Below, piece by piece: positions 1 to 64,000 of a stretch of DNA of 64,000 bases. The notes beneath the pieces are model-generated. The model was not told where the DNA came from. It ran no database searches and worked only from the letters and a program-made list of their open reading frames with translations. Each line of letters opens with the position of its first letter. The first letter of the stretch is position 1. This DNA is from Isoetes taiwanensis (lineage: Eukaryota; Streptophyta; Lycopodiopsida; Isoetales; Isoetaceae). The position numbers and the translations under genes are program-made. The DNA is taken from the NCBI GenBank assembly GCA_021234155.1, contig JAJEKV010000423.1, positions 124,001 through 188,000 on the forward strand, read 5' to 3'.

Positions 1-2352
1 CATAAAACAGGTGGAAGATAAAATGACACGCCTGCATTTGCTATGTTTTGAGCAAGACTAAAAGGAGTACAATACGAAGTGCACAATTGAAGGTTGTTTT
101 TTTCTTATTCATGAGTCGAAGACCATAAGCAATACCTACAAATTAGAGGGCTTTTCTAGTGTGTTGAATTATCATCATGCCCCGTGTTCCATTGGTCTAT
201 TCCAATAGGATGAGAATCTCTAAGCTTCATGAATGAGGCCTTTCAATGTGAGCTTCATTCCATGATTCAAAACTCTACTTTCTTATCATTATCTGTGGAT
301 AAAGGTAGATAACACGAGTTAGGCTTCTATGCACCTCTATAATGTGGTTTGTTTGACTAGAAATCGTGATGTTGTTAGCATCTTCAAATTGAGCACCTGC
401 TCGACGCTTAAAACACTTCACAACATCATTGTTCAACATGTTTCAAGTGTTGTTGCTATGAGTGCGAGGAATTGTACCAAGAAGTTGATATCTTTGGAGC
501 AGATGTCGTGATCCATGATGTAGGGAAGCAGACTAGCCTAGGGTTAGAATCTAAACCAACTCAACTCGCCACTATACCAACAATAGCATGTGAGAATGTC
601 CTCTTTGTTTTTTTTTGGGGAAGATATATGCTTGTGTTGTATTCATTAAAATATGAATACATATTATTGGTCATCATGTAGGAGCCAAAGAAATAAGTAA
701 CCTCTAAATAAGAAGGAATACATAGTTAGTCTTTACACAAAATCGATTAAAGTTGACTAGAAAGAGTTTGAGATAGTTCCGAGATCGATCACAAGTAGTT
801 AATTTAAAAAGCCGCCTAATTTTGTTTTTAACCATATCGCCTATTGTGAATAGAGCAATAATTCTATTGGCCCACCATTTCAAGTCGGGCCATCTAGTTC
901 TTGTAATCAGACGGATCGTGATATCCGTAAGCATAATTTCTGAAGGTTTCTTTCGCTTCTTCTCTCCTCCTCGATACAACACCTAAAATTTAGTTTCAAA
1001 GAGTGATGTGCCCATAAAGCTTCAATTTGTAGCAGCTCTTTTAAAGTTTTGATGTGGATGATATAAACTTTCTCTCATTCCAAGTGATAAGTGACCTTAG
1101 CATTCCATTCCACGCCCACAACTTCTCGTGAGCACCATCTCGCGGCATGACTTGGCATTATACATACTTGAGGTTCTAGATAAACGCCCGCAATTACCGG
1201 AGCCCTCAAAGCGTCATTATCTCGCTTGTCTAGTATCATCATTATCGCAGTTGTTTTTCCCCTTGAAAACCTTTCGATATGTGGTTTTTAATCCTAGTAG
1301 TAATGATTGTACTAGCCCATTACCTATTGGTTCCCGTGGACGCTTAAAAACTATTCTATTCTATTCTATTCTTATGGTAATCTTATATTTTTTTATTTAA
1401 GAAGTTGGAATTGCTAATGAAGAAAGCCTATAATTTTTATTGCAAGAGTCAACAGAGATATAAAAATTCAAGCATTTTGTTGATGGAATAACCAATGGAA
1501 ACAAATTGCTAAAGGATGTTGCCACAAGGTGGATTTAATTGTATGCTCCCGTAGGAAATACTTGTGAGGAATATGCCTTCTTGATTGCTATAAATAATGA
1601 ATTTCCATTTGGTGATGATGGGCCCATAATAATTAAATCAGCTTAGTGAGCTTCATGTTGTGTTGACTGATGGAGAAACATTCTTCACATTTGTCTGTGT
1701 TTGAACCATTATTGCACAAGTTTCATTGCTTGATTACCACTTTTCAAGATGGAAACATATTCATATCGTAGTACACCATTGCAAGAAAGATGATACAAAA
1801 TTAGATTGTTCGCTTATATGTTAACGACGAATGCATGGGTCAAGAGTTGTTTTGAGAAAGGTGGTGAGAAAAGTTTCACCTCATGGAAAAAGTTTGTTTA
1901 AATTGATTATTCACACTTTTCTATTATACATTGCAAGAATTTATCATAACCTTATGCGTCGCTAACATTTTCTCTTCTCCAACCCCGCCGCAAAAAGAAG
2001 TTTTGTGCTAAGTCTAATAGAACTCAATTCCTAGACATCCTTATGCAAAAGAACATGAAGGAAACCAAGTGCCTAGCTCCATTCGGGGCTGAGACATGCC
2101 CTAGACATCATCTCCGAATTTTTCCAAGATTCCCTTAGATTCAGGTAAATTTTCTTCATATATTCTATTAGATTCCTTCAAAATCCCTAACATTTCAAAA
2201 GATGGGCCTACTTGGAATTTGAGCTTAATTCACTAGCTAGTCATAGTTAATTATCCCTTTTCATCTTTATCTTATTTAGTTTGTAATACACATATTTATC
2301 TCACATCTTGAAATACATATGCAATGCACTCTTATAAAGAAAAATCTATAAT
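1..2352. other. Unassigned intergenic sequence
   Basis: AT-rich sequence with only short open frames and no recognisable domain on either strand. A short ATTCT-type microsatellite lies near 1350-1375. A stretch near 1820-1900 translates to a tryptophan-containing segment faintly like retrotransposon gag, but it is too short and broken to call. Confidence 0.5.
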
Positions 2353-2445
2353 GATTTTTAAAGTTCATAGATAATTTGAATGTTCGCTTTTGTTACAGAT
2401 TTTAAAGTTCATAGATAATTTGGAATGTTCAGTTTTGTTACAGAT
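2353..2445. repeat. Tandem duplication, unit about 46 bp, two copies
   Basis: The segment TTTTAAAGTTCATAGATAAT and its downstream part ending TTTTGTTACAG occur twice in direct succession with a few substitutions. It is a simple local duplication with no coding content. Confidence 0.75.
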
Positions 2446-4529
2446 TATATTGCTTACAGGAAACACGTCACACTATAGCAAATGCCCAAAACCTTGTTCC
2501 TCAGTTATATCTTTGAACATGACATTTAATGAGAAGCTTGGCAAGACTTGAAGCAAAAGGTGAAACATGGCGACATTAAAAGTACTCCAACAAAGCCAGC
2601 TGGGTCCTGCACTGAAGCTTTTGTAACTGGGTGCATGTGCATAAATGACTCAGTACATTTTTAGACTAAGGATGATGCTGCGGAATATAATAGTTTATAT
2701 ATATGTATTTGATACAAATAGATTACAGAGTATACAAATTTGCAAATAATGAAGCATACAAATTCCATGGGATAGGTTAGAAAAATGCAAACGCATGTCT
2801 GTGAAAAACTCATGCCTGGAGTTCAGGTGCATCCTCTATATTTTAGTTGCTTTGCAGGACTTGCTGCAGAAAGGCCCTAGAAATTTCCTGAGAATAATGT
2901 GTCATAGCAGCTAATGATGAATACCCCAGTGACTAATAAGGATTAGATCTTAAGAGAATAGTCATAACTTCAATCTCATTTTCGTGACATCAATCTCATT
3001 TTCGTACATTGCGTGTAGATGTACAATTTCCTTTGTTTGCCCCGGTGTCAAGATTTGTGTTAAGGAACCTTTCCATAATTAAGTGTTATGCCATTGGAAG
3101 CAACCACATAACTCTATCTAACACAAGGATAAGTTCAACAGGCTAGAAGAGCATGTGGTTGGTCCCCGCCAACAAGATTCAAACAAGGATTGTGTGGCAC
3201 ACATGTGCCATGAACCATACCGACCGTGACTATGGATAGTACTATCATTTCTATGTACTCTCAAGTCTGTCCAAATATCACCACATGTGATGCAAAGCAT
3301 GTCTTTACCTTTTTCAAGCAGCCCAAAAGCATAAGTTTAAACCGACTAATGGAAGTAACATCTTCAAACCCAACAACCGGGTGGATATTTTCGCCTTCTT
3401 TTCTCCAATAAGCCCGCTACTTCTTCCTAGCCATAAGTTCTTTTCCACATCAAGACCCCACATGAGAACCGCTTCAAAAACCCTCTCATCAGATGTAACC
3501 AAAAGATCAAAATGCTGCACAAAATCAATCGTTAATCATAGTAAAAATTTACTATGAAGAAGATGGGGATCAATTGTGGGCTCCAACTCTTTGATTTCTC
3601 TTGCATTGATCGCTATATATTAAGATAATATACTGGGTGAAAACTTTGACCTGTATTGCCAAGACTAAAACAAAACAATCAACATGAAGAAAACAACAAA
3701 CTTTTAGTGCAATAAACTGTAGGAATTTGTGTAACCCTTTCACTAATATCATAGAAGAAAACATAGAGAAAGATAAACTTACCTATGAAAAAACTTCATC
3801 TACTAAGAACTGTTGCATGGCACTCCAGAAATTTTTCCAAAACTACAAAATACAGTTTTTAACACGGAATAAATTTTTCCACGTACCTATACACTTTCAG
3901 ATTTCATAATCACAGGCCTCTTGCATATAGAAAAACTTTCAACATCACAAGTGCAGCTTGCTTTCTTGACCCGTTAACTATAGGCTGTTGTATGGTCATG
4001 GCCCTTATGCAAAAGTACCATTTGCGTATTGCCACATCATCAGATATTTTATCTGCATCAAATTTTTTGTTTTTCATATTTATTCCAGTTGAAGGAACTA
4101 ACAAATGCAAATTTTTTGTTAGAACAGCGAGAGTAGCAGGTTTATCTCTCTCTGAACTTGACGGTTTTCCTTTTTATTTATACTTGACGGATTATCTCTG
4201 CAATTTATTTGATCTTCCAGACCATTCTAACAATTTGATGTAGACAAGGCCTTCTCAAGGATTGCCGAAGTCTCAAGCATTCAGAGATGGAAACTAGCCT
4301 TTAATAGAGACTAGTTGATCTTCAAACTAGCAGAAAAGGGAATAGTTTGTACTATAGACACAATGAATGATGGCCAAGGTTCAGGTGTCTTACTTGTTTT
4401 ACCCGAAGCATAATTCTCCTGTGTAGTTGTCACATGTACTCACAACAGCTGCTGCAAGGCCTGCGCCAGACCTTCTGTATGTGACATGCATGAAAACATC
4501 CAGGGTGTGCAGAAGAACTTCCCTGTTTG
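2446..4529. other. Unassigned sequence with one short open stretch
   Basis: No gene is recognised. A plus-strand frame from about 2531 to 2662 is open and hydrophilic (it includes QKVKHGDIKSTPTKPAG), with no start codon and a stop directly upstream. It could be an orphan exon, but I cannot assign it to a family. Confidence 0.35.
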
Positions 4530-4697
4530 GTTGCAACAAAGGCAGAGCTTCATGACTGTGTCAATGATGTGAAGCATATGCACCAAGGCCTGATAGAAAA
4601 GATTGGGTTTTCAGAAGAGGATATTACTGTGCTTTTGGACACCGATCCTGACAATAAAGGAAAAAAAATTGTATTCTTAAGATTAAAAACGAGTTGA
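4530..4697 (+). pseudogene. Type II metacaspase N-terminal fragment
   Basis: The plus frame beginning at 4530 reads TKAELHDCVNDVKHMHQGLI and then EKIGFSEEDITVLLDTD, which is the conserved start of the p20 domain of plant metacaspases (Cys-dependent, Arg/Lys-specific proteases acting in cell death and stress). In the family this segment follows the first beta strand and its NYPG motif. The frame runs on through a poly-A-rich stretch to a TGA at 4695-4697. No His-Gly catalytic motif, catalytic Cys or p10 region was found downstream on the same strand, and no ATG leads into it. It is therefore either one exon of a gene whose other exons I cannot see, or more likely a gene fragment. The family call is from remembered motif similarity and is fairly firm. 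The pseudogene status is inferred. Confidence 0.62.
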
Positions 4698-7639
4698 GAA
4701 GAGAACAGACAGATTCACGTTTTACAGCTGAGTACCACACTATTTTCATGGTGTACTCACATAACTAGAAAGGGAATTAGAAACGGCCTTTTTAATGCAT
4801 CCTTCTCTTTCTTCTTATTTACATCAGGCTAAAAAAATAGGCCGGAATATCTCCATGTGTTGCTCGCAGCGGACTTGCATCAGTTCGATAATTCAACAAT
4901 GTCCTGTATTCCAGCTCCATCTCATTCTCCTTTACAAATCCCGGTATCTCAATTTGATTTTTCCTCATATGTTCCCACGGAAATTCCACCCTGCTCACAT
5001 ATCTTTGAATATTTTAAACTTGCATAATTATATTTGTGCATGGTAATGGGCAATGTACGCGACGAGAGTTGTTCTAACAAGCTTCAAATAGACTTGATGG
5101 GAAGGTGGATGCGAGGATGAGATTGTATTCTTGCTATCATACTATTTATGAATTCACTTATGAAAAGATGTTCCAACTTTAGTCTGATTCTTGCAAAAGC
5201 AGAGGGGTAAGTAGAGTTCATTCCCGACCTTCTGAAAGTGCTTTCAAAAATGCATGAAGAAAATGAATGAGTTGATGCCAAAGGAGGCGATAACATAAGC
5301 GTCTCTTATAATTTTAAATGAATATTTCATTTCTTAATCTGCTTTCTATTTGAGTCCAATTCTTATCCTGGGTATCCTAATTGTGTGTGCATTAGTTGCA
5401 GATATGTTAATGACCACAGTGCTCATCATGATACCGAGGTAAGCACTTAGCAAGCACATGACCACTTTTTTTGCTGATATTCGATCACGTAATACAGTTT
5501 CTAGAAAGTAATCACAGATTCTTCAACAAATCATAAAAAGTCTCTAATCTTCTATTTCAGAACCATTGAGCATATATTCTAGAGCATATAGACTCCTCTT
5601 ATACTTTTGAATGAGTATGTTCATTTCTTAATCTACTTTCTATTTGAATCTAATTCTTATCTTGAGTGTCCTAATTGTGTATGCATTAGTTCCAGATCAC
5701 AGATGCTTCACCAATTATAAAAAATTTGCAACCTTCTAGTTCAGAACTATTAAGCACATATTCTAAAAAGCATGCATTTATGTTTTTTTTTGCCCTTGCA
5801 TCTGAGGTTTACCATATGTATGTAGGGAAGGTTTTATAAATGTCACAGATATTGAGATTTTTCTGGTTTCTTATGCTACTTTTCAGGATTGTCTCAAAAT
5901 TTCAAGTTAATATGCAAGCATGGACATGTTGAAAATCTAGCTATGTGCGCTATGTATGTCTATTTAGAACATGCTGTTAGCAGATGACTTAGCCATTGCC
6001 ATTACTTATTTTTTGCATGTCAAGAATTTATGTGCTAGTTATTCTTGCCATAAATAGATATGCATAATGAATCAAGTCAGGTGCTTTTATCAAACAAGAT
6101 TTTTGAGCAGCATAGGTGGGGAATTGTTTTCATAACCCAACCGACATACAACAAAGTTGTTGTATCTTTGATTAAGGATAAATTAGCTCGAAATAATCTC
6201 CGTGATGTGCATAAAAATCTATAAGTTAGAAGATTTTCCATTTGAATGAATTGTTCATTCAGATTTTGTTCTCTTCTTCTTTCTCAAAAAAATGCAAAAA
6301 TGATCCATTTGATTGTATATGGGCTAGAATTTGATTGTAGTGCAAAATGCAAATGATCCATTTGAGAATAAGGCCGATCTATCAAAAGCTAACCGATAAG
6401 GGAAAAGGATCACCAAGATGTATAAGTTTACAATTTAGTTTTCTATTCACACTTACTTCCAATTTCACACTTGGTTCCAATCTACCACCTTCTATAGCCA
6501 TAAAGTGATTTTGTTTTCACAAATGATCCAAATTCCTAATGGTTAATCCAGTATAATTGGTTAGGGTCTTTATCCTACGCAATCTTTTGCCCAGAATAAT
6601 ATGGTATATGGAGACATGTATTTGGCAGTTTGGTATTTTGGTTTAAAGGAAGCTGGGATTGGGAAAATTTCAAGGAATTCCTTTTTTTTTAACTTCTTGT
6701 CAAAAGTAGGATGTTGTCGTGGCTGTGTCTTCTTTTGCGATTTTCTCTTCGAGCACGATGAGGCAACTGCCGAATGTCCTTGAAGCTTTCACTGGAAGCA
6801 ATTCCTACAGCAAGAAAGCTTCCTTTGGTAAGTCCCCCCAAAACAATTCTTCCCTTAATTGTTGGAATAGAATAGAATAGAATGATTTGTTGTCTTGGAA
6901 ACTGGTAAAAGTTCCATAATTTTCAACTGAAACGTGGCATTCAAACATTGAAAATGATGAGCAAGCTTTAGCTAGAACTCCTTTTTCGGCCATGTTTTTG
7001 CTTGGGTGAATTTGTAGCATATGAACTGGAGCCCCTTTTTTCGGCCAAGACGTGTGTTTGTTTAGGTTCTGGGATATATGCATGAAGATCTAAAATTGTA
7101 TAATCATCGCTCTCATTTGATGTTTTGCCTTCATTAAATTTTCTTGAGGGTATTCTTAAAGGATTCCAAGACACATTGTTATTTCTTGATCTTCTATGTT
7201 TACATCATGTGCAAAAATGTGAGATATGAAATGTATTAGAAGGACTGCCAAGAGTACAATAGGTCTCAAATACTTTTGAACTTGTATTTGCTCCCATGGC
7301 ATAGCATGTTGCAGGCTTACTATGCTTGTAGGCAATCTTTTGGGTTTTAGCTTACCCGTCCGAGTTCATAGCAAGTTTTTTTTCCATCAAATGCTCATGA
7401 CACTATATGTTTTTTTCCATTGCTTTGCATTTGCAATGTCGAAGTGGGCTATTGAGTATTAAATTATGGGCACATGTTTTGTGGAGCAATAAACTAAAAG
7501 ATTAAGCTTGTGCCCCATTAAACTTACCCAAATCAAATATTGCCAAAGAATAGGTGGTTAACTTGGGGTGACGTTAACCCCTAAAAAGAGATTGAATAAC
7601 ATTGTAAACCACCTTGTTAGCTCTTCTATTGCAAATCTT
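4698..7639. other. Unassigned sequence containing a diverged direct duplication
   Basis: No coding region is recognised. About 5317-5590 and 5607-5775 are diverged direct copies; both contain TTTCATTTCTTAATCT-like and TAATTGTGT-GCATTAGTT segments followed by CACAGAT and CAGAAC blocks. A GAATA microsatellite lies near 6863-6883. Confidence 0.5.
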
Positions 7640-9180
7640 CATATAAGTTTGTGAACACAGAGGATTAATAACAATATGTATGCATTGTGGAGCAGTATAT
7701 ACCCTCCTCTCCCTCCCTGCAAGGTCCATTTGGAATAGACAGTGGCTAAAGAGGACGACGATGAGGAAGATGTCTCAGAGCGCTTGACTTCAAATATCAT
7801 AGAATCGAATAAAAACTTCAACAGAGCGACGGAGCCTGGGCCACCAATACTCTCGACTAATAAGTTCAAGAATCTTCACTACTCCAAGGTGTCCAGCCAT
7901 TGGCAAATCATGGCAAGCCTGAAGAATTCGAAGCCTAGAAGCATTATCAGAAACATATAAAAGTCCATCGCGGAATAAAAGCCCATCATGAATCTCAAAA
8001 TGATCATAGTCCGACCGCATTATTTGTCGAGAAGAAGATGTTGGTCTGAGATGTGAAAACACACTTAAGCCAATGGATTAGAGGAAGAGATGCATGAACG
8101 GACTCCAAAGAAGGTTGTATCCCCGAGGCCTCTCAAACAAAGTGATGGCCATAAGCTCGAATTGATCGGACACTAGATTAACTTGTGATTGCCGATCAAA
8201 TGCTAGATCGCCTGACTTAGGCTCAAGATAGAACGTCGGGACAATTAGGATTTTCTTGGACGGATCTAGGACAATACTTGATCACGAAATCAATGCTAAA
8301 TTATACTTGAGTTTGCCACTAGGCTTGGTGGCGGTTGAGCACTGAGCGCATTCAAAATATTCCAAATTTCAATGACCAAGATAGATCGTGGGCGTTACGA
8401 GGACCCTTCAAGGAAATGTCTCCACTCCTTAAAAGAATCAATTATTGCTCAAAGTTCCTTGTCATAAATTGCCTAATTAGTTTCTGCAGCCCTGAACTTT
8501 CGAGAATGATAGTCGATTAGACAGAGTTCGTGATCATCTCTCTCATGCGACATGATATTGCCAGGAGCAAAATCAGAAGCATTTGTTTCGATAATATATG
8601 GACACAAAGGATCTACATGAAAAAGAACTGGTGTTGTGGTAAAAACATGCTTCAAAATAATGAAGGCAATCTTTGTTTCTACACTCCATTCAAATGGCAT
8701 ATCCCTTGGCATAAGACATGTCAAGAGACGAAAAATCTTTGTATAATCCCGAATAAAACGTCGATATAAATCGGCAGATTCAAAAAATAAAAATATAAAA
8801 AAATAAAAAAATTTCCGGATGACAGCAGTGACTATATGTAACATTAATGGAGCATTATATACTCAAAATGGCCATATCGAGTAGGAAATGGCATTTTTCT
8901 CTCATCGTCCTCATGGAGTCGGATAAGATTATAGGCACCATGAAGATCAATCCTCGTAAAATAGCACATACATTGGAGCCACTCCAACAACTTGAGAATC
9001 AGAGGAAGCGGATACCGAAATTTATCTGGGAGCATTGGAGAAGACTTCACCGATGCATAGCTAGTCGATGATGAACCTAAATTACAAATATTGAACTGGA
9101 ATTTTGCCCTCAGATTTAATAAGGTTTAAAGAGAAATCTTCATGATATGATATCGGGGGCATGACTGGGATGAAGAAGTC
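7640..9180 (-). pseudogene. Ty3/gypsy pol fragment, heavily decayed
   Basis: Read on the minus strand, the order is that of a gypsy polyprotein. A pre-RT segment (MPPISYHEDFSLNLIKSEGK) lies near 9160. The RT palm start (YPLPLI, then FTRIDLHGAYNLIRLHEDDE and RYGHFEY) is at 8844-9050. The RT thumb and RNase H start (YRRFIRDYTKIFRLLTCL, FIILKHVFTTTPVLFHVDP, IIETNASDFA, DYHSRKF) is at 8473-8844. A degraded RNase H end with HxNLEYF lies near 8370. The integrase zinc-binding region (HDLPMAGHLGVVKILELI, YWWPRLRR) is at 7790-8062. Stops and frameshifts separate the blocks, the RT catalytic YxDD segment is missing, and no LTRs were found. It is an old fragment on its own, not part of the chromovirus at 46-62 kb. 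Confidence 0.85.
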
Positions 9181-11877
9181 TCTCTGTAAACATGAACTGA
9201 ACAATAATAGGAGTAGAGATAGAGATAGAAACATGAATATGAACATGAATTCTATAGGTTTTATTCAATCTGGTCATATGAAGCCTCACACTCTAACGAT
9301 AAAAAGCTCATCTCCAATGTAAATTTGTCATGATTAAGATCATGGCAAGTTCTCCTGGATCACATCAGAAATAACATATGCATGATGGTGCCATCGCCTC
9401 GCCACCACATTTTACAACACACAAAGAAGTACAAGATTTTGATTAAAATCAACAAACGTTAATGGTATAGATATCCACATTCGGGATGTACTCAGTATCG
9501 AAGGTAAAGGGACATCCGCCAAACGATGTCAATAGAGCTATCACCCTCAAACGAGGCCTCTGTCTCATTTTCTATGTGCGCATCATCATAGTACTTGCAT
9601 CTTCTCTTTCCAATCATGTTAATTTGTTTAATGCCCTCACCTGATCCATAAATAATACAACCTACATTCTTTTGGAAGCAACGTGAGGTTTGCAAGCAAT
9701 TCTCCATGTATCATGCACATAATTCTTTTGGATATAAGCAGAATTGCTTGGAATTACCCAAGCAGTGGAGAAGGAAAAATTACATGTTTTAATCATTTTT
9801 ATAACAATGTAAATCAAACAAAAGTTCCAATCTACCACTTACCTAATAATTTGTGAAGTGAATTGCCCTAGAAATCAAGTTTATGTGATCAAGAACGACA
9901 TTTTTCTTAAAATCTCATGTGCCATACATAGCCATAAAGTCGTTTTGCTTCCATAACATCATTTTTAATGATGTTACAGAAAGCATGTTCAAGAAAGTGC
10001 CACTACAAGAAATAGTCACAGACACATAAATCCATCTGCCCTCCCAAGACTGGAACAATTTAGCCTTGTCCTTCTTCTTAGATGTCAAGATTGTTTTCAG
10101 CTGCTCTACAGCTGCCCTAGCTTTCTTGATACCAACAAGTACAAGAATGGAGTTCACAATTATCACACGCAACAAAAAATAGGAGCATCATGACCAAACC
10201 CCATGCTAGAGGTCGCCACGCTTCATTAAAAAACCCTACCCAGCAAGATGTCACAATGCCAGACGGATCTACAATCACACATCATAAACACGAAAATGGA
10301 ACAACAGAACAAACATAGAAGCGAAAAGCTAAGATCATACCAGAATAGGAATTCCATGAGACTAACACAACCCACCGCAATCTCTTCGAACCATGCCCAA
10401 TTCCAGTAAGACAAAATCCCAAAAAAACATTGCTATACCATTCGGAATACCCACCGTAGCAAAAAAAGCAAACCTTAATACAAAATACATATAGATCCAA
10501 AAGCTAATAAAACCCCAATTTAGCAATTCTCCACAAATACAGTCTCCAACCTTAGAAAACCGTGGGACTTTAGCTTTGGTTTCCAAATTATAGGGGCAAT
10601 CCAAAAATAAGATACATCCTATATGAATGTCACAAGTAAAATAAATTCCTTCCATACCATCATAATTCCTTTTCATAGCCTTTTTTTTCCTCCACAATCA
10701 CAATTCCAACCCAAGTGTAGCTCCATGAATTCGGTCAGATGAGAATAGAATCTTGAATCTAGCCTACCGGAGCTTCAAAATCAATGGTGGCTACTCTCCC
10801 CATGCCGCCCATGCGTTCATACGAAATATGATTTCATTTTCCACTTGACTGAATCTTCAAAGGAAAATATATCCGAACAAATGAAACCATACCAAGGATC
10901 TTCCAACTAAATTGCTCAACTTCGGAATTACTTAAAACACCTTAGGAAATTATTCTAAAATTTTTGAAGGTCTTACACTGGTGGCAACGAATTTTAGGAA
11001 ATTATCTTAAAGGTTCTAAATGTGGGCAAAGAATAAGAATAAGAATAAGAATAAGAATGGAAGAACTAAGAATAAGATGTTTTAGGATAAAGAATAAGAA
11101 TTAAAAGAATAGATATAAGCGAGTTTGGATGTTCCCAGGGAGGAACTCAGGCAGGGATGACTCCCGGGAATCCATATATTAAAGTGGATGTTTTCAAGAA
11201 TGCAGAATAGTAGAAAAGAAGGATAAAGAGAATCGAAGGTAAATTTTCAAGAACGCATTATTATTCATAGTTTGGAAAAATTGCCAGAGGTAGATCGGCA
11301 ACTTTGCATTTTGTTTATCAACTAACTCTCCCTTTCAATGCAACACCACTTAACTAAAGCAGAATAATAAAGTTATCAAGGTTGGGGGGGATAGTCCAAT
11401 CCAAAAGACAAAACCGGGGTCTTTTATGACCACATTTACAAACCGGTATAAAGAAGGAAGAATTTATCTATGATGGCACTTATCAACCAATAAATTATTA
11501 AACCCATAATTTCATCGCCACAGACACAGAAGAAACAGCAAGTAATGCAAGCGTTCTTCCCAATATGGGCGCTTTTCAGGACCTAATTTTAAGCGACCAA
11601 TCAAAAGATTCAACAACCCAATACTGTATACAATCTGTGAAACAGCAATGGATTCAATTCCAGATCAAGAATGGTATAGGAAGTCCTTGAAACAGCGAAG
11701 AACAGGGGGGTAAGGAATTCTATATATGATGTTTTCAGATGGAAGAACATCATGCTATAATATGGTTATGTAAGTGTAAAATGGAAGAAGGTGAAGATGT
11801 AAGGTATGGTATTCAAAATGAAGAACACCAAGAGTTATATGATGTTCAACATGAAGAATAAGTTATATATAGATGAA
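9181..11877. other. Unassigned sequence
   Basis: Several minus-strand open stretches occur (9492-9707, 9915-10175, 10362-10697), but I recognise no family in them. An AATAAG microsatellite lies at about 11,032-11,060. The 3' flank of the PR-1 gene falls at the right end of this stretch. Confidence 0.4.
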
Positions 11878-12390
11878 TCAGTAAGGGCGCTGGCCAATGT
11901 AGTTACCAGGAGGATCATAGCTACAGATCATGAAAACATCTCCATCAAAACAGGTAACTCTGGCACATCCAACTCTGGTGGTACTTCTCCAAACAATCTG
12001 AGTATAGTGGCCACATTGATCATAAAAGGCACAGCTATTGCTCCAATAGTTATACCAGTGCCTCTCATTAACCCAGTCATTGGCTGCCTCAACAGGGCTC
12101 CAAGCCTTGCCTCTTCCCCAAAATATATTCTCTCCATATGGCCCCCCTGAATGCTGCAAATAACAGTTGCCTGAATTTCTCTTCACATTTGCCCACCATT
12201 GTGCATATGCTGCCAGTTTTGCATCCCATATAGGGGGCCTCAGACCTACTCTTGCTCTTGCCTGGTTCTGAGGATATAGAAACTGTGCTGCTAGACTGTT
12301 GTAGCCATAGTAGTTGCCTTCTGCATATGCTGCAAATATTGCTATGCTTGACACCAGTGTTATCATCCATGGCATTGCCATCTTCACCAT
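11878..12390 (-). CDS. PR1-like: Pathogenesis-related protein 1 (CAP superfamily), secreted
   Basis: A complete intronless 170-residue protein, the usual length for plant PR-1. Residues 1-24 form a signal peptide (hydrophobic WMITLVSSIAIFAAYAEG), so the mature protein is probably apoplastic. The CAP domain follows: QARARVGLRPPIWDAKLAAY (about 43-62), HSGGPYGENIFWG (80-92), the CRISP-type signature GHYTQIVWRST (127-137) and the second signature FMICSYDPPGNY (153-164). Six cysteines (76, 120, 126, 142, 147, 156) match the three-disulfide pattern, and the His/Glu set of the CAP cleft is present (H80, E87, E109, H128). The C-terminus PPGNYIGQRPY follows CSYD and fits the defence peptide CAPE1 that is released from PR-1 in other plants. 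PR-1 proteins bind sterols and are defence-induced in the family. The ATG at 12,390 was chosen because it gives the full signal peptide; a second Met at residue 4 is possible. It has no neighbouring host gene. Intactness suggests it is functional. Confidence 0.95.
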   Translation of the reverse strand: MVKMAMPWMITLVSSIAIFAAYAEGNYYGYNSLAAQFLYPQNQARARVGLRPPIWDAKLAAYAQWWANVKRNSGNCYLQHSGGPYGENIFWGRGKAWSPVEAANDWVNERHWYNYWSNSCAFYDQCGHYTQIVWRSTTRVGCARVTCFDGDVFMICSYDPPGNYIGQRPY

Positions 12391-12494
12391 ATAATCCTCA
12401 CAAAAAACAGAGCCTCCTTTCTATGCTAAATCTTTGTGCATAGAAAAGGAATCAGACTATGGCACCCCTGTTGCTTTCATCCTCTGCTGCTTCA

Positions 12495-12502
12495 TTTATA
12501 TA
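12495..12502 (-). promoter_or_regulatory. TATA box of the PR-1 gene
   Basis: TATATAAA on the minus strand, about 105 bp upstream of the PR-1 start codon. This is a normal distance for a plant TATA box with a 70-80 nt leader. Confidence 0.65.
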
Positions 12503-12586
12503 CACCAAGAGCTCATCCTCATTGCAGATCTCAAATTTAATGCCTTAAACTTCAGTTCCATTACATTAACATAAACAGAGTTCTAG

Positions 12587-12624
12587 ACCAACTATAAAGT
12601 GATAAACCAACTATAAAGTGATAA
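12587..12624. repeat. 19-bp tandem duplication upstream of PR-1
   Basis: Two perfect adjacent copies of ACCAACTATAAAGTGATAA, about 200 bp upstream of the PR-1 start. They may be a duplicated promoter element, but no known factor site is obvious. Confidence 0.8.
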
Positions 12625-13070
12625 ATAGAAGAGTCAATACTACAGCTACTTCTCACTCTACATTGAGTTAACTTTTTGAGGCATTGAAAGTGACTTCCCT
12701 GACTCTTTTAGGTGTCATTATTTCATTTTTGACAAGATGCACAAGGGTGTAGTAGGCAAAACAGGATGTGCAGGCTTCATGTAGTGTGCAGAGTCTGGTT
12801 TAGAGTAGGGCCAAGTTTAACAGTGCATTGAAATGCAGATGAGGTACAAGAATTTGAAAGAAGTAAGAAGACCCAAATGGAATGTATGAAAGGAGACAAA
12901 AAACCCAACTCACAAGACATAAGGTGTGCAGTTGGAGCCCATTTTCTAACAAGTCCTGAACATGGCACATGGCGCCGCCTGAGGGACTGCTGCTAACAGC
13001 CATTTCTTTCTAGGCAAAGCCTTTTATTAAATCCACCATTGGCCCCTCCAATGCCCCTCTTTTCTATACC

Positions 13071-14018
13071 AGCATTCATTCCCATGTTCATGGCTTTATT
13101 ATATTATCGTTGTCCTTGCCAATTGCCCACTAGTTTTTATGCTTTGCTTCCCTCCTTTTCAATTGCCCATTAGTTATTTGGCTTTGCTTCCTCTTTCGGT
13201 TGCCTTCGTTTCGTATTCAATTCAATTCAGTTCAATTTAATATTGCGTTGCACTTTGCACCGCATTGTGCGCTTCCTCGCACCCATTTTGCAAAACTGCA
13301 TTACATTATTTCTAGGAAGGAAGGAAGGTATTTTTATTTGTAGGACAATGCTTCTAGCACATGTACTCTAAATATGATTCTAAACTTGTGGATAAGTGGT
13401 GGCTATACAATCCCCCTAGGTCTAGGATTGTTCGCTTTTGACCAAAGACATGCTATGCTTGACTCACACCAAGTCCATGTGTTCATTCGTGCCTATCTAC
13501 AAATGTTCACAGTTTTGTTTTATTCTACACTTGTTTGAAAGAAAAAAAAGCAAAAAAAAAACTACCATTTATACATCATAGATTATTTTAGCAATTTTTT
13601 TTTAGATTATAGATGTTTTTTGGTATGCACCTTGAGATTTGTATATCAGCATTCATTCCCATGTTCACGGCTTTATTATATTATTGTTGTCCTTACCAAT
13701 TGTCCACTAGTTTTCAAGCTTTGATCCCTCTTTTTGGTGGCTTGCATTTAACATTCAATTCAAATCAATTTAATATTGGGTTGCATTGTGCACCGCATTG
13801 TGCACTTCCTCGAGTTGCAAAAATACATTACATTAGTGGTAGCACAATGCCTTCTAGAACACGTACTCTAGATATGATTCTAAACTTGTGGAGAAGTGGT
13901 GCCTATTGCAATCCCCCCAGGTCTAGGATTGTTCGCTCTTGAACAAAGATATGTTATGCTTGACTCAATACCAACTCCATGTGTTCGTCTATAACTGTTC
14001 ATAGTCTTGTTTTGCTTT
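13071..14018. repeat. Direct duplication of about 400 bp
   Basis: 13,071-13,524 and 13,648-14,018 are diverged direct copies. Both begin AGCATTCATTCCCATGTTCA and share TTTATTATATTAT, TGCACCGCATTGTGC, ATATGATTCTAAACTTGTGG and GGTCTAGGATTGTTCGCT. There are many substitutions and small indels, so it is old. No coding content. About 120 bp of A/T-rich spacer lies between them. Confidence 0.85.
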
Positions 14019-15526
14019 GAACTATATATCTATAGAACTAACTTAAATCCTCTAAATATTTAGAAAATAAAGGGAAAAACCCATGGTTAAGTTCTTTTGC
14101 TTAGCTTCCTTACAATTGAACATTGAAAAATCTCAACTAGCTAAAAGATTCAAATATGAATAAATATTGCAGGCATTAGAGGAAAGATGAGATCACATTT
14201 TGTGAGGGATGCTTAAAAATGTCGCTTTTTTTGAAAATGGCTCAAGATATCTCATTCCAAAGTTATGTGGCAAAGATGTAATTTGCAAACTGCAACTAAC
14301 GGGTATCATTTTTCATTATAAATGAAGTCCATTCAAAAACTTTTTGTAGCAATGGATTCCTTCAAGATCTATCTAGTGATAACTCATTCCTTTTGGTTGA
14401 AATAAGCAAAAATCATATTTTTAAGGTTAATGCATATGACCATATTGAAATACATCATAACCATATATCATTGGAAAATCTTTTTTCATTAGCATTAATG
14501 GCAACATTTTCTTTGGCAAAAGTTATAGGGAAAAACAACAAGAATGAATGCCTTCATTAATTAATAGAGGGTAGGCATTCCATTGGAGGATTCTTATGGG
14601 GATAAAATGAGATCTCAAATTTCCTCTAATGGCTTTTTTACATGAAGAATTGAAAATGGTCATCCTACATGCCAATTTTGACAGGCCAATAATGAAGTGC
14701 ATGTATGCCTTCCCCTTCCCTTGGTTTGACATAACTTTAGATAGTTTAGGAGTTAATATCTTTTTTGGCATGTGATGCCTTGTAATTATCGAAATTCTTA
14801 GTTTGCCAAGTATGCCTTCATAATTTACACACAAGGCTTTGGAAGGCATACTGGCAGCAATTTGTGCACTACTTTTTGTGCATGTTTTCTTTTCCTTCTA
14901 CTTATTTTGTGCTGGCAAACTAGATGAAGGGTGAAAAGCTTAGGAAATTCATTGCTTACCCATTAATTCTTCCATCGTTACCCTTTTCAGATTAACATGA
15001 TCAAGTAAATCACCAAACACAATAAGCAGTCGGTAAGACGTGAAAATACCTGATTCCTGCGCCATATGTACAGAAAGATTTTGGGAGACATGCAGAGAGG
15101 GAAAGAGGACATGCACAAAGGATTGCATTGCATTGCTTTGCTTTGCTTAATTTTGTACACGATTCATACATTATATAATAGAAGAGAAATGGGGTTTGGC
15201 TATAGCTATAGGCTCATATCGCATGAATATCGGTGTATGTTGAGCAAGGTTTTAAGCTTAAAGTTCATTTCTTACTGCAAGTGAAAATAGGATGGACTTT
15301 ATACCCATTTTGGTTATTATCTTATGAAAAGATTATTGATATTGGAAGGTTAAGACTCAAACCAATGACTTTTGTTTTAGCAATGGATTGGAAGTATAAG
15401 AATTTGGATTGTAACTTGGTTTTTATGATAACTAAGTGCGGGTGCGGCGTTGCATGCGACATGCATCTGATTCTTATGAGCAACCACGGAGTTGCATACT
15501 ATTTTTTAAAAAGAACTGGAGGATTT
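14019..15526. other. Unassigned intergenic sequence
   Basis: AT-rich with short spurious frames. Nothing is recognised on either strand. Confidence 0.4.
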
Positions 15527-15551
15527 GGGTTTGGGGGGGTGGGGGGAGGGG
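15527..15551 (+). other. G-quadruplex candidate
   Basis: A G-rich tract with four runs of three or more G (GGG, G7, G6, GGGG) separated by 1-3 nt, which meets the simple quadruplex rule. No gene context is known. Confidence 0.5.
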
Positions 15552-15602
15552 TCTGCAAAAACCAAATCAAAAAACAAAAAACTACCCAACATACATAGGG
15601 GT

Positions 15603-15655
15603 GTAGGCATATATAGAATTTCTTTAGTAGTAGGCATATATAGAATTTCTTTAGT
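15603..15655. repeat. 27-bp tandem duplication
   Basis: Two copies of a unit beginning GTAGGCATATATAGAATTTC and ending TTTAGT, in direct succession. Confidence 0.85.
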
Positions 15656-17019
15656 CACTCGTATACTAAGAAATGTTATGTAAATCCAGAAAGACATATA
15701 GAGGATATGTTTATGCTATTATTCAAAGTTCCATGATAAAAGAGTTTCAAAACTATGGATTTAGACCAAGAGAATCTACTCGTCAAGTAATAAAAAAACC
15801 ATGTAAGTAGCAAATATTGATGCACCAAACCTGATGATACCAAAACTCTGGAATCTGTATAAAATCCAAGAATTGGTTTTTTGATGCAGCTTTATTTTGT
15901 AAGGTTCATTATATAACCTGAAAACTTCAACCTATACAAACATGATCTTGTAGAAAGAACAAAACACCACTAAATAAAAAAGTCCGAGGGGCGAAGAAGC
16001 TCAAGACTTGCAAATATTACTTTTCTTGCTCTTCTTTCTTTGCTTGCTTGATCTTGGATAGTCAAAAATTCTTTCGTCTTGGAAACCTCACAACCTTGGA
16101 AAAACCAACCCCAAAAAGGTTTCCACCTAAAGGGAAAATCAAGTATGCCTGATGTCAGCAAGCTATAGTGATTGTATATTGGAATATATGCGATGGAATA
16201 AACACAAAATTTGGACAAAGGCTTCCATATAAATGAAATTTTGGAGCTATAGTAGTTGTGTTATTTTAGAATACATGGTGGGAACAAAGAACATAGAACT
16301 TGGAGGAGGGGAAGATGACAAAGACTTCCAAAAGAGAGCTACCAAAGTCTATGTTGGTATTAAAGATAAGACCATTACTTGTGATGTTATTTGTGACAAA
16401 TATCTGTGGGGAACAACTCTAAATGTTTGACCACTTGAATCTAAAAACAATGACGCGGTTACTCGGGAAAAGACATGTACTTTTGTCCAATAAATTCCCT
16501 ACTATCTTATGGCCTTGTAAAATAAAACAAAATGCATAGAGACCTTATAAAATAAAACGAAACTCTAGAGGTTAATATGCAAGTTCATTGAGCAGAGCTT
16601 ATTGTATGTTTGTAAGCATGCTACATGGCAAGAAATGCACTACAAAGGTCCATTTTTTCGCATGTTTTTATGCATCTATACTGTGTTCAATGACTTTATG
16701 AAATAAGACAAATAAGGTGTAAATATCAGATGTAATATAAACTGTATCTACTAAGTACATGAGAACATAGAAACACTTATACATTTCATATGTGTATGAT
16801 TCACAAAGAACATAGAGATGCTTCATAGTCAAGGAAAAAATTTGCAACACAAACACTCATTATGACAGCAATAAGAACTGTTAATAAAAAAAGAAAACTC
16901 TTGCTTGTAACATCCATTTCTGTAGTTCAAATTTTGGCTAGAAACCCTTAGTCCTGCACTGGAATATAGATACCAGTCCATCTTTTAAATAAGCCCATTA
17001 TAAAATTTAGTACCTCCTT
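15656..17019. other. Unassigned intergenic sequence
   Basis: A plus-strand frame at 16,233-16,430 ends in a hydrophilic segment (DDKDFQKRATKVYVGIKDKT) that could be exonic, but I recognise no family. Confidence 0.35.
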
Positions 17020-17310
17020 TATGATGCCACCAACGTGGTTGTTGAGTGAACCTTCACAACTACCTGTAAATTCAAGCTAAGTTCAGCCAACTTGCAACAT
17101 AAGCTAATGTCTACCTCTTCTAGAAATGCCACCGACATGGTGGCTGAAGAAAATGAGAGCCCAAGTTCAGCTAATCTACCATATAAGCAAATGTCTACCT
17201 CTGCTAGAATGTGAACAGAGGCTGTTGTTGAAGAAATGAGAGCTAGCCATGCACTATTTACGATCGGCTAATTTGCCACATAAGCAAATGTCTACCTCCT
17301 CTAGAATGTG
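17020..17310. repeat. Three imperfect tandem repeats of about 85-100 bp
   Basis: Each unit contains a TTCAGCTAA-like block, a CATAAGCAAATGTCTACCTC core and CTAGAA (cores at about 17,083-17,124, 17,167-17,210 and 17,265-17,305), with GTGGTTGTTGA or GTGGCTGAAGAA-like spacers. Non-coding. Confidence 0.7.
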
Positions 17311-18478
17311 AACCTTAAATTTAAAATTCATGGCTGACATGCATAAAATGCAAGGTTCGGATTAGATCACTGGTCTCACCTGAAGTTTGATAAAACGTCA
17401 AATGTCAGTAAACATCATTGTGAGGACCATCCCTCCATGAAGTACGAAAGCTCATTGCTGAACAAAATATACAATTTCAAGAATCTTTTAGCCAAAACAA
17501 ACTAAAAACATAGTGTACTTGCAAGTTTATAACTACAGATTGTGGAAATTTTAAATGCCTATATTGATGCAGTTGTAGCATACCATCACCAGTTTACTTC
17601 CTTCAGCAGCTGTTCTGATCATGCGATATAGGCATGCCACCTGAGAAGACATAATAAATCAAAATAGTACCACTGTAGACCGAGTTTTAACAAATTCTAT
17701 ACAATTGAATAATCTGCAGTTCAAAATGAGCGCAATCTACAATCTGCTAGTGTTTGTACTCCATCATGACATGTCTAATACAAAGCATTTTCAGCATTCA
17801 AATGTATAACCAAGAGCTCTAGGCATCTGACAGAGTTCCAAACACTTCACAACATAAATAACAAACCCTATTTGCAGAAAAGTTCATTTGTTGCCTGCAG
17901 AGTCTGTACTAAAGACAAAGAAAGCTAATATCAACTTTCTAGCTAATATCAACTTTCTGCCCTTTCATCGTCAGTGAAGGCAGATGCATCAAGAAATTGA
18001 ATTTAGCAATCAGAGCAATGTAGCTAGTTTTAAACAAAGCACAAAACATAGAAATAACATAAATCTAAAATAGCTAGAAGAGAAGCAGATTTGCAGTTAT
18101 TATTTACCATGTGCATCAAGAGGCACGTAGCTTTGCAAGATAAGTTGGAGCAGAAAGGAGGCAATCCTTGGAATCAAATTTGTTGGCCACATCCTGGATC
18201 CCATCCAACCATTGCATCAATAAAATGCAACCACATTCCTCTTCATCCTAGCATTAAAAAGAATATAGAAAAGAAATAATACATGGCATGGCAATATGCC
18301 ATTGTTGCCATCAGAGATTGGCAAATTAAAACATCATCTGCCTTATGCTCAACATCATATGCCTTATGCTCAGGTTGTTATGCATAAGACAATAGCTTGG
18401 CCAAGGACGTTTATGCAAAGATATTGCTACATTACATGATGCCTTGGATAAACCATTATAAGCTGGGAAGGATTTCAC
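17311..18478. other. Unassigned intergenic sequence
   Basis: No gene is seen. Two minute tandem duplications occur: AGCTAATATCAACTTTCT near 17,922-17,958, and a CAT..TGCCTTATGCTCA pair near 18,335-18,372. Confidence 0.4.
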
Positions 18479-18628
18479 AGTGCACCTTATAATTCTTCAC
18501 ACAGTAGACCTCTTAAAAAAAATACCTCTTGTGTGAAGCTGGGATGATGAGAGTGCACCTTATAATTCTTCACACAGTAGACCTCTTAAAAAAATATTAA
18601 ACCTCTTGTGTGAAGCTGGGATGATGAG
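18479..18628. repeat. Tandem duplication, unit 73-77 bp
   Basis: Units 18,479-18,551 and 18,552-18,628 are almost identical (AGTGCACCTTATAATTCTTC ... GAAGCTGGGATGATGAG). They differ only in and just after an A-run. Confidence 0.9.
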
Positions 18629-20210
18629 ATCTGAAATTTGAATAAGAGAAATCATGTGGAGCCGGAATGATAAGAAAACATCTGCTATAACTGGACGCAA
18701 CAATAAGAGAAAGCTAATTAGATATGTCCAAACTCATACAACAACCCAAATGGAGTAAAATATATTGTTCTTACCTTATCGTTCTAAGCCTGATGTGCTG
18801 TGTTACTTACAATCGATACCATGCCGAAGAACAATCACTCTCTAAGCATCGCCAACATCCAGCAAGCATATACAGGCAATTAGATAAATCATACCTCCAT
18901 TTTTGAATCACGGCTATCCTAATCCATGTATGCATTGCCCTACACGATTTATCATGTTGCACTATCTCATGCTTGTTACCCCGCTCCTGTGGCCTTCATC
19001 AAGCTTGAAGCAGATCATATCTGGAAGAAGGCAAGGCTCGACCCGATTCAAAAAAGGTCTGATTAAGGATCAGCTAAGTAAAAGCTTCCAGAAGGCCAGA
19101 ATAGAAGAAGCAACAAATCGGGGAATCGGATAAATTCGACTGTCGAATCGGATAAGGATAGCCAAGGACAAATTCTCACCGGATAATCCGAGAATACGAA
19201 TGACGATCTTCCCGAACAGATGTCGGACCCGGACATGCATGAACCAAACATGAGTTTTTTTATTTCGATTTCTAGGGAATCAGGAAATTTATCCGGGAAC
19301 TAAAAACCTTCAGAACCTTAGGAAAATAGCTTAACAAAAATTCCAAAAAGTTTTCTACCAAACCGGGAAATCCAAATTTAAACAATAGATTTAAAATTAT
19401 TCTTTTATAACTAAATATAAGGCTTTAGTTATAGTAAACCTGTTGTAACTAAAGGCTGCAAACTATACTTGAACATGGTATTTGCAAAGGCTATGGAATT
19501 GTAATAAGTTTGTATGAAACAAGTTGCGTAAGTCCCTATGTGCCTGGAACTCCAGGTGTGCCTATGATCCAGCAGGCCAATCTTATCTTCAAAGAACACC
19601 TGGTGGTGGACAACCAATGAGACTGGGTACTAGAGTGTTTGTTCCATATCTCAGGTAGAAACATCTCTATAAGCATGAAGTGGTATTTTATCTGTTTAAA
19701 TTGTACTTGATATCTTTTTGTTAAGTGTGGTGCTTCATGATTGACAAACGAGCTCTACGATATTGTTGTAAATGTATAAAAACATGGAAGGATTCAAAGC
19801 TGGAGTAATCAGATACATTTTGGTACGTAAGTAGTAGTTATAATTTTTCTAAAATTCAATCGTCACATTTGCCCTTGAGTGATGAGGCTTGTTATGTCAG
19901 ATGGTAAATGTCGGATTGCGCTCGGGGCAACTGGTGATGGTGAAATGAATAATGTGAGCCACTCTGAGATAGAGTTGGTTTTGCCCAAGAAGATTGATAA
20001 AATCAAAAATTGTATTTGAAGATTTGGGAGGAACAATAGGCATGCTTATTGGTACTGGCCTTGCTGATGAAAATATGTAGCACAGTAACAAGGGGTTCCA
20101 AGGGGATTTGATATTAGATGTAAAAATGACAATTCCTAAAACCATAGACCATATCCCTAAAACAATTGAATGGTTTGTTATAAAAAAGACATAGATTTAA
20201 GATAAATACT
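18629..20210. other. Unassigned intergenic sequence
   Basis: A short CpG-richer patch lies at about 19,090-19,240. No coding region is recognised. Confidence 0.4.
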
Positions 20211-20278
20211 AATTGCGTTAGCTCAGTGATTATATTAGGAGGTTGATTTATTTTGGTAGAGGTTCGAGCCCTCGTACT
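20211..20278 (+). ncRNA. tRNA-like head of a SINE (Pol III A and B boxes)
   Basis: TTAGCTCAGTGA (20,218-20,229) fits the tRNA A box and GGTTCGAGCCC (20,261-20,271) fits the B box. They lie 43 bp apart, as in a real tRNA gene. Four of five T-arm pairs form. The acceptor ends do not pair and no anticodon arm is convincing, so it is not a working tRNA. tRNA-derived SINEs keep exactly this promoter pair. The 3' end of the element could not be placed. Confidence 0.6.
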
Positions 20279-21206
20279 TCATATTCTAAAACCTTAGGCG
20301 ACGCCGTATAGAGGTTTTATATACCATCAAAATCTGAGGCGAACTCATATTTCATATTTCAAAATAATAGGCGCCCCCAATCATAAATGACCATAAGCAA
20401 AATGAGAGGTGCCCAGAGGCCTCAAAATACAGTCTAAGTCATAGGATCGATAGATACGATGGCTGTGGTAGTCTAGGGTGAACCTTGTTTAGAATATCTA
20501 GCACAATATTTGGGGGTTTCTTTTGTACTTTTCTCCCTAAGATTTTTATATGATTTGATGGCTGTATTGCATGAGCTCTACTAATCAATACTTCTAGAGT
20601 GCACACTATAATTTATATATTTAACATCTATATCCTCAAAGTTTTGCCTCCTCCATTTTTATTTCTCTGATTTTCTAAAAACACTTTTATGCAAGCCTCG
20701 AGCCATTGTAGTTTAGGATTGTTTGAAAGTGTATACTTTTTTTTCAGGTCTGCATGACGAGCCTAAGTGTGGTGAAGCCATTTGAATAACCATATTATGG
20801 AGCTTCTGCATCTTGCAACATTGCCTCGTGCTACATTCAGGTGGCAAAGGAGCTGCTCATCAATCTCTGTCAGCAAAAGACTTTCCTGCCATAGTTTTTA
20901 TCATTTTGAGTTATAAATGTGAGATGATGCCAAGGCATACATTCACACGATTAATAATCTTCAAGAGTTCTATACATGCAGGCAATAAAATCGACTATGC
21001 TTTATGGTTCCAACAACAAAAACTTTGCAGAGGACAAACACCCAAAAGATAAAAAAAAAAGAAATACAGTGTCTATATTAATGTTCTTGATCGAATTATT
21101 TGTTATGCACTGCAACGATCATCTTCTTGCCATGGGGTCTTTTATGCGCCTAGGGATGCAGGGACCGTGGCCTCTGGGGCAATGCTACATGTAATGCTGA
21201 CTAGAA
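20279..21206. other. Unassigned sequence left of the copia element
   Basis: It may include the body and tail of the SINE (to about 20,450). No coding region is recognised. Confidence 0.35.
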
Positions 21207-21211
21207 TATCA

Positions 21212-21412
21212 TATCAATATTACAACAGAAATAGAATGGAAGAGAAAGCGTTGGACAATAAGAGACACTGTATATTGAATAATCCAAAACGGTACAACAT
21301 AGATATGATAACTAACTGGGACACGACTCTTGACTGACTCCTTTTGGACACGTAAGACACCTCTCTAAATATATGACATCAGCAGCTAATCTACGGCTCC
21401 AATATCTTAACA
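21212..21412 (-). repeat. 3' LTR of the copia element
   Basis: 201 bp, with three transitions relative to the other LTR. It is preceded on the coding strand by the short purine tract GTGGGAG. Termini are TGTTAAG and TTGATA. Confidence 0.95.
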
Positions 21413-21474
21413 CTCCCACTAGCCGGGATCAAGCTGCTTTGAGGAATTTCTTGAGATGTATAACATGTCTCTAT

Positions 21475-24400
21475 TCATTTGGAACTTCTCCGACCAAGTG
21501 CTTTTGTTAATAGATCAGCCTTCATGTCATTTGTGGAACAATCTTTGTAACTCAATACTCCACCAGAACTTTGCTCTCTTATGAAATGAAACCTCGTTTC
21601 AATGTGTCTGGTTCTTGCATGATATTTTGAAGACTGAGCAAGTGCGATTGCACTTCTATTATCACAGAATATGATAGTAGGTGCTTGCTGCTGTAACATG
21701 ATGCCTTGTAGCAAGTTTCTCAACCAAATTGCTTCCTGAGCAGCCGAGGTGGCTGCTACATACTCTGCTTCTGTACTGGAAGGTGCTGTTATTGGTTGAC
21801 GCTTACTTCTCCACGCAATCACACAACTTCCAAGCTGAAATATGAAACCAGAAGTGGACTTCCTGCTGTCCGTTTTTCCTGCCCAATCTGAGTCAGTGTA
21901 TCCAAGTAGTTTGAATTCACTTGGATCTGCATTTTTCCTGTAAGTCGGCACATAATCCTTGGTGCCTTTCACATATCTCATGATCCTTTTACTGCCTAAC
22001 GGTGTTGCTTCCCGGGTTATCCAAGAATTGGTATTTTGCTTCCCACCGCAAAGGAGATATCGTCGGTAATGTGGGGCAAGATAATTGAGACTACCAACTG
22101 CATGTCTATATGGGACATCTAGCATCTCTTTCTTTTCTTCATCATTAACTGGTTCCATCTCCTTAGTTAGCTTAATTCCACTGTCCATTGGGGTAGCCAC
22201 TGCATTACATTCCTCCATCTAAAATCTGGCCAATACTTCCTCAATGTACTTAGACTGCATCATCCGTAACCAACCTGCTTTGTCGTCTCTCATAACTTGA
22301 ATGCCTAAGCAGTAGTGTATCTCCCCATGTCAGCCATCTCAAACTCTTGGATAATTCTTTGCTTGACTTGGTGAAGAAAAACTTTGTCATTGGCAACAAG
22401 AATGCAATCATCAACGTATAATGCCGTAATGACAAAGAATGCTCCCACTCCCTTATAATAAACATTACCATCTGCATTGGTGCCGACAAATCCAAGAGAG
22501 GTGAGAAAAGCATCCATACGTTCATACCAAGCTCGTGGAGATTGGCGCAGCCCATACAATGCTTTATGCAGTCGGCATACTAAGTTCTCATGACCAGGCT
22601 GAATGTAACCTGTGGGCTGCGATATATAGACTTCCTCTTGAAGTTCTCCATTGAGGAAGGCAGTTCGGACATCCATTTGATGAATCTCCAAGTCAAATTG
22701 AGCAGCCATGGCAAGAAGAGTACGGATGGATGACATACGCCCTACTGGAGAATAGGTTTCAATGAAGTCAATTCCTGCCACCTGTGAGAATCCCCTTGCC
22801 ACAAAACGTGCTTTAAATCGCTCCACATTGCCAGCTGCATTACGTTTGACTTTAAAGAGCCTTTTAGTGCTTACGATTTGTCTACCTGGAGGAAGAGTAG
22901 TGAGTGTCCATGTCTCATTCTTCATTAAAGATTGGTATTCCGAATCCATTGCTTGCTGCCACTGTTCTGCATCAGGTCCGGATAAGGCTTCCTCCACACT
23001 ACTAGGCTCAATTATGGGTATATGCTCAGATATCATTAGCCCCCGTGCATGCTTCCGCCGATTTATGATTGCTACCTCCGCATCAATGGCACGTTGACTC
23101 TTGAAGCTGATTCTTCCTGATTTAGTCTTTCCTCGGTTGGGTCTCTCACTTTAGATCCATCCTGTGTGCTTCGTATCACACTAGCATAGGGGAGGGATGT
23201 GGGTGACTCAACTCCCACTTCATGTGGAGGTTCGATATGTCCATGGTCATATTGTCATCTTCTTGTGGCTGTTCTGCTACTGCGGCTGCATGTGGCAGCT
23301 CTTCTTCATGAGGCAGCTCACTACTAGCACTAGAAGATGCATGGAACTCTCCCCCAGCTTCATTATGTATTGCTGCTGTAATTATGTCATCATGAGCAGC
23401 CATATAATCTTCACACCATGCATCTATAGCCTGAAAATCAATGACTCGGCTGAATGCCCTTGCTGGACTAGCTGTCAAGTCCCTCGCCCCCCCATAAAGT
23501 TCAGATTCATTGAAGATAACATCCCTGCTTATGATCAGCCGCCTATTCCGGACATCAAATAATCTGTAAGCTTTGGATTCATGCGAATAGCCAACTAAGA
23601 TGCACTTCTGACTCTTGGGATCCAACTTCTTCCGCTTTTCCTTGGTGATGTGAGCATAAGCTACACATCCAAAGGTGCGTAAATGAGACAAGGATGGCTT
23701 GGTTCCTGTCCATAATTCAAATGGAGTCTTCCCCTGGACGGCTTCAGTTGGCAATCTATTTCTCAAGTAGGCAGCCGTCATTACCGCTTCTCCCCAAAAC
23801 ATGTTAGGCATGCGAGCATATTGCAGCATACTGCGAACGCTTTCTAATAGGGTCCTATTCATCCTTTCGGCCATTCCATTCTGATCCGGGGTATATAGGG
23901 CTGTGTACTGCCGTTCTATGCCATGTGCATTGCAAAAGCTTTCAAATTCATTGGAGAAGGATTCTCCTCTATCAGTTCTTAACCTCTTAATGCGCTGATT
24001 AAGTTGGTTTTCAGCAATGGCCTTAAATTCTTGAAAGAATTGAAGTACTTCAGATTTAGTAGCAAGCAACCGTGTCACCAAGTACTTCTTTTTCCAATCG
24101 TCAGGGTCTGCATTGGGCCGCATACATCTGAGTGGATTGTCTCCAAAAGATCTTGTGCTCGTGAGCTTGCAACTGCTGGGAATGAAAATCGACTTTGCTT
24201 GCCAAGGACACAAGCCTCACAAAAAGGTAGAGTGCAACCACTGCCCAAGGTGATGCCATCTGCCATGTTCTCCTTTATTAACTTCTGCAAGGCCTTGTCA
24301 TGCACGTGGCCAAGGCAATTGTGCCATAACTGAACTTCTCTATCACTTTCCCTGACCACCAGTGCTCTTGCTGGCATTAGTATGGTGGCATCCAGCTTGT

Positions 24401-25658
24401 AGAGGCCATCATGCCGAATACCACTAGCTATTTTTCTCCCATTTTCACTTACGATGTGGCATGCCATCGCTTCAAACGTGATGAAGAACCCTGCACCTGC
24501 TATCTTGCCCACAGACAGTAAGGTTTGAGTAATCCCTGGAACATAGTATACATCTTCGGTTTTGGATCCTGTTGCCAGCTCAACCATGATGGATCCTTTG
24601 CCACATATCTCATGAGAGTTGCTGTCACCAACATACACCTTCCTTCCAGCAGGCATCAGTTCTAAGGTGTGAAAGATTTCTTTGACAGGTGACATATGCA
24701 TGGACGCTCCGGAATCTAGCCATAGAACTTTCATCTCATTGATATATGGCGTAGTGTGAACCATGAACAATTTACCATTGCCTTCATACTTATCTTGGTT
24801 GTTCACTGGCCCCCTACGACGGTCATCTTTCAACTTAACCCTGCAATCTTTGGCGATATGGCCGGGCTTGTCGCAGCGAAAACATAGTCCCTTATTTGAA
24901 GGAGGGTTTCTCTGAAATCTGGTTGCCCCTGTACCTGTTCTTGATGTGCCTGCACCTGTCACACTGGAACTTCTAGCTACTGGTGCTGCTGGAGCCTTCC
25001 CTGTTCATCTTGGCCATATTGGTCTTCTATTCCTCCCTGCAAAGAAAGCAGCATCCTTGGAAGAAGATGCCTCTAGCTTCAACTTTCTCTCTTCTTCAAT
25101 GAGAGCTGCAATCATTTCTTCAAATGATTGTGAAGGCAAATTAGCTAGAGTTGTGGCCACTGATTTGAATGTAGGAGAGAGCCCATTCAACAAGACTGCC
25201 TTGGAATCTTCTACAGTCACTTTTGACTTCACCCGGGCTAATTGTACAGATAAACATCTCATGCGGCTTACAAATTCTGCTATGCTCTCCTGTCCTTCCA
25301 TCTTTAGAGCAAAGTACTACTGTTTGAGGGAAAGCTCACATGTTTTTCCTGCACCTTCAAAAGAATTATGAAGAGCATCCCAATTCTCCTTCGCCATCTT
25401 TGTCAAATCCATCAAATGGATATATTCTTCTCCCAAGGCAAGGCCAATCATTGTGATTGCCTTGCGATCCCTGCTTTCCCATTCTGTAGCCTTTGCAGGG
25501 TCTGTTGGTTTTGATTTTGTCCCTTCTACAACTCCCCATGATCCTTCCCGCATGAGGAGCAATTGCAATTTAACAGATCATGTGTGGAAATTTTCCCCTG
25601 TGAATTTTTCCAAGAACTTCTCTAAAAATTTATCCATACCTGGAGTAGGATTCGTCAT
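21475..25658 (-). pseudogene. Copia gag-pol polyprotein with stops, deletion and frameshift
   Basis: Start ATG at 25,658 (MTNPTPGMDKFLEKFLEKFT). Gag continues with in-frame stops at 25,578-25,580 (TGA), 25,317-25,319 (TAG) and about 25,003 (TGA). A CCHC zinc knuckle (CFRCDKPGHIAKDC) lies near 24,880. The protease is WLDSGAS near 24,720. The GAG-pre-integrase finger runs from LWHNCLGH to CEACVLGK near 24,190-24,340. The integrase keeps its first Asp (HSDVCGP), second Asp (RTDRGESF) and the Glu (NRTLLE), but a short deletion with frame change near 24,070-24,130 removes the strand after the first Asp. RT lies at 22,305-23,036 with YVDD intact, followed by a frameshift near 22,300. RNase H (YTDSDWAG, STEAEY) ends at 21,475. 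In the family these proteins build the capsid and copy and integrate the element. This copy can only move if helped. Confidence 0.93.
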
Positions 25659-25891
25659 CTGTATTTTTCTTCAGAGCTAAATTCTGAGCCTCTGGAAAAC
25701 ACTTGTCTTTGGAACAGAGAGCCTCTCGAAAATGCTCCTCCTTTGAGTCGATTCCTGATTCTGTCTCCTTTGTCTCAACTGGCTGTTCACTATTTGTAGA
25801 GCTCTTCGAACCCTAAGTGCTTCAGAAGATATCTTCTCCTGCTTGTGCCGGTTTGGGTCCTGCTGACCCTACGCTTCCCCATCGCCCTGTA

Positions 25892-25903
25892 GCTCTGATA
25901 CCA
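25892..25903 (-). promoter_or_regulatory. Primer binding site (initiator Met tRNA type)
   Basis: TGGTATCAGAGC on the minus strand directly after the 5' LTR. This is the standard iMet-tRNA primer site of plant copia elements, which primes minus-strand DNA synthesis. Confidence 0.92.
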
Positions 25904-26104
25904 TATCAATATTACAACAGAAATAGAATGGAAGAGAAAGCGTTGGACAATAAGAGACACTGTATATTGAATAATCCAAAACGGTACAACATAGATATGA
26001 TAACTAACTGGGACACGACTCTTGACTGACTCCTCTTGGACACGTAAGACACCTCTCTAAATATATGGCGTCAGCAGCTAATCTACGGCTCCAATATCTT
26101 AACA
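25904..26104 (-). repeat. 5' LTR of the copia element
   Basis: 201 bp, about 98.5 percent identical to the 3' LTR. It abuts the primer binding site without a gap and is flanked by the TATCA duplication. Confidence 0.95.
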
Positions 26105-26109
26105 TATCA

Positions 26110-27322
26110 AGTTAGCTCTGCATAGCAATATTCTGTAAAAAATGGAAAGTTGGGCTTGTGTTGGTCCCGAAGTTCCCCTCCTTGCAGGGCTTCTTGATGA
26201 TCTTGTTGCAGAAGGTATTCTAGCTTTTGTTCCATCTGCGGTTGCTAACATTTCTAGAGGGCTCAAAGTCTTCTATGAATGCCACTGTATAATTATAATT
26301 GCTTATCTTAGATGCTTCTCTGTTGACATTTTACTTCTTAAATTTTTTATGGTCTCTTGGTCCAAGAATTAATGATGCGTTTACAATCGGATCTGAGAAG
26401 ATTATCTTTTTACTGTCTATTTGCAGGAGTAACTTATCATGCATGTATTGGGATCTAGGAATTTTTTTATTTATGCTACACATGGTTTGGATCATTCGTT
26501 TGTTCATTTGCGCTTTACATTCACTAGTTATTGTCTGTTTGGAGGACTAGCTTATCATCGATAGATGTAGAATTTTCTACCAGGCCAAACTCAATTGGTT
26601 TCTTACCTTCATATCAACGTTAGGGTTCCAAGAGCAAACATGATCATGGCAACATAGTTTTGCAGGAAGACAACATATCATACAAATAATAGGATATAGT
26701 GGGTTCAAGTCACATGAAATATGCTATTACTCTTCTTAATATGGGAGGTTTGGTACTAAGAGTTAATAAGCAATTCCTCTTCTAGTTCTCCCGAATATCT
26801 CTTCAATCAAACTCCAACTTGCCTGCGGCTTCAATAAGACTCACAACTTGGTGTTCACACACAATTTGGTATCCATACTCACAATTTGGTGTTGAAACAC
26901 AATTTAGTGTCCATATTTGGCTTCAATCGAACTTTGAACTTGGTGTGCATATACATCCATCAACAAACTTCATAAACTCTATATTTGTTCATCAATAGAC
27001 TTCATAAACTCTGCAGGAAGCTGGATTATTTTGAGCTTCCTATTCACGTTATTCGAGCAGGATTCACATGTCACAATCTGCTCTCTTTGTATTGGGTCCC
27101 ATAAGCCGTGGGCCTCCGTGGGTCTATTCTATAGTTAGTTTTATTTAATCCTTGCAATGAAGACACATTTGCTTACTACGTATGACTTCACAACGTGCTA
27201 TTGCTCGTCTTATTTCAAGTGTTCCATATTCCAGATAATCTCACCCAATAATATTCTACATATTTGTCTACAAGTCATTCATCTAACTAAAAAGAAATCA
27301 ACATTATTTTCTTTTGCCATTG
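26110..27322. other. Unassigned sequence right of the copia element
   Basis: A plus frame from 26,142 starts MESWACVGPEVPLLAGLLDD and continues LVAEGILAFVPSAV. It weakly resembles the start of F-box/kelch proteins, but the match is poor and the frame soon becomes low in information. If it is a gene start, the copia element inserted 33 bp in front of it. Confidence 0.25.
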
Positions 27323-27350
27323 CATTCATTCATTCATTCATTCATTCATT
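27323..27350. repeat. (CATT)7 microsatellite
   Basis: Seven perfect CATT units, followed by interrupted TTTATT copies. It lies about 100 bp before the LINE remnant begins. Confidence 0.95.
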
Positions 27351-27449
27351 TCTTTATTCATTTATTGCGATCAATATACAGTAACATTCCCAACCCATCC
27401 ATATTATGAAAAGGATCGCATTCTATTCAACCATAGTACGTCAAAGAAA

Positions 27450-30235
27450 GGTCTATGAAGCATTAACATGATCCTTTTGTTTTCCATCCTACTTGAGCAG
27501 AGAGAATCCACTGCAGGAACTAATTCAGGATATCATAAAATATAAAGACATGGGAGAAGTTATCGTAGTGGGGGACTTTAACGCACGGACAAAAGGTATG
27601 CAAGCTGTAACTTTTGAGAAGGCAGGTGATATAATGTTGGCAGAACTAGTAGAAGAAGTTTAAGAGACAATCATCCGATCCAATAAAGAATGTCATGGGT
27701 GATCTCTTGCTGGAACTAGGTACTGTATGCGGTTTAAAGATCCTAAATGGAACAAGCAGGTACCCAGTGTCACATGCTTCTACCTGTTTGATACCAATGG
27801 GGGGAAGCACAATAGATTATTTAAAATGTGCAAATACAATCAAATACAGTTTAGAGCTTTAAGATAGCAGAAACATTAGCAGACTCAGACCACACAAGAT
27901 TGGTATTTGAATTGCCTGGCAGCCCTTTGGTGAACCGACCAGAACGAGTTTTTGTCCCTAAGATAAAACTTCATTATAAGAAATGAGATTCATACCAGAG
28001 AGAACTTGATGGCCTATTGAAACGAGATGGCTGGCTTGGAGATACAACAACTGGTGGGATGCAGAATGCAGCCAGGCCTGAGCGCTCTTGCCCAAAAGGT
28101 GCCTTATTAAACCAAAATGGTTTAGAAGACTAATCCGGTAGAAGAAAAGGCAGAGACAAATAAAACTTGGGAATTGGCTAGATACACATCCAAAAACGTT
28201 TTGGTACAGTGCTGGTAAAGCCCACCCAATCATGTCTAGATACAGAAGATTTGCTACAATGGGTGCACTCATTGTACTTCTCTGCAAATTCAAGACAGAT
28301 GGAGACCGTGAATGTAGTAGAAGAACACTTCACTATAAATGATGTGCTCGCAGCTCTGAAATGTATGGAAAATGGTAAAGCATCGAGTTTAGAAGGCCTA
28401 AGCACGTAAGCTGAAAATGGGGGGAATAAACAACTTATTGAAGTGGTTACTCGTCTTCTCAACCAAGCGGTAATTAGTGGGTTGCCTAAAACTTGGAAGG
28501 TCGGGAAAATTATACGGTTCATAAATCGGGGAAGCAAGACAAATGTGAGAAACTATCGGACTATTATGGTTGGCATTATCTTCTCAAAAGGTCGCTATGC
28601 GATCACCGGAAATAAAGTTAAGTGCATGGGCTGAAGAACATGAAAAAGAGCAATGTGTGTCGGCGGTTTTGTAAAGCAAACATAATACAATAGATCATGT
28701 ACTTACACCGAGGCAATGATAGAAAAAGCAAAAGAGCCAAGGAAAACATTGTTCCTGACATTCATAGACTTCTCCAAAGCTTTCGATACCGTACCCAGAG
28801 ACGGCTTGAGAATTCGGCTGAAACAAATTGGTGTTCCTGACTCTTTTAGAGGCGCAGTTGCAAGGCTATATGAGGAGGTTATAACCAAAGTTGCAACAGA
28901 TATGAGGGAGGTCAAGAGCACAATTGGAGTAAGACAAGGGTGCCCTCTCACGACCTTGTTTGGTATATACATAGGCAATTTGGAAAATTGGCTTAGAGGC
29001 GAAGGAGGGATTCTTTGGGACTAGAGACGGTGATTGCTTAATCTGCTTGCTACTATATCTTTGATGTTGTCCTTATTGCGAGAACCTGAGTGGGACTCCA
29101 AGGACATCTTGATAATCTTGCATAAGAGTATGACAATGAATCTAGACAAGTTAAAAATCATGGTATTTGGTACAGTGGCACGACCAGTTTTCATGTATCA
29201 AAGGGAACCACTTGACATAGTGGATAGTTACAAATACTTGGGATTAGAGATATGCTTAAATTAAAAATGGACTGAATGTGTTAGGAAAAGAATTACAGGT
29301 GGAAAAGTGGCACTATATGGTATCTTTGGAGATGTTCTGGGGCGAACTCACAGATTGGAATCTAAAAAGTTTACTCTTTAAGACTCTTGTACAATCGTGT
29401 TATACGACATACCAATCTGGGGGGATTCCATCTCTGTGAAATTGTGGAAAAGGGTGAAAATTGTCCTTAAGCTCTTCTTATATGAGGAATTGGGAGTAAA
29501 GAAACGGACACCATATGCCATCATGCTAGCATAAGCAGGACTCCTTCCTTTGGAAGTAGAGGCGTTATGCCAAACAATTACCTTTATAAATAAGCTGAAG
29601 AGACAAGATGATACAAGATTTTCCAAGATTGCGATGTCTGAGTCAGCAACGGGATGGTATGAAGATGTTTTGAAATGGGTGAGAGATGGGGGATTGAAAG
29701 AGATGCAAAGGCGGACCACGGAACTAGGGCGCAAGACACGGTGCAAGCGGTGCAAAAAATATGGCGGAACTCGAGGGGACAAAAATGCAGTTTTATATCA
29801 CAGAAGTTCATCCAATGATAGTCTACGGTGAACAAAACTATTTGAAGGCTTCCATTCCGAGGTACTTAAAATGTACCATTTCCAGATACAGATGTGGCTC
29901 ACATAGACTGAACATTGAAACCGACAGATCGGCCAAAGTTCCTCGCGAACACAGGATCTGTACACTCTGTGATCTAGGAGAAGTGGAAGACGAAAGACAT
30001 GTCTTTTTGACTTGTATGGAGTATGAACACATTAGGGCAAAATTCGATATAAATTTCACTGATCTCATCTCATTGTGGATCACAGAGCCTATGTTACTTG
30101 GTGAAGCAAGTTGAACTTCATAAAAACTTGCGATGCAAAGTTTAAATGAAATGTAACCTTTTTCGCTCCATGACCTCAAGGTCCCATAGGGGCGTCATTT
30201 AATATATTTATTTATTTATATATTGCCATAGAGTG
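27450..30235 (+). pseudogene. Non-LTR retrotransposon (LINE), 5'-truncated and decayed
   Basis: Remains of one LINE ORF2 in order. The end of an APE-type endonuclease carries GDFNAR at 27,571-27,588. The RT fingers read ALKCMENGKAS and then LPKTWKVGKIIRFINRGSK and RNYR (28,330-28,570). Motif A is FIDFSKAFDTVPR (about 28,760-28,800). Motif B is GVRQGCPL (about 28,927-28,950). Motif C is destroyed (about 29,050-29,080). The thumb follows with NLDKLKIMVFG and YKYLGLEI. The C-terminal Cys/His finger is CTLCDLGEVEDERHVFLTC (about 29,961-30,017). The 3' end lies near 30,190-30,235 in TTTA-rich repeats typical of a LINE tail. Stops and frameshifts occur throughout. LINE proteins copy their RNA at the nicked target site. 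The 5' end, with ORF1 and most of the endonuclease, is missing, as is usual for aborted target-primed insertion. Confidence 0.9.
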
Positions 30236-30997
30236 TAACCAAATTTTTTTGCAGATGCTTCTCTATTTTAAGGTGGCATATAAGAATCAAACTAGAACGG
30301 ACTCTAGGACTATAACTATGAAAGATAAAATTGGTGCTTTTACAAGTAATGGAGCATGTGGGTTGTGCGTTAACCAACTCACGGCATGCCTCTATATGTT
30401 TTGCAATGTTCTTTATTTCCAAAGCCTTGCTAAATGCTAAAATCTGGCTCCTTTTGCATTTTTAAATATGCAACGCCCTATTATACATATTGTAACATAG
30501 TAGAAAACCGATGAACATTGCATTTATATACAAATTTTTGACCTCTATATGTTCTCAACTTAAATCTAGCATCATCTTTTAGTTTTTAATCTTATGCCTG
30601 ATGAAAAGCCCAGCACCGCTAGGCACTTTTCCTAGTAAGGATATAATGCATTTTTGCACCATTTAATTCTACAAAAAGATATAATGTGTATAAGGTGGCA
30701 GTGTCACAAGCGTGGGTTTTCTTACGTATTTCAGAGGGCGAGATGGGGAAAACAGTGGAATTTTGAATGAGAGAGAAAGATCTAAAATCTTGACCAACAG
30801 GTATGATGTCGAGAAAGGTCTAAAATCTTAGCGCAAAGGGGTAGGATGTCCGGGGAAGGTAAAGGTCACCTTGGGTTTAAGAGTTGGCCATTGTTGAGTT
30901 GTATTTGCAAGATCAGACGACGCTCAAAATTGATACAAATAAAACTGTAGAGGGAATATCCATAACTAACGTATGAGAAGCACGGTCTAAGGTTATA
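30236..30997. other. Unassigned intergenic sequence
   Basis: No coding region is recognised. The right end is the interior side of an LTR remnant (see next entry). Confidence 0.35.
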
Positions 30998-33813
30998 GCT
31001 TTGATACCATTGTAATTCTCTCTGAACCTATATGATGCTCCCATTGTCTAAATATGGGAAATTCCCTCCCCGACAACTCAATCACCGCGGAAAAGGCCCT
31101 CCATCTAACTTTCGGACCACTTGTGATGGGCAAGTGTCCGGGCGAAGGACATGCCATTTATTTAAACTATTAGTGTTTGCTGGATTAAGACATTAGGTTC
31201 TTTTAGACAAAAAGTACTGCTACTTGGTCAAACACTCACACAGTGCGTGAGAGGTCTGTTCAAAAATTTTGAAAAGGGCCTGGTCGCACTCTCTGTGAGG
31301 GGTTGCTCCCTAATGGCCAGAATTTTTCAGGCTTTCTACTATTTCTTTCCTAATTAACATTATCTTAATTTACTGTTCTAAGGATTGGGAATTTTTTTTT
31401 CTTAATTTCGAGGTTCATGCTTGGGTTGTTATTCCCAAGGCTGAAGGTCTACTATTAGTCCTATCTACCAAGGTCATGGCTTTGATACCACTATGACGTC
31501 CTCTACTTTGTCTACGATGCTCCCATCGTATTGAAAGGCGGAGTTCATCCCTCTCGCAGTCAAATTGACAGAGGTGGACTTAGTTAGGGCTTGTGATCTC
31601 AGGATCTATAAGGCCGCTAAAGCTGATCTAACATGCTATCCCAGCTCATTTTTGGACTAAAAGTCGGCATTGCACAACATAATCACTGGTTAACTGATCC
31701 CTGACTTGCTCTTGCTCCTAGAATCGCGTCCATGCCTTTGCTTGGGTCGAAGGTAGCTGATCCTGGAAGATATGTTGCGCAAAGGCGGCTTGGCGGTGTC
31801 TGGCAATGCAAACTAGCAAGTTGGCTTGGCCGGAATGGCCCAATTTGAAATGCGAAAATAGAAAAGGTTTTGGGTTTCCCCTTTTGTTCCTTTTACATGA
31901 CCTTTTAGGTTTAGGTTAAAAGAACATGTGGGGTTTTGCCATGAGGCAAAGGGGTTCAATTGCATATATTGATAGGCATGTGCATATGAGGTTGCCCCCT
32001 AGACGCAACCGTTTACGGTTCCCCCGTACACGTCAAGGTGACATGTACGCGTGGCGTGGCAGTATAATATATGTATTCGGACCGTATACTAAATCTTGCT
32101 AAAATTAGAAGTATTTATCTATTTATGATAGAACACACTAATTTGCATGTTTTCAGCTTTGGTTGCTATCATTTAACATCGGTGGAAGCCGACAAACCCT
32201 ATTTTGTTCAAAAATGCTGCTTGAGGAATTATCTCTCTCTTATTATTACAAGTTTTAGCTTAATTCTTGTGGCCATGGGTTCTAACTATATGAAGTACAA
32301 TCCTATGTTTTTTTGGAGTCTTCATAAGTTATATCAACTTCAAAATCTAAAAGAGAATTTCCTATACAGAATTTAGGACAAAATTATATGTTAAAATGCT
32401 CCAAAATCACCACCTGTAAGTATCACGATGGTAATAAATGATGCATTCTTCTTATATCTACATATAAAATTACTCTATCAACTTGGTTTAACATGTCACA
32501 AGTGTCTGGGTGAATGGCACGGAGGTGTTATTCGTCCCACGCCTTCTATGGAAAATCCTATATAGAGGAAGCGTACATATATGCATGACCTGCGACCCAG
32601 GAGGTGTCAAACCCATACCCGGCCCATACGCGGTGACCGACATAATACCAATATACATAATGAATGCATTAGAAATGAAGGTTCTAACCGGGGCTCAGAC
32701 TTAAGGGGGTGAACTGACGGTCATGACCACTGGATATCAACACAGTCATGAGAATGGTGTTGGCTGGCATAGAACAATGGCTAGGGTAGTCTACTCCATC
32801 CGCCCCTCCTGTGCACACTTTGCAGATAGGCTGAAACATGCTATGGCGTGAATGTAGCCTTCGGGAGATGTAATCTCATGGATTCACCCTATGAGACTAC
32901 TCCAGGTTGCATCTCCCCAGTCCGTTGAGGCATGACAATGATGGAGGTTCCATGGGTGCACTAGAGGATTGTGGCACCATCGGCGCCCACACATCCGTAC
33001 CCGACTTACCCCCAAAATCCATAGGTCATCTGCAACCCAGGAGGTGTCAGGCCCATATTCGGCCCACATGCGGTGACCAACTAACTATAGAAGCCCATGT
33101 AGCCACGCTCAGCAAGGCTTCACCTCCACTTCACCATTGTACCTGTCATATGGTGCTCATTCTTGGCATAGCATCCACATCCATGTGGGCTCTTATGCAC
33201 AGACCGCATTTATTGGGAATTAAGGGATTCTAGCTAGGAGCATCTCTACCTCTACATAGCCTTTAGGTCTCTACCCTCCCCTAATCCCACAAACACAAGA
33301 GGAACAGAAAGAGAACAATCGTCATACATACATCCATCCATAACCTCAATTAGAGCATGAAATAGAGATTAATCATACAACTACATGTACAAGGGTTGAC
33401 TAGAAGCTCAAGCTATCTAAGTACTAACCTGTGTCTTGGCTAGAGCCATTATCTCTTAAGGTCTCCATGTAGATAGTCTAATTAGGGACGATCAAAAGCG
33501 ACTCCTCCTTCACCAAATCCTCCCAACTCGATTTGGGGCAAAATTGAGGTTGGAGACCCACTTGGTTGCCTCCCCGGATGGGCAAGTAGCCTAGGCCAAT
33601 CGAGTTGGTCCAAGTGGCCTCACCTTAATGGATTTGAATTGTACTAATTAATAATAATTAGCTAGGCAATTTAGTTATTAATTAGCTTAATTGGTTGACA
33701 TTTTAACATAGCTAACTTAAACCCTTTTAGTTTAATCCATAATGGCCCCAAATACCTATGGTGATGTGGCATGGCATTTATACATATACCATATGAATAC
33801 GAGGAACGTCACA
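30998..33813 (-). mobile_element. Cluster of decayed gypsy LTRs related to the chromovirus family
   Basis: Minus-strand sequence starting TGTGACGTTCC at 33,813 matches the LTR start of the chromovirus at 46,260. Further matches in the same order are GATGCTCCTAG near 33,240, GCAAAGTGTGCA and GAGGGGCGGATGGAGTAGAC near 32,790-32,830, and CTATGCCAGCC near 32,760. A second LTR-like start with GTATACGGTCC lies near 32,095. Two primer-site-like sequences, TGGTATCAAAGC, occur at 31,479-31,490 and 30,998-31,009, each just after an LTR-like end. No internal coding region remains. It reads as two or three overlapping old LTRs of one family. Confidence 0.75.
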
Positions 33814-34735
33814 TTGTAGCTTTTATAGAAAATCAACCATTTGAGCAGTGTTGGTTTGTATAAGACTTGGAAAGGCTCAGAGTAACTACTTAAGAACAAT
33901 TTCTAGGTAGAAAGGCATTTTTAGCATCTATTGGAGACTAACTGATTTAGAAATGCATTACAACACCAACATTGCTCTTGCTCATGAGTTGAACACTATG
34001 TCATAGAAGCGAATGATGAACAAACCATCTACCCACCAATCATTGAATGTGGCATATACGGGAGGACATAGATATACACAATCTTCACTCCACACTAATA
34101 TTGTAGGCAACCCAATAGGAATAGATTCGTAAATGGGTGCACACCCTGCTATGTGGCTTTGTATCTTTCTCTCAATGTAAATAAAGTCAATTTCTTATCC
34201 CTCGAAGCAGCAACCAAAAAAAAAAAAACTAGCAGAACTGCAGGGTTGGGAAGAAGGCTAGGTAGATGGATTTGTGTTGGTTTTTTAATCATAGTAATTT
34301 AAATTTCGGCGTCATGCTAATTTAATATGTGTTAATATATGAATCTTACATTGTGCATCCCTTATTATGTGCTTCGTTTTCCTTCGCGTGTCTGCATTTA
34401 TTGTGCGGTAATGCATGCTTGGGGAATGGGGTGGGCTGGGTAGATTATGGAATCCATTATCTGTTTGAAGGTGGATTACATGTTGCGGTTAAGAATGTGG
34501 GGAATTTGCATATAGATAAATAGTATTTTAATGTATTGGGAAGAATCAACTCAGGATACCAGAGAAGAATCAAGAATAGGAAGTGCACAAGCACAGTAGT
34601 GACTTGATTCTTCTACTGGAAAAATCATTGAACCATTACCCCCATCATTCGGTAATAATTTACTTTGCTGTGCCTCATGCTCCACATGTTGGAATCAGTA
34701 TCCAACATAAATCGCACAACTTCTTCGCCCTCTAG
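33814..34735. other. Unassigned intergenic sequence
   Basis: Contains a run of 13 A near 34,217. No coding region is recognised. Confidence 0.35.
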
Positions 34736-34915
34736 ACAACATATGAAAGGTCCTATATTGTAGCAAAATCCGCATTTATTGATGGCCTCGGGTTAATTAA
34801 AAAAGAAGATATATTGGATGATCCATGCCATAACAATATTTTGTGGGCATGGGATGGTCATGCAAAGAACAAAGGGTTTAATCATTTGATAGATATTAAA
34901 TTGGTTGCTCGATGA
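34736..34915 (+). other. Possible terminal exon of an unknown gene
   Basis: A pyrimidine-rich stretch ending CTCTAG directly precedes an open frame of 59 codons with a normal amino-acid mix (TTYERSYIVAKSAFIDGLGL, IKKEDILDDPCHNNILWAWD) ending at TGA 34,913-34,915. There is no start codon, so it would be a 3' exon or a fragment. I recognise no family. Confidence 0.3.
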
Positions 34916-36896
34916 GTCCAGCACCTTTTAGATCGATAAAACATATGCATATCGAACTAAGTCTCGGTCTTTTACAATATTCTAAATATGATCTGACATG
35001 CAACGCATTATAATATATTAGTTTAAAAGATACCTATTAGTACTACAACAACACCCAAAATAGTTGCACAAAGATTGAAGGTAAGATTTAATTATGTGCA
35101 ATTCAAAAATAGGCAATGACCGGGAGAAATGGAGCGAGAAATAATAAACAAAACTACTACTTGACTTCCAAATTGTATTTTGCTCTATATTCCCAAAAGA
35201 TAGTTGTAATGCCATGACCCAATTGCTCGTGATCTATGGAAACCATGGTGAACTCCAATGACAACCCAAAACATCTGAGAAAAGCAAAGACTACTCTCTA
35301 TGCATATAGCAGTACCATCTTTCTACTAGTATACTTTATATTGTAACACATAATAAGTAATTTATTATTAAAAGTTACCCTTTTTGCTGTACCATGCAGT
35401 CCTAGGCGAGGAAGCATAATGGTCCGCACCCTTAGCCAAAGTATTAGCAATATAATCGGCTCCCCCGCAACAACATAATCATTTGTCCGCAACATGGACA
35501 TAAATCAAAGTTAAAATTGTAACTCATGGATTCTTGAGAAGCCTCCAAGACCTAGCTCATAAATGCACAATTGAAGAAAATTTTATGGAACATTTACTTT
35601 GTAAAGTCATTATAAGCCCGACCTTTACCATCGGCTTGTATTTACCATCGTCCCTGTACTCCTCAACCGGCCTTGCCATATTCCGATAATAAGCAACAAC
35701 GTTTGTGTTTCGTTGTAAGACCTTTGATGTTTGAAACTGAAATGCATCTTAAATTATACTCGACTTATTGCCGACCATGATAATAATAGCCATAACTTAT
35801 CGAGGCAGAATAACATCACCAATCAAATATCAATAATACTATTTCTGCAGTTATCATTTTATTGTACATATTATTCATGAGGATACTTACCACAATATTA
35901 TGCGATTTAGAACCCTTATATTTCCCACAATATGTCGTAGCTATAACCCATTTCACTAATGTGGTAATACATGTTATCAAGATGCCCAAAATGTGACTTT
36001 GGCATGTTCTCATATATATAATCAACATTGTTTACAAAGAATTTGCTTTTAATGGACAACTAAAATGCTCATACAAAATCTAGAATCCAGTAAGAAATGA
36101 TCTTACCTCACGAAAAGAAGTAAACTATCCGCCTATTGTAGTGTCAAGATGAGTGACCATATAGGAATCACGGGCAACATGCAACATGTAAAAGACGCAA
36201 CTAGCAACATGTTGTAGCATTACCTAAGACATCACATGAATGACAATTAGAGAGTAAAATAATTGTTGGTGAGAATGTTCAAGAAATACACGAAGTAGAA
36301 GTAAGAACAGAAAAAAGTACACCTAGTGTTTTTCGGATCACTTGGTAGGATACGATGAAGTCCTTGGAGAAGCATAATTCCTAGTTGCTTCAAATTTATG
36401 CTTCAAAATGTGATCTTTTCATGTTTTCGGGTTCCCCGTGCGGTGATATATCTAGAGTGAGATGAGATCGAGATGACAGAAGGCATATCAACCACGCTAT
36501 GTGGACTTAAACCCCCGTGAGCGAGGATATGAGCGAGAAGATACCAAATTTTCAAGCCAATGTCCATCCGTATTGAACACAACTTGCATGTGCTCTAAAC
36601 AATTTCTACGTTTCTTCAAATCCAACTTCCCGTGTGGAATGTGCTCTAAATCATTTCTACTTCAAATCAAACTTCCCAGTGGAATGCGATACATATAATG
36701 AATCATGGACATCGTCCCGGTATGGGCACTCTGCAATCCCAAAGAGATATTCTTCTTTGAACTTGCATCATCCCATTGTACTTCCGATAGACCATTTCTC
36801 GTTCATTGAAAAGTTCACTACGGTATGGTCAAAATCTTCTTAGAAGAACGATAGGTAGATAGGAGTTCCTTATTTCACAACTAACGCTCCCCAACA
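34916..36896. other. Unassigned intergenic sequence
   Basis: Only short spurious frames. A small internal repeat (CTCTAAA-CAATTTCTAC / CTCTAAATCATTTCTAC) lies near 36,592-36,660. Confidence 0.35.
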
Positions 36897-37169
36897 TTAG
36901 ACGGTGTATGTGAAAGCAAGCAATCGAATTATAATAAAATACACACCTTCCACGGTGTAAGAACGTAACCGTATGCATCTCCAATGAACTAGATAACTCA
37001 AATGGTTCACGATTGAGTTTGCACTTAGATTCATCCTAATCGCATAGATCATCTTTGCTAAGAAATAGCTTCCAAAACTACCAATTCGGAAGATGCGAGC
37101 CGCTATCGGTCGTCGTCGCGACCGAAACCGAGAAAAAATCCGGGGGCGTGGCAAATCCAAAGATTGCAT
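36897..37169 (-). other. Weak candidate small ORF, Arg-rich N-terminus
   Basis: A 90-residue minus-strand frame starts MQSLDLPRPRIFSRFRSRRR, and the GC-rich segment upstream (37,380-37,560) looks like a plant 5' leader with a possible donor site (CACGGTAAAA). A TATATA-like motif lies near 37,195. The N-terminus could pass for an organelle transit peptide, but the rest matches nothing I know. It may be chance. Confidence 0.2.
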
Positions 37170-37860
37170 TGCATGGTTCTAATTTGAGCTTCATATATAA
37201 ATGAGCAACTTCAAAGCACTTAACAAACGCTGCTCATTATTCTCGCATCAATTTGCAACTTCTTGGGCCCCAAAATGTGGATTCAAAGTCTAAACTACGA
37301 GAAGAAACAATAGGACTTAACAAAAATTAGAAACGGAAATCAAATCTCCAACCCTAGCTAGCAAAACTCGAGATTATTTTACCGTGAAATCTTCTCGTGG
37401 GTTGGCTTCGTTTAGGAGAATCGGCCTGCGAAGGAGCTCCAGAGGAAAAGCTCCCCAAAACCGAAAAGAAAGTCGAGCAAGTGAGTAAGCGAGAGGAGGG
37501 AATCGGGAAGGAGAAGTGATTTTCAGGGACTTTCTAATTTTCATGGCCGTCCGATGCGAAATTAAGAAATCTAATGGTTGAGATTAAAAAAAGCCGACGG
37601 GTACGACATTAATCGCGGCATAGCTAGGAATGCGGGGAAATCGGCGGGGGGTTAGGCAACCCTAAAAAAAAAAAAAAAAAAAAAAAAACTAATAATTTTA
37701 GCCATAACATTATTTCTATATTGCCCCTTGCCCTCGTTCTTTTACTTCTTTAGCAAAAAGGATTTGGTATCGCTGTTTATATCTTAGGGGCGTATATCGA
37801 TTCAATTTAAAATGGAATATACTTGTAGAGGTAGCGCCACAAAATTAGTCCAAAAATAGT
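37170..37860. other. GC-richer segment and 25-nt A tract
   Basis: 37,380-37,640 is GC-richer than its surroundings and may be a leader or promoter on the minus strand. An uninterrupted run of 25 A lies at 37,664-37,688, followed by AT-rich sequence up to the PPR pseudogene. Confidence 0.35.
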
Positions 37861-40085
37861 CTAACCATCTACATTGCCAACAATAACGTTAGCTAGTTTC
37901 AAATCTCTATGGACTCTACAGGCAGTAACAAAAGCCAGCCACACGGGAACATCAGGTTCAAAAGGCATCGCATCAATGAGGTCCTTTGCCTCTGTCAAAT
38001 TTCCGGCATGACCAAGGTGGTCAACTATGCATGCATAATGATCGGCTGTTAGTTTAATCTCATAAAGATGACCCATGGCAACAAAGCAATTGTAGCCCAC
38101 ATCCAGCAAACCAATATGACCACATGCAACAAGGAGAGAAACTAAGACTAGATTGTCTGGTTTGAAACCATTGGAGAGCATTTCTTTGAATAGTTTCATC
38201 ACATCATTGCCACATCCATTTTGGGCATACCCTGAAATCAAAGATATCCAAGTAACATCGTCTTTATGGACATTTTATCAAATACATGGCGGGCATCATC
38301 AATGCACCCACATTTCGCAGATACATGCCAATCAGAGAATTCCCCAAAATGATATCTGAATCAAGTCCAAGTTTGATAACGTCATTATGCACATGTCCAG
38401 CACATTCTAAGCCTCCTAAACTCGAACATGCACTAATTGCACTCAGATATGTCACCTTGTTTAGTTCTAGATCATAATGTTGCATTTGATGATATAGCTT
38501 GATGGCATTGCTGGCATCTCCAAACTGAACTAAACCAGCAAGCATTGCGGTAAAAGAAACCACATCAGGAGATGGCATTAGTTTGAATACTTGCCATGCA
38601 TCATCAATGCTTCCACAAGCAATATACATGGCAATGTTGCTGTTACTCACAAATATTTCTTAGTTCAGTCCAGCCTGTATTACGTAAGCATGGATGAACC
38701 TGCCCCACTGCAAAGCAGTTGCAGAAGAACATCCACAGAGCATGCTAACAAAGGTAGCCTGATTTGGCTCTAGACCACTGTGCAGCAATTCAAGGAAAAG
38801 TTTAAGGGCTCCAAATCCATTCTGATTTTCAGCATATCCTGAAACCATCGATGTCCATGATACAACATCCCATTCCTGTAATCTGTCAAAAATCTGTTGT
38901 GCGACATCATTATTACCACATTTGATGTATATATCCAGTAATTTATTTTCTATGAACATGTCTAACTGTATATTAAATTTCAAAAGATGGGAATGGAGAA
39001 TTTTGACAAACTCTACTGCACTTCCACATGCATTCAACATTTTATGTAGGTGACTTTATTTGGAGTAAAATAATACTGCATTTCTTCAAACAATGTAAGA
39101 GCCTGACTTCTGTTGCCATATTCAGTATAACTAGAAATCATGACTGTCCATGAAACAGCATTCTTTTCTGGAATTCTATCAAACTGCCAAGCATCTACAA
39201 TATTCCCATATTTTACATACATGGCAAGAAGTGCAGTGCCAAGAAATACCTCTAGTTTCAATTCATTTCTCAGGAGAAGTGCATGAAGAAGCTTGCCCCA
39301 GCCTTGATTAGTACAAGAACTTAACATTGTAAGGTACGTTATTTTGCTTGGCTGCAATCCTATTTCTCGCATTTGAACAAACATATTTCTGGCTTTTTCA
39401 CCATCTCCATCTTGTACATACCCAGAGATAACTGCATTCCATGAAACCATATCAGGATCAAGCATTTTAGCAAATAACTGAGCAGCATCATAAATGCTTC
39501 CACACTTTGCATACATATTGATAAGTGCATTCTCAACAAATATATCTATATACGTAATAGATCTGATGATAAATGCATGAATGCACTTTCCTTGCTCTAA
39601 GGCATTTGCCTTGCACAGGCACACAAAATGCTAACATAAGTGACCTTGTTTGGTGCCATCCCACATTGTTGCTTCTGCTCAAAGAGAGCAAAAACCTGGT
39701 TACCATCTCCAACTTCAACATGCCCTGTAATCATAATTGTCCAGGTAAACACATCCTGATTGAACATACTGTTAAACAGAAGGCATGCATCTCTTATGGT
39801 TCTACACTTAATATACATATTAATCAGGGCGTTCCATAAGAGTTTATGTGGCCCGATTCTGTTCCTAATGATTTGAGCATGGACATGCCTTCCTTTGGTC
39901 CAGTATTGTTTCTTCGCACACTCCTGTAACCGAGAAATGCAATAGTTGCAATTTCCCTGATACACCAAGCCCAAATTAATATCCTCTCTATATTTTGAAT
40001 CTAATCTAGCAGTTGAACATGTAGAAAAGTTACGCACAAAACGATTGCCTGTTCTCAATCCCCAAATAAAATGCAGACTTCTCAT
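37861..40085 (-). pseudogene. PLS-class pentatricopeptide repeat protein, broken
   Basis: Start ATG at 40,085, followed by an Arg/Ser-containing organelle-targeting-like N-terminus (MRSLHFIWGLRTGNRFVRNF). Then come about six PLS triplets of about 100 residues each, with repeated NALINMYAKCGSI-, VSWNAVISGY- and PNKVTYVSIL-type segments. The last block, PDVPVWLAFVTACRVHRDLK, is the beginning of an E motif, and the frame ends before any complete E/E+ or DYW domain. Such proteins bind organelle RNA and usually specify C-to-U editing sites. The reading frame is broken by frameshifts near 39,600, 39,036, 38,320 and 38,270 and by a TAA at 38,660-38,662. It has no introns. It is most likely a dead paralogue. 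Sequencing error could explain one or two breaks, but not all. Confidence 0.92.
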
Positions 40086-40689
40086 AACCTTAGCAATCTT
40101 CTATTTTCCATTACTTTGCAAATGCCTTCTAAATAGCCTTTGCAGCTGCTGCTGTCTCTCTCAATATCCGGAGAATGATGCGGAACATTTGATGGAGCTT
40201 AACGCTCCATGTTGTTAGGGCTTGCAGCTCCCACATCATCAACTGATCCACTACAACAAATTTATGGCAGCGGCCGCCGCCGCAACATTTGTTTTGTTCC
40301 ACTTGTTTTCTTGTTTTCTGGTTTTAAGTTTAACTGTGATTATTATTTAAGATAGTGCGAGGAAATCTTAGTGTCAAAAATGCCTAGTTTGAGAGCATTG
40401 TTGTGGGCCTTGGTTTGGGATCTTTGGATTCTATTTAGTTCATGCAATCTATGCAGGAATGGGTGTTTCCTACAATGGGTTACTAGGGTCATCCAGTACT
40501 GAGGGAGAAGTCATGGACATGATAGTAAGAAAAGAATTGACGCATTGGGGTACCAGGGTAGCAAGGGACAGTATCGTTTAGACAGTGGGTACCATCGGAT
40601 AAGTCAATTGAAAAGAAAAATGATTGGAACCATTGGTTAGACAGCAACGGTTCGAACCACTAATAACATTACAAAAAAGGGGATACCAT
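40086..40689. other. Upstream flank of the PPR pseudogene
   Basis: No coding region. A GCGGCCGCCGCCGC patch lies near 40,270. The left border of the next copia element could not be placed exactly. Confidence 0.4.
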
Positions 40690-43141
40690 CATCCGGTATC
40701 CCTGGGAACTATTATAACAGATGATTTCACAAGGAAAAATTGGGCATACTTTATGGTTCTTAAATCTGATGCATTTAGATTTTCAAACAGTGGAAAGGAT
40801 TGGCAGAAAACTTTGTTGATAAAAAGATAAAGACAGTCAGGATTGACCAAGGGAGAGAGTTTGTGAGTGAAGAATTTGACGCCTACCTTGCAGATTGTGG
40901 TATTCGTCATGAAACCTCCATTGCATATGAGCATCAGCAAAACGGAGTGGTCGAACGTAAGAATAGGACTATTCTTGAATGTGCAAGATCTATGATATTG
41001 TCCAAAGGAATCCATCATAAGTTTTGGGTTGAGGCTGTTAATACTGTTGTTTATTTGCTTAACAGGTTGCCTACTAAAGTTGTTCCCGATCAAGTCCCTG
41101 AGGAGGCATGGACAGGGCAGAAGCCTACTGTTGTAGGTTTAAATTTTTTTGGGTGCACGGCATATGTCCATCTCTCCAAAGACGAGTGCAAGTCTGGTAA
41201 GTTTTCAAACTGTGCCTTGCCTTGTATGTTTGTGGGATATGGAGATATGGTGAAAGGGTACAAGCTGTATGTCCCATCTACTAACAGAATGATTGTAAGA
41301 AGAAGTGTCATTTTTCATGAACATGATTTCTTGGTAGTGGCCTCACAGCAGGTAACACTGATGACCCCTTGCAAACAGTCCATGAGGACAGTGTGGATAG
41401 TGAGACAGAGTCAGACAATGATGACAATGATTCCCATGATGAGTATCTTTCACCTGATATGACAGACCTCCCCTCTGAACCAGAATCAGAAGATGATAAT
41501 GGAATTGCTAGTCCTACCCCCACTGTTCCACTCCGACAGTCCACTACACAGCCCAAAAGGACAGCCAGAATGATTGAATATCTAGAAACTCGGAAACCTC
41601 GCAGTGCAACCTACAATGCTCTGCATAGCCAAGCATCGTTGGATGAGCCAAGACACTAACAAGAAGCCATCACTTGTCTTGAGAAACTCAGCTGGCAGAA
41701 GGCAATGGATGAAGAATACAATTCACTTATGGAAAATCGGACCTAAAAATACAAGCTGAAAATGATGAAAATAATAATATTTCCAGGTTCAAAGCACGTT
41801 TGGTAGCTGGGGTTGTTCCCAACATGCTAGTGTTGACTTTCATGAGACATATGCTCCAGTAGCACATTTGTCTTCAGTTAGAACAGTTCTTGCCCTTGCC
41901 ACGGCAATTGACATGGACATCCAGCAAATGGATGTCAAATCTGCCTTTCTTCATGGCAGATTGGATGATGAGGTTTATCTGAAACAATCTCCCAGCTATT
42001 GTGCTCATGGAGCTCAAAGACCAAGTTTGCAAATTAAAAAGCCATATATGGCTTAAAACAATCTTCGAGATTGTGGTATAAAACAATTCACTCATTTTTC
42101 TCTGCACAAGGATTTGTGAGAAGCGAAGCATACTGGAATGCCTACATTAAGCAAGCAGGCAGCAAGCGTATCATCATTGTACTTTATGTTGATGATCTAA
42201 TTCTTGCATCTAATCACCCTTCTATGATGCAGACCACCAAGCACAGCCTTGAACAGCGGTTTCGTATGACAGATCTCGGACCCTTAAAATATTTCCTACG
42301 CATACAGGTTGTCAGAAATCGCAAGGAGAAAACACTTGTTCTGCGTCAGTCCAAAGCCATTGAGTCTCTTCTTGCACGGACAAACATGCTTGCATGTCGT
42401 GAGGTGAGTACCCCTGCTGTTGCACACATCTCTTTCCCTGTGATTAATCAGGAACATCTTGGAGTCTCTTGTAGGAGCATTGTTGGCTCGCTCTTGCATC
42501 TGATGGTCTGCAGCAGGCCAGATCTAGCAGAAAGTGTCATTACTGCTAGTCAACATATGGAGAATTCCCAGCCGATCCATTGGCAGTTTGTCAAATGGAT
42601 TTTGAGGTACTTAAAGCATATCTCTTCTCTAGGACTCAGTTATCAAGATGCTCCAGATGTTCCCCACCTGCTCCTTGAAGGATATGTTGATGCCAATCAT
42701 GCAGTGAGACTGATTGCAAAAAATCTCGAACTTTTTCTTTATATGCTGCAAAGGGGAGTGGTCAGTTGGTCCAGTCGGAAACAAAAAGCCATAACTGTCA
42801 GTATGTGTAAATCCGAATACATGGCCATATGTGCAGCAACAAAGGAAGCAATTTGGCTCTGAAGATTGATGAAGGATCTATGTGCAGAACAGAAACATCC
42901 CACCGTGATCTTTTATAACAACAAAGCTGTTGTTAGCTTGGTCCAAAATCCCAGCAATTTCACCAAAGCTAAGCATATAGAGACGCAGTACCATTTTTTC
43001 AGGGAAAAGGTAGAAGAAGGAAAGGTAAACATCAAATACTTGAGCACCCATCTTATGACTGCTGATGCATTGACCAAACCCTTAGCAAGGAAACGGTTCA
43101 ATGAATGCCTTAGTGAAATGGGCATGGAAGCAAGTGGATGA
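40690..43141 (+). pseudogene. Copia pol remnant: integrase, RT and RNase H
   Basis: The integrase runs TDDFTRKNWAYF (40,710), then after a frameshift VRIDQGREFVSEEFDAYLAD with its Asp, and NGVVERKNRTILE with the catalytic Glu (40,800-41,300). An acidic linker follows (41,370-41,600). RT begins near 41,690 (KAMDEEYNSLMENRT), is interrupted by stops and frameshifts to 42,070, has QMDVKSAFLHG near 41,930, and YVDD intact near 42,185. RNase H starts as GYVDANHA, where the usual aspartate-tryptophan signature is partly lost, and includes SRKQKAITVSMCKSEY. A TGA at 42,861-42,863 interrupts it. The end is LTKPLARKRFNECLSEMG, with a stop at 43,139-43,141. It is non-functional. Confidence 0.9.
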
Positions 43142-43840
43142 ATGGTTACAGCTAAAGGGGAGCTTCTGTGCTCTACGATTTAGTGGACAGGGAGTTCCTC
43201 TTGAAGGGGAGTTATTCTGTTTGCAGGTTTGAATGGTGTGTTTACAGTTTGTTGTATTTCATGTTTGTAGTCTGTTCGGTTTGGTTTGGTTCTACTGTCA
43301 GTGACAAACATGCACTTAAAGGGGAGTATTGGAATTATATTTTGCTATACGTGACAAGTGGCATATTGTCACTGTAGTTTGTTAAAATTAGATTGTTTAG
43401 GGTTGTTCCAGATATTTTGGGAGCTCGGTGCAACGGTTCCTGAGTTCCAGGAGCTTATGGTGGTTTCTGTCATTAGCACCGAGCTAGCTGTGTATAAGAA
43501 AGTGAGATCAATAGAAAACAACAGCTTTTTCAGTCCCCTTGATTTTTGTTTTCCTTTAGAGAGGAAACTCTTAAGTAGTCCAAGTTGCGAGGTGGTCGCC
43601 GTGACTTCAAACAACTCAAAATTGTACTACAGGGCTAGGTTTTCCAAAAGAACCACTCAAAGTGCAACCGCAACAAAAACTATCAGACTGAATTTACCAG
43701 CATGTGTGGCAATTCATGATTTGAGTCTCAGAGCAAGTAGAGTCAGTTTTAAGGAGCATCAATTTTACAAAACCGCGTTCAATCTGCGACTTTTGCATTG
43801 GACCACAATTTTGCCCCATTCATTATAATCTGCAGTCTAA
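40690..43840 (+). mobile_element. Ty1/copia element, 5'-truncated
   Basis: The plus strand holds the integrase core, RT, RNase H, purine tracts and the start of a 3' LTR, but no gag, protease, primer site or 5' LTR. AAAGGGGAG at 43,318-43,326 is the likely polypurine tract, with similar tracts near 43,155 and 43,194. The 3' LTR would begin TATTGGAATTATA at about 43,327 and contains a TGTATAAG motif near 43,490. Its 3' end is not defined because no second LTR is available for comparison. It is older than the copia at 21-26 kb. Confidence 0.85.
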
Positions 43841-45133
43841 TGGTGGAGAATCCCATTCATCCAGGCTGACAAAGATTGGATTAGAAAAATTTGAAATTAG
43901 AAAAAACGACCATGTGATTTCAATGATACTGCTCTTCATGACCACATCGGAGAAACTTTATGATTCTGCTGAATTTCCATGGAGCACCCGCCGAGCAATT
44001 ATCTGTCAAAAATAAGAAGTACCGAACCTGGAGAGCTATCTTCTCATTCTATTCTAGATTCTATTCTATTTTATTCTATTCTATTTTATTCTATTCTATT
44101 CTATTCTATCCAATTGATTACACCCAAATTTGATTAAACGCAATAAAATTCACCAATGCCTAGGATAATGATTAATCTTTGGGGCAATTGTTTTAATGAA
44201 TTCTATTACCCGAACTTGAGCATATAAGTACATTTATTTTGGAGCTTTTGAAAAGCCTACTAACAAGCATAAAATCTAAGCATCTAGGTCCGGTCTTGAA
44301 TTTATATTTTGTATTAATCAACAAAAATGCAAGTCGTTATTTATACTTACCGAATTTTTGACCAAAAAAACCTCTAATTTGCCGAATTTTACATTATTTT
44401 TATCAAAATTTGACCAAACATTTGCCAACACTTGCTTTATCAAACGGGATTTTTTCAAATTTATTCAAAAATTTTGAGAGGAATCCTAGGTGTCTTAAAA
44501 ATGCCAATCGTAACTTGGAGTCTAAAAAACAGAATTTTTTTGGGCATGTGTAAAATATGATAATGCTCGAATGAGGTCGTTGGAGCTAATGGGGTTAGAC
44601 GTGGCAACACATGTCAAGGATGGTATGTTAATGCCAAGGGGTGGACGTAAAGCAATGGTTAGGCTAAGGTAATTTTTATTGAAAAATGCCTTTCTTACAA
44701 CATGCAAAAATATTGGAGCATGGCCGCTTAGGGTATAGTAGCATAAGGATGTTGAAATGACTATCATATCACGTCAATCTGAACTTTTATAAAACTTGGG
44801 GGTCACATGTTCATGTTAAAAACTAATGCCACGTGTTTCAGAGAATGCTTTCCTAGCTATAGAATATATGAGCGTATCATTTTGTGGGGCAGGATAGAGT
44901 AGGATCATTGTGTGCATCATTTTTGTGGATTGATAGCCCAGTATTGAAGTCGATTTCTAGCATTCCTTTCCCTTTTTCATAAGTGTAGCCTCTTCTTAGC
45001 AAATACATGTGCACAGACTATTACTTGAAAGTAGCATACTGTAATGATGAAGAGGCTTAAATTACTGTATTATTCCCTTCAAATTATAGCAACTGTGCTT
45101 TGGGTTTTGCGGAGCGGCGTCGCTTGCCCTTTT
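43841..45133. other. Unassigned intergenic sequence with microsatellite
   Basis: A (TTCTA)n-type microsatellite lies at about 44,045-44,110. No coding region is recognised. Confidence 0.4.
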
Positions 45134-45295
45134 ACAGGTTGGAGTTGAGATGGCAACAGGTCATGTTTTTGCAGGTTACTTTTTGTGGCAGATTATTGTT
45201 TGCCAGAGCTAGGAACAGGTTGGAGTTGAGATGGCAACAGGTCGTGTTTTTGCAGGTTACTTTTTGTGGCAGTTTATTGTTTGCCAGAGCTAGGA
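45134..45295. repeat. 81-bp tandem duplication (27 codons, frame-preserving)
   Basis: Units 45,134-45,214 and 45,215-45,295 begin ACAGGTTGGAGTTGAGATGG and differ at only about two bases. The unit is a multiple of three, and one plus frame stays open across both copies (LELRWQQV, FLQVTFCG, LLFARAR twice). No protein family is recognised. Confidence 0.9.
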
Positions 45296-45520
45296 TATCG
45301 GGCTTGCCGACACTGAGGTGCAGACCTCCATTCTTTCCAGCAGTTTAGCACCACGTTCTTGAACTAAGCTTAGAATCCAAGACCAGAGAGAGAAAACGGG
45401 AGTGGGATGGGGAGAGGACGTTGGGGGGGGGGATGTTCATAGGAACGGATCATATAGAAGAAAATTCTACCTTTTTGTTACTGTCCAGCCTGCCCGGGGA
45501 ATGCACTTGGTAATAAGGGG

Positions 45521-46010
45521 GTATGGACATTGGACGTCCATATTTAGAGTCCAGGATGTGGTATTTTCGGACTTTTTTGGTGGCATTTCTGGACATCCGT
45601 TATCAGCCAGATGGTATTTCCGGCCAAAAAAGATGGTATTTCCGCCAAAAAAAGTGGTATTTCCAGCCAAAAAGTGGTATTTCTAGCTAAAAACCAAGCG
45701 CGAAACTGCGCGACGGAGCTGAGATCTTTGGTCGGATCATTCTTGCAGCTCTGTGGGTGGCTTGAACTGCTTCAAAAGCCCTTCTAATCACTTTGTCTGC
45801 CTTTTAATGTTGGTTTGATGAAGAAAGCAAGCGATTTAAGCTTAGATAGAGCCAGATTGATCCAAAAATGACCCAAAATAGTTGGTTCTGGTCTTGAAAC
45901 TGCGAAGTGTACAGTGGCTGATAATAAGTGGCTGGAAATACCACAAAAAAGGTCTGAAAATACCACATCCTGGACTCTAAATACGGCGGTCCACATCTGC
46001 ATCCGTAGAT
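45521..46010. repeat. Foldback: imperfect inverted repeat of about 90 bp arms
   Basis: Left arm about 45,521-45,616, right arm about 45,905-46,010 in inverse orientation. Both contain TATTTAGAGTCCAGGATGTG followed by GTATTTTC and a second GG-ATTTC-GG block. The loop is about 290 bp. Just inside the left arm are four or five short tandem copies of a GTGGTATTTCC-GCCAAAAA unit (45,616-45,693). A G10 run lies at 45,423-45,432. It could be a foldback or MITE-like element, or a small-RNA hairpin source. Confidence 0.75.
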
Positions 46011-46259
46011 TGGCCAAAAACATCCCTAATATACTGATCTTTGAAAGCTAATTTAACCCCTAAAGTATATCTTTTGCCCCAGATAATGATGAAAAAACCC
46101 CCTAGTGGTAAGTATACAAATATGAAATGGTAAAAAAAAAATAAAAATAAAAAATAAAAAATAAAATAAAACCCTTTATTGCATGCACATGTCCCATACT
46201 GTAAACAATACTGAGCCTGTTTCTTGACACATGGCTTTTGGTGAAGGCCTGAGAAGATC

Positions 46260-47828
46260 TGTGACGTTCCAGCACAGTATACGGTCCTAGAACGTATACT
46301 GTACTGCCTCGTCACGCGTACACGCCACTCCGACCGACGTGTACGCCGACGGATAGCCAGGTAAGTAGCCCTAGGGGCAACTTGCTAGGAATGTTCACAT
46401 GTTATTAATGTGCACATATGCACATTAATGTGGGCACACTTTTCCATGTAGACACTTTTTGCCACCTTGCCATTAATGGCAAGTGGGCCCTTTCCAATTA
46501 TCCCACATGCCAAAAAGGGATAATTGGAAACCCTAGCCCTAAACCCATGTCTATTTAGGGTAGGAAAACCCTAACTTGCTAGTTTTTTCGTCCTTAGGGT
46601 TTTAGAGCCCCTGCTTTTGGCTGCCCAGAGCCAAAACCGCGATCCCGCACGCCGCCCAAGCTTAATTGCGCCATCGGTTTCTCAATTGATCATTTCGCCC
46701 GGGATGGTTGAACTCAGTCAGGGGAGGAGCCACTTTCGGGGATCAGTATTTGGTCAATTTAATAGCTCAAACCGTCTTCTAGTCATAGAACCCGGTAAGT
46801 TTAGACTATTAAATTGCCCATAGTAGCTATCTAGATCTTAGATCTGGGACACTAACTAAAGAACCTAACTCTATGATCTAGATTAGATCTAGTTCTTTAG
46901 TTCTTCGGTGATGTATATGGATGATGTATCTTTGTGAACTCCTTGTATTGGGAAGGGGGGTAGAGGCCCTAAGGCTTGTAGTTGATGCTCCTAGAGTAGC
47001 CTCTCTCTAGCACACCAGAGATTCGCCACAGGCACAAGAACCACACGGTTGTGGGTGAAGGGGCCAGGCCGGGCTTAGAAAGAGGTTCGTGTTCGACTCT
47101 TGAACGATCCCTATGGTGTGTTAGTGCTACCGGGGATCATTGTGACTAGGTCTAATGCCTTGCCACCGAAAGTGGGCAAGGCATGGGCTCGACACCGTGG
47201 GGGGGTTCACCTTCCAATGGGTTCAAGTCGAATACTGGAGGCGGTGGCCCTCTAGTCACCTTGAGTCAAGATGTAGACCCTCGGAGGGAGTGATCCCTAC
47301 CTGCCCCATCCGGGCTGGGGAGATGAAACCCGTGAATAGCCCTTTTGGCTATGCATCCGTGCTGGCTACTGATCAGTCCCAACACTTTTCAGCCTACTCG
47401 CAAAGTGTGCAATGGGAGGGGCGGATGGAGTGGACAACCCTATGCCATGTTCATATGCCAGCCCAAAGCCATTGCCATGAATGCAATGCGCAATGAACTC
47501 GAGACCCAAGCCGCCGGGTCATCCCTTGAGTCCGAGCCCGGGTAAAGCTTCCCATATGTATTGTGCTCATCTTGTTTATGCAGATGTAATGGACCACCCT
47601 TGAGGTGGTTATGTGCTTATGTTATATACCGACATGTATGTTTACGCCCGCAGCCTAGGTTGGCCCCGAGGGAGACGCGGTAGAATGACACCTTCACTCT
47701 TCCCACTTTGGGACCGTTAAGGTGCGGTGATGTGTGGAGGGCCCTATATCGATTGTGGAGCTGGTATGGGGAGAACTCTGTTTGTATACCGGTGAGGGCA
47801 ACAGTATGCGAAAGTAGGGGACGCCACA
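46260..47828 (+). repeat. 5' LTR of the chromovirus
   Basis: 1,569 bp from TGTGACGTTCC to GGGACGCCACA. It matches the 3' LTR in long identical AT-rich blocks interrupted by clusters of small changes in GC-rich spots. Its first 280 bp contain three inverted repeats (listed separately). Confidence 0.95.
46404..46530. repeat. Three successive palindromes in the LTR
   Basis: First, ATTAATGTGC / GCACATTAAT with a 6-nt loop at 46,404-46,429. Second, the perfect 18-bp palindrome CTTGCCATTAATGGCAAG at 46,466-46,483. Third, arms TTTCCAATTATCCC and GGGATAATTGGAAA (46,491-46,504 and 46,517-46,530). The first two are unchanged in the 3' LTR (from 58,034); the third has lost part of its left arm there. 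Confidence 0.9.
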
Positions 47829-47829
47829 G

Positions 47830-47840
47830 TGGTATCGAGC
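47830..47840 (+). promoter_or_regulatory. Primer binding site of the chromovirus
   Basis: TGGTATCGAGC, two bases after the LTR end. It matches the iMet-tRNA primer site TGGTATCAGAGC except for one missing A. Confidence 0.8.
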
Positions 47841-48030
47841 AATGTTCTTGGAGACCAAGAGCAAAAGCACCCGCCATGTTCGATGAAATCTTGACTTGAT
47901 AGGATCCTCAAGCCTCTAAAAGTGGGAAAATTTTTTTCTCATTTTTGTAGTTATGCTAAGCTAGTAACAATTAAGCTTAATTGGAATTTGGTAAGATTAA
48001 AAAAGAATAAGCCCAAAATTTTCCAAGTGA

Positions 48031-48102
48031 GGTGGTCTCCCATTTCGCGGTGGTGTGAAACTAAAATTTAGTTTTTTGAGCGAAAATAAGTCGTGAGACA
48101 TC
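48031..48102 (+). repeat. Leader hairpin repeat, copy 1
   Basis: Has the shared layout of an outer GTCTC / GTGAGAC stem around a central AAACTAAA-TTTAGTTT palindrome, followed by GAGCG and AAGTCGTGAGAC. It lies about 290 bp upstream of the first internal TATA box. Confidence 0.7.
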
Positions 48103-48216
48103 GAGCAAAAACACCAAAACATGATGAATTTGAGAAAAGTAATGTGGTAAGGCTAGTTCTAAGGCAGGAATTAATTAGAATAGCATGTTTTAATTACCTA
48201 AATAACCTAGAATATA

Positions 48217-48285
48217 CGAGATCTCACAAATACCGGTCATGAGAACTAAATATTAGTTTCGGAGCGAGGCTAAAGCCGGAGACCA
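48217..48285 (+). repeat. Leader hairpin repeat, copy 2
   Basis: Same layout, more diverged: ATCTCAC, CCGGTC, GAACTAAATATTAGTTTCGG, AGCGAGGCTAAAG, GGAGACC. About 100 bp upstream of the first internal TATA box. Confidence 0.7.
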
Positions 48286-48386
48286 TTAGGTAGAGAAAGT
48301 CTGAAATAAGTGTAGATTTTAATTAAATAGGTGCCTTGGCATGATAAATTGAGCAACTCGAACTCGACCTAAAAAATTTCCCAAGC

Positions 48387-48395
48387 TATAAATAG
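48387..48395 (+). promoter_or_regulatory. Internal TATA box for leader ORF1
   Basis: TATAAATAG, a textbook plant TATA box, 94 bp before the ATG of ORF1. The bases after it (ACCCCCTCATTTTCTC) recur after the second internal TATA box. No ATG lies between the expected start site and 48,489. Confidence 0.65.
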
Positions 48396-48488
48396 ATGTA
48401 AACCCCCTCATTTTCTCCCCAGCCCTAGAAACCGCTCTTCCCCACTTAGGCCATCTTTGGCGCTTTTACCCGATTGACGAGTAAAAGC

Positions 48489-48761
48489 ATGGCCCGAACC
48501 AAACAGACCGCCAGGAAGCGTCGCCCAGGCGAAACCACCAGCGCCACGGAGGCTGAGATCATTCGACAGATGCTTCGCGAGAGGCTCGCGAAAGGGGGTC
48601 GTTCGCCTTCGGACGAAGAGCAGGACACATCCGATCTGATCGACGCCTTCAACCAGCCAGTGGAACAGACGAAAGTAACATCACCAACCTCCATGGACGA
48701 GGAGACAAGGGAGGTATATGAGGAAATAGAGCGGGAGATCCGGGAACGTGAAAGAGCGTAA
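48489..48761 (+). CDS. Leader ORF1, N-terminus identical to the histone H3 tail
   Basis: A 90-codon frame starting MARTKQTARKRRPGETTSAT. After removal of Met, residues 1-9 (ARTKQTARK) equal histone H3 1-9, including the modifiable K4 and K9 and neighbouring R2, T3 and R8. From residue 10 it departs from H3 (RRPG instead of STGG). The rest is hydrophilic and acidic: EAEIIRQMLRERLAKGG, SDEEQDTSDLIDAFN, EETREVYEEIEREIRERE. The start context AAGCATGGC is strong, and it is the first ATG after the TATA box. It probably continued further, because another frame from 48,811 to 48,945 encodes a highly charged helix (IRKYERREKRKEDKKRKREE) and basic sequence follows to about 49,042. It lies where Ogre-type gypsy elements carry an extra ORF of unknown function. 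It is not gag: gag lies downstream. Function is unknown; the tail suggests interaction with H3 readers or writers (inference). Confidence 0.75.
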   Translation: MARTKQTARKRRPGETTSATEAEIIRQMLRERLAKGGRSPSDEEQDTSDLIDAFNQPVEQTKVTSPTSMDEETREVYEEIEREIRERERA

Positions 48762-48810
48762 GACCATTGAAGCAGCCACCTGAGATCCTCGAAGCAGAAG
48801 AGCAGTGTGT

Positions 48811-49042
48811 CCGGAGCCAGCAGAGGAAGCAGACCTTAGAAGGTTCATTAGGAAATACGAACGCCGGGAGAAGAGGAAGGAAGACAAAAAGAGGAAAAGG
48901 GAGGAAGAGGAACGTAAAAGCGCCAGAAGAGAAAAAGAAGGCTAAGGGGAAGTTCGTGGATAGCACAAGGAAGTCAAGGACCGCCTCACGAGGAAGAGGC
49001 CTAACCCCAAGATCGCCATCAAGGAGCGGCAAACCCATTTAA
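48811..49042 (+). pseudogene. Likely frameshifted continuation of leader ORF1
   Basis: 48,811-48,945 encodes an Arg/Lys/Glu-rich helix (ADLRRFIRKYERREKRKEDK and on) ending at TAA. An overlapping frame to 49,042 is Ser/Arg/Gly-rich (TRKSRTASRGRGLTPRSPSR). Both fit the tail of a charged nuclear protein better than chance sequence, but the joins are lost to frameshifts, so the real C-terminus is uncertain. Confidence 0.45.
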
Positions 49043-49889
49043 CCTTCAACTCCTCCGGACGACTCTTCCGATGGGGACTTCAACCCTAATGCTGCAGTGG
49101 AAGCTCTTCTGGGCACCTGGACGACGCAACGTAGTGCCCCGACCAGCCAAAGACTGAAAGCAACCCCAAAGAAGACCAAGTGCGTAAACCCCCCGAAAAC
49201 CCGCAAGATGGGATAGAAAGAAGTAGCCAACGACCGCCTGGGTGAAGCTTACGCCACCGCATGTGGTAAAGATATACCAAAGAAAGATGAGGGAGCACGA
49301 GGCTTATATGAAGAAATGGGAAGCCTACAAAGAAGTACTATGAAGAAAATAGGGTCGATCATCGAGGGAGGGGCGTACAAAAAGCCAGACCTTGAAGCCG
49401 CCACCACCGGGCCCAAGGCCCCAAGCCACCACCCAAGAAGAAGGTAGACAGGAAGGAGGTGGAGAGGAGAGCTACCGAGGGAGATTAGGCACTTCCAACA
49501 GGTAGCCCACGGACTTCTAATCCCCCCGCGGCCCCTTTTGCTCTGCTAGTGCGAAGTAATGCAGCCTACAGATTGCACTTCGTGGTCCGCGAGGGCGGAC
49601 GAGGCGCCGCTTAGCAATGCAAGAAGCGGCCGAGGCAAAGATAGTGCAACATTTTGAAGATTCAAGCGACCGCCCACGCCAAGCTGGTAACCCTAATGCG
49701 ACAAGACATGAGTCTTGCGACCGCATAAAGGGGAGAATGCCCTTAGAACGTTTTTTGTAAATAATTGAAAATTTTGTATTATAGAGCAATTTTGTGTACT
49801 TAATTGCATAAACTTGATTAATTAGAGCAAGTTAATAAGTTTTAGCTTTTATTGCAGTGAAATAGGACAATTGCAAAGGCGAAACACGC
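49043..49889. other. Leader spacer between ORF1 and ORF2
   Basis: Broken, formerly coding-like, purine-rich sequence to about 49,480. AT-rich sequence follows (TTTTGTATTATAGAGCAATT near 49,770) that resembles a transcript end; a similar AT-rich block recurs after ORF2 near 52,040. Confidence 0.4.
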
Positions 49890-49977
49890 GTGATGTCTCA
49901 CAGCTTTCGCTACCGGGTCGCATAAAAAACTAAATTTTAGTTTTTTTTTTTTTGAGGCATAAAAGTCGTGAGACCTC
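49890..49977 (+). repeat. Leader hairpin repeat, copy 3
   Basis: GTCTCAC (49,895-49,901) pairs perfectly with GTGAGAC (49,968-49,974). Between them lie CTACCGGGTC, the AAACTAAA-TTTTAGTTT palindrome and a long T-run. Confidence 0.8.
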
Positions 49978-50100
49978 CAAACTTGACCAAAGCAGCTCCA
50001 AATCGACTAAATAAGAGGTCAATTTCATGCGAATTGATGAGCCCATCATCCTTACACCATTAGTTTACCCAAATTAGACACCTTTTTGATCGAAATGAGA

Positions 50101-50170
50101 GTGATGTCTCACATGCCGGGTCAAAGAACTAAAAGTTAGTTTTGGAGCCGAGGCTAAGTCGTGAGACCTC
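50101..50170 (+). repeat. Leader hairpin repeat, copy 4
   Basis: GTCTCAC (50,106-50,112) pairs with GTGAGAC (50,161-50,167). Between them lie GCCGGGTC, AACTAAAAGTTAGTT, GGAGCCGAGGCTAAGTC. It is close to copy 3 outside the inner palindrome. Confidence 0.8.
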
Positions 50171-50356
50171 TTACCATTTCTTTACCAGAACGTGTCCAAA
50201 TCATCTTCAACCTGTTGGATAGTATCCTTGAGGTAATTTAGCCTGTTCAAACATCTCATTTAGTCTTCAAATTGCCATTTTTACCTTAGATAGACTAGAA
50301 TTACCCAACCCCAGGAATTTCCCAAGTCACCCAAAAATTAGGGTTTTCCCCTTTTC

Positions 50357-50365
50357 TATAAATAG
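50357..50365 (+). promoter_or_regulatory. Internal TATA box for leader ORF2
   Basis: TATAAATAG again, followed by ACCCCTCATTTCTC, the same leader start as after the first internal TATA box. 114 bp before the ORF2 ATG, with no ATG between. Confidence 0.65.
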
Positions 50366-50478
50366 ACCCCTCATTTCTCAGATAGCACCCTACAAATCCG
50401 CTCCTGCCCTTCTAGCCGATTTCTCAACTCCCTGAGGCGCTCTTGCAACCGTTTGTTACCCTCTCCTGCAATTAACCA

Positions 50479-51450
50479 ATGGCAACCTCTGACTTTCGCA
50501 GATGGTACAGCGCCAGCGCTCATGCTGCCGAGGCCGACGTCGACCAAATCTTCCATATCTTCAGGAAGGAGGTAGATGTCCAGGCAACCTTGCACGCAAC
50601 CCCAGCTTACAGTAGAGTCTTGTCTGAGTTCCAAGCTAGGGTAGAACCAGCTTAGGCTCCCCCCCCTTGTGTAGGCTACTTTGTCCCTAGGCAGCCCCTC
50701 TAGCGCAAAAAGATTAGGACGACGTCCCCAACATCGCCAAATACCTAACAAACAAAGCGCAAGCAAGACACCTGGAGCCAATGGTCCTAACTGGCCAATA
50801 GGACCAAGTATTTCTCTTTCAACACCGCCTTTGGCAATCTTTTCACCCATCGCGTCGAGAACACCATGGGGAAACCTCCATTCCCCATGGACGTAGACCC
50901 ATTAGCCATAGCAAATAACAACGCTCCCTCACACGTATGAAACAGGAGCAGAAGGGAAGGAAGAAGACTTCGGATGAACAGGAATCGAAGAAGAGGAAGA
51001 CTATGTCGAAGCTCGACCAAATGGAGGAGCGGCGACAAGCAGAGCGTGAGTGGCAAGACTTCGAAGAAGAAGGCAAACTCTCGTGAGTCACGCCACCCCT
51101 TGGTTAGGCATCACAAGCCTAGTCTCCCATTATTGTCGGCGAGGCAGGCGCTCCTCCCGTTTACATCCAAAAACCTCCCGAGTGTGTGGAAAGGGAGTAC
51201 TGACCTGAGAAAGAGTTGCCGCACTAACTCCGAAGAACGGACCTGGACGACTTCATCATCCGAGGAGCATCCGACTTCCCACTCCAAGTAAGAGAAGCCG
51301 ACACTTACACGGAGAGTCGACCTCCCGACATCCAAGCCTACGCAAAGATCGAGGCGATTATGGAGGCGACGGGCAAAGAAATCAACTACCGACGGGAGGA
51401 AGAGTTCCTTGCCCTACGTGAACGATGGGGATCCGTTATGCGGCCTGGAA
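50479..51450 (+). pseudogene. Leader ORF2, frameshifted, unknown function
   Basis: Starts MATSDFRRWYSASAHAAEAD and runs 58 codons to a TAG just before a C8 run (50,656-50,665), a likely frameshift site. Further coding-like pieces in other frames are MGKPPFPMDVDPLAIANNNA (50,865), a charged segment MKQEQKGRKKTSDEQESKKR leading to KLDQMEERRQAEREWQDFEE (50,937-51,085), and DLDDFIIRGASDFPLQVREA to NYRREEEFLALRERWG (51,241-51,430). Like ORF1 it combines a short N-terminal domain with a charged central helix. I know no homologue. It may be a duplicated, diverged relative of ORF1, because the upstream modules are duplicated. Confidence 0.5.
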
Positions 51451-52242
51451 CATCCTAACGCAAGCTCTTCAAGAACACCTCCCAGGAGAGAAGAGGCTTA
51501 ACTCGACCTAAGGAGGGCTTCCAGCAAACCGAGACTACAGGGGAGCTCACCACGGCGGTGGAGGTTGATGACTTGGCGCATTACGAGCTGGATACCGAAG
51601 TGGCGAGGATCCCGTCCCGAAATCCAACGCAGGTCATTGCGTTATTACCTCCCTGGCGATGGATGGTAGATTAGCGGTAATTCACCTTAAGTTCACCCCC
51701 AGAGGCGCAGGAAGGAGTATCGATCTTGATTGCACTCTCGGGATTGGCCCGCATGCGGCGGTTGCCCCTCAACACCGAAAAGTATGCCATTCCGTGAAAG
51801 AGAGCAAGTAGCACTTCGACGTCTTCGACCGCCATACCTACAAAGTAAGCAGCAAGATCTGGGCGGATAGCGGCCTTTATACCTCCGACGCGGGGAATGG
51901 AAGACTTGGCGAGAGCTTTCTGGGGATCTTCAGCCTAATGTTCTAGGAACTTTGGGCCATTCAAGGGGGAACAGCCCAAGTGAAAAAGTTCCTAGAGGAT
52001 AACCCATCTTACGGCGGGCAAGAATGATTAGCATTAGTTGTAATTTTGTATTAGCATAATATAAAATATGAATAGAATTTCGTTTGCTCTATAAATGTTT
52101 TGTTGATGTATCTTGTGTCCCCAACCATGCCAATAAACATAAATAATGCAAGAAAACAAGGAAAACTAACCATATAGCTATGAACCACTTGTGTATGCAG
52201 CTAGAAGCCTAAACGCAGGAGAACGTCAAACCGCGAGAACTT
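51451..52242. other. Leader sequence between ORF2 and gag
   Basis: Coding-like scraps continue to about 52,026 (for example VKKFLEDNPSYGGQE before a TGA). AT-rich sequence with TATAAATG at about 52,090 follows. No clear promoter module of the kind seen before ORF1 and ORF2. Confidence 0.35.
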
Positions 52243-55200
52243 ATGGAAGAACAGAGTCGCCCTGTGCCACGCCTCGCAAGGAACCCCTTTGAAGAATTTG
52301 GACAAATGACCCCGAGAAGAAGAAATATCGCAAATGAGGACGGACCTTGAGCGGATAAAGGCTTTGCTAGCCGCTGACGAGGAAGAGCAGTTCGGTGGTA
52401 GCGCTCAACCGCCGCAAGCGTCGGCTTCGAGGAGGAGAACAGAAGAGACAAGAAGAGGGGCAAGAGAGGAAGGTCCCCCAGTTCGGACTCCTCCGACTCA
52501 AGCCCAGATTCAGACTCCGATTCCGAGGAAGAAGAAGAGCAGAACCAAGACCGAACAGATGGAAGGCAGAGGAACACTCCGGACGGACGACAAAGGGACA
52601 CAAGAACCCTCGACTACCGTAAGAAAGTGGACTCTGCAGATTGGGAAATGTTTGAAGGCCAGAAGCTCGAAAGCAATTCTCAAAAGCAGAATAGTGGTCG
52701 CATGGAGGCGGAAGCTTGGCTTGACGAGATGAGTGAATATGGCAACGCTTTATGGTATGAAGGATAAGGATAAAAGGCGTGGTAGCAACCGCGAAACCCG
52801 AAAAGGAGCAAAGACGCGATTTGGTGGAAGGGTTATGCCAAAGCTCATGGCTTAAGCAGTGGATGCTTGCAAGTTCAGAAGTTTGCTAAAGCCTTCTGCC
52901 GCCATTACGCGTTCCAAGAGAGCACAAGTCCAAAGATGATGCAAAATAGATTCCTACAGTTGCGGCAAGGCAACAAGTCGCGCAGAAATATACAGAGGAG
53001 TTCATGAGGTCGAGGTCAGATGTGCCAAAGTTAGGTGAGAAGCATGCAAGAAAGCTACATTGAAGGTCCGAATGAGGAGATCCGCGAAGCTTGTAAGGGC
53101 AATAAACCCTAGAACAAGATCGGGTTTGAGTCCAAGGCAATAAGCTTGCAAGGAACGGGACCTCGTGAGTAGCGGGCGAGGCGCAGCAGATTATCGACAA
53201 AGGCAAGGCAACAGCGGTTTAGCCCGAGAACGGCCCGCCCGGGACCCGGCTAGAGCCCCATATAGTAGCAATCGGGGAAGCAGCAGAGAAGAAGCGGTGT
53301 CCTTTAAAGATAAGCGGGGGAAGGGTCAAACTACTCCAAAGCAAAGGCGATCCTTCTTGCGAGCCATGCCCAAGGAGAAGAGACAGAGTGCATAGAAAAG
53401 CGACTCGCTTCCAGGTGCTTCCAGCCAGGCCATAGAACAGCGGCCCCATATCGCTATGAGTGCGGCACTAGCGAGTTGGGGATTGGGACACTCGTCCGGA
53501 CGACGACGACGGCGAGGAAGCCCGCGACTACATTGTGGTGAGTGTCATATCTTTGCCGCGAATAGATACGAGCAAGCGGAGAGCCAAGATAAGGTAATTT
53601 CCACAGTAGGAAAGGCCAAGGCCAAGTCATTTATAGTCCTGATAGATTCGGGAAGTAGCCATAACTTCGCATCCCCCAGAATGGCCCAAATGTTGAAGTT
53701 GAAACCATTAAAGTCAAAGCCAAGGCCCGTTGTCTTAGCAAGTGGAGCGATAAAAGAAGGCGTATCGGCGTGTAAGAGAATCAACTTCGACATCGACTTG
53801 CCAGGGGATTAAAATTCAGATGGGGGCAAAAGTAATGGGCATTGGGAAATACGACTTGATCATAGGTATGGAGTACCTTGGACCAGCAGGGGCCATCATT
53901 GATTGTGGAAAGCGGAAAGTGACCTTCCCAACACCCGACGGCAAGATCATTGAGATCACAGGTAAAGAAGTTGTCCCCATCATGCGTTGTATGTCTTCTA
54001 AACTACTGCTCAAGTGTATCAAGAGTGAGCAGGTGGCATACATCTTCAAGCTTGAGATTGAAGGCGGAGTCGAAGAGAGTGAAGAAGATAAAGTGCTCAA
54101 CAAGCTGCCCAAGCGAATAGCTAGCTTGATCACGCGGAGTTCCATGAGCTCTTCCGGATGAGATCAAGCGGCTCCCTCCTAAAGGGGAGTCGAATGCGTA
54201 GATAGCACTAACCGGGAAAAGCCGGAGCAAGCAAGGCTCCATATAGAATGACAACGCAAGAGTTGGCGGAGTGAAGAAGCGATTGCAGGAGTCGCTCGAC
54301 CTAGGTTTCATTAGACCTAGTGTCTCGCCATTTGGCGCCCATTCTTTTGTCAAGAAGAAAGATGGATCTCTCGAGGATGTGCATAGACTATAGACAGCTT
54401 GAATAAGCACACCATCAAGAACAAGTATGCGCCCCAAGATCGCATCTAATTTGATGGATCAGCTTCAAGGAGCAAAGATCTTCTCCAAAATCGACTTAAA
54501 GTCGCTATCATCAGATCCGATAAAGGAAGAAGATATCCATAAAACCGCTTCGGGGGACGCCTTAAGATGGGCACTATGAGTTTCTGTGAATGCCTTTCGG
54601 CTTATCAAATGCCTCGCGAACGTTCATGAGGCTCATGAACGATATCTTGAGGGAGTTCCTAGACACCTTTGTGATTGTTTTCTTTGATGACATTTTGGTG
54701 TATAGCAAATCCCTTGAAGAGCATGTACAACACTTGAGAAGAGTCTGCCGAGAAGTTGAAGAGGCACCAATTGTGCGCCAAGTTGTCGGTGCCATTTCGC
54801 GAGCGGAGAAGGTGGAATACCTTGGTCATGTGATTTCAGCAGAAGGCATCTCGGCGGACCCCGCCAAGATTGAAGCGGTTGATTCAATGGCGGTAGCCAA
54901 GAATGTCGCGAGGGAGGTCGAAGTTTTTCGGGCTAAGGGGGTACTACAGGGAAGTTCGCGGAAGAACTTTGCTAAGATAGCGGCCCCATTAACGGACTCG
55001 ACAAGAGCGAGAAGGTGAAAGATTGGGCGAGCATTGGCACAAGAAAGCCCAAAAGGGTTTGAATTGTTGAAAGAAGCTTTGGACGACAGCCCCCGCCTTG
55101 ACCTGGGACCGAGAAAGATAAGCTTGTAGCAAACAGATGCAAGTAAAATAGCTACGTAAGTGCTTATGCGCAGAAGAGCGTGTGGTAGCGTGATGACTCG

Positions 55201-57054
55201 GTGAAGATGAACGACGCCAGACGCCAGCTACCCTGCAACACACGACCAAGAATTGCTTAAGGGTTGTCGGCACTAAGAATATGGAGGCATTACCTCTTAG
55301 GAAGGAAGTTCCAATTGGATACCAGACCATCGAGCCTCCAAGATGTATTCACGCAACCACACCTTAACTGAGGCAGCGGAGGTGGATGGAGTTCCTCGAG
55401 GAATATGACTTTGATATAGTCTACAAGTGGGGAAGCTCAATGTGGTAGCAGATGCTTCGAGGCATCCCCCGACAACTAGAGTGCATTGTAATGCAATTTC
55501 GACGCCTCCGGCGACTTTGGTAAGAAGATTGAAGAGTCCTTTTGCCAACGGATGTGGATTTCAGAGAAATATGGGCAAGCTCTCTAGGGAGGCTAGAACA
55601 GATAAAGAGGGGAAGCCTTCAAGCATTATAAGAAGGAGGGCAACCTCGTTATATCATAAGGACAAGTTGCCAGCGCACACGAAGTCATCGAGGGTAAGGA
55701 AATTGATCCTCCATGACATGCACAACAGTCCAATAGCTGGCCATGCGGGATTCATGAAAACATATTTCAAAGTGCGCAGCAGCCTATTATTGGCCGAATG
55801 AAGAAAGGTGTAGCTCGCTACATCAAGGAATGTCACCTATGCCGCCAGACAAAGGCGGAGCAGTCTTGAATTCCGGGGGCATTAGAGCCATTAGCGTGCC
55901 AAACGCTAAGTGGGAGGTGATTAGCATGGATTTCATCACAAGGACTCTGGGCGACCGCCGAGGGAAAAGACGCTTTGATGGTAGTAGTCGACAAGTTGTC
56001 GAAAATGGCACATTTTGTGCCTTGCGGTGACCATGATACGGCTATGGATACTGGGCTCTTCACCAAAGAGATCTTTAGGCTTCATGGCATGCCAAGGGAG
56101 ATCATCTCAATGGATCCGAATTCATGCGCCTTTTTACGGACCTCTTTCGCGACAATCCAGGCTAAGCTATCCATGAGCGCGGCATATCATCCTCGACGGA
56201 TGGCCAAGCGGAGCGGACCAACAGGATTTTAGAGGACATGCTACTAAACTATGTCGGAATAAGCAAGGTATGTGGGAAGAATTTATTCACTTGGTGGAGT
56301 TTGCATACAATAGCACCATGCAGAATCATCCCAAATGTCGCCGTTTATGATCAATTACGCTTATCGATTGTTTAACTCCGCATTACATTTGGCACAACCC
56401 CGTCAAAAGTGGAAGTCTCAAGTGAGCCAGATGTTGGCTGATATGCAGCAGCCTTGTGGAAGAGGTTCGAGGGTATCGCTAGCAGCAAGAAGTCGACAAA
56501 AGAGCATCACGACAAGCATCGAAAAAGAAGAGAGTTCAAAGTTGGAGATGATGTTTGGCTCAAGATCAAGGTGAAGCGGCTTAAGCTCGGGATTGGGAAT
56601 TGCAAGAAGCTTGCTCCAAGGTGGGCTGGACCTTCGTAATAGTCGAGAGAGTAGGTAATCAAGCCTACAAGCTAGACTTGCCAAAGACACCTAAAGATTC
56701 ATAAGGTCTTCCACGGAGTTTGTTAAAGAAGCACACCCCAAACCCGGTGACGGTTTGGACACTCCAACGTTGTTGAAATGACGAGGAGGAACCGGAGATA
56801 GTTCCGAGCACTGATTCTTGATAAAGCTTTCAAGAAAAACGAGGAGATCAGAATTCCTCCAATACTTGGTCAAGTGGAAACACTTACTGGAAGACGCGAC
56901 ATGGGTACTTAAGAAAGATTTTAGTAAAGCAAGCACCTACGTTTATGGAGCAATGGGCGGCAAGGTCATCTCCCAAGAAATCGCCAGGCATGTCGATTTG
57001 TGTAGATTAATTCTATGTATAGTTAAGATTAATCCACGATGCAACCTATGCTAG
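52243..57054 (+). pseudogene. Chromovirus gag-pol polyprotein, frameshifted
   Basis: Gag begins MEEQSRPVPRLARNPFEEFG at 52,243. The gag core lies in shifting frames at about 52,700-53,100 (AEAWLDEMSEYGNALWYEG; FCRHYAFQESTSPKMMQNRF followed by LQLRQG). A damaged zinc knuckle lies near 53,450. Protease: FIVLIDSGSSHNFAS near 53,640. Pre-RT: YDLIIGMEYLGPAGAIIDCG near 53,850. RT has MPFGLSNA near 54,590 and the catalytic FFDDILVYS near 54,685. RNase H is badly broken (54,990-55,470). Integrase: zinc finger HDMHNSPIAGHAGF near 55,715 with CHLCRQ, core WEVISMDFIT near 55,915 and VVVDKLSKMAHFV near 55,980, second Asp in EIISMDPNS near 56,100, Glu in RILEDM near 56,228. The DNA-binding end is EFKVGDDVWLKIKVKRLKLG (56,532), then the chromodomain-like segment. 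Function in the family: capsid, reverse transcription, integration into heterochromatin. More than ten frame changes make this copy inactive as read. Confidence 0.9.
56818..57054 (+). pseudogene. Chromodomain-like C-terminus of the integrase
   Basis: SEFLQYLVKWKHLLEDATWV followed by LKKDF is the core of an integrase chromodomain (usual pattern YLVKWKG....ATWE). The conserved KWK tryptophan and the ATW motif are present. The aromatic after KWKG in HP1 is Leu here, as in group II chromodomains of plant chromoviruses. The first beta strand is disturbed by a frameshift. In the family the module binds methylated H3 tails or associated factors and steers integration. Confidence 0.8.
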
Positions 57055-57879
57055 GTATGGGTCGCATGCGTGTTACCAATGATGGGACCACTACGGTGAT
57101 CTCTAGGGCGGTGTAATGTCAATGTAGGCATGACCGCGTTGGCATGAAAGTGGAAGGTAGATTAGAAAGTCTACTGGCCCCACGGAAGTAGACGACCTAG
57201 AGAGAAAGGAGGTCATGAAGGAATGCACTGATAGAAAAGCACCTCTAGCCCCATATATGCTTTGATAGGAGGAATCAGGCCTTCACGCCCCATATGGAAG
57301 GACCTATCCTCCCATTTGGGCAACTAGGGTGTAGGCATGAGCGGCATATAGGCACATAGGCGCTGTCTCCACGGCCATAATGGAAGATTCACCCTCTTCC
57401 TATGCCGGGAGATTAGCCATGCATCCATGTAGATAGGTGGGGTGGTCACCATATAACCAAAAATTTATTAAATAATTAAATGGTACTAACGTAGTGTCGC
57501 AATTGAGCCAATAGAGCAGGAGGAGGGCAAGGAGGTCGAAGCCTAAGACTTGCAACACAAATTTTGTTGGAATGTGTTGCAAGGAATGAAGAGTACCTCT
57601 AACAATAATTATGGATAGGAAATGTTGAAATTTTGTCTAACTTAATGTCATAATAACTTGAGATAGTTTTTAATAACTTGTTTAATGATGTTATGAATTG
57701 ATAAGTATTCCATAGTATGATGACGTGATAATGTTCTAAAAAAATATTACCTTAGGGTAATCTTGATAAATGTATAACTATTATATTGTATGCATCACGC
57801 TGATTGCGATTGCAGATTAGGAAGATCCCAAGGTGGGGAGACCCACGATGCCGCTGGACAAAGATCATTTCAAGGTGGG
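57055..57879. other. 3' untranslated region of the chromovirus
   Basis: No coding region. Repeated CCCCATATATG / GCCCCATATGG-type motifs lie near 57,250-57,300. AT-rich from 57,590. Confidence 0.4.
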
Positions 57880-57894
57880 GAGAATGTGACGTTC
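57880..57894 (+). promoter_or_regulatory. Polypurine tract of the chromovirus
   Basis: AAGGTGGGGAGAA immediately before the 3' LTR start TGTGACGTTCC. A second copy of AAGGTGGGGAGA lies about 53 bp upstream. Primes plus-strand DNA in the family. Confidence 0.85.
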
Positions 57895-58429
57895 CAAAGA
57901 CGATAATCGGTCCTAGAACGTGATAATCGCATCGCCAAATCACGCGACCGACATCGCCGGCCCTCAAAATCGACGGTACTGACGGATAGCCGTAAGTAGC
58001 CCTAGGGGCAACTTGCAGGAATGTTCACATGTTATTAATGTGCACATATGCACATTAATGTGGGCACACTTTTCCATGTAGACACTTTTGCCACCTTGCC
58101 ATTAATGGCAAGTGGGCCCTTCCAATTACATGCCAAAAAGGGATAATTGGAAACTCTAGCCCTAAACCCATGTCTATTTAGGGTAGGAAAACCCTAACTT
58201 GCTAGTTTTTTCGTCCTTAGGGGTTTTAGAGCCCCCGTTTTGGCTGCCCTGTGAGCCAAAACCGCATCCCGCGCCGCCAAGCTTAATTGCGCCCATCGGG
58301 TTTCGGAATTGATCAGCTCAGCAGATGGTTGAACTCAGTCAGGAGGAGCCACTCGGGGGATCAGGTATTTGGTCAATTTAATAGCTTTAAACCGTCTTCT
58401 AGTCATAGAACCAAGAAGTTTAGACTATT

Positions 58430-59286
58430 TGATACGAGGGGGCATGCTGGGGGAGTGGTCCAAATGGGAAAAAAGACTAAGGCAATGGGGTATTTGGAGA
58501 ACAATGGTTACAAAAGCAATGGTTACAAGATATCATGGGGCAAGAAATTATCAATAACCATTAGCAAGAGATGTTTTAAGAAAAAAGGGGAGACAACAAA
58601 AGAATAGGCTTCGAAAGCAAATATCGTTGCTATTCCCGCAACAAAAAGGGTGGATCAAAATAGCATGGCAGCGACCCTTTCTCCGGACGAAAAGGCCCGA
58701 TTGGGCTATATCAGCAGTTAACGGCCAGCTCAGGGACACAGCGGAATCGCGGACTTGGTTTTCGCCACCGCATGCATCCGACAGGGAAGAGATAGCAACG
58801 CTCTTGGTTTACGCACCAAAGCATCGGTTATTATTTGCTCTTACCAAATCCGACCGTTTTCCCCGTGATTGAGCCGTGGATGTTATAAGCGGGGCATCCG
58901 GGTCCCTTTCGTTTCACCCACGGATGCAGGATATCCGGCTTTTCGGTTAAGCCTAAGATTGAATCGAAGTTCTACTCTTTGTAGGTTGTGTTTGAGCCTA
59001 TCCAACCCATTGCAATTGTAAGATGGGAATGATCGCAGTTGAAAGGGATAATAGGTCGCGACTCAATTCCTTTCACTGTTTCCCTTGGAAATTGCCTTAG
59101 TTCTTATCTGGATCCGGTTGGGTGGTGAACTGGATGCCCAAATCCATTGGTTGTGGAAACCAAGATGACTAGTTGTGGAAACCAAAGCTAATGCTCTTAA
59201 GTAAAGATTGTTTCTTCTATACTTTGTCTATACAATTGTGGTTTCAAAGAAGTTACGCCTTTAAGCTTTCCCCTTAAAGCGTATCA
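58430..59286 (+). repeat. Left LTR of the nested element
   Basis: 857 bp, TGATACGAGGGGGCATGCTG...CTTAAAGCGTATCA. It matches the right LTR in long identical blocks with small indels between them. Confidence 0.95.
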
Positions 59287-59288
59287 AG

Positions 59289-59300
59289 TGGTATCAGAGC
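59289..59300 (+). promoter_or_regulatory. Primer binding site of the nested element
   Basis: TGGTATCAGAGC, two bases after the left LTR; exact iMet-tRNA type. Confidence 0.92.
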
Positions 59301-59309
59301 GGAAGTTAC

Positions 59310-60510
59310 GATTCTTCTGGAATCTATGGGCTATGGGAACATCAAGGCTGCAAAAACACCAAGAATCTTGCAAGCCTGTGCTGCAAGAATAGATGGGTTT
59401 AACTGTGTCAAAGAAATGTGGGGGGCGAAGTACATAGCTAAACAGGCGAATCTTGGAGCGTGGCGTCCAAGGTGGAAATTCTAGAGCCCCAAGAATTTGT
59501 GTAATTCTAGGACAAGGATTTTGTGCCTGATGAATAAGCCTATTATTCTAATACATTGGAATTGGTGATTACTGAATGAGGCTGGAGCATCTCTGGCTGG
59601 AGCATCTCTAGCAGTAGAAGAGAAAAAGTTCGGAGCTTTCACGGAGAATGCTCGAAGTATATGGGCCGACTTGTTGAGAACGAGTTCGGATTATTGGGGA
59701 AACTTCTATGATCCTTTGGGGATTATTTAATAAGGGTGACTGCTAGGTTGTCATGGAAAAGCTTGTCATGGAGACAAGTAGTTTATCGTGGAGACGAGTT
59801 ATCATGGAGACAAATATCTTGTCATGGAGACAAGTAAACAACTGCTACAAAACATTGAGTCCTGCTTGTGATTACGGAGTCAGATCGTGGTGATCTGAGA
59901 GACTGATTGACCGTGGGGGTCATCTATATAAATATTTGACTTTGGAAGTCATATTAACACTTGACCTTATTTGCATGCTTAGTGATAAGCATGGGAAGGG
60001 AACTTTACGGATAAATCTGTCAAAGATATGGATGCTAAAGATTTGGATGCGGAATCTCAAAATTGCTTCCTATGGGACAGACTTATGGGTAAAAGTTCGT
60101 AAGTTGATTTGATTTGGTTTGTAATATTTGATTTTTATGTGGAATAAAAATTAAATTATTATGAAAGCATGGTGCATTAGATGTAATTTTTGAAAGGGGG
60201 TAATTGTTGTTATTACACAATAGACCTATAAAATTACATTAGTACCGTGGAGGTACGCAATTAAGTAGTACCGTGGAGGTACGACAAATACAAATGTATC
60301 GTGGAGATACAATAGTTAATATCGTGGTGATACTATCAATAAGTACCGTGGAGGTACAAACGATAGCAATGTGCCGTGGAGGTACAAAGAAATATCGTAC
60401 TGTGGAAGTACGCGCATATTATTTGCAGAACCTTCAGACGTATGGGGCAATCCCCTTAAGAAGGGATGGGAAATTTGGAGCGAGTCTTTGGAAGATCGTG
60501 GACGATCTTC
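59310..60510 (+). repeat. Array of about twenty small hairpins with covarying stems
   Basis: Short inverted repeats with stems of 4-8 bp and loops mostly of 5 nt fill the interior of the nested element. The loop is usually GTGGA or a one- or two-base variant, while the stems differ but remain complementary: GTACC/GGTAC (60,242, 60,268, 60,343), GTATC/GATAC (60,296), CGTACT/AGTACG (60,396), CTTGTC/GACAAG (59,762 and 59,818), CAGATC/GATCTG (59,881), TGACC/GGTCA (59,908), TGACT/AGTCA (59,937), CATGCTTA/TAAGCATG (59,974), ATTTTTAT/ATAAAAAT (60,131), GAAGATCG/CGATCTTC (60,491). Others with different loops lie at 59,310, 59,492, 59,532, 59,634 and 59,708. No ORF explains the pattern. Function unknown; it may act in the RNA (packaging, dimerisation) or arise by a hairpin-producing copying process. 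Confidence 0.88.
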
Positions 60511-60513
60511 ATT

Positions 60514-60527
60514 AAGAAGGGATGGAT
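60514..60527 (+). promoter_or_regulatory. Purine-rich tract of the nested element
   Basis: AAGAAGGGATGGAT directly before the right LTR start TGATATCTGGGGG; the expected site for plus-strand priming. Confidence 0.7.
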
Positions 60528-61383
60528 TGATATCTGGGGGCATGCTAGGGGAGTGGTCCAGTGGGAAAAAGACTAAGGCAATGGGGTATTTGGAGAACAA
60601 TGGTTACAAAAGCAATGGTTACAAGATATCATGGGGGCAAGAAATTATCAATAACCATTAGCAAGAGATGTTTTAAGAAAAAAGGGGAGACAACAAAGAA
60701 TAGGCTTCGAAAGCAAATATCGGGTTGCTATTCCCCGCAACAAAAAGGGTGGATCAAAATAGCATGGCGCGACCCCTTTCTCCGGACGAAAAGGCCCGAT
60801 TGGGCTATATCAGCTAGCTAACGCCAGCGGCTCGGGGACCTTGGAATTTGGACTTCGCCACCGGGCAATGATCCGACAGAAGAGATAGCAATCGCTCTTG
60901 GTTCCGCACCAGCAATCCGGTTATTGGCTGCTCTTACCAAATCCGACCTGCTTTTCCGTGATTGAGCCGTGGATGTTATAAGCGGGGGCATCCGGTTACG
61001 CTACGTTCACCGCTTCGGATCGCCAGGGATATCCGCTTTTAGGTTAAGCCTAAGATTGAATCGAAGTTCTACTCTTTGTAGGTTGTGTTTGAGCCTATCT
61101 GAACCCATTGCAATTGTAAGATCGAATGACGCAATTTGAAGGGATAATAGGTCGCGACTCAATTCCTTTCAATTTGTTCCCTTTGAAATTGCCTTAGTTC
61201 TTATCCGATCCGGTTGGGTGGTGAACTGGATGCCCAAATCCATCGGTTGTGGAAACCAAGATGATCGGTTGTGGAAACCAAAGCTAATGCTCTTAAGTAA
61301 AGATTGTTTCTTCTATACTTTGATTTGTACAATTGTGGTTTAAAAGAAGTTACGTCTTTAAGCTTTCCCCTTAAAGTGTATCA
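60528..61383 (+). repeat. Right LTR of the nested element
   Basis: 856 bp, TGATATCTGGGGGCATGCTA...CTTAAAGTGTATCA, followed by the CTATT target duplication. Confidence 0.95.
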
Positions 61384-62400
61384 CTATTAAATTGCCCATA
61401 GTAGCTATCTAGATCTTAGATCTCTGGACACTAACTAAAGAACCTAACTCTATGATCTAGATTAGATCTAGTTCTTTAGTTCTTAGGTGATGTATATGGA
61501 TGATGTATCTTTGTGAACTCCTTGTATTGGGAAGGGGTAGAGGCCCTAAGGCTTGTAGTTGATGCTCCTAGAGTAGCCCTCTAGCACACCGGTAGATTCG
61601 GCATGTGCACAAGAACCACACCGGTTGTGGGTGAAGGGGCACAGGGCTTAGAAAGAGGTTAGGTTGTTCGACTCTTGAGCGATCCCTATGGTGTGTTAGT
61701 GCTACCAGGGATCATTGTGACTAGGTCTAATGCCTTGCCACCGAGTGCGGGCAAGGCATGGGCTCGACAACTGGGGTGGGGGTTCACCTTCCAATGGGTT
61801 CAAGTCAATCTGGGCGGTGGCCCTCTAGTCACCTTGAGTCAAGATGTAGACCTCCTCGGAGGGAGTGATCCCCACCGCCCCATCGGGAAGGGGGAGATGA
61901 AACCCGGGGAATAGCCCCTTTGGCTATGCATCCCGCTGGCTGATCAGTCCCAACACTTTTGAGCCTACTCGCAAAGTGTGCATGGGAGAGGGCGGATGGA
62001 GTGGACAACCCTATGCCATGTTCATATGCCGCCCAAAGCCATTGCCATGAATTAAATGCGCAATGAACTCGAGACCCAAGCCGCTACCATCCCCTTGAGT
62101 CTCGAGCCCCGGGTAAAGCTTCCCATATGTATTGTGCTCACCTTGTTTATGCAGATGTAATGGACCACCCTTGGAGGTGGTTATGTGCTTATGTTATATA
62201 CTGACATGTATGTTTACGCTTCCGCAGCTAGGTTGGCCCTGAGGGAGACAGGGTAGAATGACACCTTCACTCTTCCCACTGGGACTCGTTACGGGTGCAG
62301 TGATGTGTGGAGGGCCCTATATCAGTGTGGAGCTGGTATGGGGGGAGAACTCCTGGCTTGTATACTGGTGAGGGCAGGTATGCAGTAGGGGACGTCACAA

Positions 62401-62490
62401 GATCTTTGAAGCCATCGAATCCCTTTCATTTTGTTGAATGCCAGAGAAGATCTTTGAAGCCATTGAATTCCTTTCTTTGTTGAATTTGTA
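62401..62490. repeat. Short duplicated segment at the chromovirus insertion site
   Basis: AGATCTTTGAAGCCATCGAAT (from 62,400) recurs as AGATCTTTGAAGCCATTGAAT from about 62,450. The chromovirus entered at the start of the first copy. Confidence 0.8.
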
Positions 62491-63085
62491 GAAGATTTAT
62501 CCCTTTCTTTCTAGGAAAGCCATCGAATCCATGCCCCATGAACACAAAATCTGACTAGTTTTCTTCTTCTAATCCACTTCTTAAGCTTCTAGTCCATTCA
62601 ATAGACCGGAACATGGATTAAACAAATAAGTACGGGGGATTCAAGAAGGTCTCGTGCAAAGCAGAGTTGTGGAAATTTAAGCGTCCTGGTTATTACGTCC
62701 GGTAATTTCCATCTAGATATTACCTAGTACATAATCATTACCATTCTCCGCCATGCAGGTTGTATTTCCACCACAGAAAGCAAAAGAGATATACTCATTA
62801 TTTCACTCTCTACGTAAGTTACTTACCTATTCAATAGCTTGCAACAGCCTTCCAAGTACCGGGAACCAGAATCACCGGACAACAAAGAAGAACCAGTGCA
62901 GCTGCAACAAAAGGGGCACTGAAAGCCATTGCTGCCGAAAGAAATGCTTATGTTGTGCGAGATTAATCAAAGCCTCGAGTAAATTGTCTTTTATAGTGGA
63001 GGCACAAGAAAGGTCCTTCAAGAAAGCTCCTCCGATTTTAGAAGCAATCGTGGGCAACAAAACTAGTCTAACAATCGGTGGTAAT
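62491..63085. other. Unassigned sequence with a candidate truncated ORF
   Basis: A plus frame from 62,753 (MQVVFPPQKAKEIYSLFHSL) stays open for 116 codons and includes a Cys-rich part (HCCRKKCLCC) and FIVEAQERSFKKAPPILEAI. It ends at a stop about 15 bp inside the LTR remnant that starts at 63,086, as if cut by that insertion. No family is recognised, and it may be chance. Confidence 0.3.
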
Positions 63086-64000
63086 TGTGGATCGTTCCCC
63101 TAAAAATACACGATATAAGCGCGATATTTTAGGCCATGTCACCATACAAGCCTACCTTAGTAGCTTTGTATACATTAATGTGGGGAAAGGGAGCATGGCT
63201 AAGTCATTATATATAACTTAGCCAATCATAGGTATGGAACCATTTCTACATGGCCCCATCCTATTGGCAACACGCCACATGGATGCACTTTATTAGAACC
63301 ACATGGTGTCACATGGCCACCCTAACTTATTAATGACCAAACCCTAAATCTAGACCATTTTTCTAGCTTCAAGAGTCTGGGAACCCTGTTCACCTTTCGA
63401 AATTCGCTTTCAAGAATCATCTCACGCAGTTTAGCATAATGTAGCAGCCCTAGGAGCATATATACATGAAAGGAAGGAATGGGAGCTACCCAAACCACTT
63501 GCAGAGCGATGAAGACACTAGGAGAGGTGGAAGTTCCTCCGAACATGTATTTGGAGTAGTTTCCTTGGCGGATCATCTAGAAGTTAGGGTTCCAGATGAG
63601 TTAGCAGTTCGTACCTCTAGTAGAGACATTCTAGAGCCCTCATTTTGGATTTCGAACCCTAATCAATGAACTCTAACTGTAAATTAGATGCATGTCAATT
63701 GGAGTAGATGTTATACTTATTATTTATCATGTTATATGAATATATGGTAATGGTTGATCATGTTTGCACCTATTGTATTGGGAAGTAGAGTAGAGGCCTA
63801 GAAGCCTTGCATAGATGATGCTCCTAGTTTAGACCCTTTAGTACCTATTATATGCGGCCTATGCATAGAGCCCACTAGGCTATGGAGGCTATGGAGTGAC
63901 CGAGCACCATCATAATGGATTCAAGAGCAAGATAGAGGGAGTCCCCTGAGCATGACTATGAGGGACTTGAAGTGAGGTAGACTTAAAGGCGGTCATTTTG
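63086..64000 (+). mobile_element. Related gypsy LTR remnant running off the window
   Basis: Starts TGTGGATCGTTCC, a decayed form of TGTGACGTTCC. Later blocks match the chromovirus LTR in order: TTCTAGAGCCC near 63,628, CTATTGTATTGGGAAG near 63,771, AGAGGCCTAGAAGCCTTG near 63,791 and GATGATGCTCCTAG near 63,815. It is diverged like the remnants at 31-33.8 kb and continues beyond 64,000. Confidence 0.75.

Follow-up and report, generated by a model that had tools for sequence, protein, structure and literature searches.

The genome of Isoetes taiwanensis contains a lineage of chromovirus-type LTR retrotransposons whose first open reading frame (ORF1), judged by its sequence, is a captured and remodelled histone H3 and not just a short mimic of one. 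The predicted protein opens with an exact copy of H3 tail residues 1-9, continues with about 310 other residues, and closes with an H3 fold, and substitution patterns across the genome show purifying selection on both the N-terminal H3(1-9) and the fold. We consider it roughly 70% probable that a lineage of this type captured an H3 gene (canonical or CENH3), retained it ahead of gag as ORF1, and with it presents H3(1-9) on a protein held in chromatin.

ORF1 and the element that carries it

Within the window, i.e., the whole 64,000-nucleotide stretch of DNA analysed, the open portion of ORF1 spans positions 48489-48761 on the plus strand (90 amino acids in 90 codons, reading MARTKQTARKRRPG... 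or MARTKQTARKRRPGETTSAT...), and matched itself at 100% identity along with at least 149 relatives in the genome. Its first codons encode MARTKQTARK (48489-48518, plus strand; read from the window sequence and counted by genome pattern), so that residues 2-10 are identical to H3 residues 1-9, and cleavage of Met before Ala would bare ARTKQTARK at the N-terminus. A TATA box (CTATAAATAG, 48386-48395, plus strand) lies about 95 bases 5′ of the ORF1 start in the window, and a TATA box occupies this upstream position in all eight copies whose reading extended to it (L001-L008, of which L001 is the window copy). The coordinates, start, upstream TATA box, and exact H3 match given by a first-pass annotation, made from the letters and a list of open reading frames, are thus all present in the window as it described them. 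The 90-residue frame it reported does exist, but as a truncated piece only: the frame is open over 386-444 amino acids in 16 of 26 places read in the genome (a non-random sample, see below), and in the window copy it is frameshifted past 48761, with the remainder in other frames up to about 49743 (48762-49743, plus strand). This remainder was located by tblastn with L010 ORF1, which aligns to the window in two frames over residues 112-417 and 212-390. Likewise, the earlier statement that the match to H3 stops after K9 holds for the tail, but not for the protein, which has an H3 fold at its end (remnant at about 49475-49743 in the window, plus strand, tblastn with L010 ORF1); this fold had been missed because the window copy is frameshifted.

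The histone domain PF00125 was detected in all four ORF1 proteins scanned from the window's family, hereafter family A (E-values of 1e-26, 2.1e-28, 7.6e-28, and 2.5e-25), and the best PDB chains for ORF1 were histone H3 (E 1.5e-25, residues 293-416). Residues 10 to about 46 of H3 are absent from ORF1, with about 310 unrelated residues in their place, bringing the protein to a length far from the approximately 136 residues of H3. This linker (residues 11-318 in L010) yielded 2,970 candidates in the protein collection, none at E ≤ 0.01, and the H3 proteins inspected among the matches listed for the whole-protein and fold searches (at least 120 each, with 6 and 11 inspected, respectively) were all ordinary, partial, or tandem H3, none with the linker. 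Structure models reached a mean pLDDT of 55.4 for family A and 42.2 for a sister family, B (see below), too poor for testing the fold; the family-A model includes helices at residues 112-155 (pLDDT about 75-90) and a long linker that is partly coiled-coil-like.

The carrier is a Ty3/gypsy chromovirus-type LTR retrotransposon, as established from its paired LTRs, domain order, and chromodomain. In the window, all of its parts are on the plus strand. The 5′ LTR (46347-47828, from blastn of both element ends and reading of the ends) has C as its first base where the 3′ LTR has T (TGACGG), and is directly followed by a primer-binding-site-like TGGTATCGAGC (47830-47840, read from the sequence), which we take to resemble the plant initiator-tRNA-Met site. 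Downstream of ORF1 are an ORF2 remnant (50479-52012, tblastn E 9e-70; about 510 amino acids in L070) without a Pfam match at the curated cut-off, a frameshifted gag and aspartic-protease region (52243-53806, tblastn; PF13650 E 2e-5), and a frameshifted pol with reverse transcriptase, integrase, and C-terminal chromodomain (53805-57004, tblastn; RVT_1 E 1.6e-11 and Integrase_H2C2 E 3.8e-5 by Pfam, with rve below the cut-off at E 0.007; chromodomain by Pfam in other copies). The Pfam order of protease, reverse transcriptase, and integrase is that of Ty3/gypsy elements. The 3′ LTR was recovered by blastn in two parts (57980-58429, start read, and 61383-62399) on either side of an unrelated insertion at 58430-61382, and the LTR pair is 90.9% identical over 1047 and 470 aligned columns (blastn, two blocks). 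With frame changes in ORF1, ORF2, gag, and pol, the window element is old and broken, and its flanks, as read, hold no matching 5-base target-site duplication. The insertion itself (about 2.95 kb) has similar stretches at 58467-59286 and 60563-61383, spaced by about 2.1 kb, and probably represents a short LTR element that inserted into the 3′ LTR. Other features of the window recognised by eye include Ty1/copia pol-like frames at 21475-25004 (minus strand) and 40779-42862 (plus strand), a 180-residue minus-strand frame resembling a PR-1/CAP protein at 11878-12420, and minus-strand frames resembling a broken pentatricopeptide-repeat gene at 39034-40100.

Conservation of the histone tail in one element family and of the fold in two

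We searched the whole assembled genome (1,658,258,908 bases, i.e., 1.66 Gb, in 1,110 contigs) with the window ORF; among the best 150 of 1,838 candidates, which were scored, 123 align from residue 1 and the other 27 only from residue 4 or later. We then read 26 distinct family-A places (L001-L028, L009 being the same as L004 and L010 the same as L008), a non-random sample made up of the eight best matches and twenty chosen mainly for long open frames. A complete histone end is present in 11 of the 16 long open frames (403-444 amino acids). A search with H3 itself (best 150 of 9,022 candidates scored) returned 135 matches beyond canonical H3, at 71-86% identity and covering mostly H3 residues 25-135, and 8 of the 15 family-B loci read (L044-L058) have an intact ORF of 408-421 amino acids. 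These intact family-B frames (L048, L050, L052, L053, and L055-L058) begin with an N-terminal part (MAITKSAPDPTTLSIVEIYA...) of about 310 residues without Pfam match, followed by a near-canonical H3 fold (85% identical; PF00125 E 3.8e-41), and family B has no ARTKQTARK.

The surroundings of ORF1 are alike in both families. ORF2-like frames lie 3′ of ORF1 on the same strand in five of five family-A and three of three family-B loci, and long pol frames were found in four of these five (the exception being L070) and two of these three, with gag joined to a piece of integrase in L067. A Chromo domain (PF00385, by Pfam) sits at the end of pol in both L062 (family A, E 7.1e-11) and L063 (family B, E 3.4e-8). 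LTR pairs were identified on contig C953 for family A (96.8% identity over 1,572 columns, the LTR being 85-86% like the window's) and C1018 for family B (95.4% over 1,600 columns); for two other family-B contigs, no LTR pair was found on C919, and C1034 has a 3.9-kb repeat in place of a simple one. Both ORF1s have F at H3 position 54 and end in P, and the two ORF2s, both located behind ORF1, are weakly similar (25% identity, E 2e-7), which together suggests that families A and B stem from one capture. Family B has the fold without the tail, so the captured H3 must have some use for which the tail is dispensable.

The tail of family A is both abundant and variable in its coding. A degenerate DNA pattern for MARTKQTARK matched exactly at 1,051 places genome-wide (516 + 535 on the two strands), compared to 0 + 0 for the reversed pattern, and within one mismatch at 1,410 places (669 + 741), again compared to 0 for the reversed control. 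The first 100 exact tails listed use 55 different codings, and 51 codings remain among the 95 left once five canonical H3 places are removed, a few more of which may be host H3 genes. Pairwise differences at third bases among these 95 tails range from 0.24 to 0.67, reaching 0.58-0.67 at the four fourfold-degenerate Ala and Thr codons, and the fixed positions of the tail differ at about 0.013 per site when exact and one-mismatch places are taken together. We had also considered a constraint on the ORF1 start at the RNA or DNA level, which is rejected because the third bases of the tail are free to vary. On contig C217 (G000:C217:120970-132589), three identical exact tail codings recur on one strand at a spacing of about 5.8 kb, and on contig C1032 (G000:C1032:11105051-11108667), three ORF1 matches follow one another on the same strand at intervals of about 1.65-1.68 kb, possibly as a tandem array of the ORF1 region.

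Estimates of dN/dS across the 16 open frames were 0.039 for the tail, 0.334 for codons 11-40, 0.166 for the linker, and 0.126 for the fold, and those across the 11 complete frames 0.047 for the tail, 0.163 for the linker, and 0.082 for the fold (Nei-Gojobori, pooled over pairs; the tail comprises only nine codons and the pairs are non-independent, hence the values carry no probability). In family B, the corresponding values were 0.121 for the N-terminal part and 0.032 for the H3 part (7 ORFs). Nine diverged ORF1s, six of them chosen by the tail motif itself, share the tail while their residues 11-80 fall to 11-27% identity in the most distant pairs. Within the 26 family-A places, the nonamer is kept in 24, and in 23 of these together with its Met; the exceptions are A7V in L024, R2Q in L027, and L018, in which the nonamer is intact and Ile replaces the start Met. 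In the 32 places read, K9 is followed by R, P, C, Y, or V, with S absent from all of them. Queries made of the fold only also led back to the tail, with an exact copy on the same strand, 0.8-1.0 kb upstream, for 11 of 17 checkable matches (6/9 and 5/8 for the two queries) and none for the other six, checkable matches being those in the range up to base 3.54 million of contig C907, where exact tails are listed completely, and omitting the self-match of the second query. The first-pass annotation had anticipated that a working tail would persist in other copies through synonymous changes while the sequence after it diverges, and this is the pattern found in the other copies of the genome.

Candidate functions and competing readings

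Silencing of transposons in plants runs through histone H3, above all K9. On the reading we favour, removal of the Met would leave a genuine H3(1-9) N-terminal end on the ORF1 protein, host writers and readers of H3K4 and H3K9 would accept this tail, and the fold would pair with H4. The element protein, and with it cDNA or RNA, could then be held in chromatin or marked as chromatin, and the element may gain by targeting its integration, by packaging, or by diluting silencing marks. Conservation runs from A1 to K9, limits that would fit readers in need of a free N-terminus plus K4 or K9. Methylation of K9 may be disfavoured by a proline directly after it, and the variation at residue 10, where proline is frequent, counts against a simple K9 substrate. 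We thus favour a chromatin-embedded or chromatin-bound surrogate of H3 over a purely soluble decoy, because the free residue 10 speaks against a simple K9 substrate and the tailless family B against a role of the tail alone.

More tentatively, and with the odds somewhat against it, the protein may act as a private histone, i.e., an H3 variant without residues 10-46 that would form element-specific nucleosomes or nucleosome-like complexes on the DNA of the element or at its target sites. If true, the element would write its own chromatin state and escape marks that need S10, K14, K27, or K36, and would represent a transposable element that encodes a core histone and puts it to work in its life cycle.

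A rather unlikely alternative is that the protein stays outside chromatin, where H3(1-9) would occupy H3K9 and H3K4 enzymes and readers and so weaken silencing, the fold being a remnant or serving dimerisation. Selection peaks precisely over residues 1-9 and slackens immediately after, which speaks for such a decoy, and the modelled linker, long and partly coiled-coil-like, would keep the tail away from the nucleosome. However, the family-A fold is itself under purifying selection (0.082), and family B retains its fold (0.032) in the absence of any tail; therefore, the fold has a task of its own.

A second doubtful reading, no better placed, concerns the gene that was captured, which may have been CENH3 rather than canonical H3, with the protein then working at centromeres. 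The fold signature (EIRHFQ, LIPRA, VTL) resembles plant CENH3, and the diagnostic fold positions divide nearly evenly, eight being like Arabidopsis CENH3 and seven like host H3. In overall identity, however, family A is slightly nearer to host H3 (46-52%) than to that CENH3 (44-49%), and family B clearly resembles H3. A host CENH3 gene was not identified in the genome, where canonical H3 is coded at 15 places (96-98% identity).

It seems more improbable still that the tail serves self-recognition, such that the chromodomain of the integrase would read the methylated ORF1 tail and thereby join the integration complex and the ORF1 protein. While the Chromo domain PF00385 is found in both families, its KWKHLP motif, read by eye against HP1 positions, appears to be without one aromatic cage residue, a mark of group II, and family B has the chromodomain and no tail.

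Finally, codon usage separates the element tails from those of the host. The 15 host H3 tails code the first Arg as AGA (13/15), the second as CGN (15/15), and the last Lys as AAA (14/15), as opposed to CGN in 79, AGN in 71, and AAG in 82 of the 95 listed element tails. Given this difference in bias at three codons, conversion of element tails by host H3 genes is unsupported. Either a chance match, which the first-pass annotation had judged unlikely, or recent copying of a host H3 gene start into this one element, which it had kept as an alternative, would explain why the nine residues equal those of host H3, but both are refuted by more than 1,000 exact places with none in the control, codings unlike those of the 15 host genes, and an ORF1 that is not H3 from residue 10 onward.

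Taken together, the capture of H3 and the conservation of its tail suggest that the element uses the chromatin-reading machinery of the cell for its own ends. The element H3 keeps exactly the residues seen by K4 and K9 enzymes even as the linkers diverge, which points to the ground on which element and host are in conflict, and this can be tested with peptides and one protein. The lineage also offers what may be a natural experiment on what H3 residues 1-9 do without the remaining tail, and would add retrotransposons to the parasitic genomes with stolen histones.

Relation to known systems

A literature search, with most subscription papers and preprints outside its reach, found no retrotransposon-encoded histone, and the word "histone" is absent from the available text of the genome papers for I. 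taiwanensis (PMC8566536) and I. sinensis (PMC10541799). Extra or captured ORFs are documented in other LTR elements, including those of bdelloids (PMC5408684), those covered in a plant review (PMC7264820), and an orchid Ty3/gypsy element that carries an AlkB-type RNA demethylase (PMC12786077). As far as the accessible parts of these papers go, the Isoetes element resembles them in having an extra host-derived ORF, which in the orchid case acts on an epigenetic mark, and they mention no histone for such elements ("histone" occurring 0 times in the accessible text of PMC7264820). Similarly, the Isoetes element has the gag-pol layout of plant group II chromoviruses, with integrase followed by chromodomain (PMC3350952, PMC12786077), the chromodomains of this group being described as without the aromatic residues of group I (PMC12786077). 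Unlike these chromoviruses, as portrayed in the same excerpts, it has two further ORFs ahead of gag, the first of which is a histone H3.

Viral histones, i.e., core histones captured by a parasitic genome as in ORF1, have been described in DNA viruses, namely the bracovirus H4 (CpBV-H4/CvBV-H4) and a single xenomavirus H3 (PMC9145170), and CpBV-H4 joins host nucleosomes and acts via its N-terminal tail (PMC5423620), according to the available portions of these papers. ORF1 differs from these in its location in a retrotransposon, and the accessible text of the viral-histone review (PMC9145170) contains "retrotranspos" and "retrovirus" 0 times each. The tail of the xenomavirus H3 is reported there to be highly divergent, whereas ORF1 has residues 1-9 exact and the rest of the tail replaced. 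Influenza A NS1, the classical H3-tail mimic (PMC12937675), is comparable to ORF1 as a parasite protein that offers an H3-tail-like sequence to host factors. The mimicry of NS1, however, involves a few residues at the C-terminus, while ORF1 has nine at its N-terminus, linked to a histone fold.
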